Shown here one piece after another: positions 1-64,000 of a stretch of DNA of 64,000 bases. The notes beneath the pieces are model-generated. The model saw only the letters and a list, made by a program, of their open reading frames with translations. It was not told the DNA's origin and ran no database searches. The stretch is from Blakeslea trispora (Eukaryota; Mucoromycota; Mucoromycetes; Mucorales; Choanephoraceae), in NCBI GenBank assembly GCA_025331445.1, contig JAIWNE010000072.1, forward strand, positions 101,488 to 165,487. The letters run 5' to 3'. Made by a program: the position numbers and the translations under genes. The number at the start of each line of letters is the position of its first letter. Within the stretch, counting starts at the first letter, position 1.

Positions 1-282
1 ATACCAAACTACGCCGCCATCGCTCGACCACTACATAATTTAACAAAGCACGACTCCCCTGGTGTTTAGACCAAAGATGCGCAAAAGGCTTTTGATACTT
101 TAAAACAATCTTTGATAAAAGCTCCAATCTTAATCCAACCCGACTTCGACAAGCCTTTTGTACTGTTAACTGATGTTTCTCGAGTGGGATCAGGGGCTGT
201 ATTGAGCCAACTTGACGATTCAGGAAAAGAGAGAGTAGTGCTCTACCTCAGCAGAGGGCTTAAAAGTGCCGAATTAAACTAT
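1..282 (+). pseudogene. Gypsy-A pol fragment: RT end and first half of RNase H
   Basis: Translation gives a Ty3/Gypsy stretch with the RNase H start FVLLTDVSRVGSGAVL and the LSRGLKSAELNY region. An in-frame stop lies near base 67. The frame breaks at base 282, where the Gypsy-B LTR begins. The other half of the same RNase H resumes at 8924 and reads on in frame once the insert and one TSD copy (CTAT) are removed. The element's 5' part lies outside the window. The domain assignment follows from Ty3/Gypsy RNase H consensus; the split is seen directly. Confidence 0.85.
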
Positions 283-371
283 TGTTGAGATATTTAAGAA
301 TCGTAATCTGAGTTTAAATAAAATCATCTTTTTCACCTCTATTCATACGTTACACACCTCTCATCTTTACA
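283..371 (+). repeat. Gypsy-B 5' LTR (89 bp)
   Basis: It starts TGTTGAGATA and ends CATCTTTACA, and is repeated at 8831-8919 with one G/A difference. It is very short for an LTR. Confidence 0.93.
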
Positions 372-386
372 TGGTGAGGCTACCAT
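372..386 (+). other. Gypsy-B tRNA primer binding site
   Basis: TGGTGAGGCTACC follows the LTR's CA end directly, as expected for a minus-strand primer site complementary to a tRNA 3' CCA end. I did not identify the tRNA. Bases 387-624 are leader in which I see nothing else. Confidence 0.7.
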
Positions 387-624
387 TCTAACAATTAAAA
401 GATCAATTACTACTCCCACACAACCTCATTCAAAGCGCCCGCGAAGAGCATCTGTACCAGTACCTCTTCCACATTTCAACCCATTCACAAATACCAATTA
501 TCTCGGTCTCGAACTCCTCCCAATATCTTCTCTTTTCCATTCTAAATCATCTTCAGAACCATCATCACCAAACTCTTTTCACACAGCTCCCAATTCATTT
601 GAAAGATCACCATCACCAACTGAA

Positions 625-2201
625 ATGTCATCAGGCCTACCAGCAAGTCCACAACAAATAGCAACATCCGATTTTGCTCTTTACCTTCAACATGAAAGAG
701 CTAGATCCAATCCAATGGCTCAATACAATCTTAATGACAGTCTTCGCATTTGGTTGTTTGATTTTGAACAACAAGCTAAAATACATGGAATTGAAGACAT
801 GAATTAATGTGGTATTCACCTAGCCAGATACATGCCAACATTGATCCAGAAATGAATTCCAACCCTTCCCTCATTTAAACTGCAATCATGAAAAGAACTG
901 AAAAAAGCGCTCCTCAACCATTTGGCTTGCCAGAAGAAGCAGACAATCAAAGACTACTACAAGACTTAAAACGATGCAAACAGCAACCTAATGAATCTAT
1001 CCGGATTCATGCGTCTAACTGGGAAAACTTATTAAGTCGTATAACTGAAACATACTGTGAAAATACTAAAATTACCTTCTTCATCCAATCTCTTCGTCAA
1101 AGAGATATCAGACTCTCACTAACATCTCTAGTAGAAGCTATGAACTTAGACACTGTATCTAGAGTTATCGACAAGGCTATCGCCCTTGAAGATAGAGCTA
1201 AATTGATGGACCAACCACAATTGGAAACCGATGGACCAACTCCAATGGATCTCGACCATTTTCAACGTCATAAGTACAAAACACAACAATACAAGAAACC
1301 TTTCAGTCAACACTTTAAAGATTCAGCATCCAATCAAGCCTCGTCCAGCCAGCAATTACGTGCATATGATAAGTTTGGTAACCCCATCTGTGACTTTTGC
1401 AAAGGCAAACATCGCGCGAAGGACTGCCAAAAGAAGTATAGCCAATATAAGAGAAATTCATCTCAGCCCACTAAGCAACCACATCAACGTCATAGAAGAG
1501 ATATCAATCTTTTATCAGTAGACGATACGAATTCAACCGAAGATGTTACATCATCGGCATCATCTAAATCTTCTCAGCTCTCTTTGGACATTGCTCATAT
1601 GGCTGCCGCAGACATGAACAGGTTACCCCAATCTAATCTTGCTATTAACAATCATCATTTTGTAGCTCTCTGGGACTCAGGTGCTGCAGTCACAGCCATA
1701 GATGAAGATACTGCTACGAAATTATATGCAAAAGTGGATAGTACAAAGCAAACATTGTACAGAGATGTCAATAACAATATTCAGCACACCTTGGGCACAA
1801 CACCCTTTCACCTTGGGGGTACAGAAATTGAAGCTCACGTCATATCAGGTCTATCAAAACCAATTATCATAGGCTGGGACACCATCTCACAATTAGGCGG
1901 CATCCTAGACTCTAACAAACAGACAATCACTATCAACATCAATGAAAAACAAATCACCATACCGCTAATTAACAAACAATATTCTATTCAAGCTATGGAA
2001 GATACTAAAACAATTACTAACGAGATATTGAAAGAATACAATGGCGTAATCGCAACAAATCCCAACAAACCATCAGTCACTCACTTAGTTGAATTCACCA
2101 TCGATACCGGGGACAACCCACCAGTTTTTGCAAAACCTAAAACATTTCATCCAGTACTTGAAGAACAAGTCAACCAGAAACTTGAAGAAATGGTCAAAGA
2201 T
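625..2201 (+). pseudogene. Gypsy-B gag and protease (broken)
   Basis: The Gag N-terminal part is open at 625-807 (with LNDSLRIWLFDFEQQAKIHG). After stops and a frame change it resumes at 888. The long frame holds the rest of Gag, a zinc knuckle CDFCKGKHRAKDC (1389-1427), then a retropepsin with the catalytic triplet in LWDSGAAVTAID and the second motif IIIGWDTISQLGG. The start of RT (VEFTIDTGDNPPVFAKPKTF) is in the same frame, so Gag, protease and RT were probably one polyprotein. The frame runs into the CACTA element at 2202. Frameshifts in Gag and the insertion make it a pseudogene. Confidence 0.88.
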
Positions 2202-4827
2202 CACTACGGCTCAAGCGGGTGGGCTGATGACCCAAAAATTGGGCCATCAACCCAATCGGTCTACTAACAAATCGAATGGGCTAAAATTCGTTTAGCCCAA
2301 TTTTGGTAGATTGGCCCATTTTTTGACTGCTTAAAAACATTAGTATACCGCTATGAAGGCCAATGATTATTGCTTATTTAATTGAAGTGGAGCTTCAGCA
2401 TCAAATGAAAATGCAAACATTAAAGAGGTTTAAATGATCATGTTTTATGTGGATAAATAATAAACAGACTAATGGTCTGTCAGTATTCCCTTAAGTAAGC
2501 TTGAATATTACTGGATCATCTAGTATTACAGGCCAATCATGTTCGTTACATTGCGTATTTTTTATAATTGTAGGCAAATCAAGCTTGTTTATTTTTATTA
2601 ATTTGAATCAAATATATGCTATATATGGGTTCTTCTTTAGGCTGATTTGTAGCTCAGATGTCCTTTTTTGTAATAGGGATGCTGCATCAGGTGTATTCAG
2701 ATTGATTGGCATGCTTAGCTTTGATACAGGTACCTTTTGGGATCATAAGAAGCAGTATAGGAAGCAGAAATGATTTAATTTCCATGACTAGAGCCTTCAG
2801 TAAGCATATTAATCGCTTTGCAGTAGCTGCACTTGAAAAAATATACAGCCTTAACCGAGATTTTTTTTTTGTAATTATCTTTTTTCTTAACAGCCAACTT
2901 GAAGCAACATGCAAGGTCATGAGCAACACCAAGTAAGAGATCACTCGTCACCAGTACACACAAGAGTCAGAAACAATAGAGGAAGAAAGTAAATAGCATA
3001 GAAAGTCTAAAAAACCAAAAAAAAATAAAGATGGGACGCGATCCTTTACACATGTACTTTGTCATGAGCATGTTGATTCCGTTTGTTGCGATTAGATACC
3101 TCATGAGTCCAGCCAACAATGAGAGCAACAGTCAGAAGTAAACAGTTGATAAAGAGGGGTTCATTTGGTAAGATAGTCAAGTCAAAATAAACTGGAAGCG
3201 GAATTTCACTGGTCGCGAAAGAGATTCAAAGAGATGAGGCAACCTCATCTGGGATGGAGCGCACTTGTAAGCATGAGCAACGACATGAAGACACAAAAAA
3301 AAAAGAAAAGCACAAGCAGTAAAGCTGGAAGTAACTCCAAGTTCAACTAAAAAAAGATTCGGCAACCATTGAAACCAACAGACCATAGTAGTGGAAGAAG
3401 AACAGGCGGATAAATAGCATTTCTTGAAGATGAGATAGAGAGATGGCGACATGGGAAGAGACCCAGTACTTAAACAACGGTATATCAGAGAGGAAAAGTA
3501 TTTCTTACAGCTTGGATAATGATCAGTGATAATGACGGAACAGGCAGACCAAATGAGCACACAAGAAAGAAGACAGACATGAACAGATCAGACATAGGAT
3601 GGAAATACAATAAGCAGTTGAATATCTGGTTACGAAGAGGTTTCATGTTGATGACTACGAATAGAGAAATTTAGTGAATGCAATGTGCACAATAGCATTT
3701 GAACAGATAACTAAGGAAATCGAAGGAATTTGGGCAAGAAATATTTGAGCAGAGAAATCGATCCTGATAGGCAGCATAGATAGACATGGTATTCAGATTT
3801 CAGTCAAAGAAGTTTAAGTTTAAGCAACATGGTATAAAGCAGACAGCATGGATAAAAAAGTCATGGATGAGGCGGTAAAAAGTAGCACAGAAGAGGGTGA
3901 GATGAATAAGGGATTGTCTACTAGAATCCATGATAAGTGGTTGTATAAGCGTATAAAATGTTGAAGACAAGCAAATGCATACTAATAAGAAGATTGAAGC
4001 TGCAAAGAAATGAGAAGAGAGGCGTAGCCGAGGTGTTAGAATGTTGTTATTATAAGGTGATATACATGAAGCTAGTGTGAAATAAGAGAGTCAGTAATGT
4101 TGATGGATTATAAAATATTTGTAAAAAAAAAAGAAAATAAAAAAAAGATAAAAGTGCTTACCGTTTGCTGTGCATTTAATAAAAAAAAGAAAGAAAAAAG
4201 AAACTGGGGGATTGAAAAAAATAGCCAGTATATATGAGAAATATGACAGTGATGGGAAGAAAGTATGATTTCATTGACAGATTCAAGCTAAAATTGTACT
4301 GAAATGGGAAATGTCTTGGATTTGCATAAAGAGCAATTTTTACTGTAGAATGAATGGTAATTTTTGTCTATGAAGAGCTAAACATATTTAGCAATGTAAT
4401 ATGATGGTATTTAGTTCTTTTGCCTAAAACAATTCTCCCAAAATAGCCTGACCCCCAACTTCCTAATTAGCATGCTTTTTACATAAAATACTCATTGTTT
4501 GTCCCCCATGTTTAGCTCATGGCAATTTCGCACTCATGCATGACTTTTTTTTTCTTTTGTTTTTAATATTTCTGCTAAAAAGCAGCTTGTCTGATATTTT
4601 TTTGGCACTAAGAACTTATTTTAAAGAAATTCGATGGATGAAAATAGCACGCACTTGGTCAACCTTTCCAATTTGCTTCAAACTTTTAACTAAACAACCT
4701 TGAACATGTAGGAGTACAATGAACAAAAAAAATCGAATCGTTTATTTACTAAATCCATCAAATCTGCTCTCCAAAACTTATCGTTTGGGCCAAACTACCA
4801 CAAATTAAATTTTCTTGCGCTGTAGTG
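2202..4827. mobile_element. Non-autonomous CACTA element, copy A (in Gypsy-B RT)
   Basis: The ends read CACTACGGCTCAAG and, reversed, CACTACAGCGCAAG. Both sides carry the 3-bp duplication GAT (2199-2201 and 4828-4830). CACTA ends plus a 3-bp TSD define the CACTA/EnSpm superfamily. Removing the insert rejoins the RT frame (VKD then GIMNKVDF). I see no transposase. The first 110 bases hold repeated TGGGCY and inverted RGCCCA motifs typical of subterminal binding sites. A copy lacking the right end lies at 61327-63470. Short open stretches on both strands are shared by the copies, but I recognise none. Confidence 0.9.
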
Positions 4828-4830
4828 GAT

Positions 4831-7206
4831 GGAATCATGAACAAAGTAGATTTTTCAAACTGGGCATCCAATGTCAGACCAGTAGAAAAACCGGATGGCT
4901 CCATTAGAGCTTGTGGTAACTATGTCGCATTAAACAAACTAACCATACCTATACAATATCCCTTTGTCAATATTCAGGAAGCATTGCAGAGTTTAGGCAA
5001 TGCAACTATTTTACTAAACTAGATTTAGCATCAGGTTATTATCAAATTCCAATCAAGGAAAGTGATAAAGAAAAGACTGCTCTGGTCACAAAAAGTGGTT
5101 TCTATGTTTTCAATGTTATGCCTTTTGGTCTAAAGAATGCTCCCATGGTCTTTCAAAATCTCATGGACAAGGTCTTAGGTGCTTATAGATTCGCTTTTGC
5201 CATAGCATACATGGATGACATCATTATATATTCAACTGATATTAAACAACATATTCAACACATCAAACTAGTCTTACAACGACTTAAGTATGCAAATTTA
5301 TCAATCAAGTTAAGCAAATGCCAGTGGTTCTTGCCTCAAGTAGAGTACCTTGGTTTTATAATATCCCAAGAAGGTGTCAAAGGAAATCCAGAAAAAATCA
5401 AACCGATCATAAAGTATCCAGCTCCAACAAATCTACAAGAACTCGAGCGATTTCTGGGCATGACAGGAGTGTACCAAAGGTTTATCGCACAATACCAAGT
5501 CAAGACAGAAACACTAAGAAGATTAAAAAGAAAAGACGTGAAATTCATATGGACCAAGGAACAACAAGAAGCATTTGAGACTCTAAAGAAGGATTTATGT
5601 TTATTACCAACTCTAAAACAACCAGACTTTTCAAGACCATTCGAACTACATTGTGATGCAGCCAGCAAGGCAGGTATAGCAGTAATCCTCTGCCAAAGAT
5701 ATGAAGATCAACCGTACCCACTATCCTATGCATCACGATCGCTCACCATACATGAACAAAGATACTCGATTCAAGAACTGGAATGTCTAGCAGTCATATT
5801 TGGTATTAAGAAACATAGACAATATTTAGAACATGGAACTTTCACAGTTTTCACAGACCATTCATCATTACAATGGGTAATGAACACTAAGGAAGACAAG
5901 CAAGCAAGAATATGGAGATGGTGCAAGTTTCTACAATCATATGAATTCAAGGTTATCTATATACCGGGAAGGATAAACCATGCAGCAGACGCATTATCCA
6001 GACACCCATTACCAACAACCATCAACGCAGTAGAAGAAATCAAATGGAATGAAGAACAACAAAAAGACAACAACATCAACAAAATTAAACAAGACATTCA
6101 ACAACATCCCACATACACAGTAAAAAACAATATATTATATAAGATAAGAAGAAATAACAATCCACACAAAAACAAGTTATACATAGTAGTACCTACACAA
6201 AAGATTGACGAGATACTTCAACATTATCATGATTCACCATTCGCCGGACACTTTGGTTACAAGAAAACAATAGCAAAAATACAACAACATCAGCTCTGGT
6301 GGCCTAAGATAGAAGAAGACGTGAGGAAACACTGTAAACAATGTCAACTATGCCAACAAACAAAAGGCTCAAAAACAAGAAAATATCAGCAAGGCTCAAC
6401 GACGGGAGAATTACCTTTTGCAAGAGTAGCGTTAGACTTTTGGGGAACAGTGACAGCAGACGTACAAGGCAATAAGTACATTTTGGTGTGTATAGACACA
6501 TTCACAAGATATGTAGAACTGTATTCGTTGGCAACAACAAGTTACGAAGAAATAGTGAAGACTTTCTTTACTAGATTCATCTTGAGACATGGAGTACCGA
6601 AAGAAATCATGACGGACAACGGACCGCCTTTTTTGAGCGTATTCTTCGGACAACTGACTAAACTACTAGGATCACAGAACATTTTTACGCCTGCTTACCA
6701 TCCGCAATCCAATGGTGTCGTCGAGAGGTTCATGAGTACGTTACGAAGAATGATATTGGCATACACAGATCAAGAAACAATTGCAACTACATGGTCCCAT
6801 CATATCAGAATAATACAATTTGTTTACAACACCACTACTCATTCAGCAACAGGTCACACACCTTTCTTTCTTACACATGGAAGACATCCTAGAACACCAT
6901 TGACGATATCTACACAACCCATTTATGATCACTACCAGTCACCGACGCAAGAATTTGCTATCCAATTACAACATTCACTCAACCAAGCATTTGATTTAGT
7001 TGAAACAATGAAGACACCCCCATCAAGTCAACAAAATCAGCAAAATAAGTATCAAGTAAATCAAAAAGTTATGTTATTCGACCAATCGCTCACAACAAAG
7101 AAAAAACCAAGAAAGTTAAAACTCGATTGGATTGGGCCGTTCACCATAACAAAAATCAGATCAGCTACAACTGTAGATATGCAAGAAGATCCTACCAGGT
7201 TAAATA
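4831..7206 (+). pseudogene. Gypsy-B RT, RNase H and integrase (broken)
   Basis: The RT resumes at 4831 (NWASNVRPVEKPDGSIR). It loses one base near 5015, between LGNAT and FTKLDLASGYY, then stays open from about 5020 to 7229. Visible motifs are MPFGLKNAPMVFQNLM, the catalytic YMDDIIIYS (5207-5233), RNase H ELHCDAASKAGIAV and TDHSSLQW, the integrase HHCC zinc finger (H..H, CKQCQLC, 6226-6360) and the DDE set in LDFWGTV, MTDNGPPF and YHPQSNGVVERF. The frame enters the TIR element at 7207; the last integrase residues lie at 8592-8662. Confidence 0.9.
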
Positions 7207-7535
7207 GGGGCAAAGCAACACCGGCCTAATATTGGAATAAGATATAAAGGTAACTCGTAGCTTTCAAAAAATACCACTTTCCTTTTTTGGAAAGGTCTAG
7301 AAGTGGAGAAAAAACTCTTCAAAGTTTTTGTTGGTACTGTATAGTTTTTGTTAAATATTTTCAAAATATATTGAGTTTGTAGTATAACTGTTAACGCATC
7401 AGTTCTCGTCCTAACAACCTGCGTCCAACCCCTGGTAAACGCTAGCGAAAAAATAAATAGACTATAAATTTTAACCACTTTTATTTTTTCCTGTTTTCAC
7501 CAGTATTTTATTGAGTTTTGAAAAAATAATTGTGT

Positions 7536-8114
7536 TGTTACAGGACAAAGGACAGTTTTTGCAGTAGCTTGAGAAAGAGAACAAAAAAATATAATAGAGC
7601 AATCAGGCAGCAAGGTTTTAAGTCGTCCGACTAGAGATATAAGTAAAGTAAAGAGAATAAAGTGATATAAAAGAAGAGATGTAATAAATAAATACAATGA
7701 TCCGTAATAAGTATCAAGGGAACCAATAACAATATGTGGATTTAGTTAATGAATGTGTCAAACTACAACCAAGCGTAAAGTAAATAAGAGAGATAATAGT
7801 TGAGTTTATTGATAAGAGAAGATTGAAGAGTTTATATACTATTCTAAAAGACGTCATGTTGGACTTGCAAACTAATAATTTAAACAGTCAAGCTAATGAG
7901 TCATCATGTATGGATTAATAATACATGTCTAAAAGTTCTATTCATTATGATATGGAATGTCAGAGAAGGATTCAAATAAAGCTGTTGTGTAATAAGAGAT
8001 TAAGGGGAGCTGTCAAATTAGTAAAACACCAATTAGGAAATACAGAGTTGGATTCAAAGCAGCGAAAAGAAGTCAGAAAATAATTGAGTACTAGAAAATT
8101 TCCTATGCGTGATA
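7536..8114 (-). repeat. Solo LTR inside element Z (579 bp)
   Basis: It is an inverted copy of the solo LTR at 29616-31934. It begins TGTTACAGGACAAAGG and ends CCTATGCGTGATA. GTGT flanks it on both sides (7532-7535 and 8115-8118). No internal region is present, so it is a solo LTR left by LTR-LTR recombination. Confidence 0.85.
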
Positions 8115-8351
8115 GTGTATCAGGACTTTCAGTGCTACTGATTTAGCATAAGCTTGAAAAGAGATAATTTATTCGTTCATTGCATGATCTGAATCCAAAG
8201 AGATTGGATTAAATTCTATACTAAAGGTACTCATTTGCGAAAAGAGGAAAAAAAAAGCTCAGAAACTAAAATTAATCATTTAAACCCAAATGCCGGACAA
8301 AATTTGCTTTCAAATTGCATTTGAAAATGATTCATAACAAAATTTAAAATA

Positions 8352-8427
8352 GGTTACCCAATGGGGTCGAACCCATGACCAGAGGTTTCAGAATTGGGGA
8401 ATATACCACTTCACCAACCACCCCGAT
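8352..8427 (-). other. tRNA-like relic with Pol III A and B boxes
   Basis: On the minus strand a B-box match GGTTCGACCCC and an A-box-like TGGTGAAGTGG sit about 35 bases apart, as in a tRNA or tRNA-derived SINE head. The T arm would fold as ATGGG/CCCAT. I cannot close the acceptor or anticodon stems, so this is a relic and not a working tRNA. Confidence 0.45.
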
Positions 8428-8591
8428 TAATTTTCTTCTTCTTATTGCAAATTATAGAGTACTATCTAAAACTTTGAAGAGCTTTTCCGTCACTTCTAGA
8501 CCTTTCCAAAAAAGGAAAGTGGTATTTTTTGAAAGCTACGAGTTACCTTTATATCATATTCCAATATTAGGGCGGTGTTGCTGTGCCCCTA

Positions 8592-8662
8592 TAGATCCTT
8601 CTACCAAGAAGACAGTTTACAACATTCATATTTCAAGAATCAAGCCTAATCAGACAACATAA
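8592..8662 (+). pseudogene. Gypsy-B integrase C-terminus
   Basis: The short in-frame tail DPSTKKTVYNIHISRIKP matches the usual VHISRIKPY end of Ty3/Gypsy integrases. It continues the frame broken at 7206. The following 170 bases up to the 3' LTR are TATTATT-rich and hold nothing I can name. Confidence 0.8.
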
Positions 8663-8830
8663 ATACAATCGATCAGCTCAAGCTTTTTCCCTAAGGGTTT
8701 TAATGCGAGGATAAATTTCATTCTATATTATTATTATTATACTTATCCTTATTCTTCTATTATACTTATCATTATTCTTTTATTATTATTATTTGTTATT
8801 TTATATGTATATTCTATCACACCAGTGGGA

Positions 8831-8919
8831 TGTTGAGATATTTAAGAATCGTAATCTGAATTTAAATAAAATCATCTTTTTCACCTCTATTCATACGTTA
8901 CACACCTCTCATCTTTACA
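8831..8919 (+). repeat. Gypsy-B 3' LTR
   Basis: Repeat of 283-371. The preceding bases (GTGGGA) are only a weak polypurine tract. Confidence 0.92.
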
Positions 8920-8923
8920 CTAT

Positions 8924-9866
8924 GGTATCAGTAAACTCAAATGTTTAGGATGCGTTTGGGCTGTAACGCAATTACGACCGTATTTATTGGGTGACAAATT
9001 TAAACTGATTTCCGATCACTCAGCTATAAAAGGGCTCTTGAACAGCGATAAAGCCACCGGTATCATAGCCAGATGGATTACAATACTCCAAGAATATGAC
9101 TTCGAGGTTCAATATAGACCCGGAAAACAATTAAAGAATGCAGACTTTCTTAGCCGCCTTGGTTACTAGATAAACTATCTCTCGACCGTGACTGTCGCTA
9201 AACTATCTCTTGACCGTGACTGTCGTTAAACTAATATGTGACCGTAATGTCTGTAAACTATCAATTGACCGCAAATGTCAAAAAAAACTACTATTTGACT
9301 GCCATGTCGAAAACCTATTATCAATTATGATGCTGTACCATTTACAAGACGATCATAGCGGATACAACCAACAATATTTTATTATTTTTCTTCTTTCTAC
9401 TTTTCTCCTCCTTTTTCTTCTTCTCTTTGTTTGAATAATATACTTCTCCGATGGAAAAATCTTTATACAAGCACCTCAAATATTATCTCGAAACTCTTGA
9501 ATATCTACCGCATAGGCCAGAATCTGAAAAGTCTCAAGTCAAAACTCTTAGGGATAAATTCTTCGTACAACACGATGCTTTATACCATAGACCCAGTAAC
9601 AAGCGGGTATTGACCCAAGATGAATACCAAATAGCCTTCTACATGTATCATCACCATCAATTGGGTGGACACTTTGCTTTTTCAAAATACCTTTAACAAA
9701 ATTCAAGAAAGATACTATTGGCCATCAATGCGTAAAGATATTATGAGAGACATAGCTTCCTGTGAAAGATGTCAAACCTCTGGAAAAAAAATAATACAAG
9801 AACCACTGCACCCTATTCAAAATTCTTACACGCCTTTCCAAATGACTGCTATGGACATCAAGCATA
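8924..9866 (+). pseudogene. Gypsy-A RNase H (second half) and integrase start
   Basis: RNase H resumes with SKLKCLGCVWAVTQLRPYL and LISDHSAIKGLLNSDKATG and ends YRPGKQLKNADFLSRLGY at 9169. After a tandem-repeat linker the integrase N-terminus opens at 9451 with the HHCC finger (HHHQLGGHF and, after a frameshift near 9690, CERCQTSG). It reaches the first integrase aspartate region (MTAMDIKH) and stops where the mariner begins at 9867. No integrase sequence follows the mariner, so Gypsy-A is lost from there. Confidence 0.86.
9168..9320 (+). repeat. Degenerate tandem repeat in the RNase H/integrase linker
   Basis: About five units of 26-31 bp have the core TAAACTATCTCTTGACCGTG followed by ACTGTCG, decaying rightwards. 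The repeat lies between Gypsy-A RNase H and integrase. Confidence 0.75.
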
Positions 9867-11485
9867 CAGTGACCCGCAAAACTGTTCAAAAAGATTTTTT
9901 TTTACTTTGAACCTTATGATTAGATATTCAAATACATTTTAAACCCCTCTTGTCATACCTTGTTAGAAAGCCTCAGTAATTTACTATATGATGACCAGGT
10001 TGCACAATGATTGGTTGACCTTGAAATGAAAACCACTATTTTAAAAAAAAAAGTTTTTTTGAACAGTTTTGCGAGTGTCCGAGAAAAATTATAACGAAGG
10101 GAGGGGGGCTGGTATTTGAAATTATTTTGACGCGTAATTGGTTTTTTTCTTCTTCTCTTCACTTTTTAAAGGTTTGTGTAAATTTTGGTTGGTTTTGTCA
10201 GACCAATTTAATCGACATTGCTCCATCTAGTTACATCTACTTGACATCTACCAACACGCCCAAACACATTAACAATGACAAACGAAATGACGCGAAAGCT
10301 ATGCTTTCCAAAGGTAAAAATGTTCGCGAAGTAGCGCGTCAGCTTGGTATCAGTCAAGGTACCGTTTCGAACATTCGTGGTGAGATGAACTTGGAGTTTC
10401 CGCAACATGCGGGTGGCCGACAAGGTAAGATCAGCAAGAATCTCGGTCGCAAGGTACTTCAAGATCTTTCTACTGGCGTTTTCAAGACCGCAAAAGATGC
10501 GCAGCGATTTTTGGCTGATCAACAAGTTGTTGTTTTTGAGGATACCGTGCGTAGGTTTCTCAAAAGCGCCAAAATGACAGCTATTCATAAGCCAAAGGTC
10601 CTTCCTCTAACACCTAAGCGTATGAAAGACCGCTTAGAATGGGCCGAGGCTCACAGAAGTTGAACTATCAACGATTGGAGGTCCGTGATGTTCTTCGATG
10701 AGACCAAAATTAACAGAATTGGCTCGGATAGTGCTCAATGAGTTTGGAAAGCCGGTAACAAGGAGTGGAAAGCGTGTCAACTTGACCATCTCTACAAGCA
10801 TGAAGGTGGTTCCGTCATGCTTTGGGGCTGCTTTTGTTGGAAAGGTCTAGACTTTCTTGCGAAGATCAATAGCAAGATGGACTCTGAGTTGTACACTCAG
10901 ATCATACACGATGAGTTGGTAAGATCGCTAGAATTCTATGGTTACACTAAGGATGACGCCATATTTCAGCATGATAATGACCCCAAGCATACCAAACGTC
11001 ATCTCAAGGATTGCAACATTCAAGTTCTCGACTGGCCGTCCTTCTCGCCCGACTGAATCCCATTGAGAACCTTTGGATTATAGTCAAAAGACGTTTAGCT
11101 GCCTTTGACACTGCTCCAGGCTCTATTGCTGAGTTATTTGATCGTGTAACTCAAATTTGGAACAATATTAATCCTGAAACATGCAGCAATCTTGTCGAAA
11201 GCATGCCAAATAAAATAGCTGATCTTATTGCCGCTAAAGGTGGTCAAATCCCCTATTAATAAAAATATAATGCACACCCGCAAAACTGTTCAAAAAAACT
11301 TTTTTTTTTAAAATAGTGGTTTTCATTTCAAGGTCAACCAATCATTGTGCAACCTGGTCATCATATAGTAAATTACTGAGGCTTTCTAACAAGGTATGAC
11401 AAGAGGGGTTTAAAATGTATTTGAATATCCAATCATAAGGTTCAAAGTAAAAAAAAATCTTTTTGGACAGTTTTGCGGGTCACTG
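9867..11485 (+). mobile_element. Tc1/mariner element, dead copy
   Basis: Inverted repeats of about 205 bp start CAGTGACCCGCAAAACTG and end in the complement, with TA on both sides (9865-9866 and 11486-11487). It is the same family as 34701-36331. The left neighbour is Gypsy-A integrase and the right neighbour is a minus-strand LINE relic, so it lies on a junction. Confidence 0.93.
10256..11259 (+). pseudogene. Mariner transposase, inactivated
   Basis: Compared with the intact copy at 35090, the start ATG is ACG (10256), two tryptophan codons are TGA (10661 and 10739), a 12-base deletion removes four residues after DNDPKHT, and one base is lost in SPDLNP near 11055. The N-terminal helix-turn-helix (VREVARQLGISQGTVSNIRG) and the catalytic regions DETKI, HDNDPKHT and NPIENLW are still readable. 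The third catalytic residue here is E, the ancestral DD34E state. Confidence 0.92.
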
Positions 11486-11489
11486 TAGT

Positions 11490-13030
11490 TGTTCATCGTA
11501 ACGAAAGAGTGGAGATTAGTTTGTGTTCTTAAAGCAGTTTGTTACGTTTTCTCTGTAGGCTTATCAATTGTCGCTGGTAGGCTGCGCTCCTACGGCGTCC
11601 CACTTGTTGGGCAATCGTTTTGACTAATACTTTGATGTCGTCCCATTGTTTCTGTGGCGAGATTGGAGGTATGAAGGAGCGAAGGAGGGAATGAAATTCA
11701 TTGAGTTTGCTAGTGAGTTTCTCTGTAAAACATCGATTATGTGCAAGTTTGGGGTGAGCTCGCCATAGACCAGGCTCTTGGCGATGAGAAGCGAAGGTGA
11801 AGGTACAGCTCAGAAAGGCGTGATCTGTGCAAACAGGGTTAATAAAATTCACTGTGGACGAGTGGAGGTGATGGAAAAGGACTGGACAGGCGTAGATGTA
11901 GTCAATAATAGATTCGCTATTTCTACTGCGATAGGTAGGAAGGATAGGAGCCGAAGGGTCGGAGGGTTGAGAGGATTCAAAAATGATGAGGACAAGAAGT
12001 TATGCCATCTATGTTGGGGTGAAGAAGGTTATGTAAAGTAGGGCTATTGAGATCCCGCGATCATAAACCGCCACAAATTCATATTATCAAGTGATCCTCC
12101 TCTTGTGCTCACCAGGGTAGCAAGAGGTAGGACACAATATTATCTTTTCATATAAATATCAACATATATATGTTTAAAATAAAAACGGGTTCTTCCTCCA
12201 ACATATTTCTTTTGGCCTTCGCGAGTAAAGCGGTTCTAAGCGTATTACAGAACAAATCTACAGTCAAGTTCACATACAGTGTAAGATCCCCAAGCGTCTA
12301 CATGCACAGTATTTTGTGCCTCGTCCCTGTTTAAATAGAATAATGCTCACTACTGTATTTTCTTTGCCTTTTATTTTGTATATTCATTGTTATATGAATA
12401 AAGATATACAGCCCTTTTAAGTTCTCTTTTCGACTCGGCAACAGTTAGTATCGGACACTTCGGTGGATTTACCCTGGTAGTATGTGGTTTCAAAATTTAA
12501 ATCACCCAGAATCAGTATAGGGGGAAGAGAAGACATATGGTGGAGAGAGTGTGTATCGGAGGAAGAAGGAATGTGCTGATGGAATACTAGGAGTTGAAGG
12601 ATGGAGTTGAAGGAAGACCCTCGTTGGGATCTCAGAGCTGGAGCGTAGATGACAATTGCTAGCGTGGGAGGTAAGAGATGGTTGACATGAGTAATGTGAC
12701 AGGCAATGACCCGTTGATCAACGCTAATGAAATTTGGGGTTTGTTCAATGTGAGGGTTGAAGGGGACAATGCCATAGTGTTTGGACCAGACGGATGAATG
12801 AGTGCGTAATTGTTTGTGAAGAGTAGTCTGGGTGTCTGGCAAGTCGGCTGAAGTTTCTTGAAAGTATAAGACGTCTTAGTGAAGGTAGCCTAGAAATCGT
12901 AAAAACTGTGATCGCTGTAGTGAATTGGTTAGTTTCGCAAGGCTGCGACAGTTGAGGGAATCTATGCAAAGAGAGTTAGTAGGACTGGAAGGAGAGGAAG
13001 AATTAACATAATGTTGTGACATAGAAATAT
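11490..13030 (-). pseudogene. LINE ORF2 relic (endonuclease region)
   Basis: Reading right to left, ORF2 starts MSQHYVNSSSPSSP and DSLNCRSL, followed by an AP-endonuclease-like domain: NFISVDQRVIACHITHV, AIVIYAP and ILILGDLNFET. After an insert (about 12044-12419) it continues with DHAFLSCTFTFASH and PGLWRAHPKLAHN up to LQRKRNKLL. Many stops and frame changes are present. No reverse transcriptase follows: the sequence ends at the mariner, so the LINE lost its 3' half. Confidence 0.75.
12044..12419. other. Unidentified insert within the LINE relic
   Basis: About 375 AT-rich bases separate two endonuclease segments. The edges read GGGCT and AGCCC, a weak inverted repeat. No coding signal is seen. 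It may be a small TIR element or solo LTR. Confidence 0.35.
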
Positions 13031-13051
13031 CGAAGTAGTCAGAAGGGCTCT

Positions 13052-14125
13052 TTAGCTACTGGGGGCTGAGGTAGAGTCGTCAGCTGGGCTAAGGCCGGAC
13101 GAGTCGAAGTGAATATTAGTGGAGGCCGATAGATCGGCCGGTTGTGTATTGGGACGCACTGTTTGAACGGTGTTGAGGAACTGTTCAGTAGCGATCCATA
13201 CCTGTTTGTGGAATGAACGAGCGACTGCAAGTTTGCGTTGATCCTGATGGATCCGCAGAACAATGTTGGTAAGTCGAGTCCGATGAAGTTGAGTGGCGGT
13301 GACGGAGCGGTCCTCCTCTGTGAGATTCATAAATTTAGGGTCATTTAAGTTGTCAGGGGAAGTAGGTGAAAAGTCTTTCATGAGGTTGATTTTATTCAAC
13401 TGAAGGAGGTTAGTAGTTTCTGCCAAGAAATCGTTGTGAACCAGGATGGCCTAGACATTGTTAGTAGGAAAGTGGACATCTAAAAGACGGGAGCTCTGAA
13501 ACTTTAGTTTTCAAAGCTTTTCACTCATAGCAGAAATAGGTTCCTTACTACGGCAAGGGAGATATATGAAGCTGAATCCTTGAGTCATGGAGATAGGTAA
13601 CAAGGTAAGTGCGGCAGCGTCTCTAGCAGCTGGAGAAACTCGAAGGGGTCGAGGAATGCGTTGGAGTATCTGTTTAGGTGCGGGTCGGGAAGAGAGGGGA
13701 GGGGAAGCTGAGTTGGATGCTGCTATAGTTGCGTATTGCGATGCTTCTGTCCTTCTGTTGTTATCGACAGCAGAGGAAGAAACTTGTAGCTGTCGACTGT
13801 TTCAGCTCGATTTCCCAAATGCGAGTTTCAGCTGCAGAAAGGGCCTCTCGAAAGTGGGTGTTTTTGTTATCATGACATCAAATTCGATGAATTTGGTCTC
13901 GTGACGACGCAAAGTTTGCTAAATTTCGACTAAGTAATCAGGAAGATTAGGGTGAGGAAGATTTTCAGGAATAGGATTCACTGGTGGTGGTGCCTGTGTA
14001 ACTGGTAGATCGGATGAAGCTGAAGAATTCTGAGTAAAGGATACTCGGGAGAAAGCGTTCTTCGTCATTGCAGGTGGGATACGAGAGGCAATCTTTCTAG
14101 CTAAACGGGTTTTGGTGGCTGGCAT
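13052..14125 (-). pseudogene. LINE ORF1 relic
   Basis: The C-terminal half reads FIYLPCRSKEPISAMSEKL, SSRLLDVHFPTNNV and AILVHNDFLAET. It matches the YVYLPNKYRDRLSAFRHKL / NSRVLDVHYPARNVVALLIH region of the better preserved ORF1 at 32186-33601. An N-terminal fragment begins MPATKTRLARKIAS at 14125. Stops and frameshifts are frequent. ORF1 proteins of LINEs bind the element's RNA. Bases 14126-14400 continue 5' with no readable protein. Confidence 0.7.
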
Positions 14126-14399
14126 AGTGATCGAGCTAGTCGTAAAGAAGGAGTAACTACGAAAGCGCTTGCTCCGAGAAGTTTTAACTGGAGGCGTAAG
14201 GTTATGAGACTGTAAGTGGGTGTCAAAAAGGTTGGTAGAGTCGAGTGATGTTGACGAGTTGGTGGTTGTAGTGGTTAAATTTGACTTGAATGAATATAGC
14301 TGGTGTTTCGGGGTTTGAAAGGACCTAAAAACACGTGGAGCAAAAAAAAGACATACTCATGGATGTCAGGTAACAATCAATGTTGAAAACGGCTGTATA

Positions 14400-14854
14400 T
14401 GGTATATTTATTTGTAATCTGAAAATTGGTAGCGGCTTCTTGTAAACGCTCCAAAAAAGCTCGAGGAGATTTATCAGCAAATTGAACTAGATTTTAAAAA
14501 TCTTCTCTGTATTTTTGTTGAATCGTATCATATTGATAATGTCTTTCTATGCTTGATAAAATAGCATCAAAGGTAATATCATGATTGTCATAGCATTTTT
14601 TTGTCAGTTTTCCTTTTGGCGCTAAACTTTAAACAACATTTTAAAGTTCTCATTTTCTTTGCTTCATCAGTAAGTTCATGAAAGTCAAGTAGGTTCAACA
14701 GAGCGGTTTTAAAAAGGGGAAAATTGTCTTCCTCTAAACCTTGAGATACAAATATGTCGATGGGAGGTTTATTGACAGGAGAGGAACGTGGTGTAGCCAA
14801 CACAGTTTGTTTAGTAAAGGCAGAAATTCTTCTTCTGTATGGATCATATTTCAT
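14400..14854 (-). pseudogene. LTR-retrotransposon gag fragment
   Basis: The minus strand reads MKYDPYRRRISAFTKQTVL, then EDNFPLFKTALLNLLDF. After a frameshift it reads FDAILSSIERHYQYDTIQQ, one TAA stop, and NLVQFADKSPRAFLERLQEA. This pattern fits retrotransposon Gag, where SPxxFLxRL is common. It ends at unrelated sequence near 14400 and begins just left of the Gypsy-C insertion. Its parent element is not visible. Confidence 0.6.
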
Positions 14855-14901
14855 TTTCGGTTATTCCCCTGTAATGAGCACCAAATGTAACGTACACGTA
14901 T

Positions 14902-15276
14902 TAAAATGAGCTTGAGATAACGGGGTTTGATTCAGTAGTAACTCGAGGTTTGCAAGATCAGACTAGACTACTCAAGAGTATTCTCAAACTGTGATATTAA
15001 GATATTATAAGAGATCTTTTATTACTGATATTATGTGACTGAAGTTTACCTGTGATATTAAGATATTATAAGAGATAAAGAGATATAAATATCTTAACAT
15101 CAAGGTCTTTTATACTGTGTTGTTAATTGAGGATTCCTATTAGCTGTTAGTCCACACACTAACAGTGCTAGTCTGAGAGAGGCGGAATATAAATTGTATA
15201 ATTCTGATGGTGTGATTTGGGGTGTGCGAACACTTCTAATTTATCCGACCGTGTGTAACCTTACAGGCTCATAACA
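14902..15276 (-). repeat. Gypsy-C 3' LTR
   Basis: 375 bp. On the minus strand it runs from TGTTATGAGCC to GCTCATTTTA. The pol reading frame ends inside it. Confidence 0.92.
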
Positions 15277-18200
15277 TCCGGGGGGTTAAGATTTCCAATG
15301 TCCTCATTGGAATAATATGGTTTAATGCGAGACGCGTGCACATTTTTCATTTTCTTGTTGTTACTGATTTCTACTGCATCCACCCGATCGTCAGAAAGTT
15401 TCGCTGTTATTCTGCAGGGTCCACGATAACGGGCTGAAAGCTTAGAGGAGCGACCAATGGAAGCCTTCGAGTATACAGGGCAGTTGATGAGAACTAAGTC
15501 GTTGATTTCGAAGGACGGATAAGTGCGATGTCGATTAAAGGTGATAGCGTTATTTGCCTGCGACTTTAAGTTTTCCATTCGAATAATTTGAAAGGCTTCA
15601 TGTACAAATTCTTGAGTGCGAAGGTAATGGGCAGTAGGTGTACCTGACGGATTACCAATATCAGGCGTGGCGATTATGCGTGCTTCGCGCCCATGTTCGA
15701 GACTAAAGGGACTGTATTTTGTCACTTGGTGAATGGATGAGTTATAAGCGAATTGAAATTCTTGCAAGTGTTCATCCCAGGCGTCTTGCCTATTATTACT
15801 CGATAGGAATGCAGTGATTATGTTCCTGAGACTCTCCATAAAACGTTCTACCAGACCGTTAGACTGAGCGTGGTAGGCCGGTGTAAAGCGTTGAGTAATG
15901 TTTAGGTGCTTTGCCAGTGCTTTCAGTGTTGCAGCCGAATAAGGGGAGCCGTTGTCACTGATTAAAACGCGGAACATCCCATGCTCACCAATGACTTTCG
16001 TGAGGCAACGAATAATATTGATATCGTTGTTCGTGGGGACTGCAAAGAGGCAGACATACCGAGAGAAGGTGCATTGGATGACAATGACATACTTATTTCC
16101 GGAGGTAGATGTGGGTAGCGAACCGAAGGTATCAATGGCAATTGTATCGAAAGGTTCTAGTGGTGGATCAGTACGGACGAGGTTAGTGTGTCCCAGCGTT
16201 GTGTTCGTTCGTTTGACTCGTTGGCAGGTTTCGCAACTATTGATCTTGTCAGTGATCCAAGCTTTGAGTCCCGGAGCATGATAGAGACGGCTAAATCGCT
16301 GAAGCGTGCGGCCAATACCAAGGTGTCCAGTTGTCGGGTTGTTATGGAGTAGATCAAACACGTCTTCTCGTAATGATTCAGGTAGGATGGGGCGGGGGCC
16401 GAAGAAGAGGATACCAGACTCGTCAGAAAATCCACGAGAAAGAGAAGACGAACGCAGGCGGAGGCAGTACGGATCAGAGGCCTGGTGAGAGGCAAGGTCA
16501 GTGGACTGGATGGAACACACGAGGGACTTGCTGGACTCGACCAGAGGGTAGCGACTGAGCGCGTCAGGCCCAGAGTTCTCGGAACCAGGTCGATAAATGA
16601 TTTCGAAATCATGTTGCTGTAGTTGTACAGTCCAACGAGCGAGACGGCCACGGAGATCCATAGACTTACTATTGCGGAGGAACTGAAGTGAGTGATGGTC
16701 AGTGATGACCTTAAATGGAGTCCCCGTGAGATAGTGAGCAAACTTTTTGATGCCCCAGACAATGGCTAACGCTTCGACCTCAGAGACACCATAATTACGC
16801 TCAGCGGGTGAGAGAGAGCGAGAAGCAAAGGCGACAGCATACGCACGGTTGTTCGACTGATCACGTTGGCATAAGATAACACTAATACCGGCTGTGCAAG
16901 CGCCATCGGTGTGGAGTTCAAAGTGTTGAGAGAAGTCAGGGAAGCGCAAGACGGGTGCTGAGATCAAAGACTTCCACAGGGTTTCAAATGCTTCTTGGTG
17001 AGATTCATTCCAGTGCCAGGCGATGTCCTTCTTCAAAAGGGCGTTTAGTGGTGCGGCCATTACCGAAAATTTACTAATGAACGACCGATAGTACCCAGCC
17101 AGACCAAGGAATGAACGTAGGGATTCGACATCAGTTGGAACAGGGAAGTCAGCCACTGCACGGATTTTGTCCGGGTCAGTGTGCAATCCGTCAGGAGAGA
17201 TTACATAACCCAGAAAGGATATATTGTCGCTAGCGAACTTGCACTTTTTCAAATTAGCAGTGAGACCAGCAGCTCGCAGGCGGGAAAGTATAACACGGAG
17301 GTCCTTGAGGTGTTGGTCAAAGGATGGGCTGAAGCAAATGACATCATCGAGATAGACCAAGCAGATTTGCCACTTGATGCCTGCGAGTACAGAATCCATT
17401 AACCGCTGCATGGTTGCGGGAGCATTAGTGAGGCCGAACGCCATTCGACGGAACTCGTATAAACCGCTACGGCAGATGAAGGCAGATTTAGTTCGGGCGT
17501 CGTCATCCAATTCCACTTGCCAGTAACTAGACGTGAGGTCCAAAGTAGAAAAAACCTTAGCTTGTCCAAGGCTATGCAGTGTATCGTCTATGCGAGGCAA
17601 AGGATAGACGTCTTTTATCGTTACAGCATTTAAGCGACGGTAGTCCACACAGAACCGAGGTGAGCCATCGTGTTTTTTGACTATGACTACTGGAGATGCC
17701 CAAGGGGAGTTGCTAGGTTGAATGATCCCCTGTTGTAACATTTCATCGATGAGAGAGTCAATGGTTTCATTTTCGGCCGCAGAAGCACGATGAGGCGGTT
17801 GAGACAGTGGTCTGGAGTCACCCGTGTGGATGCTGTGTTTAACCAAATGAGTAGTGGAAGTTGGTTTAGAGTTAAAACAGTCGGGAAATTGTTGCAAGAG
17901 TTGTTGTAGGCTAGCCTTTTCCTCAGCTGACAAGTGCTTGCCAAATGTTGCACTGAAGTCTCCCGGCGCAGGAGCTGTGCCTTGATCAGTTAATGAATTT
18001 ACTTGTGAGGGACGAATTGGGAAGATTTGTAAGGAAGGAGATAAATACTGGTAAAAAGCAACGGTCTAATCTTTATTTAACACTCTATCACTACTATCTA
18101 GATTGGCTATCTTGACTGTCGCTATGCCCTCATTATTGAAGTTGACGAAACCAGAGGCGACGGATAGGAGCTTCTTAGCTGTCATTTCAGCTGGAGTAGA

Positions 18201-18650
18201 GACAAAGACAGCCGAGTTAGGGGGCCCAGAGATGTCAACGAAAGCATGGTGCTTACCAGGAAGACGTAGAGAGGAGACCAAAGAGCATACAGCCATAGGC
18301 GCAGGAGGTGCAGTACATGGCATGCTGGGGGGAAAACGGACTTCATGCTTGCCAGTATCGATGATGGCACCCAACTCGTGGAGCTCAGGGTATCCCAGGA
18401 TGACAGGATGGTTGAGTTGATCAGCCACATGGAAAGTCAAAGTACGTTGTGCTGAACCAACCATTGTGACGACAGAGGCAGTCCCACGAGACGATGTATT
18501 GGAGTTGTCTGCAATAGTGAAGGTCGTGGCCTTTGAAGCATCAGGAGTCAATCCCAACTTATCCACCAAGGAAGTGCGAATGACTGAGATGTCGGCACCC
18601 GTGTCCAGGAGAGCCTTTACCAAATGGTCTTGAAGTGTAGTAGCCACCAT
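15261..18650 (-). CDS. pol: Gypsy-C protease, RT, RNase H, integrase
   Basis: One frame runs from 18650 to 15261 with a single UAG at 18066-18068. The protease (18066-18650) shows the catalytic DTGADISV and HPVILGYPELHELGAI. After the UAG the frame stays open for 890 codons from 17933. RT: SNSPWASPVVIVKKHDGS, STLDLTSSYWQV and catalytic YLDDVICFS. RNase H: ELHTDGACTAGISV and ITDHHSLQFL. Integrase: zinc finger H..H with CETCQRVK, then AIDTFGSL, ISDNGSPYSA and YHAQSNGLVERFMESL (D, D, E). The end reads NVHASRIKPYYSNED and runs a few codons into the 3' LTR. The UAG may be a mutation or a read-through site; I cannot decide from one copy. Confidence 0.92.
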
Positions 18651-19617
18651 GGGTTACGGACCTTGGTGGACACGACCGGGGCAGAAGTACGCGAGGCGCC
18701 GATGTTGTTCACAGCCGGTGTATGATGACTCAGGGGGTCATCTTCGATAGGGACAGCGGCGTAAGGGGTCTGATATTGGCTCAACGCATTCACCGAGGGT
18801 TGGGGGTCCGCAGAGGAAACCGCATTGACCTTAGGCCGTAAGCGACACTTTTTGGTGAGGTGACCGACCTTGTGACAGTGGCCACAGATAGGCTTATGGT
18901 CAGTCGTCCACTGGCGCATCGGATCTTGCTTGCGTTGATCAGAGGAAGTGTTGGCGGTGCGTTTTTCCCGGAGTGCATCCACTTGCATGGGATCATCAGG
19001 AGTAGACGAGGTAGCAGCGGCCGAGGGTTCATTCGGGGCCTGAAGCGTGAGCCTTTCAAATTCACGAGCAAGACTATTTGCTGGGTCAATATACAAGGAG
19101 CGTTCCAGGGCATCCGCAGTCTCGTTGATATCCTTCCAGGAGATCAGCTTGTTGGCATTAGGGGCAACTAAATCCCTTAATTTGGGAGACATTACCATCA
19201 GATAGATGGCTCGGAGATCTTCACTGTCAGATCGTAATTCCTCAGGAAACTTGTTGATGGCTGTCTGAAAGTAGATGCGGAACTCGCGGGAGGGGGTCTT
19301 GTTTTGGCGGAGCTCATGCATCTGCTTCAAGAGGAGCAAGCGATGTTCCTTGGGGGCATGCCAAATGCTTGGATGAGTTCAGTCTTGACCTTAGTCCAAG
19401 TAGTTAGGTTGGGTTCATTGAGGATCCAGTCCCGGACACGGTCAGGAAGATAGTCAGACACATGCACCAGCATCTGGTAGTTAGACATCGCATAGCGTCG
19501 ACAGGAAGCTTCGTAAGTTTGCAGCCAAAAATTCAAGTTGTGTTTAGCTGGGTCAAAGCTAGTGGTTAGCTTGCCAACGGGGATAGGAACGGGTTGTTCA
19601 GAGAGGTTACGAGACAT
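18617..19617 (-). CDS. gag: Gypsy-C Gag (one frameshift)
   Basis: It starts MSRNLSEQPVPIPVGKL at 19617, about 110 bases inside the 5' LTR. The capsid-like part is readable through WILNEPNLTTWTKVKTEL. One base appears lost in a CCCCCAAGG run near 19350, moving the frame to LLLLKQMHELRQNKTPSREF. Past this point a zinc knuckle CGHCHKVGHLTKKC (about 18847-18890) binds RNA in the family. The frame overlaps the protease frame at 18617-18650, where protease reads on in another frame. Whether both frame changes are damage or one is programmed is open. Confidence 0.85.
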
Positions 19618-19709
19618 GATAGTTGGTTGGGTAGTGATAGACGCAGGAGTAATAGATACAGAAAGGTTTGGTACGGGATCGAGAGTAGTAGTATGGGGCT
19701 TCTAAGAAA

Positions 19710-19724
19710 GCAGCTTCTCCACCA
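19710..19724 (-). other. Gypsy-C primer binding site
   Basis: On the minus strand TGGTGGAGAAGCTGC follows the 5' LTR end directly. The TGG start fits a tRNA 3' CCA end. Confidence 0.7.
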
Positions 19725-20099
19725 TAAAATGAGCTTGAGGTAACGGGGTTTGATTCAGTAGTAACTCAAGGTTTGCAAGATCAGACTAGACTACTCAAGA
19801 GTATTCTCAAACTGTGATATTAAGATATTATAAGAGATCTTTTATTACTGATATTATGTGACTGAAGTTTACCTGTGATATTAAGATATTATAAGAGATA
19901 AAGAGATATAAATATCTTAACATCAAGGTCTTTTATAATGTGTTGTTAATTGAGGATTCCTATTAGCTGTTAGTCCACACACTAACAGTGCTAGTCTGAG
20001 AGAGGCGGAATATAAATTGTATAATTCTGATGGTGTGATTTGGGGTGTGCGAACACTTCTAATTTATCCGACCGTGTGTAACCTTACAGGCTCATAACA
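19725..20099 (-). repeat. Gypsy-C 5' LTR
   Basis: 375-bp partner of 14902-15276 with about three substitutions. Confidence 0.92.
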
Positions 20100-20155
20100 G
20101 TATGAGAAAAGGGGTTTAAAATGAATAGATAGTTTTCAGAGAAAACATGAATATG

Positions 20156-20440
20156 TCAATCTTAACGACTTGGTTATTCAGATATAAATAATAACCATGA
20201 TAGTCTTAATGGTAGACTTGTTTAGCTTTATGACAAAAAGTAAGAAAAAGGTAAAAAAATATTTCAATCCTATTAGACTTTGTTATTCAGGAACTATGGT
20301 GGCCCTACAAGCAGACTTGTTTAGTTGTGATAATATGAAGAGCAAAATCGAATATCTTAATCCGATAGACTTGTTTATTCGAGGGTTAAGTATGGTAGTC
20401 TTATATGGCAGACTTGTTTAATTTAACGCATAGTAAATGA
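20156..20440 (+). repeat. Three degenerate ~100-bp tandem units
   Basis: Each unit has an upstream GACTTGTTTATTCAGG-like core, then ATGGTAGTC and GCAGACTTGTTTAG. They lie directly right of Gypsy-C in AT-rich DNA. Bases 20441-21079 hold no gene that I can support. Confidence 0.55.
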
Positions 20441-21079
20441 AGAAAATACAAAGAAAAGAAAAATATAAAAAAAAAGAGATATGAAAAAAGAAAAGTATGA
20501 AGAAAAATAAAGTCTTGAAGGACAAAAAGATCTGTATAGGATGAGTCTGGTAGAGTTAAAAGTGATGAGAAAAAAGCTTATATTTATTAAGAGAAAAATG
20601 GTGGCTATTTATATAAGAAAAAAAATTCAGTCACGCTAGGGTATTAAAAAGTCCCCTTACATTAAATGTAAGTAGCAAAAATGTATATGCACACTCTTAT
20701 ATAGGTTAGAGAGTCATAAAGAAGCATTTTGTTTATTTCATATATTGTGATATAGATCCGATGTTGATAACTATGCTTCAAACGAGAGTTGGAACTCGAA
20801 TGGTAGAAGAGAAATAATTTTTAACCATCGTCCCCACGATCAATTTTGTAATTCTTATCGTGACTGCCTCATGACACAAGTGTCTACAGAGTTAAGACTA
20901 CCATGGTTGAATATCGTTTTTCTTCTACTTTCGTCTTTACTATTCATTATGCCTCTTAAAAAATATTTATATAATCGCGTCTTGAATTCCATTAAATTTT
21001 CAATTGAAACTTACACCCTAATAAATCGAATGTACCAGGTACTCATCGATAGGACTTTTGACTAACCTCATATACAAGC

Positions 21080-22260
21080 CGTGGACTTACGTATTAAATC
21101 AAGTTACGTTCTTGACATCACTCCTTATGCATAACAAAGGGCGATTGCTAAAGCAGATGACAAATTAGAAGGTTCAGTAAGTAGACTTGTAGGTCGTCCT
21201 CGCAAGAGTCTTGGGACAAAATATAATTCTGCTGCAAGAAAGATTGTCAAGGTTAACAATCAAATAGGCTATCCAAACAACATCAAAGCGATAAAACTGG
21301 TGTTGAAAGACGCCTAATTCTTTGATGCACCTAATCAGATACTTTTGCGACACCTTCATGAGCTGAATATGAGAACAAAAAAGATAAAAGTAAAAATATC
21401 AGGAATGATGCTCCTGAGAATGTAGGCTATTGATACACTAATTGCAATCAAAGATTGCTAAACTTATTCGTCAGTGATCAACCTGGGTGTCCCGAAGTAT
21501 TCCTTAATGAATCATACTGCTATCTTGATCGACACACCAACAAGACGTGAATTACTGTCGGTAACATTGTCAACGAAATAGAACGAACACCAATGACGGT
21601 TATCTTTGCAGCATTTATTGTCTTCAAGCAAAATCGAATATATAAAGCAAAGAGTGTTTGAGACAGTGTGACTATATGGCTAGTCGATGGTGGAAAGAGA
21701 ACAATCCTAATTACCATGGTCACTTTAATGCAGCAAAGTTTGAAAATTTGTTCAGAAAGCTTTGTAAGTCGCTACAACCTTATAAACGATGAATCATGCA
21801 TATGGATAGTGCATCTTATCATTGGTTTTTAGCACAGGATTTAGCCTACGCTTATAATAACTAGGAAATTGTTAAAAAATGGTTGGTTAATAAAGCCCAA
21901 TTGATGCCCGATAAAGAGGGCCATCTGCCTGACATGAGCAAAGGATCAACGTAACTCCAATGTACGCATGCTCAGACATAACTCGTGACCTTGGTCACAA
22001 ATTATCAATTACCCCTTCATATCACTGTGAGTTGCAGTCTGTTGAGAAGGTTTGGCGGATGATAAGGAACCCCCTCGCTTTCCATCCAGACTTAAAGGAG
22101 ACAGCCAAGACGTTAAAGAGAAGTTGACGAATATTTAAAGAGGGTTCCTGAAACCATCTTCTCCGAATCTGGAAAAGTTTATCACTAAGCAAAGAGGTAT
22201 CATGAGGACTTCCATAAGTTTAATGAGTCAGAGAAGCCTCTGGAAAATTTATGATGTTGA
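21080..22260 (+). pseudogene. Dead DDE transposase (Tc1/mariner superfamily)
   Basis: The frames are broken but motifs remain in order: VGRPRKSLGTKYN near 21190, VFLNESYCYLD near 21500 (normally DESYC, so the first D is now N), MHMDSASYHWF near 21800 (second D), VKKWLVNKAQLMPD near 21875, and HCELQSVEKVWRMIRNPLAF near 22025 (third acidic residue). This pattern fits a DDE transposase distinct from the mariners at 9867 and 34701. I could not find its inverted repeats. It has many stops and is clearly dead. Confidence 0.7.
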
Positions 22261-24120
22261 AAAGACTTCTTCTTAAGTTTAAATATGTACAAAATTGATT
22301 ATGTGATACTTCTAGTATAGATGATAACAAGTAAAATTCAATCAGACCAAAAATAAATCCCTTTATTCAATTCGAATTATTCTCTTATTTATAAAAAACT
22401 AAGTGGTCCCATGTTAAATCTGAGAATGTTGGCTTCTTCCGTTCTTTAGGATATTCATCTATAAAGAATGGCACTTTTAATTTATGTGATGATTCATCTG
22501 ACTATGAAAATGGGTAATGCACTCCTAGATGCGCTCTCAGACTCTGGATGTATTATTCGTCTGTGCTTGCACTTATATCTCTAATTAGAGGTGACCACTA
22601 ACGTAGCGTGCATGCAACAGATTACCATTTCAAAAATTCTTTTTTTGCTCAACTCATTCAACTAATTCAATCTTGGCAAAAAGTAGATGAAAAGAAATCT
22701 CCGATTTTTGTGAGCCTGATGGTACTTCTTTCATTGTATTCTGATCAGTATAATTAAAGAAAATCAAAAACGGTGCGCGACGATACTTTTAATTTTTTCT
22801 CTAACAATTGTTTCGAGACGAAATTAGATTAACCAATTTTGCCTATCAACTCCGTCTGGAACTCCTCACGGTGAACACTAAAATTTTTTTGAACCTAAAT
22901 AAAAATAATAATAAACAAACTTCTCGAAGCAAAATATTCAAAAATTTCCCCAACACATTTTCCGCCAAAATACTATTGTTTTACAGTAAATTATTTAAAG
23001 CTATTTTTGTTTGTTTTCAAATTTATTATCACTTAAATTTTTTGTTTAAATAATTTTATAGATTACATTTCATGTTAAGTATGTTTGTTATTAAAAAACA
23101 ATTAACGTTTAATTTACTAAAAAAAATTTATTATTACAGTTTATAAAATTAGAATTTTTGCGCCTTGTTATATCGCAATAAATTTAATAATTATTTTGTA
23201 ACTTATTTAATATTCTATAATGGCGAAAGTATTTCGCGCCAAAATTTGTATAAAAATTTATGATTAATGGTTTTTGTAACGTACATTTTTATAAAAACAA
23301 TCTAAATTCCCATTGCAGTGATAAAATTAGCACCTCCGCTGCGCTTCGGTTAATTTTCTTGACCTTCAGTATGGTTCAGAACGCTTCGCTTTGCAACATG
23401 CTTGTGCTGCCGTAGGTCAACTAATTCGATGAGAAGATCAGTGTGGGGGCCCCACCCATATTTTTTTTGAACCTTCGCTCTGGTATAGAATAACCCCTTC
23501 GCTATGCTTCTTGTATTTAAAACCGTCGCTTTGATAAAAAACATGTGTTCCAAGGCCGTGAAAAAGACTTGAGCTTATCCTAATAATTGGTTCATAACTA
23601 AGTCAGATGAGATCAAATATGAGTGAGTCTTTCAAAAGCAACAATCCAAGCTTGCTTTCAAAAATAAAATCCACCTAAACTTAAGACTCGAATTATCTAA
23701 GGGAATAGCAGATTCAATTGAATGATATGGACCGTCCGAATTTTGGAAAATGCAGGAACCAAATCAATTAATACCAAAGTACAGATCAAGGCTTGCAACA
23801 ACTGAAGTGAAGCACATATAGTAAATCTAAGTTCTAATACACTTTGAACTCTATGAAAGAACCAGCGCTCGCTTGAGAAGATTTGCAACTTACAATGGTT
23901 CTGGTTGCAAAGAACTTAAAATTGACTTACTCGTACGATAACACAATTTGAATTTTATTACTGCCAAAAAATCTTTCCCAAATCCACATCAAAGGAACAA
24001 AATGATAGCAAACACATTCCATTTAGTCCCAATTAAACCTCATAGAATGTTCATTACTCAATTTTCTTGCAATGTCTCTAATATACTGAGTGTTGAGAGG
24101 ATCATACTGGCTTCGCGTGA
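22261..24120. other. AT-rich stretch without recognisable genes
   Basis: I read both strands and found no protein family, long ORF, tRNA or clear repeat. A small GC-richer patch at 23330-23480 resembles the GC-rich ends of some transposons but cannot be assigned. Confidence 0.5.
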
Positions 24121-24229
24121 GGGGGAGGGACGACCCTCCCCCTCGAATCCCCTCCCATCTAACTAAGGCTTAATCTACTGATCCTAATTGGTGCTGACTG
24201 TGCGCATGGGGGAGGGACAACCTTCCCCC
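24121..24229. repeat. Two GC-rich hairpins, 87 bp apart
   Basis: GGGGGAGGG/CCCTCCCCC arms enclose ACGA (24121-24142) and, with one mismatch in the arm, ACAA (24208-24229). The same units occur at the Helitron 5' ends (31149, 55399, 55486, 55573). Here no Helitron terminus is recognisable. Bases 24250-24920 are AT-rich with nothing visible. Confidence 0.8.
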
Positions 24230-24921
24230 AAACCCCCTCCCAGCTGGTGTACAGCTCATAATTTGTTGCTGCTTACAGCTCATCATTTATGCATGATTGA
24301 ATTTTATTTTCAAGTGACTGTTTTTTACGATTCAATTATAAGCGGGTGGTGACTGTTGTTTAGGACACCTTATCATTTTAATATATCAACTGATAAATTG
24401 GTCCCTTTCAAAAAGACAATAATTTCTTTATAATAATATTCTTTATTTCTCTTCTACATATTTATTTTAAAATAATCATACATGAACAATACATCAAACG
24501 AAAGTTCTATACTCGCAAATATGGATATTGTTCTGTGTTGATACAAATTTGGTAATTTTATGGTATGACTGTTGCGATTGCAGTGTTATTATTTTGTACT
24601 TGTGAAATGATGCTCTGTGCTTAACGATTATTATAAAATTCAATTCTTCTGTTTTCCTCTATTTCTCACTTTTCTTTCTTTATTATTTTTTATCAAACTC
24701 ATTGCCTCTTTTATTTCATATATATTCCTTCTCTTATTACCAACATTTTGGTCAGTATAATTAACCCTTTTTCACTATATTCCATATCTTAACCTATATA
24801 TTTTATATAGTTGGTAAATTGAATTTAAATAAAACTAAGAACCACAAATTAATATCACAATATTTTAAGCGAGAAGGGGTTTATTATCACAGAATCAACG
24901 ACACAAAGTATAGTAGGATAC

Positions 24922-25640
24922 ATGGCTCCTTCACACAAAATCAATTTTGGGCACTCGGGTGACTTAGATCCACCATCCGATGCCTCCAAATCACCTCACA
25001 ACAATAGGAACAAACCAACCAACACCTCATCTGACAGATCTTGGTCGAAGGTTGTATCCAAAAGAGTTCGCGAAGTGAGACACTCGCTCATTAATTCCTC
25101 ATCTGATAAGTTTTCGACCACGCAGACGGAAATGTCTACGTTCAAGTTTAACATTTGGATACCAGGACACGATTCTAATAGCGCCTTTGTCGATATGACA
25201 GGCAGAAAAGAATCTCTTGCTGACATTTTCCTTTTGCTCGCTCATCATATACCCTTCTTGAGTAAGGGCTATACCTGAGAAAGCGGGTAACCTCCGTTAT
25301 GTTGAATTTGTTTCGACGATGATGATGAAGTGGTCTCGACCTTTTGAAAGAGGGACTTCATTTTGCAGATGGTAATGTGGTCACTCCATTTAAAGAAATG
25401 ATTGCCCAATCTCTTGTTGAACCACGGAGCCACCAACAGAAACCATGATGGGATCTTTGTGGGTGACAATTGCATCCAAATCCCATTCACTGTTATAGTC
25501 TTTGATAGCCTTCTCCAAAAGACGAGAATCTCCAACCATTTTGACGAAGAATCTCCTACAGACCATTGTCAATTTTGGTGTAAGCCAAGTACTTTTATTC
25601 TTATTCTTTGGTCAAATAAACATTATGCCTTACTGGGCTC
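24922..25640 (+). pseudogene. Unrecognised decayed protein gene
   Basis: An open frame from ATG (24922) to 25278 encodes 118 residues: a polar Ser/Asn-rich start, then FKFNIWIPGHDSNSAFVDMT and GRKESLADIFLLLAHHIPFL. After the stop, pieces in other frames (FDDDDEVVSTFERG-like, LHFADGNVVTPFKEMIAQSL) appear to continue it to about 25640, so it is frameshifted. The layout resembles the N-terminal part of a retroelement ORF1/Gag, but I do not recognise a family with confidence. Confidence 0.4.
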
Positions 25641-25815
25641 ATAGACTGCCATATAAAATTTCTCTATGCCATCCTCTTCATATACCCTACTGTGCGAGAA
25701 AAGTATACACCAAAAAATACAGAAATGATTGATTCCATTGTAAACGATATTAATAAAAGGGTATTTTTTTATAGTCATGTGTGTCGCAGACACCGTCACT
25801 TCAATTTTGGGGGGT

Positions 25816-28800
25816 AGGGGACATGAAATAAAATACTTGAACTTCCGAAAATAAAAAATTTTAAATGCAGAGCGTTTCAATTTTAGCTTGATTGGCATAA
25901 GATGGTGTTTTTATTGGCATATTTAAGCATAGTATTTGATATGAAATGTTAGCATACATTATTAAATAAGTGAATAATAGTAGTTATGAGCATATAATGG
26001 GCATAAAATGAATGTGTCATGCAATAAGCATAGAGTGAGATCGGCATATATTGGAAGAAATCTAGTACTCAAACATAGAGTTGGAGATATGCTCTCCTAC
26101 TTGATTTAAAGAGTACTTCTTTCTTATACAGCCTTACTCAATTATTTGTGCTGCCTCTTCGCAAGTAATACCCTTTTCCATAAATGCTTTCTCGATTTCC
26201 TAAAATTAGGCAATCTTCTAAGGAAAAATCTTGACTCAGTTTTGGAACCTTAACTTCGCCACTTTACATTAGAGGTCTCTTCAAAAGACTTAACTGAGGG
26301 GCCACCTTCAATTCCAACGGAATACTCTCTCCAAAGGTCTGTAACTGTTACCAAGTTTCTCTTCATCTTATAAGTGGGCACTTCGTTTTCAGAACTGGTA
26401 ATAGCACGTGTATTCAAGCTCACCGTTGGAGCATTTGATAGAAGAGAAGAGGCAGAAAGAGATGGTATGCTTCTTGGTTCTGAAGGGGCATCGCCTTGTC
26501 TCACTTGTATCGATGCTTGCAATAAGGCGTCCGCCAAGAGAGTCCTGTTGGAGAGCTGCATGTTTCTTATGTTATCCAAGTTGTGATGTATCTTGGAATC
26601 AAACATGCTCAAGGTAGTATTAACTGCATCAAATCCAGCCTTCATTACAGCAGCCATTTCAGGCATCAGAACTTCTAGATGCTGACTCATACTAAACTTG
26701 CTATCATTTGTGGTGATGCTTTGGCTCAATTCGCTTTCAAATCTCTTGTAAACATCAGTTTCGAAAATTGCATTGGTCCACATGTAATGGTGAGGATACT
26801 TTTTTTTCGACACTACGGAGTCTTATATAAATAGATGGGAAAATCGTTTAGTTATATTGCACAACAAGATGACTCTATTTGATTTCTTTTTTACCTGAAG
26901 GAAGACAGTTCGTAAATGATCAAGAACTTGAAGAAAGTTAGGACCAGCAATGTCTTCTTGAACCTCTTTGTTGAGGTACTTCTCTTTCCAGTGCTCGATC
27001 TATGGGAATACCATCTTTCTCAGTTCATCTGGAGGAGATACGCAATCACGACTGATGAAATAATCACCCTTCCGGGTGGAGAAACCTGCCAAGACCTTGA
27101 TGGCATCCACAGGCAGACCAGACAGATAACACCCAACCATTCTATCCGCACCCTAACGTCCTACTTGTCTCTGCTGATCACCCGAGACACCTTGATGGGC
27201 AATCATATTGATGGCACTCTTACTATTGATATATGTTACTTTGCTTGAGCTTATACCAACGTGGGTGAAAACCTTTCGGTATACCTTGGCCTGTTCTTCA
27301 TAAGTGATACAATCATCACCATTCTTATTGGGGAAGAGATAGCTATCGTAGCAAGACTTTCGCTCGGTGAAATTGGGAAAGGCCTTGTTTTCATGATGGA
27401 TTCTTGAAAAAATATTGTGCAGAAGCACCAACAGGACGAAGTTCAACATTTGCGTGTCGAAGGCAGGAACCATACTGAATCTTGCCATTTTTGTTTGTTT
27501 CATCGAAAGTGATGGTGTCAGCAATAGCGACGCACTCGGATACGCCTAGGTTTTCAAGCTACATACAAAAGAGATTGGGTAATTGAGCGCCCAAAGCAGT
27601 TTCACTTTGAAGAAGCATGGCATTACTCATTAGAAAACAACCACGGTTTCGAATTGCAGTAATGCTGTTTTCGGTGAAGAAAAACTCATTGACCTTGATC
27701 AATTCGTCGCTGGTATAGCCATCGTTAAGAGTATTTTTGCCATGATCTTCATACTCATCACGCTTGCGCTTTGTTTCTTTTTTACATTGGTGTCAAAAAA
27801 ACGCTTGACAACACTACCTTTAGGATGACCATGGTTATTAAATCCCAAGTCTTTTTATTGATTGTATAAATCAACAACAGCCTTGATGTAGGCCAAGATT
27901 GATTCATGACCTAAAGGAACAAGGTACCATCTGACTTCTTTTGCTTGTTCTTTCCTCGAGCCATCACAAAAGTCTTGAGGAATAAAGCCAACTTTTCATC
28001 GTACACAGTTTTTCCATTAGCAAAACCGCTTGATTTGCACCATTCCTACATAAAAGTTTGCAATTAGTAATTATATTCAGCACTTTACTATAAGATACAT
28101 ACTCTCCATTCTTGTTGCTTCTTTTCGTAAGCGACAGTAGTGTTCTTGGGTCTAGGAACTTGGTTTTCAGCAATAATTAGCTGAGTGTTTTGAGTCATTG
28201 CCATCTTGTTTTAACCATATTCTGGTGAAAAGAGTCTTCAGAAAGGCTGTTAAGATCACAAGTTAAAGATACGCCTTGGCTTTTAGAAGACACGGCATTC
28301 TGAATAGCACGGGGATCATAAGATGATGAAGAAGCTTCGCAGTTGTTGTTCATTTTCAGGTTTAATAAGATTTTATAAGAAGAGAAATTGAGATAGAGAA
28401 CAAGAACAAAATTAACAATTAAGCACTATATTTATATTCAACACATTTCACTTGTCCTTTCAAATTGATACAAAGCATTCTATAGATAGGTCTTAAGAAA
28501 AACAATTACATTTATTAAAGACAATATGATCAAAAAGACCTGAGTTTGTATGCTTTATTGCTCAATTTGTTGTTGATTTATTAATGCAATTTGTGAATTC
28601 AATTAACATGTCAAAATCTGTACTCCGTCAAACAAAAAAGGTAGGTCAACCCCCCCCACAGCGGTGGCTAAAGTATCTGACCTTTGCTTTCATTGGCTGA
28701 ACATAATACTCTTCTGAATTATTTAGAGGGAACATAAGTGACGGAGTAGCTGAGGTAAAATTTATTTTTTCATATCGGAGTTGAAAAAAAGGGGGTAAAA

Positions 28801-28845
28801 TAGAATACCGACGCGATGGGGAGGGAACATGAGTGGACATGAGGT
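25816..28845 (-). mobile_element. Decayed Crypton
   Basis: It is homologous to the element at 41247-44337, in inverse orientation. The 5' end (minus) has ACCTCATGTCCACT at 28832-28845; the 3' end has ATTTCATGTCCCCT at 25816-25829. These match the 14-bp direct repeat of the intact copy with one and two changes. Similarity appears to continue a little beyond both repeats. Confidence 0.8.
26131..28353 (-). pseudogene. Crypton tyrosine recombinase, dead copy
   Basis: It starts MNNNCEASSSSYDPRAIQN at 28353 and can be followed, with frame breaks, to AAQIIE and a stop near 26131. Well preserved parts are SYLFPNKNGD, SAINMIAHQGVSGDQQRQVG, GCYLSGLPVDAIKVLAG, HHYMWTNAIFETDVYKRF and the GCR1_C-like YKMKRNLVTVTDLWREYSVG. 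The catalytic HxxR of the intact copy (THINR) is YINS here, and the following tryptophan codon is a stop. It is therefore inactive in both chemistry and frame. Confidence 0.88.
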
Positions 28846-28859
28846 TATAATACTGTTGT

Positions 28860-29611
28860 TAAACGTTGAATTAAAACGAGTTGAAGAAGAAAAGTAACCT
28901 AAGAGCCGAACAAGACAAGAAGCAAAGATTTATGAGATCTTGTTACGAGCAGTGCTTTAGCACTTCATAATTATATGCTTTAGTGTTATTCTACTTCTTT
29001 TAGTTTATTATACTTATCTCATCTTATTTTCTTTCATATTATCCATCATCATCTTATTCTAAATATACTTATTATACTATTTTTTATCTATCTTACCCCA
29101 ATCTCATTTAAAACTCACATTTACATCTATCCATTCAACAAATCAAATTTATTATAACAATCTATCTCACTGAAAACTTTTCAATCTTCCCCAACATTCT
29201 TTGTATTTCACCATTATTATATTATTCAATTGGTTAACAACACCATCAGACTAGCAATGACTCATAAATTTACTTAACTTAGATCCTTTTAGATAAGACT
29301 GTCATCAATAGGATGAACAGATATAAATCTCAATTAGGTTTATTAAATAAACAAGAAGCTCTTTTCTCCCTCCAACTTTACTATATACTTTGACATTAAC
29401 CTTGCCGCATAGACAGGCGTTCTATAACTAAGACTTCCCTTGATTAACTGCTAATACGCTTAACCATTGTATTATTTATATATTCCATTTAACTTACTTT
29501 TCTTTTCACTTATATCTCTTCTTAAGGTTCGTTACCTAAACAACATGGTGCTCATCACATAACAATCGTTCCTCTCTTTGGTTCTATTGTATCATTGACT
29601 CTAACTCTTTA
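28860..29611. other. AT-rich stretch without recognisable genes
   Basis: No ORF, repeat or RNA gene that I can support. It lies between the decayed Crypton and the solo LTR. Confidence 0.5.
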
Positions 29612-30313
29612 CTGGTGTTACGCACAGGAATTTTCCTAGTACTCAATTATTTTCTGGCTTCTTTCCGCAGCTTTGAATCCAACTCTATATTTCCTATTTG
29701 GTATTTTACTCATTTGACAGCTCCTCTTGATCTCTTATTATACAACAACTTTATTTGAATCCTTCTCTGACATTCCATATCATAATGAATAGAACTTTTA
29801 GACATGTATTATTAATCCATACATGATGACTCATTAACTTGACTGTTTAAATTATTAGTTTGCAAGTCCAACATGACTTCTTTTAGAGTAGTATATAAAC
29901 TCTTTAATCTTCTTTTATTTACTTTACGCTTGGTTGTAGTTTGATATATTTACTACCTAATTCCACATATAGTTGTTAGTTCCCTTGATACTTATTACAG
30001 ATCATTGTATTCATGTATTACATCTCTTCTTTTATATTACTTTATTATCTCTACTTTACTTATATCTCTAGTCGGACGACTTAAAACCTGGTTCTCATTA
30101 CTTATAACCTTGCTGCCTGATTGCTCGGTTATACAGTCAGACCTCGATTTAGTCATACGGTTGGTGGAGGCAAATCCTATGACAAAATCAAATTATGACA
30201 AAATAAAATGATGTGACTGTATAAATTTTAGCAGTCACATAGTGTTCCTGAATCATAAATGCACAATTGTTTTAATAGCACTATTATCATTGCTCATTTG
30301 AGTACAAATTTGA

Positions 30314-31276
30314 CTAGCCGGCCTACTCGCTACGCTCGTTTAACGGTCGTCATCGCCTTCGGTTTGGATCCTGGTTCTCACTTTTATTACCCACACTCAA
30401 ACTTGCATGATATTTTGATGATAAAGTACTGTTTAAAAAATAACGATATTTCTTTTTACAAAAAAGTTTAGGATAGGTGATTTTAAGTTGTTTTTATTGA
30501 AGTAGAGCACCAATTTCTTGAACGTCAGCACATTGAGAGAATATAATATATAACTGGCCATGTCTGAATAAAGAAAAACGAAAATCAAATCTTTTTAATA
30601 GTCATGTTAAAGCTTAGCTTGATAGGAAATTGCTTTTTTGACAAAGTAAACGGATGATTACCTCCCAAAGTAGTAATGGTTATTTCATGAGTACTCTCGG
30701 TTTGCTTATAATCATTGCTCGGATCATTCATCATTGCAACTTCAAGGACTTACTGAACGAATGCTTTTTAAGATTAGCCTACAACCATTGCATAGACCTC
30801 TTTGAGGACCAAAATTTTTAAGTAGCGTTGTATTACACTCTACTTTTAAAGTTGACTTGACAGGTAGAAAATGGCCTGTGTTTGTTGTTTGTAGATATTC
30901 ATTTGAAACTCTATAGACCTCAATGTTATTGATGTTTTCATCAAAATAATCAGCTTTATCAGATGAGATTGAATTTACAGGCTATCTTGTATCAAATCAA
31001 GCAATTTTTCGTTTATAAAGTCTACAATGACATACCTAAATATAAAACTTACAAATACATACAAAAGGCTTCCATCGTCAAATACTTGGATGAAATGATT
31101 TTTAAGATGGACCTTTGCAATGAATTGATTCAACCTTGCTTCGCATGAGGGGGAGGGACAACCCTCCCCCTTGAACCCCCTCCCACGCTGGCTTAGGCTT
31201 GATCCAAGTCGGGGAACTAAATTCTCATATCACGTGATCGGACAATATTTAATTCGAAATTTCAGTACATATATGA
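30314..31276 (-). mobile_element. Short non-autonomous Helitron (inside the pogo-like element)
   Basis: On the minus strand it starts TCATATATGTACTG and ends GGCCGGCTAG, with host A before TC and host T after CTAG. Both termini match the 5.1-kb Helitron at 50599-55699. The inside keeps a decayed piece of the helicase C-terminus (compare 30540-30700 with 50830-50990) and one GC-rich hairpin (31149-31170). It is an internal deletion derivative. Confidence 0.88.
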
Positions 31277-31445
31277 TAAACTTGTCTTTCACTTTAGGAC
31301 AATGAGTTTTCTTGTTGTTCCTAACACTCAATCTCTGAACTGACATCTCAGACAGGTCTTCAAATTTTTTTGTAACTCTACTAATAGCGCTTTGACTAGA
31401 CAAGCAGTCCATGTTGAATGGGCGCTTTACCCAACAACACATCTA
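31277..31445 (-). pseudogene. Pogo-type transposase N-terminal fragment
   Basis: The frame reads FNMDCLSSQSAISRVTKKF, then RLSVRNNKKTHCPKVKDKF. This fits the helix-turn-helix DNA-binding start of CENP-B/pogo transposases, in which a SxSxVSRIxKxK-like helix is followed by a K.PKVEK segment. It is cut by the Helitron insertion and has no catalytic domain. The assignment depends on context (TIRs, TA) as much as on the residues. Confidence 0.45.
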
Positions 31446-32020
31446 CTCTTGAGTCTTTTTGGGTCCACAAGCGGCCATAAAACGAATTTTCAAGCGCTGT
31501 TTCTGATTAAACTTATCATGCATATTCTTTTCAGGCGTTTGCTAAGCATTGACAAGAACAAGAGGTGAAGCGTTTGATATGTTGTGCATAGCCACATAAA
31601 TGTTTTAAGTTTGTTAGATTAGACAAAAAAGTAAGACCAGAGCAAGAATGTCTTACAGTACAATGTATAATCACAGATTTTTTCTCAAAAAATCCGATTT
31701 TTTACTATTCTTTTGAACTTAAAATATAAAATATCCAATAATATTTTTTTAAAAGTTAAAATTCTGTCATACGGTTTCTGTAAATTTTATGACTATGACA
31801 AAATCAAAATTCAGTCATATTTACATACTACCGAGAGTTGGTGGAGCCAAATCGTATGACAAAATCGAGGTCTGACTGTATCTATTTGTTCTCTTTCTCA
31901 AGTTACTGCAAAAACAATTTTTTGTCCTGTAACACTGGCAAAATACTACTTCCGTCCAGTAACACTATTCCTTGTTCTTTAAAAAAAATAAATAAAAGAA
32001 AATTTAGAAAACTTAAAAAA

Positions 32021-32094
32021 TGATTTCTGCCAGACTCGAACTGGCGACCGTCTGCGTGTTAAGCAGACGTGATAACCAACTACACCAAGAAACC
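32021..32094 (-). tRNA. tRNA-Val (anticodon AAC)
   Basis: On the minus strand it is 74 nt. The acceptor stem GGTTTCT pairs with AGAAATC (one G-T), a D arm follows, the anticodon stem TCTGC/GCAGA closes a TTAACAC loop (anticodon AAC), and the T arm GCCAG/CTGGC closes TTCGAGT. A six-T run right after the discriminator A (32015-32020) is a Pol III terminator. No intron. It lies a few bases from the 5' end of the left LINE arm. Confidence 0.93.
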
Positions 32095-32185
32095 GCCTTT
32101 CTTTCTCCTTTTGATCACTTTTTTTCAATTCAAACTCCATTTTTGAAAAAAGCTCGACTTCCTCCTTATTAACCAGTGTATTTCT

Positions 32186-33601
32186 TTGTCAATTATTATT
32201 CCCCAATCTCGTCCGCACATTTTGGTACCCAAAGTGTCCCAATCCGACAACTCTAGCACATTCACCAACGCGATTCACGACATTTCGACATCTTCAACTA
32301 AAGATCTCGACTTCGAAGCCTCATCTACAAAGAACCTAGCATCAGAACCAGCTGAAACTTTGTCAGAATCTATCTCTGTATTAGAAACATCACCTATTAA
32401 AGTTTCAAGTCTCTCCGGTAAGCGCTTGCATAGTTCACTTTCGCCGCCTTTGATCCCTGCCGACATGACGCGTACCTTGCCGAGATCTCGAGTTGATGAC
32501 GTCAGCATCTCTTCGACATCTGCTCCACTTGAGCTGAACAAAGACGTTGTCTTTGACTTTGGTCTCTCTGTTGCTCCTTCTCTCTCTGGTGCTGATTCTT
32601 TGCCAGAGGTAAGTAATGTTTCTTTGCTCTCGTCGGCCTCTCCCTCTTCCTCTGCTCCTCCTGCTTGGTTTGCTGCTTTTCAGGCCAAGTTTGAAAAGTA
32701 TGAAGAGCGTCTCTCTCAGTTGGAGTCTCTTGTTGCTGAGAACTCGGCACTCAAGAAAGAGCTTGCCGCTGCTCGTGCCAAGATCTTGGAACTTGAGAAC
32801 AAGTCTGGTCCTTCTCTCTCTTTGTCCCCGTCTGTTGATGTAGCAATGGATGATGACTTGCTTCCTTCTTCCTTGCCTGCTCCTTCTGTCTCTCCTTCGG
32901 CCGCCGTGTCTAAATGGGCTCATGTTGCTGCTGCTGCTCCTACACCTGCTGAGGCCTATGGTAAGTCCAACAAGTCGGTTTCCTCTTTGGCTGTTCAGGC
33001 CAAGCCCAAGAAAAAGATCACGCCTCGCCAACGTAAGGCCGCTGCTCGTATCTTTCTTGTTTCTTCTCCGGCTGGCTCTTCAGTAGACTCACCTCTCTTT
33101 GAGTATGTTTACTTGCCAAACAAGTATCGGGACCGTCTCTCTGCTTTCCGTCATAAGCTGCGACTTATCGGATTGGATAACAGCCGTGTCCTTGATGTGC
33201 ACTACCCAGCTCGTAACGTTGTAGCTTTGCTCATTCACACTGCTTACAAGGCTGATCTTCTCAAGGTCATGGACAAGTATTCTCTCCCGGTCTTGACAGA
33301 CTTTGATCCTTTCTCTGGATCCAATGTCTTTGATCCTGCTTTTGCCTCTCTGGATGCCGATGCTCTCACTGCCAAGGCTCGTGAACTGCAACAAGCTCGT
33401 CTTCTTCGTGCTCTTGGCTATGTTCGTGAACAAACGCGTAGACTGGTGGCCTACGACTTTGTCCGTCAAGGTTGGTTGTCAAAGGAACAGGCTGGTACTG
33501 TAGTTGGTCCTCTCTCTTCTGTAGTTGGTGTTGACTCTGCTCCCTCTACTGATATGGAAATTGCCTTGGCCGGTGACGGTGAACCGGTCTCATCCTCTTA
33601 A
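32186..33601 (+). CDS. LINE ORF1 protein (left arm)
   Basis: A 471-codon frame with a Ser/Thr-rich start, a coiled-coil-like stretch (FEKYEERLSQLESLVAENS, about residues 165-205), a Ser/Ala/Pro-rich linker, a basic segment (AKPKKKITPRQRKAAARI), and a conserved C-terminal domain with SPLFEYVYLPNKYRDRLSAF and DNSRVLDVHYPARNVVALLI. There is no zinc knuckle. The same C-terminal domain is recognisable in the relic at 13052. The frame opens at a TTG (32186); the first ATG is only at 32465, so translation may start at a non-ATG codon. The stop TAA overlaps the ORF2 ATG (TAATG). Confidence 0.8.
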   Translation: MSIIIPQSRPHILVPKVSQSDNSSTFTNAIHDISTSSTKDLDFEASSTKNLASEPAETLSESISVLETSPIKVSSLSGKRLHSSLSPPLIPADMTRTLPRSRVDDVSISSTSAPLELNKDVVFDFGLSVAPSLSGADSLPEVSNVSLLSSASPSSSAPPAWFAAFQAKFEKYEERLSQLESLVAENSALKKELAAARAKILELENKSGPSLSLSPSVDVAMDDDLLPSSLPAPSVSPSAAVSKWAHVAAAAPTPAEAYGKSNKSVSSLAVQAKPKKKITPRQRKAAARIFLVSSPAGSSVDSPLFEYVYLPNKYRDRLSAFRHKLRLIGLDNSRVLDVHYPARNVVALLIHTAYKADLLKVMDKYSLPVLTDFDPFSGSNVFDPAFASLDADALTAKARELQQARLLRALGYVREQTRRLVAYDFVRQGWLSKEQAGTVVGPLSSVVGVDSAPSTDMEIALAGDGEPVSSS

Positions 33602-34700
33602 TGAGTACCAATCCTATGCCTTCTTATGAACCTATGCCCCCTTCCTCTCCTTCTACCTATGACTTTACTATGACTATATGGAATGCTAATGGTATTGCTC
33701 GTCAAGCCATTAGTACTGTTACTGACTACTTATATGACTCTTCCCTCATCTTCATCACCGAGACTTGGCTACTCTCTCCTCTTCGTTTTCCCACCTCTTG
33801 GCAACAGTATCATACCTATGGTCAACCTGTTGCTGACTCTTTCCGTGGCAAGATGGGTATCTCTCTTTTGGTCAATCCTACTTGTCCTTACCCAGTTACT
33901 CCTCTCCTTTCTTCCTCTCCTTATGTCTTTTCTTGTCAAGTCTCTACCTTTCTCATTCATTGTGTCTATGCCCCTCCTTCTCTGTCCGATGATGAGTTTA
34001 TGTCTCTCATTATGTCTCTCCCTTCTCGTACTCATGCCTCTCAGACCAACGCATTCATCTGTGGCGATTTGAATGCGCGTAGTGTTCCTCTTCTTGGTGA
34101 CTCTCGAAGTAACACTCGTGGTACTCGTCTGGCCGAATGGGTTGAGGAAGCTGGTCTTTTCTGTTGGAACTCTCTCTTGGCAAAAGGTGTTCCAACTCTG
34201 TTCTCTCAAAGTCGCATGGCTAACTCTCAGCCTGGTCACTCCAGTTGGAGTAGCGTAATTGACCTCTTTATCAGCTTTGATGATCTAGTTGCTCCTTCTC
34301 TTGTTGTCCGTGATGCCGGCCTTGGTTCTGACCATGTTCCTGTCTCTCTGTCTTGCTCTCTGTCTTCTCTGCCTCCTGCACCAGTTGCTCATCCGCGTCT
34401 TTTATGGAAACTGTCTTGTCTGGATGATCACAAGAGTGTAGAGCTGTATCAGTCTCTTTTCAGGTTGCATAGCGCACCTATCAAAAATACACTCTTGGCA
34501 GAAGTTAAGTATTCTATTTGTCAAGCCTTCGGGCAACATAGCAGTCGTACCTCTACTCACGCAGCTCTCCCAACTGAAAGGGTTATCCCTGATGTTGATT
34601 CTATTGCTAGTAGCCTCACTGATACCATCCACCGTTGTCTCGATGAGTCTGTTGGTCGCAAACAGCCACGACCTCCTGGTAACACCTGGTTCTGGACTTA
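33601..34700 (+). pseudogene. LINE ORF2 endonuclease part (left arm)
   Basis: It starts ATG at 33601, overlapping the ORF1 stop. Motifs of an AP-type endonuclease (EEP fold) are in order: IWNANGI, FITETWLLSP, HCVYAPPSLSDDE, ICGDLNARSVPLLGD, SVIDLFISFDDL and the catalytic-end GSDHVPVSLSC. After about 366 codons the frame runs into the mariner. The reverse transcriptase that must follow in an active LINE is absent, so it cannot retrotranspose alone. Confidence 0.88.
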
Positions 34701-36331
34701 CAGTGACCCGCAAAACTGTTCAAAAAGATTTTTTTTTACTTTGAACCTTATGATCGGGTATTCAAACACATTTTAAACCCCTCTTGTTATACCTTGTTGG
34801 AAAGCCTCAGTAATTTACTATATGATGACCAGGTTGCACAATGATTGGTTGACCTTGAAATGAAAACCACTATTTTAAAAAAAAAGTTTTTTTGAACAGT
34901 TTTGCGTGTGTCCGAGAAAAATTATAACCAAGAGAAGGGGGCTAGTATTTGAAATTATTTTGACGCGTAATTGCTTTTTTTCTTCTTTTCTTCACTTTTT
35001 TAAAGGTTTGTGTAAACTTTGGTTGGTTTTGTCAGACCAATTTAATCGACATTGCTCCATCTAGTTACATCTACTTGACATCTACCAACATGCCCAAACA
35101 CATCAGCAATGACAAACGAAATGACGCGAAAGCTATGCTTTCCAAAGGTGAAAATGTTCGCGAAGTAGCGCGTCAGCTTGGTATCAGTCAAGGTACCGTT
35201 TCAAACATTCGTGGTGAGATGAACTTGGAGATTCCTCAACATGCGGGTGGCCGACCAGGTAAGATCAGCGAGAATCTCGGTCGCAAGGTACTTCAAGGTC
35301 TTTCTACTGGCGTTTTCAAGACCGCAAAAGATGCGCAGCGATTCCTGGCTGATCAACAAGTTGTTGTTTCTGAGGATACCGTGCGTAGGTTTCTCAAAAG
35401 CGCCAAAATGACAGCTATTCATAAGCCAAAGGTCCTTCCTCTAACACCTAAGCGTATGAAAGACCGCTTGGAATGGGCCGAGGCTCACAGAAGTTGGACT
35501 ATCAACGATTGGAGGTCCGTGATGTTCTCCGATGAGACCAAAATCAACAGAATTGGCTCGGATGGTGCTCAATGGGTTTGGAAAGCCGATGATAAGGAGT
35601 TGAAAGCGTTTCAGCTTGACCATCTCTACAAGCATGGAGGTGGTTCCATCATGCTTTGGGGCTGCTTTTGTTGGAAAGGTCCAGACTTTCTTGCGAAGAT
35701 CAATGGCAAGATGGACTCTGAGTTGTACACTCAAATCATAGACGATGAGTTGGTCAGATCGCTAGAATTCTATGGTTATACTGAGGATGACGCCATATTT
35801 CAGCATGATAATGACCCCAAGCATACTTCCAAGCATACCAAACGTCATCTCAAGGAGTGCAACATTCAAGTTCTCGACTGGCCGTCCTTCTCGCCCGACT
35901 TGAATCCCATTGACAACCTTTGGAGTATAGTCAAAAGACGTTTAGCTGCCTTTGACACTGCTCCAGGCTCTATTGCTGAGTTATTTGATCGTGTAACTCA
36001 AATTTGGAACAATATTGATCCTGAAACATGCAACAATCTTGTTGAAAGCATGCCTAATAGAATAGCTGATCTTATTGTCGCTAAAGGTGATCAAATCCTC
36101 TATTAATAAAAATATAATGCACACCCGCAAAACTGTTCAAAAAAACTTTTTTTTTAAAATAGTGGTTTTCATTTCAAGGTCAACCAATCATTGTGCAACC
36201 TGGTCATCATATAGTAAATTACTGAGGCTTTCCAACAAGGTATAACAAGAGGGGTTTAAAATGTGTTTGAATACCCGATCATAAGGTTCAAAGTAAAAAA
36301 AAATCTTTTTGAACAGTTTTGCGGGTCACTG
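34701..36331 (+). mobile_element. Tc1/mariner element, apparently intact
   Basis: TIRs of about 210 bp run from CAGTGACCCGC to GCGGGTCACTG, with TA at 34699-34700 and 36332-36333. Each TIR carries the motif CGCAAAACTGTTCAAAAA at its outer end and again, inverted, at its inner end. It holds one open transposase gene and sits at the exact centre of the LINE palindrome. Confidence 0.95.
35090..36106 (+). CDS. Mariner transposase (DD34D)
   Basis: Cut-and-paste transposase of the Tc1/mariner superfamily, 338 residues from the ATG at 35090 (an upstream TTG is in frame but less likely). The N-terminal helix-turn-helix VREVARQLGISQGTVSNIRG (about residues 18-37) and a second DNA-binding part (EDTVRRFLKSAKMTAIHKP) precede the catalytic core: FSDETKIN (first D), FQHDNDPKHTSKHTK (second D) and SPDLNPIDNLW 34 residues later. 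The third catalytic position is normally E, and the dead sister copy has NPIENLW; here it is D. The frame is intact. Whether the D form is active is unknown; related mariners use DD34D naturally. Confidence 0.93.
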   Translation: MPKHISNDKRNDAKAMLSKGENVREVARQLGISQGTVSNIRGEMNLEIPQHAGGRPGKISENLGRKVLQGLSTGVFKTAKDAQRFLADQQVVVSEDTVRRFLKSAKMTAIHKPKVLPLTPKRMKDRLEWAEAHRSWTINDWRSVMFSDETKINRIGSDGAQWVWKADDKELKAFQLDHLYKHGGGSIMLWGCFCWKGPDFLAKINGKMDSELYTQIIDDELVRSLEFYGYTEDDAIFQHDNDPKHTSKHTKRHLKECNIQVLDWPSFSPDLNPIDNLWSIVKRRLAAFDTAPGSIAELFDRVTQIWNNIDPETCNNLVESMPNRIADLIVAKGDQILY

Positions 36332-36333
36332 TA

Positions 36334-37431
36334 AGTCCAGAACCAGGTGTTACCAGGAGGTCGTGGCTGTTTGCGACCAACAGACTCATCGAGACAACGG
36401 TGGATGGTATCAGTGAGGCTACTAGCAATAGAATCAACATCAGGGATAACCCTTTCAGTTGGGAGAGCTGCGTGAGTAGAGGTACGACTGCTATGTTGCC
36501 CGAAGGCTTGACAAATAGAATACTTAACTTCTGCCAAGAGTGTATTTTTGATAGGTGCGCTATGCAACCTGAAAAGAGACTGATACAGCTCTACACTCTT
36601 GTGATCATCCAGACAAGACAGTTTCCATAAAAGACGCGGATGAGCAACTGGTGCAGGAGGCAGAGAAGACAGAGAGCAAGACAGAGAGACAGGAACATGG
36701 TCAGAACCAAGGCCGGCATCACGGACAACAAGAGAAGGAGCAACTAGATCATCAAAGCTGATAAAGAGGTCAATTACGCTACTCCAACTGGAGTGACCAG
36801 GCTGAGAGTTAGCCATGCGACTTTGAGAGAACAGAGTTGGAACACCTTTTGCCAAGAGAGAGTTCCAACAGAAAAGACCAGCTTCCTCAACCCATTCGGC
36901 CAGACGAGTACCACGAGTGTTACTTCGAGAGTCACCAAGAAGAGGAACACTACGCGCATTCAAATCGCCACAGATGAATGCGTTGGTCTGAGAGGCATGA
37001 GTACGAGAAGGGAGAGACATAATGAGAGACATAAACTCATCATCGGACAGAGAAGGAGGGGCATAGACACAATGAATGAGAAAGGTAGAGACTTGACAAG
37101 AAAAGACATAAGGAGAGGAAGAAAGGAGAGGAGTAACTGGGTAAGGACAAGTAGGATTGACCAAAAGAGAGATACCCATCTTGCCACGGAAAGAGTCAGC
37201 AACAGGTTGACCATAGGTATGATACTGTTGCCAAGAGGTGGGAAAACGAAGAGGAGAGAGTAGCCAAGTCTCGGTGATGAAGATGAGGGAAGAGTCATAT
37301 AAGTAGTCAGTAACAGTACTAATGGCTTGACGAGCAATACCATTAGCATTCCATATAGTCATAGTAAAGTCATAGGTAGAAGGAGAGGAAGGGGGCATAG
37401 GTTCATAAGAAGGCATAGGATTGGTACTCAT
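36334..37431 (-). pseudogene. LINE ORF2 endonuclease part (right arm)
   Basis: Its translation is identical to the left-arm endonuclease over all LINE-encoded codons, with the same motifs (FITETWLLSP, ICGDLNARSVPLLGD, GSDHVPVSLSC). It is cut at the same base by the mariner and has no reverse transcriptase. Confidence 0.88.
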
Positions 37432-38846
37432 TAAGAGGATGAGACCGGTTCACCGTCACCGGCCAAGGCAATTTCCATATCAGTAGAGGGAGCAGAGTCA
37501 ACACCAACTACAGAAGAGAGAGGACCAACTACAGTACCAGCCTGTTCCTTTGACAACCAACCTTGACGGACAAAGTCATAGGCCACCAGTCTACGCGTTT
37601 GTTCACGAACATAGCCAAGAGCACGAAGAAGACGAGCTTGTTGCAGTTCACGAGCCTTGGCAGTGAGAGCATCGGCATCCAGAGAGGCAAAAGCAGGATC
37701 AAAGACATTGGATCCAGAGAAAGGATCAAAGTCTGTCAAGACCGGGAGAGAATACTTGTCCATGACCTTGAGAAGATCAGCCTTGTAAGCAGTGTGAATG
37801 AGCAAAGCTACAACGTTACGAGCTGGGTAGTGCACATCAAGGACACGGCTGTTATCCAACCCGATAAGTCGCAGCTTATGACGGAAAGCAGAGAGACGGT
37901 CCCGATACTTGTTTGGCAAGTAAACATACTCAAAGAGAGGTGAGTCTACTGAAGAACCAGCCGGAGAAGAAACAAGAAAGATACGAGCAGCGGCCTTACG
38001 TTGGCGAGGCGTGATCTTTTTCTTGGGCTTGGCTTGAACAGCCAAAGAGGAAACCGACTTGGTAGACTTACCATAAGCCTCAGCAGGTGTAGGAGCAGCA
38101 GCAGCAACATGAGCCCATTTAGACACGGCGGCCGAAGGAGAGACAGAAGGAGCAGGCAAAGAAGAAGGAAGCAAATCATCATCCATTGCTACATCAACAG
38201 ACGGAGACAAAGAGAGAGAAGGACCAGACTTGTTCTCAAGTTCCAGGATCTTGGCACGAGCAGCGGCAAGCCCTTTCTTGAGTGCCGAGTTCTCAGCAAC
38301 AAGAGACTCCAACTGAGAGAGACGCTCTTCATACTTTTCAAACTTGGCCTGAAAAGCAGCAAACCAAGCAGGAGGAGCAGAGGAAGAGGGAGAGGCCGAC
38401 GAGAGCAAAGAAACATTACTTACCTCTGGCAAAGAATCAGCACCAGAGAGAGAAGGAGCAACAGAGAGACCAAAGTCAAAGACAACGTCTTTGTTCAGCT
38501 CAAGTGGAGCAGATGTCGAAGAGATGCTGACGTCATCAACTCGAGATCTCGGCAAGGTACGCGTCATGTCGGCAGGGATCAAAGGCGGCGAAAGTGAACT
38601 ATGCAAGCGCTTACCGGAGAGACTTGAAACTTTAATAGGTGATGTTTCTAATACAGAGATAGATTCTGACAAAGTTTCAGCTGATTCTGATGCTAGGTTC
38701 TTTGTAGATGAGGCTTCGAAGTCGAGATCTTTAGTTGAAGATGTCGAAATGTCGTGAATCGCGTTGGTGAATGTGCTAGAGTTGTCGTATTGGGACACTT
38801 TGGGTACCAAAATGTGCGGACGAGTTTGGGGAATAATAGTTGACAA
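37431..38846 (-). CDS. LINE ORF1 protein (right arm)
   Basis: A 471-codon frame with the same domain order as the left arm: Ser-rich start, coiled-coil-like FEKYEERLSQLESLVAENS, basic linker and C-terminal YVYLPNKYRDRLSAF domain. I count six residue differences from the left arm, all in the N-terminal half: I3T, S8T and one each in VSQSDN, ASEPAE, KKELAA and GKSNKS. It also opens at TTG, with the first ATG far inside. The stop overlaps the ORF2 ATG. Confidence 0.8.
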   Translation of the reverse strand: MSTIIPQTRPHILVPKVSQYDNSSTFTNAIHDISTSSTKDLDFEASSTKNLASESAETLSESISVLETSPIKVSSLSGKRLHSSLSPPLIPADMTRTLPRSRVDDVSISSTSAPLELNKDVVFDFGLSVAPSLSGADSLPEVSNVSLLSSASPSSSAPPAWFAAFQAKFEKYEERLSQLESLVAENSALKKGLAAARAKILELENKSGPSLSLSPSVDVAMDDDLLPSSLPAPSVSPSAAVSKWAHVAAAAPTPAEAYGKSTKSVSSLAVQAKPKKKITPRQRKAAARIFLVSSPAGSSVDSPLFEYVYLPNKYRDRLSAFRHKLRLIGLDNSRVLDVHYPARNVVALLIHTAYKADLLKVMDKYSLPVLTDFDPFSGSNVFDPAFASLDADALTAKARELQQARLLRALGYVREQTRRLVAYDFVRQGWLSKEQAGTVVGPLSSVVGVDSAPSTDMEIALAGDGEPVSSS

Positions 38847-38935
38847 AGAAATACGCTGGTTAATAAGGAGGAAATCGAGCTTTTTTCAAAACGGAGTTTG
38901 AATTCAAAAAAGTGATCAAAAGCAGAAAGTGTCGT

Positions 38936-39337
38936 CTTGATATATTCTTATGTCTTGTATAAGCAGCTATATGACTGTGTTTTGGTAGAGTAAGTCTTTG
39001 ATCTTTATTTCTTATTCTGTTTTGTATGTTACCCGTGTTTTAGTAGAGTAAGTCTTTGATAAATAACTAACTCTTACCAACAACACAGTATTTATACTAT
39101 TCTATTCTACGCTAGTTATATATATGCTATTTCAAATAGAGCAGGAAGTAATTATATACTTCGATCTCATTGAACTATTCTTTCCGACGAGTCTACTGAT
39201 TGCTTGGCTACTTTCAAAGGCAATTTCCTTAAGCGTACTAGATTCAGTCTGACCTTCTTTCTTCGTTTGTGTTCTTGTTTTTGAGGTTTGAATCTTCGTT
39301 TGTTAGGATTATACCTAGTAGGAAGGTTGTATTCAAC
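38936..39337. other. Short unassigned stretch
   Basis: It holds a duplicated GTAGAGTAAGTCTTTGAT (about 38985 and 39042), possibly part of an old LTR. An open minus-strand stretch rich in Arg/Lys begins at 39499 and ends at 39167; I do not recognise it and regard it as chance. Confidence 0.4.
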
Positions 39338-41000
39338 CACTACACCGAAGAGGTTGGCAAACGAACCATGATATTTACGGAACACACGTCTGCTTCGTAC
39401 GGAACCTACTTGGCACTCCCAATTCATTTGCCGTCGTGGAAACCTGGGTTCGAAACAAATCTGTTTCACATGACGGCGAATGAATTTCAATAAATGCATT
39501 CGTTACCACGACGGCAAATGAACCACGGTTACTGCCTCAATTTCCACGACGGCAAACAGATTACGAGAACTGCCTCGTTTCCAACGTGTGTTCCGTATCC
39601 ATTGGAGCGACCTGATTGGATTACATTGTTGAAATAGTTCTTCCAATTGGCTTCTTTTCGCAAAAATACATTCAATATTTCGTTCTGATTGGGTTCATAC
39701 TCGGTATTTTTATTAAAATAGATGATTGCAATTGGATAGAATAGGCTTCTTTACGCAAATATACTTCTTTACAATTGGACTGTTTACAGCAAATATAGAG
39801 AATTAGAGGTTTAAACAAGTGGCTTTTTATTATAGAAAAAACTTTTTTGATTGAAAATAGTGGCTTCTTTACGGGGAAAATACTAGGGGATTAGGTAAAA
39901 AAAAAAGCAATAATCGGTAGATGTAGAGAATATAGCCAGAAAAAAACCGATAGAAATGGCAAATTGCTTTTACAGAAAACGATGATAAAAGCGATCAGAG
40001 TACAGACAAGAGCAATTCGAATTGAGACACAAACGCAACAGATGGACCATAAAGGCAGATGGAGAGAGACAGCAATTTTACATACAAAAGGCAGAAAACA
40101 AACCAAACAAGGAACAACCGGATTTAAACTAAAACAACATCATCATTAGTTAAAAACGAAATAGCACGAAAAGAAATGACAAATGCACTTACAGACAATC
40201 CATAGTCAGAGGCTATACGAAAGGCAGTTTACCGTGTCAAAGGAGCATACCAGTATTTGAAAGCCTAAAAAGAAAGCAATAATTTATACTGAAATCATAG
40301 ATTCTAATTTCTTACTTACGTTTGAAAAAGCCATCAACAGGGTCCTTGTAAATAATATCATTATTAAGCACAACTAGGCTCTGAACGAAAAAAGTACGTG
40401 AATAAAAAGAATTACAACATAGATGTTTATGAATAATTACCTCAAGTTATACAACAAAGTAAACACATATCAATTAAAGACAAGAACTAAGTAAATGGAA
40501 GTAGACTATTAGTGGCTTGACCGAAGAAAAAAAAGAAAAGAAAAAGACTTACCTGTATACTTTGAAAAAAAGTAATAAAAAGGTAGAAAAAGAGAAAAGA
40601 AAGGAAAAAAGAAAAAATTTCAACTTATTGACAGCTTCCTATTTGGGTCTTGTCAATAACAAAAAAAGAGAGAGAGAGAGAAATATCACACTGACAGGTT
40701 TTATTATTGAATCACCGACACAAGAATAAAATATCCTGACTTTACTTAAATGTTAAAAAATCTATGAAAAGCGACTAAGAGAGCGCTTCAAGTGCACTAT
40801 AAGCATCCAGTAATAAACCCCTTTGATATAGCTACAAACAGGCATCTCTTTTCTTTTTTTTGTGTCGAAAAAACGACATTAGACCTGTCGACATGGGCAC
40901 GTATGAGTACATTTTGAAAAAATAAAAAACAAAGAGCAATAGCTTTATTCAATCTCAGCCGAAATCATACACACTTTTTTTTTCTCTCACTTGAATTTAT
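39338..41000. mobile_element. CACTA element, left end and body (right end not found)
   Basis: It begins CACTACACCGAAGAGG. The first 260 bases contain at least four CGACGGCAAA-type subterminal repeats in both orientations. From about 39600 the sequence parallels 57430-57720 of the complete CACTA at 57203-60148 (shared GCGACCTGATTGGATT, CATACTCGGTATYTTTATTAAA, GGCTTCTTTACG). No matching right terminus is visible, and the border near 41000 is approximate. Confidence 0.7.
40193..40378 (-). pseudogene. Intron-bearing gene fragment in a CACTA element
   Basis: On the minus strand two short exon-like pieces (40320-40378 and 40193-40264) are bounded by AG acceptors and GTAAGT donors with a 55-nt intron between them. 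Spliced, they read LVVLNNDIIYKDPVDGFFK and then RFQILVCSFDTVN before a stop. I do not recognise the protein. A similar arrangement lies in the sister element (57919-58111). Confidence 0.35.
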
Positions 41001-41737
41001 TTATTTTTTTTATTACAAGTAGCCTCAACTCATACTTTATTTATCTTGTTGAAAGCAGATGAGACTTAGCGAGCTTATGTCGTTTCAGCAATGCAGTATA
41101 TTGGACACAGACATTCCAAGCGTGGACTCTGGTTTGGAAGTACAACGAAAAGAGAACAGTCAGGAAAGCTTTTAAGCTGCAAGTTGACTTCAATCTAAAA
41201 AAAAAAAGAATATCAGGCTGTTACTTTTTTCTTCTTCAGTATCATAACCTCATGTCCCCTCATGTTCCCCCGCCGTCGCAAGGTAATTTTGTTTTACCTA
41301 TGTTTTTTCGACTCCGACATACAAAAATTAAATTTTACCTTTGGTAATCCGTCATCCATGTTCCCTCCTAAATGACTTGAGAAAGTAAATTGTCTAGCCG
41401 ATGATAATAAAGCTCGTTCAATTTAGCCTCCGTCTTGGGGGTCGACTTTCTATTTTTGTCTAATGGAGTACCAAATCCTTCACCACTTAATTTAATAAAT
41501 CAAATGCATTTGCAAGATTCAAATAATAAGGCAAATTTTCTTGATTATATTGTATTAAATCAATTCATATATGTTCTCAAAACCTAATGTGTCATAAACA
41601 TCATGTTGAATTAGTAAGCTCTTTTCAGTCAATTGATTGCAATCTCAAGGTTATAAATACGATGCAAATTTGAAGCTATTGTACTTTGTTTTAATCTTTC
41701 TCTCTTAACGACACTCAACATTTTTACCAATCCGAAA

Positions 41738-44028
41738 ATGTACAACAACTCTGAAGCTTCCTCTTCTTCTTATGATCCTCGTGCAGTCCAAAATGGCGAG
41801 TCTTCTCAAAGCCAAAACATGTCGGTAACATGCAACCTTAACAGTCTTTCTGAAGACGATCTCTACAGAAACATGGTTAAAAACAAGATGGCCATGACTC
41901 AGAGCACTCAATTGATCATTGCTGAAAACCAAATTCACCGTCCAAAGAATACTATTACTGCTTATATCAAGAAGCAACAGGACTGGAGAGTAAGTTTTTG
42001 TTAGATAAAAAAATCAAATCCACATATTAACGTTAAAATTTGACAAAGGAATGGTGCAAGTCTGAAGCTTTTGCTGATGGTGAAACTGTATACGACGAGA
42101 AGTTAGCTATGTTTCTCAAGACTTTTGCGATGGTCCGTGGAAAGAACAAGCAAAAGAAGTCAGATGATACTCCTGTTCCTTTGGGTCGCGAATCAATCTT
42201 GGCATACATCAAGGCTGTTGTTGATTTGTATAATCAACAAAGAGAACTGGGATTCAACAACCATGGCCACCCAAGAGGTAACATCGTCAAGCGCTTCTTG
42301 GATACTAACGTCAAGAAAGAGATGAAGCGAAAGCGCAATGAGTATGAAGATCGTGGTAAGAACACTCTCAATGACGGCTATACCAACGACGAATTGGTCA
42401 AGGTCAACCAGTACTTCTTCAACGAAAACACCATCTACGCTGTTAGAAACCGTGCTTGCTTTTTGATGAGTCATGCCATGCTTCTTAGAAGTGAAACTGC
42501 GCTGGGTGCTCAATTGCCTGATCTGTTCTGTATGGAATTGGAGAATCAAGGTGTTTCCAAGTGTATTGCTGTTGTTGCCACCATTACCTTTGGTAAAACC
42601 AATAAAGATGGTAAGATTCAGTATGGTTCCTGCCTTCGCCATGCCGATGTAGAGCTTTGTCCTGTTGGTGCTTTCGCCCAATACTTCTTCTCGCAATTTC
42701 ATCATGAAAACAAGGCCTTTCCTAATTTCACCGAGCGAAAGTCATGGTACGATAGCTACCTCTTCCCCAACAAGAATGGTGATGGTTCTATCACTTACGA
42801 AGAACAGGCCAAGGTATACCGTAAGGTTCTCACCAACGTTGGCATCCATTCGAGTAAGGTTACTCACATCAATCGTAAGAGTGCCATCAATATGATTGCT
42901 CACCAAGGTGTTTCGGGTGATCAGCAGAGACAAGTAGGACGTTGGGGTGCGGAGAGAATGGTTGGGTGTTATCTGTCTGGTCTGCCTGTGGATGCTATCA
43001 AGGTATTGGCAGGTTTTTCCACCCGGAAGGGTGATTATTTCATCAGCCGTGATGCTGTGATCCCGTCTGAAGGGCTGAAGAAGATGGTCTTCCCTCAGGT
43101 TGAATACTGGAAAGAGAAGTACCTCAACAAAGAGGTTCAAGAAGACATCGCTGGTCCTTACTTTCTTCAATTTCTTGATCATTTACCAACTGTCTTCCTT
43201 CAGGTATGAAAGCTTAATGTAGTCTTCTATTTGTACATCCTAACTAAACTCTACCTCTATCAATCCAATTAGGATTCTGTTGTTTTGAAGAAGAAGTATC
43301 CTCATCACTACATGTGGGCAAACACCATCTTTGAGACCGACCTATTCAAGACTTTCGAAGACCAATTAGGCCAAACTCTTGCAGTAAATGACGACAAGTT
43401 CAAGATGAGCCAACATTTAGAAGTCCTAATGCCAGAAATAAGTGCTGCCATCAAGGAGGGATTCGATTCCGTGGGCAGTACCTTTAGAATGTTCGATGGC
43501 AAGACTCAGCACAACTTTGAGCAAGTCAAGAAGATGCAAGTTGCAAACCGAGACCTTTTGGCGGATGCGCTATTACAAGCTTCTATTCAAATGAGACAAA
43601 GTCATTCAAGAGATCCACTGCCTGTATCTGCTTCTTCTTCTTTGCCTGTTTCTTCCTCTCTTCCTGTGAACACAAGCCTACAAGCTGATGCGAATCAAGA
43701 AGAAGCAATGCCTCGGTACAAGATGAGTAGAAACCTTGTGACAATAACATATCTCTGGCGAGAATACTCGGTAGGAATTGGAGGTGGTCCTTCTTTGAAG
43801 ATGCTAGAAGAAAAGTACAATGCAACATGGAGAAGTCCAGAGTCGAAGACCGAATCAAGATACTACCTTAGAAGACTCCCAATCTATCAAGAGATTGAAA
43901 GAGCTTCTTTGGAAAAAGGCATCACACATGAAGAAGCAGCACAGCTACTTGAACTGGGTTGTTTAAGAAGCAAATACTCTTTGAACCAAGTGGGAGAGAA
44001 AATCTCAAAGTCTTCTTTTGACTACTAA
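41738..44028 (+). CDS. Crypton tyrosine recombinase (Ndc10-like, GCR1_C-like tail)
   Basis: Three exons (41738-41989, 42049-43203, 43273-44028) join without frame breaks to about 720 residues. Introns are 59 and 69 nt with GTAAGT/GTATGA donors and AG acceptors. The core shows the tyrosine-recombinase set: R in MLLRSETAL, K in TFGKTNK, HxxR in VTHINRKS, W in VGRWGAER and the nucleophile Y nine residues on in GCYLSGLP. This arrangement fits Ndc10/Crypton recombinases. The C-terminal part holds YKMSRNLVTITYLWREYSVG, a GCR1_C-type DNA-binding domain. All catalytic residues are present, so it may be active. Family names come from motif memory, not a search. Confidence 0.88.
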
Positions 44029-44067
44029 TGTTGCATGCTGATATGCCCAAATAATGCCCAAATTATG

Positions 44068-44122
44068 CTAATACTATGATAATACTATGCCAATACTATG
44101 CTAATACTATGTTAATACTATG
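44068..44122 (+). repeat. 11-bp minisatellite, five units
   Basis: CTAATACTATG repeats with single changes directly downstream of the Crypton recombinase stop. Confidence 0.85.
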
Positions 44123-44337
44123 CTAATTTCAATTCATGTTTATAATGCTTTCAAGCCTATTTAACCTTATGATCTTCAAAACATACATCTGTACTTTACA
44201 CGTAAAAAAAAAACTATGCTTAAACATACTAATAAATATATCAACATATGACTTAAAGACTATAATCCTGCTTGAATCGATTTACACTGTTGCTTTTGAA
44301 TTTTTCGGAATTTGAAGTAAAATACCTCATGTCCCCT

Positions 44338-44699
44338 ACCCCCCATTTAATTTGGGTGACGGCGCCCGCGACACCACTATTTTATACAAAATATCCTCTC
44401 AGTAATTCATATTAATAATTGTTTTCCTTTTTATTTTTAGTAATAGATACATACCATGAACCACTCAAAAATAGTTTAAAGAAAGAACGAAAGGAAAAAG
44501 AAACTAAGAAATTTTAATTGGTTTTTCACGATTTAAATGTTTTGTCCTGAGCCACTTGGTGTTTAAACCATGTTTCATTCAAATTACGATTGTGTCAAAT
44601 CAATTCAAATCAAAGTATCTAATGCTGACAGTATAAAAGACTTTGTGCCTGATCTCATTTTGTTGATTGTCTTTAGCATCATTTTTATACAAATCAAAC
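44338..44699. other. Stretch between Crypton and CACTA accessory gene
   Basis: The first 60 bases are still similar to the flank of the decayed Crypton (GTGACGGYG, GCGACAC). The rest is upstream sequence of the gene at 44700. No other feature seen. Confidence 0.4.
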
Positions 44700-45849
44700 A
44701 TGTTTCACACTACCACTTCCAACAACACCAACACTAACGCCGTTGCTGTTCCCATTCCTGTAACTAACGCTGTCAGCATCAGCGGTACTGTCTCTACTCC
44801 TCGCCAGAACAACACGGCCATCAACAGAGAGGTACAAGAGTTGAAGCGAGCCCTTGCTAACACCAATCAGCAGCTTCAAAGTGTCGAGGCCAAGAACAAC
44901 CAGCTATCTCGCCAGCTGAGTGACTTGAATGAGAAATTTACTACCAACTCGACTGCCAATGATACCAAGTTTCGATTCCCTGGCACTAAAGACGATTTAG
45001 AGATACTCCGTGTTAGTACTGTTCATAATCTATTCTTTCGACTTTACTCATCGTTTCTATTTAGTGTCTTATAATCGATATTGAAAGAGAACAGCTCGGC
45101 GAAGATGACTGGAGACTAGATGAGACACTAATCAATGGTCCTTACAATGGACAAAAAGTGAAGACAATCATCAGCAATTTTGAGGTACATCACACGTACT
45201 TTATTATTCTTCGTGATAAAGTCTGGAGCTCTACAGACAGAGCAAACTTTGTCAAGTATGTCCTTGGCAAACGCTTCAACAGCCTTCGTGACGAAAAAAA
45301 GAAGAAGGATTTGCCAGAAGAAGCTAAAGAAAAAATCCAAAGAAAGAATAGTTATGCGACTCGCAAATCACAAGTAAGATATTTTGATTACAAGTTCTCA
45401 TGTTTCGCAATCGCTAACAACAATATTTCGATAAACAGATCTTGAAGAGAAGAAGAAACGCGTACAGCAATTTCAAGCATCGTCTTCAAGGTTACTATGG
45501 AACGGATGCCGAGTGCACTTCAGTACTCGTTCCAGAAATGATTTTAGACCAAGAGGACGAGTTAGATGCTGATGGTGAAAAAGTAAGATTAAGAAAGACT
45601 CCAAAATATAGAACAGAAAAGGTTAGTAGACTACAGCAAACTATTGTAAATAAAATAGCTAATTTACTTAAATAGTGTGACGAGTTTTTTGATGAGTTGG
45701 ATGCAATTCGCAATGCTAACACAAAAGCCAGAAACCGTCGATTTATACCCACCAAGATTGGTTCAAGAATTCGGAAGGAATCACACACCATTACTTCAGA
45801 AATACTTGCTGCTTTGCCAACATGGGCTATTGATAAGAATTCTGTTTGA
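44700..45849 (+). CDS. CACTA accessory protein of unknown function
   Basis: Four exons (44700-45011, 45065-45373, 45439-45621, 45676-45849) join to 325 residues. Every exon is a whole number of codons, so all introns are phase 0. Donors are GTTAGT, GTAAGA and GTTAGT; acceptors are AG. The N-terminus is Asn/Thr/Val-rich, followed by a coiled-coil-like stretch (REVQELKRALANTNQQLQSV). The middle is very basic (RKNSYATRKSQ, ILKRRRNAYSNFKHR), then comes an acidic patch (QEDELDADGEK) and a basic tail ending PTWAIDKNSV. I recognise no family. Being convergent with the transposase genes, it may be a DNA-binding partner like TnpA of plant CACTAs; this is inference. Confidence 0.78.
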
Positions 45850-45904
45850 GCCTTTTCTTAAATCTATTGTAATAAATACTTTGTAAAAAGAAAATCATCC
45901 TTTG

Positions 45905-46651
45905 TTTGTTACATAATTTTGTTTGGTAAATCAACGACGACAGTGATATCTGTGAAAGGTGTATTCAACATGTGAACTAGTGAATTCATTTTTTGTACTG
46001 GCAAAATTGAATAAGAACTAACATTTTCGTATTCACACCGAAAAGGACGCATATAAGGTCCAGTGTACTGAGATAAATCTTCTTTACCGGTACGAGGATT
46101 CTTGAACCAGTGAACGAAAGCAAAGTAATGGTTCAAGTAGCATGTTTTGCCATTGGTACCAGTAAACTGTGCCTGATGACAAAAAAAGTAATCGACTGAT
46201 CCAGCACGCAGATGCTCGGTAGTGTCTGTTATAATGACACCTTCCAAATCATCGTTTTCGAAATCATCCTGGCGAAAGGCATTGAAATCGATGCCTACAT
46301 TGCTTCCTGTTAGTCTAGAACTGTAAGTGAATCCAAGCACATCAATCTTTTTGTATTTTTGACATTGTTGATAACGACAATCGGTGTACTGTATTGTCTT
46401 CCGTAATATTCAACCAAACATTGAAAGTGTTCTGGTTTCAAGTGCTTAGGAGCCCCTCGGGCTCAAGTGAGAGGCACTCTACCGTCTCTGGTCATTGATT
46501 CAAAGCCCATAGGATTTCCACCTTTCTGTGAATACTTGATCATATCCCCTAATGAATAAGGAATACCAGGTCCTATGATACCCTGATCTTGCAACAAATC
46601 CTCACTTGTTTGAATGATATTGTTGTTATTGTTTTCTGTAGTTTGGTTCAT
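45905..46651 (-). pseudogene. CACTA transposase C-terminal region
   Basis: The minus strand starts MNQTTENNNNNIIQTSEDLL at 46651. It meets an in-frame stop after GRVPLT and continues in the same frame with ARGAPKHLKPEHFQCLVEYY. After a frameshift it reads YKKIDVLGFTYSSRLTGSN and GSVDYFFCHQAQFTG, and ends SILPVQKMNSLVHMLNTPF. Such a tail, with a YFF..QF..Y..AFVHWFK pattern and a final SILPVQxI segment, follows the catalytic part in fungal Tnp2-type transposases. Whether it was once fused to the upstream gene or is a separate ORF is unclear. Confidence 0.55.
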
Positions 46652-47230
46652 TTCGTAGTTGTTTGATGTATATGAAAAAAAAGTATTTCTAATAAAAACA
46701 AATGAATATGATTGATGCTCTAAATGTCTTGATTTAGTTGGATACTACAAATTAATTATTAGCATGGTGACACAATTCTCTTTTGGCATTATCATTCGAA
46801 AAACTCTAAAACTTTAACTGATATAATTGAGATAGGGCTGAAAGCTATTCGTAGATTTCCAAATCTTACAGTTATTGGTGTATAACATTATGCCAACACT
46901 ATTACGCTACAGGCAAAAGACAATTGTAACAAACAAAATATAAACCAAAAATGGTAAGAACGTGTCACGCTCTGTTTAAATTTGAAGCGGAAGTTTAGTT
47001 TTAGTCTAGTTTCTTTTGGCTTTTTTTTTCTTTTTTTATGTATTAGCTTTTCTTTAATGTTGCATCTTCAATAGGCATGCCAAACCATAAACTACGCGTA
47101 GTAAATCAACCATAAACTTGGTATGCATAGGCGGTAGAAAATAAACGTGATAATAATGTAAGCAAATATGTTAATTTTTTTTGTTTTTATTCTAAATATT
47201 TTTTAAATGATATTGATAAGTATATGTAGG
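46652..47230. other. Non-coding gap in the CACTA element
   Basis: AT-rich, with no readable protein, repeat or terminus. Confidence 0.45.
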
Positions 47231-47428
47231 TTAATAATAATAAAAGAAGAAAATACAACTAAGAAAGTTCATTGAAGGAGGTGATGCCAGCATCGTTAGA
47301 AAAGATAGTTGCTTGCATTTTGCGCATATAAGTTTTTCAAACCCATGCTTGTGATTTGTTTTTACATTTTTAAGAAAGAGGTTGTTTCTTTCGAAGTTAA
47401 ACGCCCAGAAGCAAGAGATTGGACCCCA

Positions 47429-49659
47429 TTAATGCATACAGTCGCGAAGATGCAGCATAAAATGGAAATTGGGTGGAACAGATTCAGAGCCGTAGGCTTG
47501 TTCGTATTGCTTTGCAAAGTTAAGGAGATGAGTATGAACTACATCGATATCAGACATTTTTATCACACCAGAATCAAGGATTCGGAGAGCATGGATCAAC
47601 TCCACCATGTGCATGTAAATAGAGGCATCAAGAGTGGGAGGACAAAGGAGAGCATGGGTCATAGAGGTCATAAAGTCTTTATATTCGACTGCTTTGACAT
47701 ATGGGAACCCAGTTTTAATGATTTTTTTTGACATAGGATTGCCAGGAGCTTGGGGATTGAAATCCATATGGTTTTGCATGATCTTTTGAACCTTCAGATA
47801 AGCATCTTCCGGCATCATTTTGATTAAAGCAGTTTTTGCAGCACCCAAGTACAGAACATGCATAGGCTCAATAGCCAACAAGTCGTAAGAAAAGTAAGGT
47901 AACTTGAAAAGCACCGAAAAACGAACACCACTTTCTTGCTCTAATTCTTGTCGGTGTTTTGCTGTCACAGCCTTCTTCCAAGCACGAGAGCTTGCTCTTG
48001 TTTCTTCTCGGGTTCTTCTTCTCCAAGTGTCACAATTCCAGTTGCAATAGTTTCTTTGGTTGCCAGGTCCTGCAATGCTTGGAAACTGTGTATGACACAA
48101 GTGACAACCGAAATTACTATTGAAGAACATGCTGCTTGCTAGTTTCTTGATTGCTGGAAGATCCGAACAGATTGTAGCTAAGCACGCCCTGACATTGGTT
48201 TTGACAACTGAACCATCTTTCATCACCATTGCCATTTCTACACCTTCTAACAACACGAGCAACTCATCCACCAATGGCTTCAAGTAATGATTGAATGCGG
48301 TAGTAGGAGGTTCTTTAGGACCAGGAATGACTCCTACGAGTATCATGTTCTTTTTGAAGTCACGGCCGTTGGCTTTAGGTAAGTTTTGTATAGTGAGGTA
48401 TATACACCCTACACTATAATGGGCACTAAATGGACCAAACCAGTCAACGTTCAGAGTGAGGAGCAGATTATAGTCACCGAGGAAGGCGAAAGGAAGAGGG
48501 TCGTTTGGAAGTGCCTTGAACTCAGCGAAACCAGTACCATCGTAAATGTCAAGCATATATCCGGGAACAATCTCGCGGCTTCTCCATTCGTTAATCCGGT
48601 CAGCAAAGCCTTGGCGCAGAAAGAACTTTTTGAGTGTTGAGATGATCGAACAGTACGGATATTCTTTTTGAGGGACAAGTCTTGCAACCTCTCTTGTGTA
48701 ATCGTAGTCATATACTTTGCCTTTACAGTATCTTTCTGACTTCTTTGGCTTGAATACTGCATTTTGAAGGTCTTGGTTGCAAACAATATCCTCACCTCCA
48801 GGCTCGTTCTTCTGTTCATAGAGATGATGGCAACTGGTACAGACATTGTAGAATTTTATACCATCATTACTCAGTTTGAAAAGTTGGCTTCTTTTTAAGA
48901 ACTTTGCTAATGTTCTTGGAAAGCGGAATGCATCGTTTTGAATTTCCAACAAACTGTTAAGATCTTGCATGTATTTTTCGATCTGGTTGCGAGGAGTACT
49001 GTTGTTGAAAATGTCAGTAACCAGCTGAAAGAGGATCTTGGAAGAAGGGCTTTGAGAAAGTTTATCAGCTAAGTTGAGAAAAGAAACGAGTTGGTATTAG
49101 ACTACTTGTACTAAAATAGCTATTATAGAACTACTTACATAGAAGATCAAATTCAGAAGGTGTAGCAGGCTTAGGCTCAGGCTCGGACTCAGTTGTAGAT
49201 GCAGTTGTAGGCTCAGGTTCAGTTGCAGTTACTGGCTCAGGCTCAGTAGAAGCATTAACCGGCTCTTCAACTTCATCGATTTGCATTGGATCTACTGAAA
49301 ATAATTTTATCAGTTCTTTCTCTTTATGCAGACATCACAGTTTAACAAATTTACCAGAGTTTGATGGTTGTTCAGCCAATTCAGTTGTTGGATTAAAGAA
49401 ATGAGGAGTACGTCTGTTGATTGAGTTCTCTATGGATTGAGAGGTAAAGAATTAGAATTAAATGTAAATTGTCTGAATCAGAGATAGATCACTTACTGTT
49501 GATTTCAAGCCATTGTTGATAGGGCATTTTATCATACTTGTTGTAAATTTTATGAGAACGATGGGTAGAAGGCTTGATGAACTTGGCCTCTTCAGGTCTG
49601 TTTTTGCAGATGTCACAAAAACAGTAGATGAAAGTGTTTCTAGTAGGCATAGCAGGCAT
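47429..49659 (-). CDS. tnp2: CACTA transposase, Tnp2 type
   Basis: Exons at about 49497-49659, 49355-49429, 49140-49294 and 47429-49068 join in frame (GTAAGT-type donors, AG acceptors) to about 678 residues. The start MPAMPTRNTFIYCFCDIC carries a CxCxxC segment, then comes an acidic Pro/Glu-rich linker (TEPEPVTATEPEP), then the Tnp2 core: LLLTLNVDWFGPFSAHYSVG, YLTIQNLP, MILVGVIPGPKEPP, FGCHLCHTQF and EPMHVLYLGAAKTALI. The frame stops at TAA (47429-47431) after HLRDCMH. The same frame then reads WGPISCFWAFNFERNNLF for some 60 more codons, where the family normally continues, so the stop probably truncates the protein. Exon borders may be off by one base. Confidence 0.85.
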
Positions 49660-49669
49660 TTTAAGGTAA

Positions 49670-50426
49670 ATTAAATAGAATGTGAGATGGATAGTAGTTT
49701 TATTTTGTTTTTCTGTGTGTCTTTTATATCTTTTTCTTTTGTTTGAACTGCCATTACCCTGTTACTAATCAAAAGGATTGCACAGAATTTCATTTGTTCC
49801 TTGAATGTAGACCAATCAAAAATCTTTTTGCTTAGAAATTATTGATCGGAAGCAATGTTTTTGGTTAATGAATATTCTTCTTCAATGTTTGGTTCCTTTC
49901 TGTCAACAATTATTATAGTAAGACATATTCTAAAGCTTGACATCCGTCGATACTACTTGATTTTTTATTCAGCTGAATATGCATATCAACACTTCCGAAG
50001 CTATACCAGTAAGTTGCAAGCTGTTCTAATCATTCCTTCTGCTCTTATTTTAGACATAATGCCTTCCTAATTTGTCATGAACCAAAAATATTGTTGAAGC
50101 TCAGCTGCCCGCTGTTTAAATCAGACTGCTAAGCGATTTAGAGAATTAAATGCCTTTTTATTGGTCAAAAACATTAGCATCTTTTTTTAAAAAAAGAAAT
50201 TTAAAGTGGTCACAATAAAAAAACTGGATTTTGTTAAAAATGGCGGTTTTTAAATCAGAGTCGTTAAATGTTTAAATTGAATGCTTCTAAACGCATAGAA
50301 AATGATAGTAAAAACAACAATCTTCTTACATATTTACATTCTATATAGTTATAGACATTACTGCGTCAAATTTCATTCAATTTTGATCATTTTTTATAAA
50401 AATACATTTTACTGCTTAAAATGACC
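49670..50426. other. Upstream region of the CACTA transposase
   Basis: AT-rich. A 71-codon open frame at 49855 is not convincing. No TATA or binding sites can be fixed. Confidence 0.4.
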
Positions 50427-50477
50427 CCTTTAACCGACATAAAACCGACAAAAAATTTAGTCGGTTAAAGGGGTCAA
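50427..50477. repeat. Subterminal inverted repeat at the CACTA right end
   Basis: GACCCCTTTAACCGAC and its exact complement face each other across about 21 bases, roughly 20-70 bases inside the CACTAC terminus. GACCCCTTTAAC recurs near the right end of the next element (57118). Confidence 0.85.
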
Positions 50478-50747
50478 ATTTCACTTCCCTGTAGTGGGCA
50501 CTACAGAAAAAAAAACACAAGTTTAGCGCAAATATAGGGCCTAAATCTGCGCTAAACTTGTGAAGTTGAATTAGGTGACACACCTAGTATTTAACAAACT
50601 AGCCGGCCTACTCGCTACGCTCGTCTTACGGTCGTCGTCGCCTCACGGTTCGGATGCTGAATTAGTTCTGCTTTCTGAAGCACACACATATATTATTATA
50701 GATGATAATTTATTTTATAAGATATATTTTGTTGTTAAGTATGTAAA

Positions 50748-53700
50748 TTAGATCAGGAGTTCTGGATAGATTATATTATCGATGAGATTTTGTTGGTTAG
50801 AAGGATCAGATTTATGCAAGACATGTATGCCTTGTAAGTTGGTGGAGCGAGAGAAAGCAACATATAGTTGGCCATGTGTGAATGGTGAGGTACGGAGGTC
50901 AATCCCAACGTTAGAAAGTGATTGACCTTGCGACTTGTTGATAGTCATGGCAAAACTTAGTTTGACAGGAAATTGTTTTCTTGGCAATATGAAGGGATAC
51001 CCATCTTCTAAGGTTGCTAGTTCTATTCGAAGAATGAGTTCAATTTGTTTTTGGTTGGATCGACTGTTGTTAAGGACAATGACTTTCAATATGTATTGAC
51101 CAATTTCTTTGACTACCAATCTGCTACCATTGCAAAGACTTTTTCGAGGGTCGAGGTTTCTTAAGAGCATCACAATACAGCCTACTTTCAAGGTCAACTT
51201 TGCAGGAGGAAAGTTGCCTGGGTTCAGCGTTTGAAGATACTCGTTAGTTACTCGATAAACCTCGTTGCTGGCATTTTCTTCTTGAGAATAGTCGGCTTTA
51301 TCTGCCGAAGCCAAAGTGACGGATTCACCAGGCATCAATTCGAGTACCTTTTCATTCAGCAAATCGACAGTATCATTTTTGAAGGTGAGTATAGCCGATT
51401 GTTACAACGACGAAGGGTTATGAATGATTCGATCAAGAGATTGTTGAGGATACACTCTAGAAATCATCTCGTTCAGCGAGTGAGTCTGAGAGATGTATTG
51501 GGGAAGAGGTATCTTTGCATTTTGCATAATAGAATTATAGGTTATAAGATAGAGCCATTTTTTGAAGTGGACATCATTTGGAGTACTGCCTCTTACTCGC
51601 ATATTCTGCTTTAAATGAAGTACTTGAGTTTTTCGCCAAATGTGTGATTGCTTAATTGAGGCTTCAACAATGTTAGCACGACTACCATTTCTGATTACTG
51701 GAGGTATTTGTGCAAAATCACCACCCAAAACAACTGGAAGGCCTCCAAAAAGTGCATTGTTGCTACGAATATCTTTGAGCGTGCGATTAACAGCTTCAAA
51801 GCAGCCTTTATTCTGCATAGGCACTTCGTCCCAAATCAGCAAAGAAGTCTCACAAAGCAGCTTAGCAAGTTTACTGTTTTTAGGAATGTAGCAGGAGGAG
51901 GTTTCATTGATCTTGATAGGTATTTTGAGCCTGAAATGAGATGTTCTACCACCAGACAAAAGCAAAGAAGCAATACCAGAAGACGCAACACACAATACAA
52001 TTTTTCTTTGACTTCTGAGGTAGCTGCTCAAAGTGTTGTAGACAAATGTCTTTCCTGTATTAGCTGGGCCGTGCAAAAAGAAGCATGTGTCAATTTCCAC
52101 ATGATCTGAACTTGTATTGATTGCCGAATCAAGAGAATGCAATTGGCTAACTATAGTATCAAAAGCTTGTTTTTGATCTGAATTGAACATGGCATAGTTT
52201 GAGCTATATGTAGCATTTTCCTCCTCAGAGTTGTAAGCTAGTTGCTCGCTTATCAATGCGTTATCATTGCGCTGTTCATTGCTATTACTGTTGATGGCAG
52301 AGATCCAATTGTGCTTGCATGATGGCAGGTTGAACTCATCAAGAAATTTACTCAGCCCATTCAATTTTACCTCAATTAGATGTAGTCCATAGTCGAGAGA
52401 GGGCAGCCCTTCATAAAAAGAATCATAGTCTATCGATCTGTACATCTGGTTGTCAGGGAATAGCTGCTGCAATCTGTGCTCAAGATCATCACAGATTGGA
52501 TGGCAAAATTTGGTCCACAACAAAAGAGGGTCTGCTAACTGACCGAAAGTCAATGCAATAACAAATAAGTTACGCAAATGAGCACCAGAAGCAAACAAAC
52601 TTGCTTCCTCAAAGCATTTTGACCATTCTTGATCATCCTCAATCAAATGCAATTGGAGGCAGGCTTCTTTGAAAGTTGTGCAATGGACTCCATTAATCGT
52701 TTTAAGATCATCAAAGGATTTGGATCCTGCAGCATTTGTCAAAAGAAGTCTCAAAAAATATCTTTCTCCACATGTAGGACTACAATTTGGAATTCTACCA
52801 ATTGCAAAGCCTTTCTTACGTGGTGCCCAGCTCTTTGTGTCTTGCTTCCAAACATGATGTTTAGGAAAATCCTGATATAGATACTTTTCGCTATCTGGGT
52901 TACTTTGATAATACTTGAAATAAGCAATGAGCATTGAGCTGCTCTTAGCTAAGATTTCTTGTATTTGAGGCGGAGATGCATCCTCAGGAAAGTATACGGG
53001 TTGTTCATTAGGTAAATGAAGGGCCAACGTTGTGACAGTGGGATCTTCTTCGTGTACTTTGTATTCAAAAATACGACCAAATGCTTCTGTAGGGCCAATA
53101 TACCTTCCCTGAAGATGTTTTTCAATTTCATCTTTTGTGTCACTTATTTTCAAAGTGGTGCGATCAGAGCCTTTGTATACATATTTGCTAATGTATTTGA
53201 TGGCTGCAACACCTTGACAGCATTCAACGTTTATGTGAGCCTTGTACTTCTTTGAGAGGTAGGGATTATAAAGCACAATCCAGCTATTGTCAATACTTAA
53301 ACGACTATTGCTATATCTCATAGGATCGGGTATCGTGTATGACGATCGGAAAGTTGCTGATTGTTTATATGTGGGATATCGGTTTTCATTCAACACAGTT
53401 TCTTCAGAGAAAGCTTTGGGAAATCGCTTGGTGCATTTGAGACGACCATTGCTATCCTTAGCCATACAGGGAGACTTTGGATTAAGATCACCGCAAGGTC
53501 CATGTACCATGTTTCTTGTGATGATTTCAAAAAGCTCAGGGTCAGATTCTTTACATGGCAATTCAGCTGAGATGATTTGATCAATTTTTTCCACAGTGTC
53601 TATGTTTTGTGAGTGATCCAAAAACAAAAGCAGATGCAAATGAGGAAGTCCTCGTTTTTGATATTCAATAGTTCGAACTAAGCCTTTGTAAGGTCCGAAT

Positions 53701-55288
53701 ATTTGCTTGACTTTTAGATCTTTTATCAGGGCTTTTACTTTCAAGTCAAAGACTCTTGCAACTAAATCAGGTCGATCTGAGGCGTTTTGTCCAGGTAGTA
53801 ATTCTCTTTGAATTTCTATCCATCTAGGGTTGGCAGTAAAGGTGATAAACAACGAAGGTTTGCCGAAATATCTAACAATTGCCATTGAATCTTGATACAG
53901 CTTAGCCATAAATCGAGGACCGCCTGTATAACTACTGGGCAAGATAAAACGTCTTCCCAAAGAGGCAGGATCAACATCCTCATTTATAAGAGCATCTTGA
54001 AGACCGTTGTAAAGGTCAGCTCTTATATCGGATTAATGATTTCTAATCCAATCAAGCTTACTTTGGTCACAAATAGCCCAAACATCGACCAAGTACTGTT
54101 GAAACAACCTTTTGCTCAAGAAAAGAAGAGGATATTCAGCTGCCCTCTGGTGGAGTCTATAACGGTAATAGGCTCTTTGTGTTAAGCGAGTTGATCCATC
54201 ATTCAATCTTAAGCCCCAGTGCCAGCCCAAATCACCATTAGGAAACAAAAGAGTATAATGCAGAGGCATATATAAAGCATGGTTTTGAGATATATTTGTA
54301 TGAGAATAAACGCCTTCACTGTTACGAAGATAAATGCGAATATCTCTAAATCCTTCAGCATTATGCTCATTTGGAATGATTCCTGCAACTTCATCAGAGG
54401 TAGGAAGATTCTCAATGCGTCTATCAGATCCAACTACTAACTCGATTCTCATTGAAGGACAAATTCGAATAAAAGGAGTTTCAGTTTCACTAATCTCAGC
54501 ACTCATGAGAAGCTCATGTGCAGTCTTATACAATCTAACATGAGGATTTTTTTTATGGATCATTAAAGACAGTTCCCTTAGAATCTCATCATCCAAATCA
54601 TTGTTGTTTGCTGCTCTAATGGATGCTGCATATTGAGGATCAAAAATATAAAGCTGCGCATATTTAGCATCGTCGTTGTTTTCTGCCAAAAGAGGTCCTT
54701 GAATGTGATACATTTGGCCTTGAATTTGAAAAGGCATGTTGCTTAAATTGGCATTACTAACTTCACATCTTAGGGAAGTGAAAGCAAATGCTGCGTTGCA
54801 TCGTCTCAAGTTGTCCCTGAAGTGACGACCTCGAGTACTAACTTCTTCAAATAGAGTCTTCAAGAGAGCTGGAGGCTGTTGAAGAGCTTCGATTTTTACA
54901 GTGCCTGCCTTACAACAACTCATCAAAAACTTGTTTTGAGAGGTGCACTGCAAAGGTAACTCAGCTTCCCAATGTTTAGCACCACATTCAGCACATATTT
55001 TGTCCATTGAACCTAGATCGAAAGGCTGAAGACGACTGAGCTCAGAAATAAAGCCTGCTGGAAGTTGAACAGATCGTCCTCTACGTCTACTGGTCTGTTC
55101 GTTTTGTTGCCTGTTGGCATATCTGGCGTTTCGTCGTGTCTAGTAAATAAGAGTTTAAAATACGATTAATTGGTTTGAGACTACAAACTGCTTACTCGAC
55201 ACAAATCACAGGTAGCGAGTCTTGGATGCGAGTGCTCTCTTCGACAGGCAGAGCAGATGCGAGAAGTTTCGGTTGGCTGGTTATTCAT
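50748..55288 (-). pseudogene. Helitron Rep/helicase, two in-frame stops
   Basis: Exon 1 (55196-55288) starts MNNQPTETSRICSACRREHS, a CxxC zinc finger. A 56-nt intron follows, then one frame of about 1,464 codons to 50748, broken only by TAA at 54033 and TAA at 51402. The full length of about 1,490 residues is normal for RepHel. Rep domain: FITFTANPRW, HUH motif in GLPHLHLLLFL, and tyrosines in AIKYISKYVYKGSD. Helicase: Walker A GPANTGKTFVYN, Walker B LLIWDEVPM, LGGDFAQIPPV, KQNMRVRG, TINKSQGQSLSNVG and LYVAFSRS. These are PIF1-type motifs. Otherwise intact, it is a recently disabled rolling-circle transposase. Confidence 0.93.
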
Positions 55289-55398
55289 TGTTATTGTTAT
55301 AAACCGTTTTAATACAAAATAAGGTGAAAAATAACAATAATTGATTTTCAAAATTCAAGCTCATTTATTAGAAATTGAATCAATCTTGCTTCGCGTGA

Positions 55399-55594
55399 GG
55401 GGGAGGGACAACCCTCCCCCTTGAACCCCCTCCAGGCTGGTTTAAGCTTGTTCTACTGTTCCTGAAAAATTTTGGCTTCGCGTGAGGGGGAGGGACGACC
55501 CTCCCCCTTGAACCCCCTCCCAGCTGTCTAAAGCTCAATCCGCCGTTCCTGACTAATGCTGGCTTCGCTTGAGGGGGAGGGTCGTCCCTCCCCC
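55399..55594. repeat. Three GC-rich hairpins in an 87-bp tandem array (Helitron 5' end)
   Basis: Each has nine-base G-rich and C-rich arms (GGGGGAGGG/CCCTCCCCC) around a 4-base loop: ACAA, ACGA, TCGT. They start at 55399, 55486 and 55573, an exact 87-bp period, each inside a similar unit (GCTTCGCKTGAG before, CCCCCTC after). Confidence 0.9.
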
Positions 55595-55699
55595 TTGACC
55601 CCCTCTCACGCTGGCTTAGGCTTGATCCAAGTCGGGGAACTAAATTCTCATATCACGTGATCGGACAATATTTAATTCGAAATTTCAGTACATATATGA

Positions 55700-55860
55700 T
55701 GTAACTTGTTTAGGCCCTATATCTGCGCTAAACTTAAGTTTTTTAAGCAGGCAAAAAAGACACAAGTTTAAGGCATTAAACTTGTATTTCTGATTTAGGC
55801 CCTAATCCTGCGTCAAACTTGTGTTTTTAAAGCAGGTGAAAAACACAAGTTTAAGACCTC
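55700..55860. repeat. Subterminal repeats of the second CACTA element
   Basis: At least five copies of ACACAAGTTTA or its complement, mixed with TAGGCCCTA and CTGCG motifs. They match the element's left end at 50516-50570. The Helitron inserted between the two clusters. Confidence 0.8.
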
Positions 55861-56279
55861 TTCATTGTATATTTCATGGCAATCCTTTAATCCTATTCGC
55901 TCTTTTCATCAATACGTGCTCTATACCATTGGCTTAGAATGACCTTTGGTATTTGCGTTTTAGATTCTTATAGGCTCTTCAGGTTACATTATTACACTCA
56001 TTATCAATAATACTGCTTTTTCATTTGATTATATTTTAAAGATGTGTTCTTTATTTGGTATATATTGATTTTCATAATTGGCTAGTGTGTTTTTTTTTGT
56101 TTATATTTGATATTTGGAAAAAATAGAATACGAAAACGTTTGCTTATCCTTTCGTATCATTGGCTTGTTTAATATTGGATGTACTAGGTTCTCATACGCA
56201 ACTTTCCTATGGGTAGTGAAGCGTCTACATATTGCACTTACCTTTGCACCTATCATTTGGACCAGTATACGCTGCTCCT

Positions 56280-56703
56280 TTATTTCAGACGTAAAAAGAT
56301 AGACGCACTGCGGAAAAAGTAGAGATAGAGAGCAAGTAGCTATAGTAATGAAAAAATAAAATTACTTGTTAAAGCTAGTAATTTATACAAATAATAAAAA
56401 ACTATACCTTGTCTTTAAAGGGTTTAGTACTCGCAACGAACCTACAAGATAGAATATCTAATAAGCAGGTTTAGTTTAAAACTAGTAACAATATAAGCAT
56501 ATATGGTTATTAACTTACAAAACAACAGTAATAGACGTTCTCATTTCTTTGTAGAGATCTTCAAGCCAAGCCAAGTAAGCACCTGAAACTACAAGAAATG
56601 TATTAATAAACTAGTACAAACAGAAGTGCTACTGCTTACCCTTTAACCCAACATAGCGATAAACAAGACTAGCTTGTTGTTTGATATTACTATACCAGAT
56701 ATA
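56280..56703 (-). pseudogene. Captured gene fragment with three introns
   Basis: Minus-strand exons 56640-56703, 56519-56588, 56408-56441 and 56280-56339 have GTAAGC/GTAAGT/GTATAG donors and TAG acceptors. They join in one open frame of 75 residues (YIWYSNIKQQASLVYRYVGL, VSGAYLAWLEDLYKEMRTSI, FVASTKPFKDKLLALYLYFF) ending at TAA. The frame immediately upstream contains a stop and no ATG, so the 5' part is missing. I do not recognise the protein. Retained introns show that the fragment was taken up as DNA, not through RNA. Confidence 0.55.
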
Positions 56704-57202
56704 CTAGTTACTATCAATATTATGATCACTTTTCTTTGATTAAAAGAATACTTACTGCGAACCATTAATAAGTGTGGAAAAAGAGAGAGAGAAAGAAAGA
56801 TAAGGAAACGACGACTTGTTTGAAGAAAAAATTAACTATCTTGACCAATCAGATTACTAGAAATAATATGCTGTGAGCAACTTTTAGCGGTGAGAAATTC
56901 AGACAGTGCTAAAATGCGGAACTTGAATCACTTTAAATTTTTTATTTAATTTTTTTTAAAGTCATTGAATGTAGAAATTAAAAAGCTAAAAGATGGTACA
57001 TGTTGGAAGAAGGGACTTTGCTTTTTTTACATGGGTGTATTGTAGACATTTAGAGATATACCGTGTTCAAGTTTTAGCGCATTTCGACCATTTTTGGGCG
57101 AGTTAATAATTTATTGCAAAAAGGACCCCTTTAACAACCCCTCAAACTTGTGTTTTAAAACACAAGTTTAGGGCCTCCAAAGTTAATTTTTTGTAGTGGG
57201 GC

Positions 57203-60148
57203 CACTACACATAAAGGGTCGTCGCGCGCACGCCAATTTCTGCGGATAACTTGACTGTAACGCACGTTCCAGGCATGACGCGCGCAAAGCGTAGGGCGTC
57301 ATGTGTTTTCGCATTGAGACGACACAGCAAAACACCGTCATGTGTCAACGCATTGGAAGACAGGGCGGAGCAACGTCTTGTGTTTTCGCATCAGAATTTG
57401 AATGAACCTTTTTGTCTTTCGCTTCCATTAAAGCGACCTGATTGGATTGTTTGTTCATGACATCCTCGTTCAATTGGCTTCTTTATCAAAATATACAATC
57501 ATTAATTTGTTTTAGCTGGCTTCATACTCGGTATCTTTATTAAATGTGTGCTATTAATTGGACAAAATGGGCTTCTTTACGTCAATACACTTCTTTATGA
57601 TTGGGTTATATAGGTCAAATATAGAGGATTATAGGCCTAAAAATAATGATTTTTATTATAAAAAATAGTATATATTGGCTGAAAATATTAGCTTAAACAG
57701 GGGGAAAATATTAAGGGTTCTATAGGAATCCAGGTAGAATGAATAGGCAGAAATCCAGCCAAAATAGTAGACAAAATGATGGGCAAAATACGGCCAAAAA
57801 GCAGGCGAAAGAGCAAAATCAGTTATCACAAAATTTCAGAAAAACCTTAGCAAGATGACTATTAAAATGCTAAAGCAGTTAGTTATAAAGCAAGCAGAAA
57901 ATAATGTCATTTACTTACTTTAAAAGTCTCAAACAGCCATCCGGAAAGTAAAGTGTGATGCGCTAAAGCGATAGAAGCTCAACAACAGAAAAGAAACTAT
58001 GAAAACTGAATTAGTTAAACCGAGATATGATGATTTATTTATTTACTTACATGCTAAAGCATCATAGCACCTCAGGTTATAGCCAGATACAATTACGAGT
58101 GCCTAAGGTGGCTAAATAGAACAGTTAGAGAGGTCTTGAATCATATTCAATGGCTTTACTTACTTTTATACCAAGTTTCTCGAGAAAAGACAAAACTACG
58201 TGACTAATCCTAAGAAGAAAAGGATAATAAGTAAACAGTAACGTACTTGTTTGTCAAATTGTACCTTAAATTGTGTATCAGTCTTCATAAGCTCTAAAGA
58301 TAACATGCCTACATGGAGAATCATATTCAATAAACTGTTGCTTGGGTATGGGAAAGTACTTACAAGTTTTATTTCAAAATATAAAAAAAGTAAAAGAAAT
58401 GGAAGAGAAAAGAATAAAAAAAAGGAAAAAGTATGTCTAAATAAAATGACGTATTGACAAATTTCTATTTTCGTGATAAAAAATAAATCGAAAACCAAAA
58501 AGATCTGTAAAAATACGATCCGTAGAAAATTAGATGAACAGAGACTGAAGATAGATGATTTTTCTCTCGCATCAGTAACACAAAGAATATCTGTTAACAT
58601 TGTACTTTACATGAAACTTTGCTAATCAGCTTAATGGTGTAGATATCCATATGCCATGTAATTCATTACAACAGATACTCAAGATGGTTTAATTAGATTG
58701 CCATAGCAAGCCATTCGAAATAGACAATGTTAGCATTAAATAAGGCCCTTTTTTTAAAAAAAAAATAGTAGTTTTTCTGAGGTATTTTTTTTCTCAGACA
58801 GTTTTTTTCTTTTTCCTTCTATTTTATTTTTTTTGGTACTAAATGAACTTTTACTCACTACTCGTATATTTCTAACCAAGTTGATGAGCTTCAACAAACT
58901 CCCGTCATCACAATAAAGCAACGCAATGCTAGTGCGCAATCAACGATCTTACAAGAGTTTAGAAGTTTAGAGCAAAAAACACGTAAACAAAACTAGAATG
59001 ACTTTGACTGTATCTACAAATAAAAAGAGCTATCGCCAGCAAACGTATAAGATCCTCTCATTTCAGCATCACTATTTTTCTACACTCAAGTTTTAGTTAT
59101 TGCAGTACACAGTTATTGAAATCTATTGTTGAACACCTTACAAGAGGTAAGTAATACTTTTGGTTTAGATTGTAAACGGCTCTTTATTGGAATGGACTGC
59201 ATCACGAACAATGATCTTGGATATTTAGTTATAGAATTGTTTTTGAACAATAAAAAAAGACAGCATCTTTCATGTCAAGTTATTACTTTACTTGTATTTA
59301 CGGTTATGTTATTCTGAGATGATATGTATAGAAACGAGTATAAGGGAATGGAATACAATAAAGAGGGCTATTAGCATGGAATAGTGTGCGATAATGACTC
59401 TGGCTTTACTTTATTTATAAATCATGAAAGGGATTAGCGTCTTTGTATTGTATTTCAAAAATAAACCTTTGATACGATTAACTTTGACAAGATCTAGTAT
59501 AAGGATTAAATTATGTTTGTATGTTGTCTACGTCTTTATTTTGACAACTCTTGGCTTTTCAAACTACCCATCTTTAAGCAATCGTTTAAGTGTTTTTTTA
59601 AGTGCTTCTTTTTTTCAACCTCTTTTTTTTAGGTATTTTTTCTAGTATTTTTTTTTTTGGAGTGTCTTTTTTTTTTAGTGCTTTAAGATTTTTATTTCCC
59701 ATTTTTAAAAGATTTTCCCAATTATTTTGTGAGTCTCATTCTCAATTTTTAATATCTTCATTTCCGAAAGTATTTTCCAATTTTTTAAGCAGTGATTTTT
59801 TAAGTATTGATATTTTTTGAAGAAAAAAGATTAAGTCAATTTAAACTCCTCAGCATTAAGAAAATCAGGTTGCTTCAAAATCTTAAGCATAGAAAAAATC
59901 GCTGCCAAAAAATTTAAAGAGCGAAATTTCTTTAAGCAGTGAAATGATAAAAGAAATGTAAATGGTGATAACTTTATGGATATGCATCCAAATTCAATTC
60001 TGTAAAAAATTTTGGAAGCCTAGAAGATACATTTAAATATCTGCCAAAAAAAACAGCAACTTTTATAGTCAAAATCAAAAGTTGAAAAAAATATGCCCAT
60101 GTTAGCCGCACGTGTCCGGCGTGCGTCCGACACGGGTTAGGTGTAGTG
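57203..60148. mobile_element. Non-autonomous CACTA element (2.9 kb)
   Basis: It starts CACTACACATAAAGG and ends TTAGGTGTAGTG, with GGC on both sides (57200-57202 and 60149-60151). Both ends carry GC-rich subterminal motifs (CGCGCACGCC, GACGCACGCC). It has no transposase. The left third is related to the CACTA fragment at 39338. Bases 58600-60000 are AT-rich with T-runs and no readable protein. Confidence 0.9.
57919..58111 (-). pseudogene. Intron-bearing gene fragment in a CACTA element
   Basis: Minus strand: exon-like pieces 58051-58111 and 57919-58005, each followed by GTAAGTAAA and preceded by TAG/CAG with a CTAAY branch-like motif nearby. Spliced, one frame reads ALVIVSGYNLRCYDALA and then FFIVSFLLLSFYRFSASHF before a stop. 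More such signals lie at 58166 and 57870. I cannot name the source gene. Confidence 0.35.
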
Positions 60149-60151
60149 GGC

Positions 60152-60620
60152 AAAAGAATTGTTACTATAATTTTCATATTTTACAGTAAGTATCAAAAGT
60201 GATACGTTTCCACGCTGTAGTCGTGAAAGTCTGAGCCTTGGCTAGCCAGTATAGCTTTAGTGATACTTTGTCTTTTTAACTCTTAGATATAAAATAAATT
60301 TATAGGAAAGAAGCCCCCGTTTATTATTTCAAAAATAAAACTACTCTTATACTTCTGTCGACGTCAGCACTAAATCACGTGACTTCAGCTGAATTGGCAC
60401 TGTTGAGTCTGATACTATCACACCACGTATCATGCTTCCCCTACAAGACTCAACGTGCACAATTGCAGCCTTCATCAATTTCGATTTCTTGATCTACTTC
60501 TTTAATTTTCTTCTTTTCAAACTCCGGGACATTTTTTTTGCAATTCTCTTTTTCTTGACATCTTCAACTACATTGCAGGCGAAACAGCAACAAAACAACG
60601 CAAACAAAACGAGAAACAGG
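60152..60620. other. Stretch between CACTA and gag relic
   Basis: No feature that I can support. The right part may belong to the decayed retroelement read on the minus strand. Confidence 0.35.
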
Positions 60621-61326
60621 TCACCAACAGTTCTTCCAAGCAAAACGAAACAAAAACGCAACAGAAACAGAACCGACAGGACCAGACGCAGCAACAACAG
60701 GCACACCAGATCCAGAAGCTACCCGTTTGTTTAACTCTTGTCCAACAGAGCCAGCTTCTCTACCACGCTTTACACCGTAAATTTCCTTGATCTCCGCATC
60801 TGTCAAAGTATCCACCAGATTCACCTTCCCAGGACCAAGGTTTTGAGGCTTTGTAGAAGGAGTATCAGCCGCCTCGCTTACTGATACTCCTTGTCTTTTC
60901 CCGAACTTGAGTCAAGACCACGAACACCAACTCCACCGAGTTGCTACCAGTACCCGGATTCTTCTGACTCTCCAGCCACTCAGGACACTCTGTCTTTTTA
61001 TGACCCTCCTGGTTACAGAAAAAGCAAACCAAACTACGACGAACTTGAGCAGCACCGTTCTTGTTAAACTGTACTTCAGCAGTCAATTTCACCAAATTGA
61101 TGCTTAGTTTCTCCAATCTATCCACAAGAGACAACCCACTTGAGACGGAAGCCACCTCAGAACCAGACGAAGACACAACTGCAGAAGCAGCAGAAGACAC
61201 ATTCTCACCACTCACCTGACGAGATACAGGACCAACAGAGTACTCAGCAAAACTACGCTCCACCAGCTTGGCCTTGTCCTAAGCTTCTTCAAACGTCCTA
61301 GGAGTACCGGTCTTCTCGATTTCACA
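60621..61326 (-). pseudogene. Retrotransposon gag relic with zinc knuckle
   Basis: From the CACTA border at 61326 leftwards the minus strand reads CEIEKTGTPRTFEEA, a stop, then DKAKLVERSFAEYSVGPV, a Ser/Val-rich linker, and a zinc knuckle CFFCNQEGHKKTEC (about 60995-61036). After a frameshift a segment with LTDAEIKEIYGVKRGREAG follows to 60621. The knuckle and order fit Gag of an LTR element or a LINE ORF1. The 5' part is cut by the CACTA copy at 61327. Confidence 0.6.
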
Positions 61327-63470
61327 CATTACGGCTCAAGCGGGTGGGCTGATGGCCCAATTTTTGGGCCCTACAGCCCAATCGGTCTACTAACAAATCG
61401 AATGGGCTAAAATGCGTTTAGCCCAATTTTGGTTTGCAGTAAAATGGGCCATCGGCCCATTTTTTGACTGCTTTAAAACATCAGTATACCGCTATGAAGA
61501 CCAATGATGATCGCTTATATAATTGAAGTGGAGCTTCAGCATCAAATGAAAATGCAAACATTAAAGAGGTTTAAATGATCATGTTCTATGTGGATAAATA
61601 ATAAACAGACTAATGGTTTGTCAGTATTCCTTTAAGTAAGCTTGAATACTACTGGATCATCTAGTATTACAGGCCAATCATGTTCGTTACATTGCGTCTT
61701 TTTTATAATTGTAGGCAAATCAGGCTTTTTTAATTTTATTAATTTGAATCAAATAAATGCTATATATGGATTCTTCTTCAGGCTGATTTGTAGCTCAGAT
61801 GTCCTTTTTGGCAATAGGAATGCTGCATCAGGTGTATTCAGATTGATTGGCATACTCCGCTTTGATATAGGTACCTTTTAGGATCATAATAAACAGTATA
61901 GGAAGCAGAAAGAGATAATTTCCATGACTAGAGCCTTCAGTAAGCACTTTAATTGCTTTGCAGTAGCTGCGCTTGAAAAATATTCAGCCTTAACCGAGAT
62001 TTTTTTTTCGTAATAATTTTTCTTCTTGACAGTCAACTTGAAGCAACATGCAAGGTCATGAGCAACACCAACTGAGAGATCACTAGTCAACAGTATACAC
62101 AAGAGTCAGAAACAATAGAGGAAGAAAGTAAATAGCTTAGAAAGTCTATAAAACCAAAAGAAAAATAAAGATGAGACGCGATCCTTTACACATGTACTTT
62201 GTCATCAGCATGTTGTGTCCTTTAGTTGCGATTAGATACCTCATGAGTCCAGCCAACAGTGAGAGCAATAGTCAGAAGTAAACAGTTGATAAAGAGGGGT
62301 TCAATTGGTAAGATAGTCAAGTCAAAATAATCTGGAAGCGATATTTCACTTGTCACGAAAGAGATTCAAAGAGATGAGGCAACCTCATCTGAGATGGAGC
62401 GCACATGTAAGCATGAGCAACGACATGAAGACACAAAAAAAAAAGAAAAGCACGAGCAGTAAAGCTGGAAGTAATTCCAAGTTCAACTAAAAAGAGATTC
62501 GGCAACCATTTAAAACAACAGACCTCAGTAGTGGAAGAAGAACAGGCGGATAAAGAGCATTTCTTGAAGATGAGATAGAGAGATGGCGACATGGGAAGAG
62601 ACCAAGTACTTAAACAACGGTATATCAGAGAGAAAAAGTATTTCTTGAAGCTTAGATAATGATCAGTGATAATGACGGAACAGGCAGACTAAATGAGCAC
62701 ACAAGAAAGAAGACAGACATGAACAGATCAGCCATAGGATGGGAATACAATAAGCAGTTGAATATCTGGTTACGAAGAGGTTTCATGTCGATGACTACGA
62801 ATAGAGAAATTTAGTGAATGCAATGTGCACAATAGCATTTGAACAGATAACTAAGGAAATCGAAGGAATTCGGGCAAGAAATATTTATGCAGAGGCATCG
62901 ATCCTGATAGGCAGCATAGATAGACATGGTATTCAGATTTCAGTCAAAGAAGTATAAGTTTGAGCAACATGGTATAAAGCAGACAGCATGGATTAAAAAG
63001 TCATGGATGAGGCGGTAAAAAGTAGCATAGATGAGGGTGAGATGAATAAGGGATTGTCTACTAGAATCCATGATAAGTGGTTGTATAAGTGTATAAAATG
63101 TTGCAGACAAGCAAATGCATACTAATAAGAAGATCGAAGCTGCAATGAAATGAGAAGAGAAGTGTAGTCGAGGTGTTATAATGTTGTTATGATAAGGTGA
63201 TATATATGAAGCTAGTGTGAAATAAGAGAGTCAGTAATGTGATGGATTATATAATATTTGTAAAAAAAAAAGAAAATAAAAAAAAAGATAAAGGTGCTTA
63301 CCGTTTGCTGTGCATACAATGAAAAAAAAAGAAAGAAAAAAGAAAATGAGGGATTGAAAAAAATGGCCAGTATATATGAAAAATATGACAGTGATGAGAA
63401 GAAAGTATGATTTCCTCGACAGATTCAAGCTAAAATTGTACTGAAAAGGAAAATGTCTTGGATTTGCATA
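61327..63470. mobile_element. CACTA copy B, right end missing
   Basis: It is a near-identical copy of 2202-4328. The terminus reads CATTACGGCTCAAG, so the third base of CACTA is changed. Similarity stops abruptly at TTGGATTTGCATA (63470), about 500 bp short of the right end of copy A. Confidence 0.92.
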
Positions 63471-63800
63471 TTATATGCTTTACCACAAAGAAAGAGAGAG
63501 AGAGAAAGTAAAAGAGAGAGGATTGGCTAAAGTAAGCAAAAAGAGATATGACTGCTATTTGGCGTTTGAGTGGCGTCATCTGTGGTGCTATAAATTGGAA
63601 GGACTATCTCAGAGAAAGACAAACTGCTTCTTCTCTTTGATATTTTCTATAGTTTACATATTATACTCCAAACATTAAGATAGTTTAAGCTAAGACAGTT
63701 TAAGAAATACTTGGAACGAATATATTAGTTAGTGAATTTATTATAGTAATATCATAAATGAATGATGAAAAATATGTACACGAGTATGAACGACGAGAAG
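63471..63800. other. Unassigned stretch
   Basis: It starts with a GA-rich simple repeat (about 63486-63520). No gene seen. Confidence 0.45.
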
Positions 63801-63825
63801 AGTGAGGTATTTACAAAATGGTATG

Positions 63826-63999
63826 GCCGCGCAAGCGATTGTTTAGTTTTTGATAGTATTTGGCATCTAACCATATTACTTTGTAGTGAAGAAGTTCTCG
63901 CTATCTTACGAGACCTACAGTAGTGAGAATGTCCCTCACTTCACACACCATATAGGGACCGTTATTTCTTTCATCATCGTAATTAGCCTTGATAATTCC
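63826..63999 (-). pseudogene. Possible Gypsy pol end with chromodomain-like segment
   Basis: The minus strand reads YDDERNNGPYMVCEVRDILT, one stop, then RELLHYKVIWLDAKYYQKLN and RGHTIL before TAA. The order of an EV..IL segment and a YKVIWL.A strand resembles a chromodomain behind a Ty3/Gypsy integrase. The evidence is a short match with a stop, so this is tentative. Confidence 0.35.
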
Positions 64000-64000
64000 A

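Follow-up and report, generated by a model that had tools for sequence, protein, structure and literature searches.

As far as the text of Kojima and Jurka (2011, PMC3212892) describes them, CryptonF elements encode a protein that combines YR and GCR1_C, have no TIRs, and are known from fungi including Zygomycota, with elements from Rhizopus oryzae among them. Their terminal direct repeats are short (4- or 6-bp) and are regarded there as recombination substrates, and the same text credits the proposal of a circular intermediate to Goodwin et al. With terminal repeats as short as these, the limits of a Crypton are difficult to establish. The word "empty" does not occur in the main text of that paper, and among the papers listed in our searches, judged by titles and abstract openings, none dealt with empty sites of Cryptons in Mucorales or with any Crypton of Blakeslea trispora.

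Here we describe a unit in a 64-kb stretch of DNA from the Mucorales fungus B. trispora (the window). On sequence grounds this unit, 41237-44399, is a CryptonF DNA transposon (Table 1). With the CryptonF elements described in PMC3212892 it shares YR and GCR1_C, the lack of TIRs and short terminal direct repeats; it differs from the description given there in its core, CAGTAT, which has empty-site support, and in a 14-bp subterminal repeat found in its subfamily. The terminal direct repeat CAGTA (41237-41241 and 44400-44404) falls within the 4-6 bp used as a criterion for CryptonF, and the same repeat is seen in relatives. We consider it very probable that the explanation as a whole is correct, that is, a CryptonF with a CAGTA(T) core and a subterminal 14-mer, integrated from a circle and followed by a later adjacent deletion.

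Table 1. Positions in the window of the predicted CryptonF element, its gene and the sequences at its ends.
Feature	Position	Strand	Remarks
Host repeat A, left flank	40897..41242	+	at least 39 other copies
CryptonF element (predicted)	41237..44399	+	3163 bp, from left CAGTAT up to right core; delimited by the breaks in the host repeats and by ends common to the C213 copy and the sister subfamily
Left core CAGTAT	41237..41242	+	CAGTA in 4/5 uninterrupted copies of host repeat A read
Left subterminal 14-mer ACCTCATGTCCCCT	41247..41260	+	exact; followed by a partial second copy, CATGTTCCCC
Recombinase exon 1 (predicted)	41738..41989	+	gene model
Recombinase exon 2 (predicted)	42049..43203	+	all catalytic residues and the NDC10_II match
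Recombinase exon 3 (predicted)	43273..44028	+	GCR1_C domain and stop codon
Right subterminal 14-mer ACCTCATGTCCCCT	44324..44337	+	exact match to the left one
Right core CAGTA (host repeat B)	44400..44404	+	host repeat B is CAGTAATTC in 17/17 close copies read
Host repeat B, right flank	44400..44867	+	at least 17 close and at least 20 distant other copies

The recombinase gene

The gene (41738-44028) has two GT-AG introns of 59 and 69 bp and a predicted protein of 720 aa. Only two domains pass the Pfam cut-offs in the spliced protein, the tyrosine-recombinase-like NDC10_II (E 1.8e-49) and GCR1_C (PF12550, residues 618-696, E 1.9e-19), and the residues R231, K267, H357-x-x-R360, W383 and Y392 could all be located in it. 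An earlier note on this DNA had claimed a complete, spliced recombinase gene with a GCR1_C tail, retention of R, K, HxxR, W and Y, and the absence of TIRs; the gene model and the domains bear out the first of these, the located residues the second, and the printed ends, judged by eye, the third. The gene of the window copy looks intact. In an alignment of exon 2 with 23 of 33 homologues, the columns of R and K (exon 2 positions 147 and 183) are at least 90% conserved, and HxxR, W and Y are retained in most of the homologues that reach that far, several of the 23 being fragments that end before HxxR.

Compared along its entire length, exon 2 shares 52% identity with Rhizopus delemar RO3G_13723; two further R. 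delemar proteins show 63-68% identity at 61-79% coverage. The named protein homologues come from Rhizopus, Phycomyces and Blakeslea. A search of the PDB with the alignment profile matched the YR-like region of yeast Ndc10/Cbf2 (PDB 6gsa, CBF3 subunit A; E 9.7e-5), the next matches being unrelated NADPH dehydrogenases (E at least 0.02), and the single sequence gave a weak integrase match alone (E 0.31). In the comparison with Ndc10 that had been proposed, both Pfam and the profile thus give a match. Ndc10/Cbf2 is, however, a host centromere protein, and the HxxR and Y positions are not kept in the profile alignment. The AlphaFold model of exon 2 has a mean pLDDT of 47. The six longest of the remaining stop-to-stop frames in the element, which reach 182 aa, gave no Pfam match, and neither in these six nor in the spliced protein did Pfam reveal a DDE transposase or a reverse transcriptase.

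Copies and relatives in the genome

The genome searched (37.2 Mb, 285 contigs) contains two further near-full copies, C213:185389-188472 and C61:40849-43910 (95% each), and many partial or diverged ones; a protein search gave at least 111 matches, many of which are pieces of one copy (106 of 163 candidates scored). Measured against the window frame, the C61 copy is free of coding indels but is interrupted by an internal stop codon (469). The C213 copy has lost single bases at three points and 15 bases at another, and contains internal stops, so that among the three the frame is uninterrupted in the window copy alone. The dN/dS of the window copy is 0.19 against the C61 copy and 0.45 against the decayed C213 copy; judged from the coding sequences, the window-C61 pair is under purifying selection.

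The genome also contains a sister subfamily (L040-L042, L044, L045, L047, L048, L057, L058), which starts CAGTATCTCAACC and ends AATACCCTCTCAGTA(T). Like the window element it has CAGTAT / CCTCTCA(GT) ends; it is approximately 3045 bp long and shows 57-60% protein identity. It differs in that its copies are 98.7-99.7% identical to L040, on account of which it is taken to be younger, and in its subterminal sequence, where the shared word TGAGACT is not significant. A more distant pair, L109 and L110, has approximately 38% protein identity, with 97.4% identity between the two; their shared ends, ATACATAGTAGGTATC...GATACCTA, are without CAGTAT and carry a short inverted AGGTATC/GATACCT. The CAGTAT core is therefore not general to all Cryptons of the genome.

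Other mobile sequences were also observed. The window holds a second Crypton of the same subfamily at 25750-28855 on the minus strand, which is decayed (70-75% DNA identity, stop codons in the gene); its left end reads CAGTATTATAACCTCATGTCC, and its right end has decayed. At C282:24485-31471, two Cryptons of different subfamilies (L046 and L058) lie approximately 150 bp apart, and this locus starts within the right half of host repeat A. Two reading frames of the window, 33583-34773 (+) and 36259-37449 (-), are 397 aa each and have a 15-residue peptide in common; for the frame on the minus strand there is a match to an endonuclease-reverse transcriptase domain (LINE-like). A 555-aa open frame at 47432-49096 (-) matches Transposase family tnp2 (E 6.9e-11), and a Pif1-type helicase extends across two frames at 50751-51998 (-; E 9.7e-55 and 6.7e-16), possibly from a Helitron or a subtelomeric helicase, both being guesses.

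Ends and core of the element

The flanks of the window copy are repeated host sequences. In all 39 other matches listed for the left flank (41000-41242) similarity stops at 41241/41242, and among the matches listed for the right flank it begins at 44400 in 17/17 close ones and at 44405 in 20 more distant ones. Since the host repeats stop and restart at these positions, the element lies between the CAGTA of 41237-41241 and that of 44400-44404. Five uninterrupted copies of host repeat A were read at the core: two have CAGTATTAAGC, two CAGTACTAAGC and the fifth CGGTA, in the wider contexts CTTCAGTATTAAGC (two), CTTCAGTACTAAGC (two) and CTTCGGTACTAAGC (one). The one distant copy of host repeat B that was read has CATTG at the core position.

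Comparison with other copies gives the same edges, as the similarity between the window and C213 copies reaches 41237 on the left and 44403 on the right. In a hand list of 11 copies with both ends read (window copy included), CAGT is found at both edges in nine, CAGTA in seven and CAGTAT in five; L009, L041, L046, L049, L050, L051, L054, L057, L063 and fragments were left out, an end being missing, truncated or outside the locus. Right cores are degenerate in two of the 11 (CAAAAT and CAGCAT), and L049 in addition has CATCAT at its right end. The C61 copy has the left core CAATAT and breaks off on the right after 44323; L050, L051 and L054 likewise stop short of the right core. Counted as distinct end contexts, CAGTAT is present in 19/21 left ends, CAGT in 13/15 right ends, and C or T as the seventh base in 15/15 right ends, with search patterns that fixed some of the letters (TAT on the left, CA on the right); the right pattern missed L052, and L055 duplicates L040. 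The bases beyond CAGT vary among the right ends, as is expected if the target supplies them. These ends show the predicted core of this Crypton family to be CAGT(AT), the ends reading CAGTAT... and ...CCTCT|CAGT(A).

Empty sites

When the two flanks of the C213 copy are joined, the resulting 505 bp find full-length matches at ten other places, with 94-97% identity. Each of these paralogous empty sites has a single core after TCGTC or TCGAC, CAGTAT in six and CAGTAG in four. The filled site reads GTCGTC-CAGTAT-CATAACC ... CCTCT-CAGTGT-TGGGG, i.e. two CAGT when filled against one CAGTA when empty. This insertion lies in the pol gene of a retrotransposon, with RVT_1 and RNase H domains, and the ten sites are not independent targets because all belong to one retrotransposon family.

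For L047, the corresponding search gave partial paralogues of 70-74% identity and a second, also interrupted copy of the same locus. The target of the L046 element has, for its left half, a paralogue within the window itself (59590-59793), with CAGT at the joint. An uninterrupted target of the window copy was not found when the genome was searched for a junction of host repeats A and B with up to 2 mismatches.

The 14-bp subterminal repeat

The earlier note had taken ACCTCATGTCCCCT for the strand-exchange core on either side of a 3.08-kb Crypton, and the repeat is indeed exact at both ends of the window copy and of the C213 copy; the C61 copy also stops exactly ahead of the right 14-mer. It does not bound the unit, however, since similarity runs past both repeats: approximately 65 bp beyond the right one are common to the window and C213 copies, and the host repeat starts only at 44400. 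The left 14-mer lies 10 bp from the start of the left core, and 62 bp separate the end of the right one from the right core. Moreover, the sister subfamilies differ in sequence there and yet have the same CAGTAT ends, and the 14-mer is absent from all ten empty sites, in which the nearest approach to it has 6 mismatches (105-121 bp read per site). An empty site without the 14-bp core, and copies whose similarity starts and ends elsewhere, had been named in advance as the observations that would speak against this reading; the former is provided by the ten empty sites, each with a single CAGTA, and the latter by the C213 copy among others. The 14-mer as strand-exchange core is thereby refuted, and we give that model practically no chance.

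The proposed genome search did reveal further copies, and the empty sites that were found hold CAGTA and not the 14-mer. Six exact 14-mers occur in the genome: two copies carry one at either end, the C61 copy carries one at its left end, and another is on C230 (L004, L085). The last was considered as an empty site and rejected as a stray match, its surroundings being without likeness, by eye, to the flanks of the element.

The 14-bp repeat alone is not significant, because exact direct repeats no shorter than 14 bp, with their copies 2-4 kb apart, are present four times in the window. When the right end was shuffled, however, the two end zones of the element had a word of this length in common in 0/1000 cases. 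In diverged members of this subfamily (the L011 left end and the L012 right end) the common word is 8 bp, which 80/1000 shuffles reach; sister subfamily B has a subterminal direct repeat of 7 bp (183/1000) and subfamily C one of 9 bp (8/1000). A subterminal repeat as a general feature of the subfamilies is thus only partly supported. The 14-mer may be a binding repeat within the ends, for the recombinase or for its GCR1_C tail.

Chimeric flanks and a possible mechanism

The recombinase would excise the element as a circle with the junction CCTCT-CAGTAT-C, and the circle would recombine with a chromosomal CAGTA(T), leaving one core on each side. The flanks of the window copy differ from this simple picture. 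On C32, host repeats A and B share one orientation and are separated by 5.19 kb, and on C24 they are approximately 5.17 kb apart, B there being a 72%-type copy; other contigs have different orders and distances of A and B. In the window copy the element stands exactly in place of the DNA that separates A and B elsewhere, and its half-sites derive from two CAGTA sites of the host repeat that are elsewhere approximately 5.2 kb apart. This suggests, from one case only, an adjacent deletion through the core: after insertion, one end would have recombined with a second CAGTA approximately 5.2 kb away, deleting the intervening DNA. An older rearrangement of the host would look the same.

If a host variant already had A next to B at CAGTA, simple insertion there would require no deletion by the recombinase, and the C213 copy, the sole insertion with full empty sites, is a simple one. 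However, no direct A-B junction was found elsewhere in the genome with up to 2 mismatches, all five A copies read continue into C/T-TAAGC, and 16 of the 17 close B copies read follow one identical other sequence, which makes such a variant rather unlikely. The exception among the B copies, L083 (C240:55488-55988), has a different sequence ahead of B, with the change just before ATATACAGTA; it could reflect a rearrangement at CAGTA in which no element took part. Ectopic recombination between a Crypton at A and another at B would likewise give chimeric flanks without action of the recombinase, and several closely similar copies are available for it, but among 111 sequences examined no Crypton end stands directly beside A's right half or B's left half, and we regard this origin as quite improbable. 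The adjacent deletion is the reading that we prefer.

Significance

All features tested fit the known CryptonF group; what is new is this element, with unusually clear empty-site evidence. The repeated host sequences give exact edges and, together with the ten empty sites, open the core, the expected circle junction and the target preference to direct tests; a plausible 14-bp core is corrected to CAGTA(T). It is tempting to speculate, as a possible though doubtful extension, that the recombinases of this clade need only 5-7 bp of target identity, CAGTA(TY), and also recombine an integrated end with a nearby CAGTA, the subterminal binding repeats diverging between subfamilies around a fixed core. 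If this were true, such recombinases would remove kilobases of DNA next to the element and rearrange the genome in a site-specific manner.
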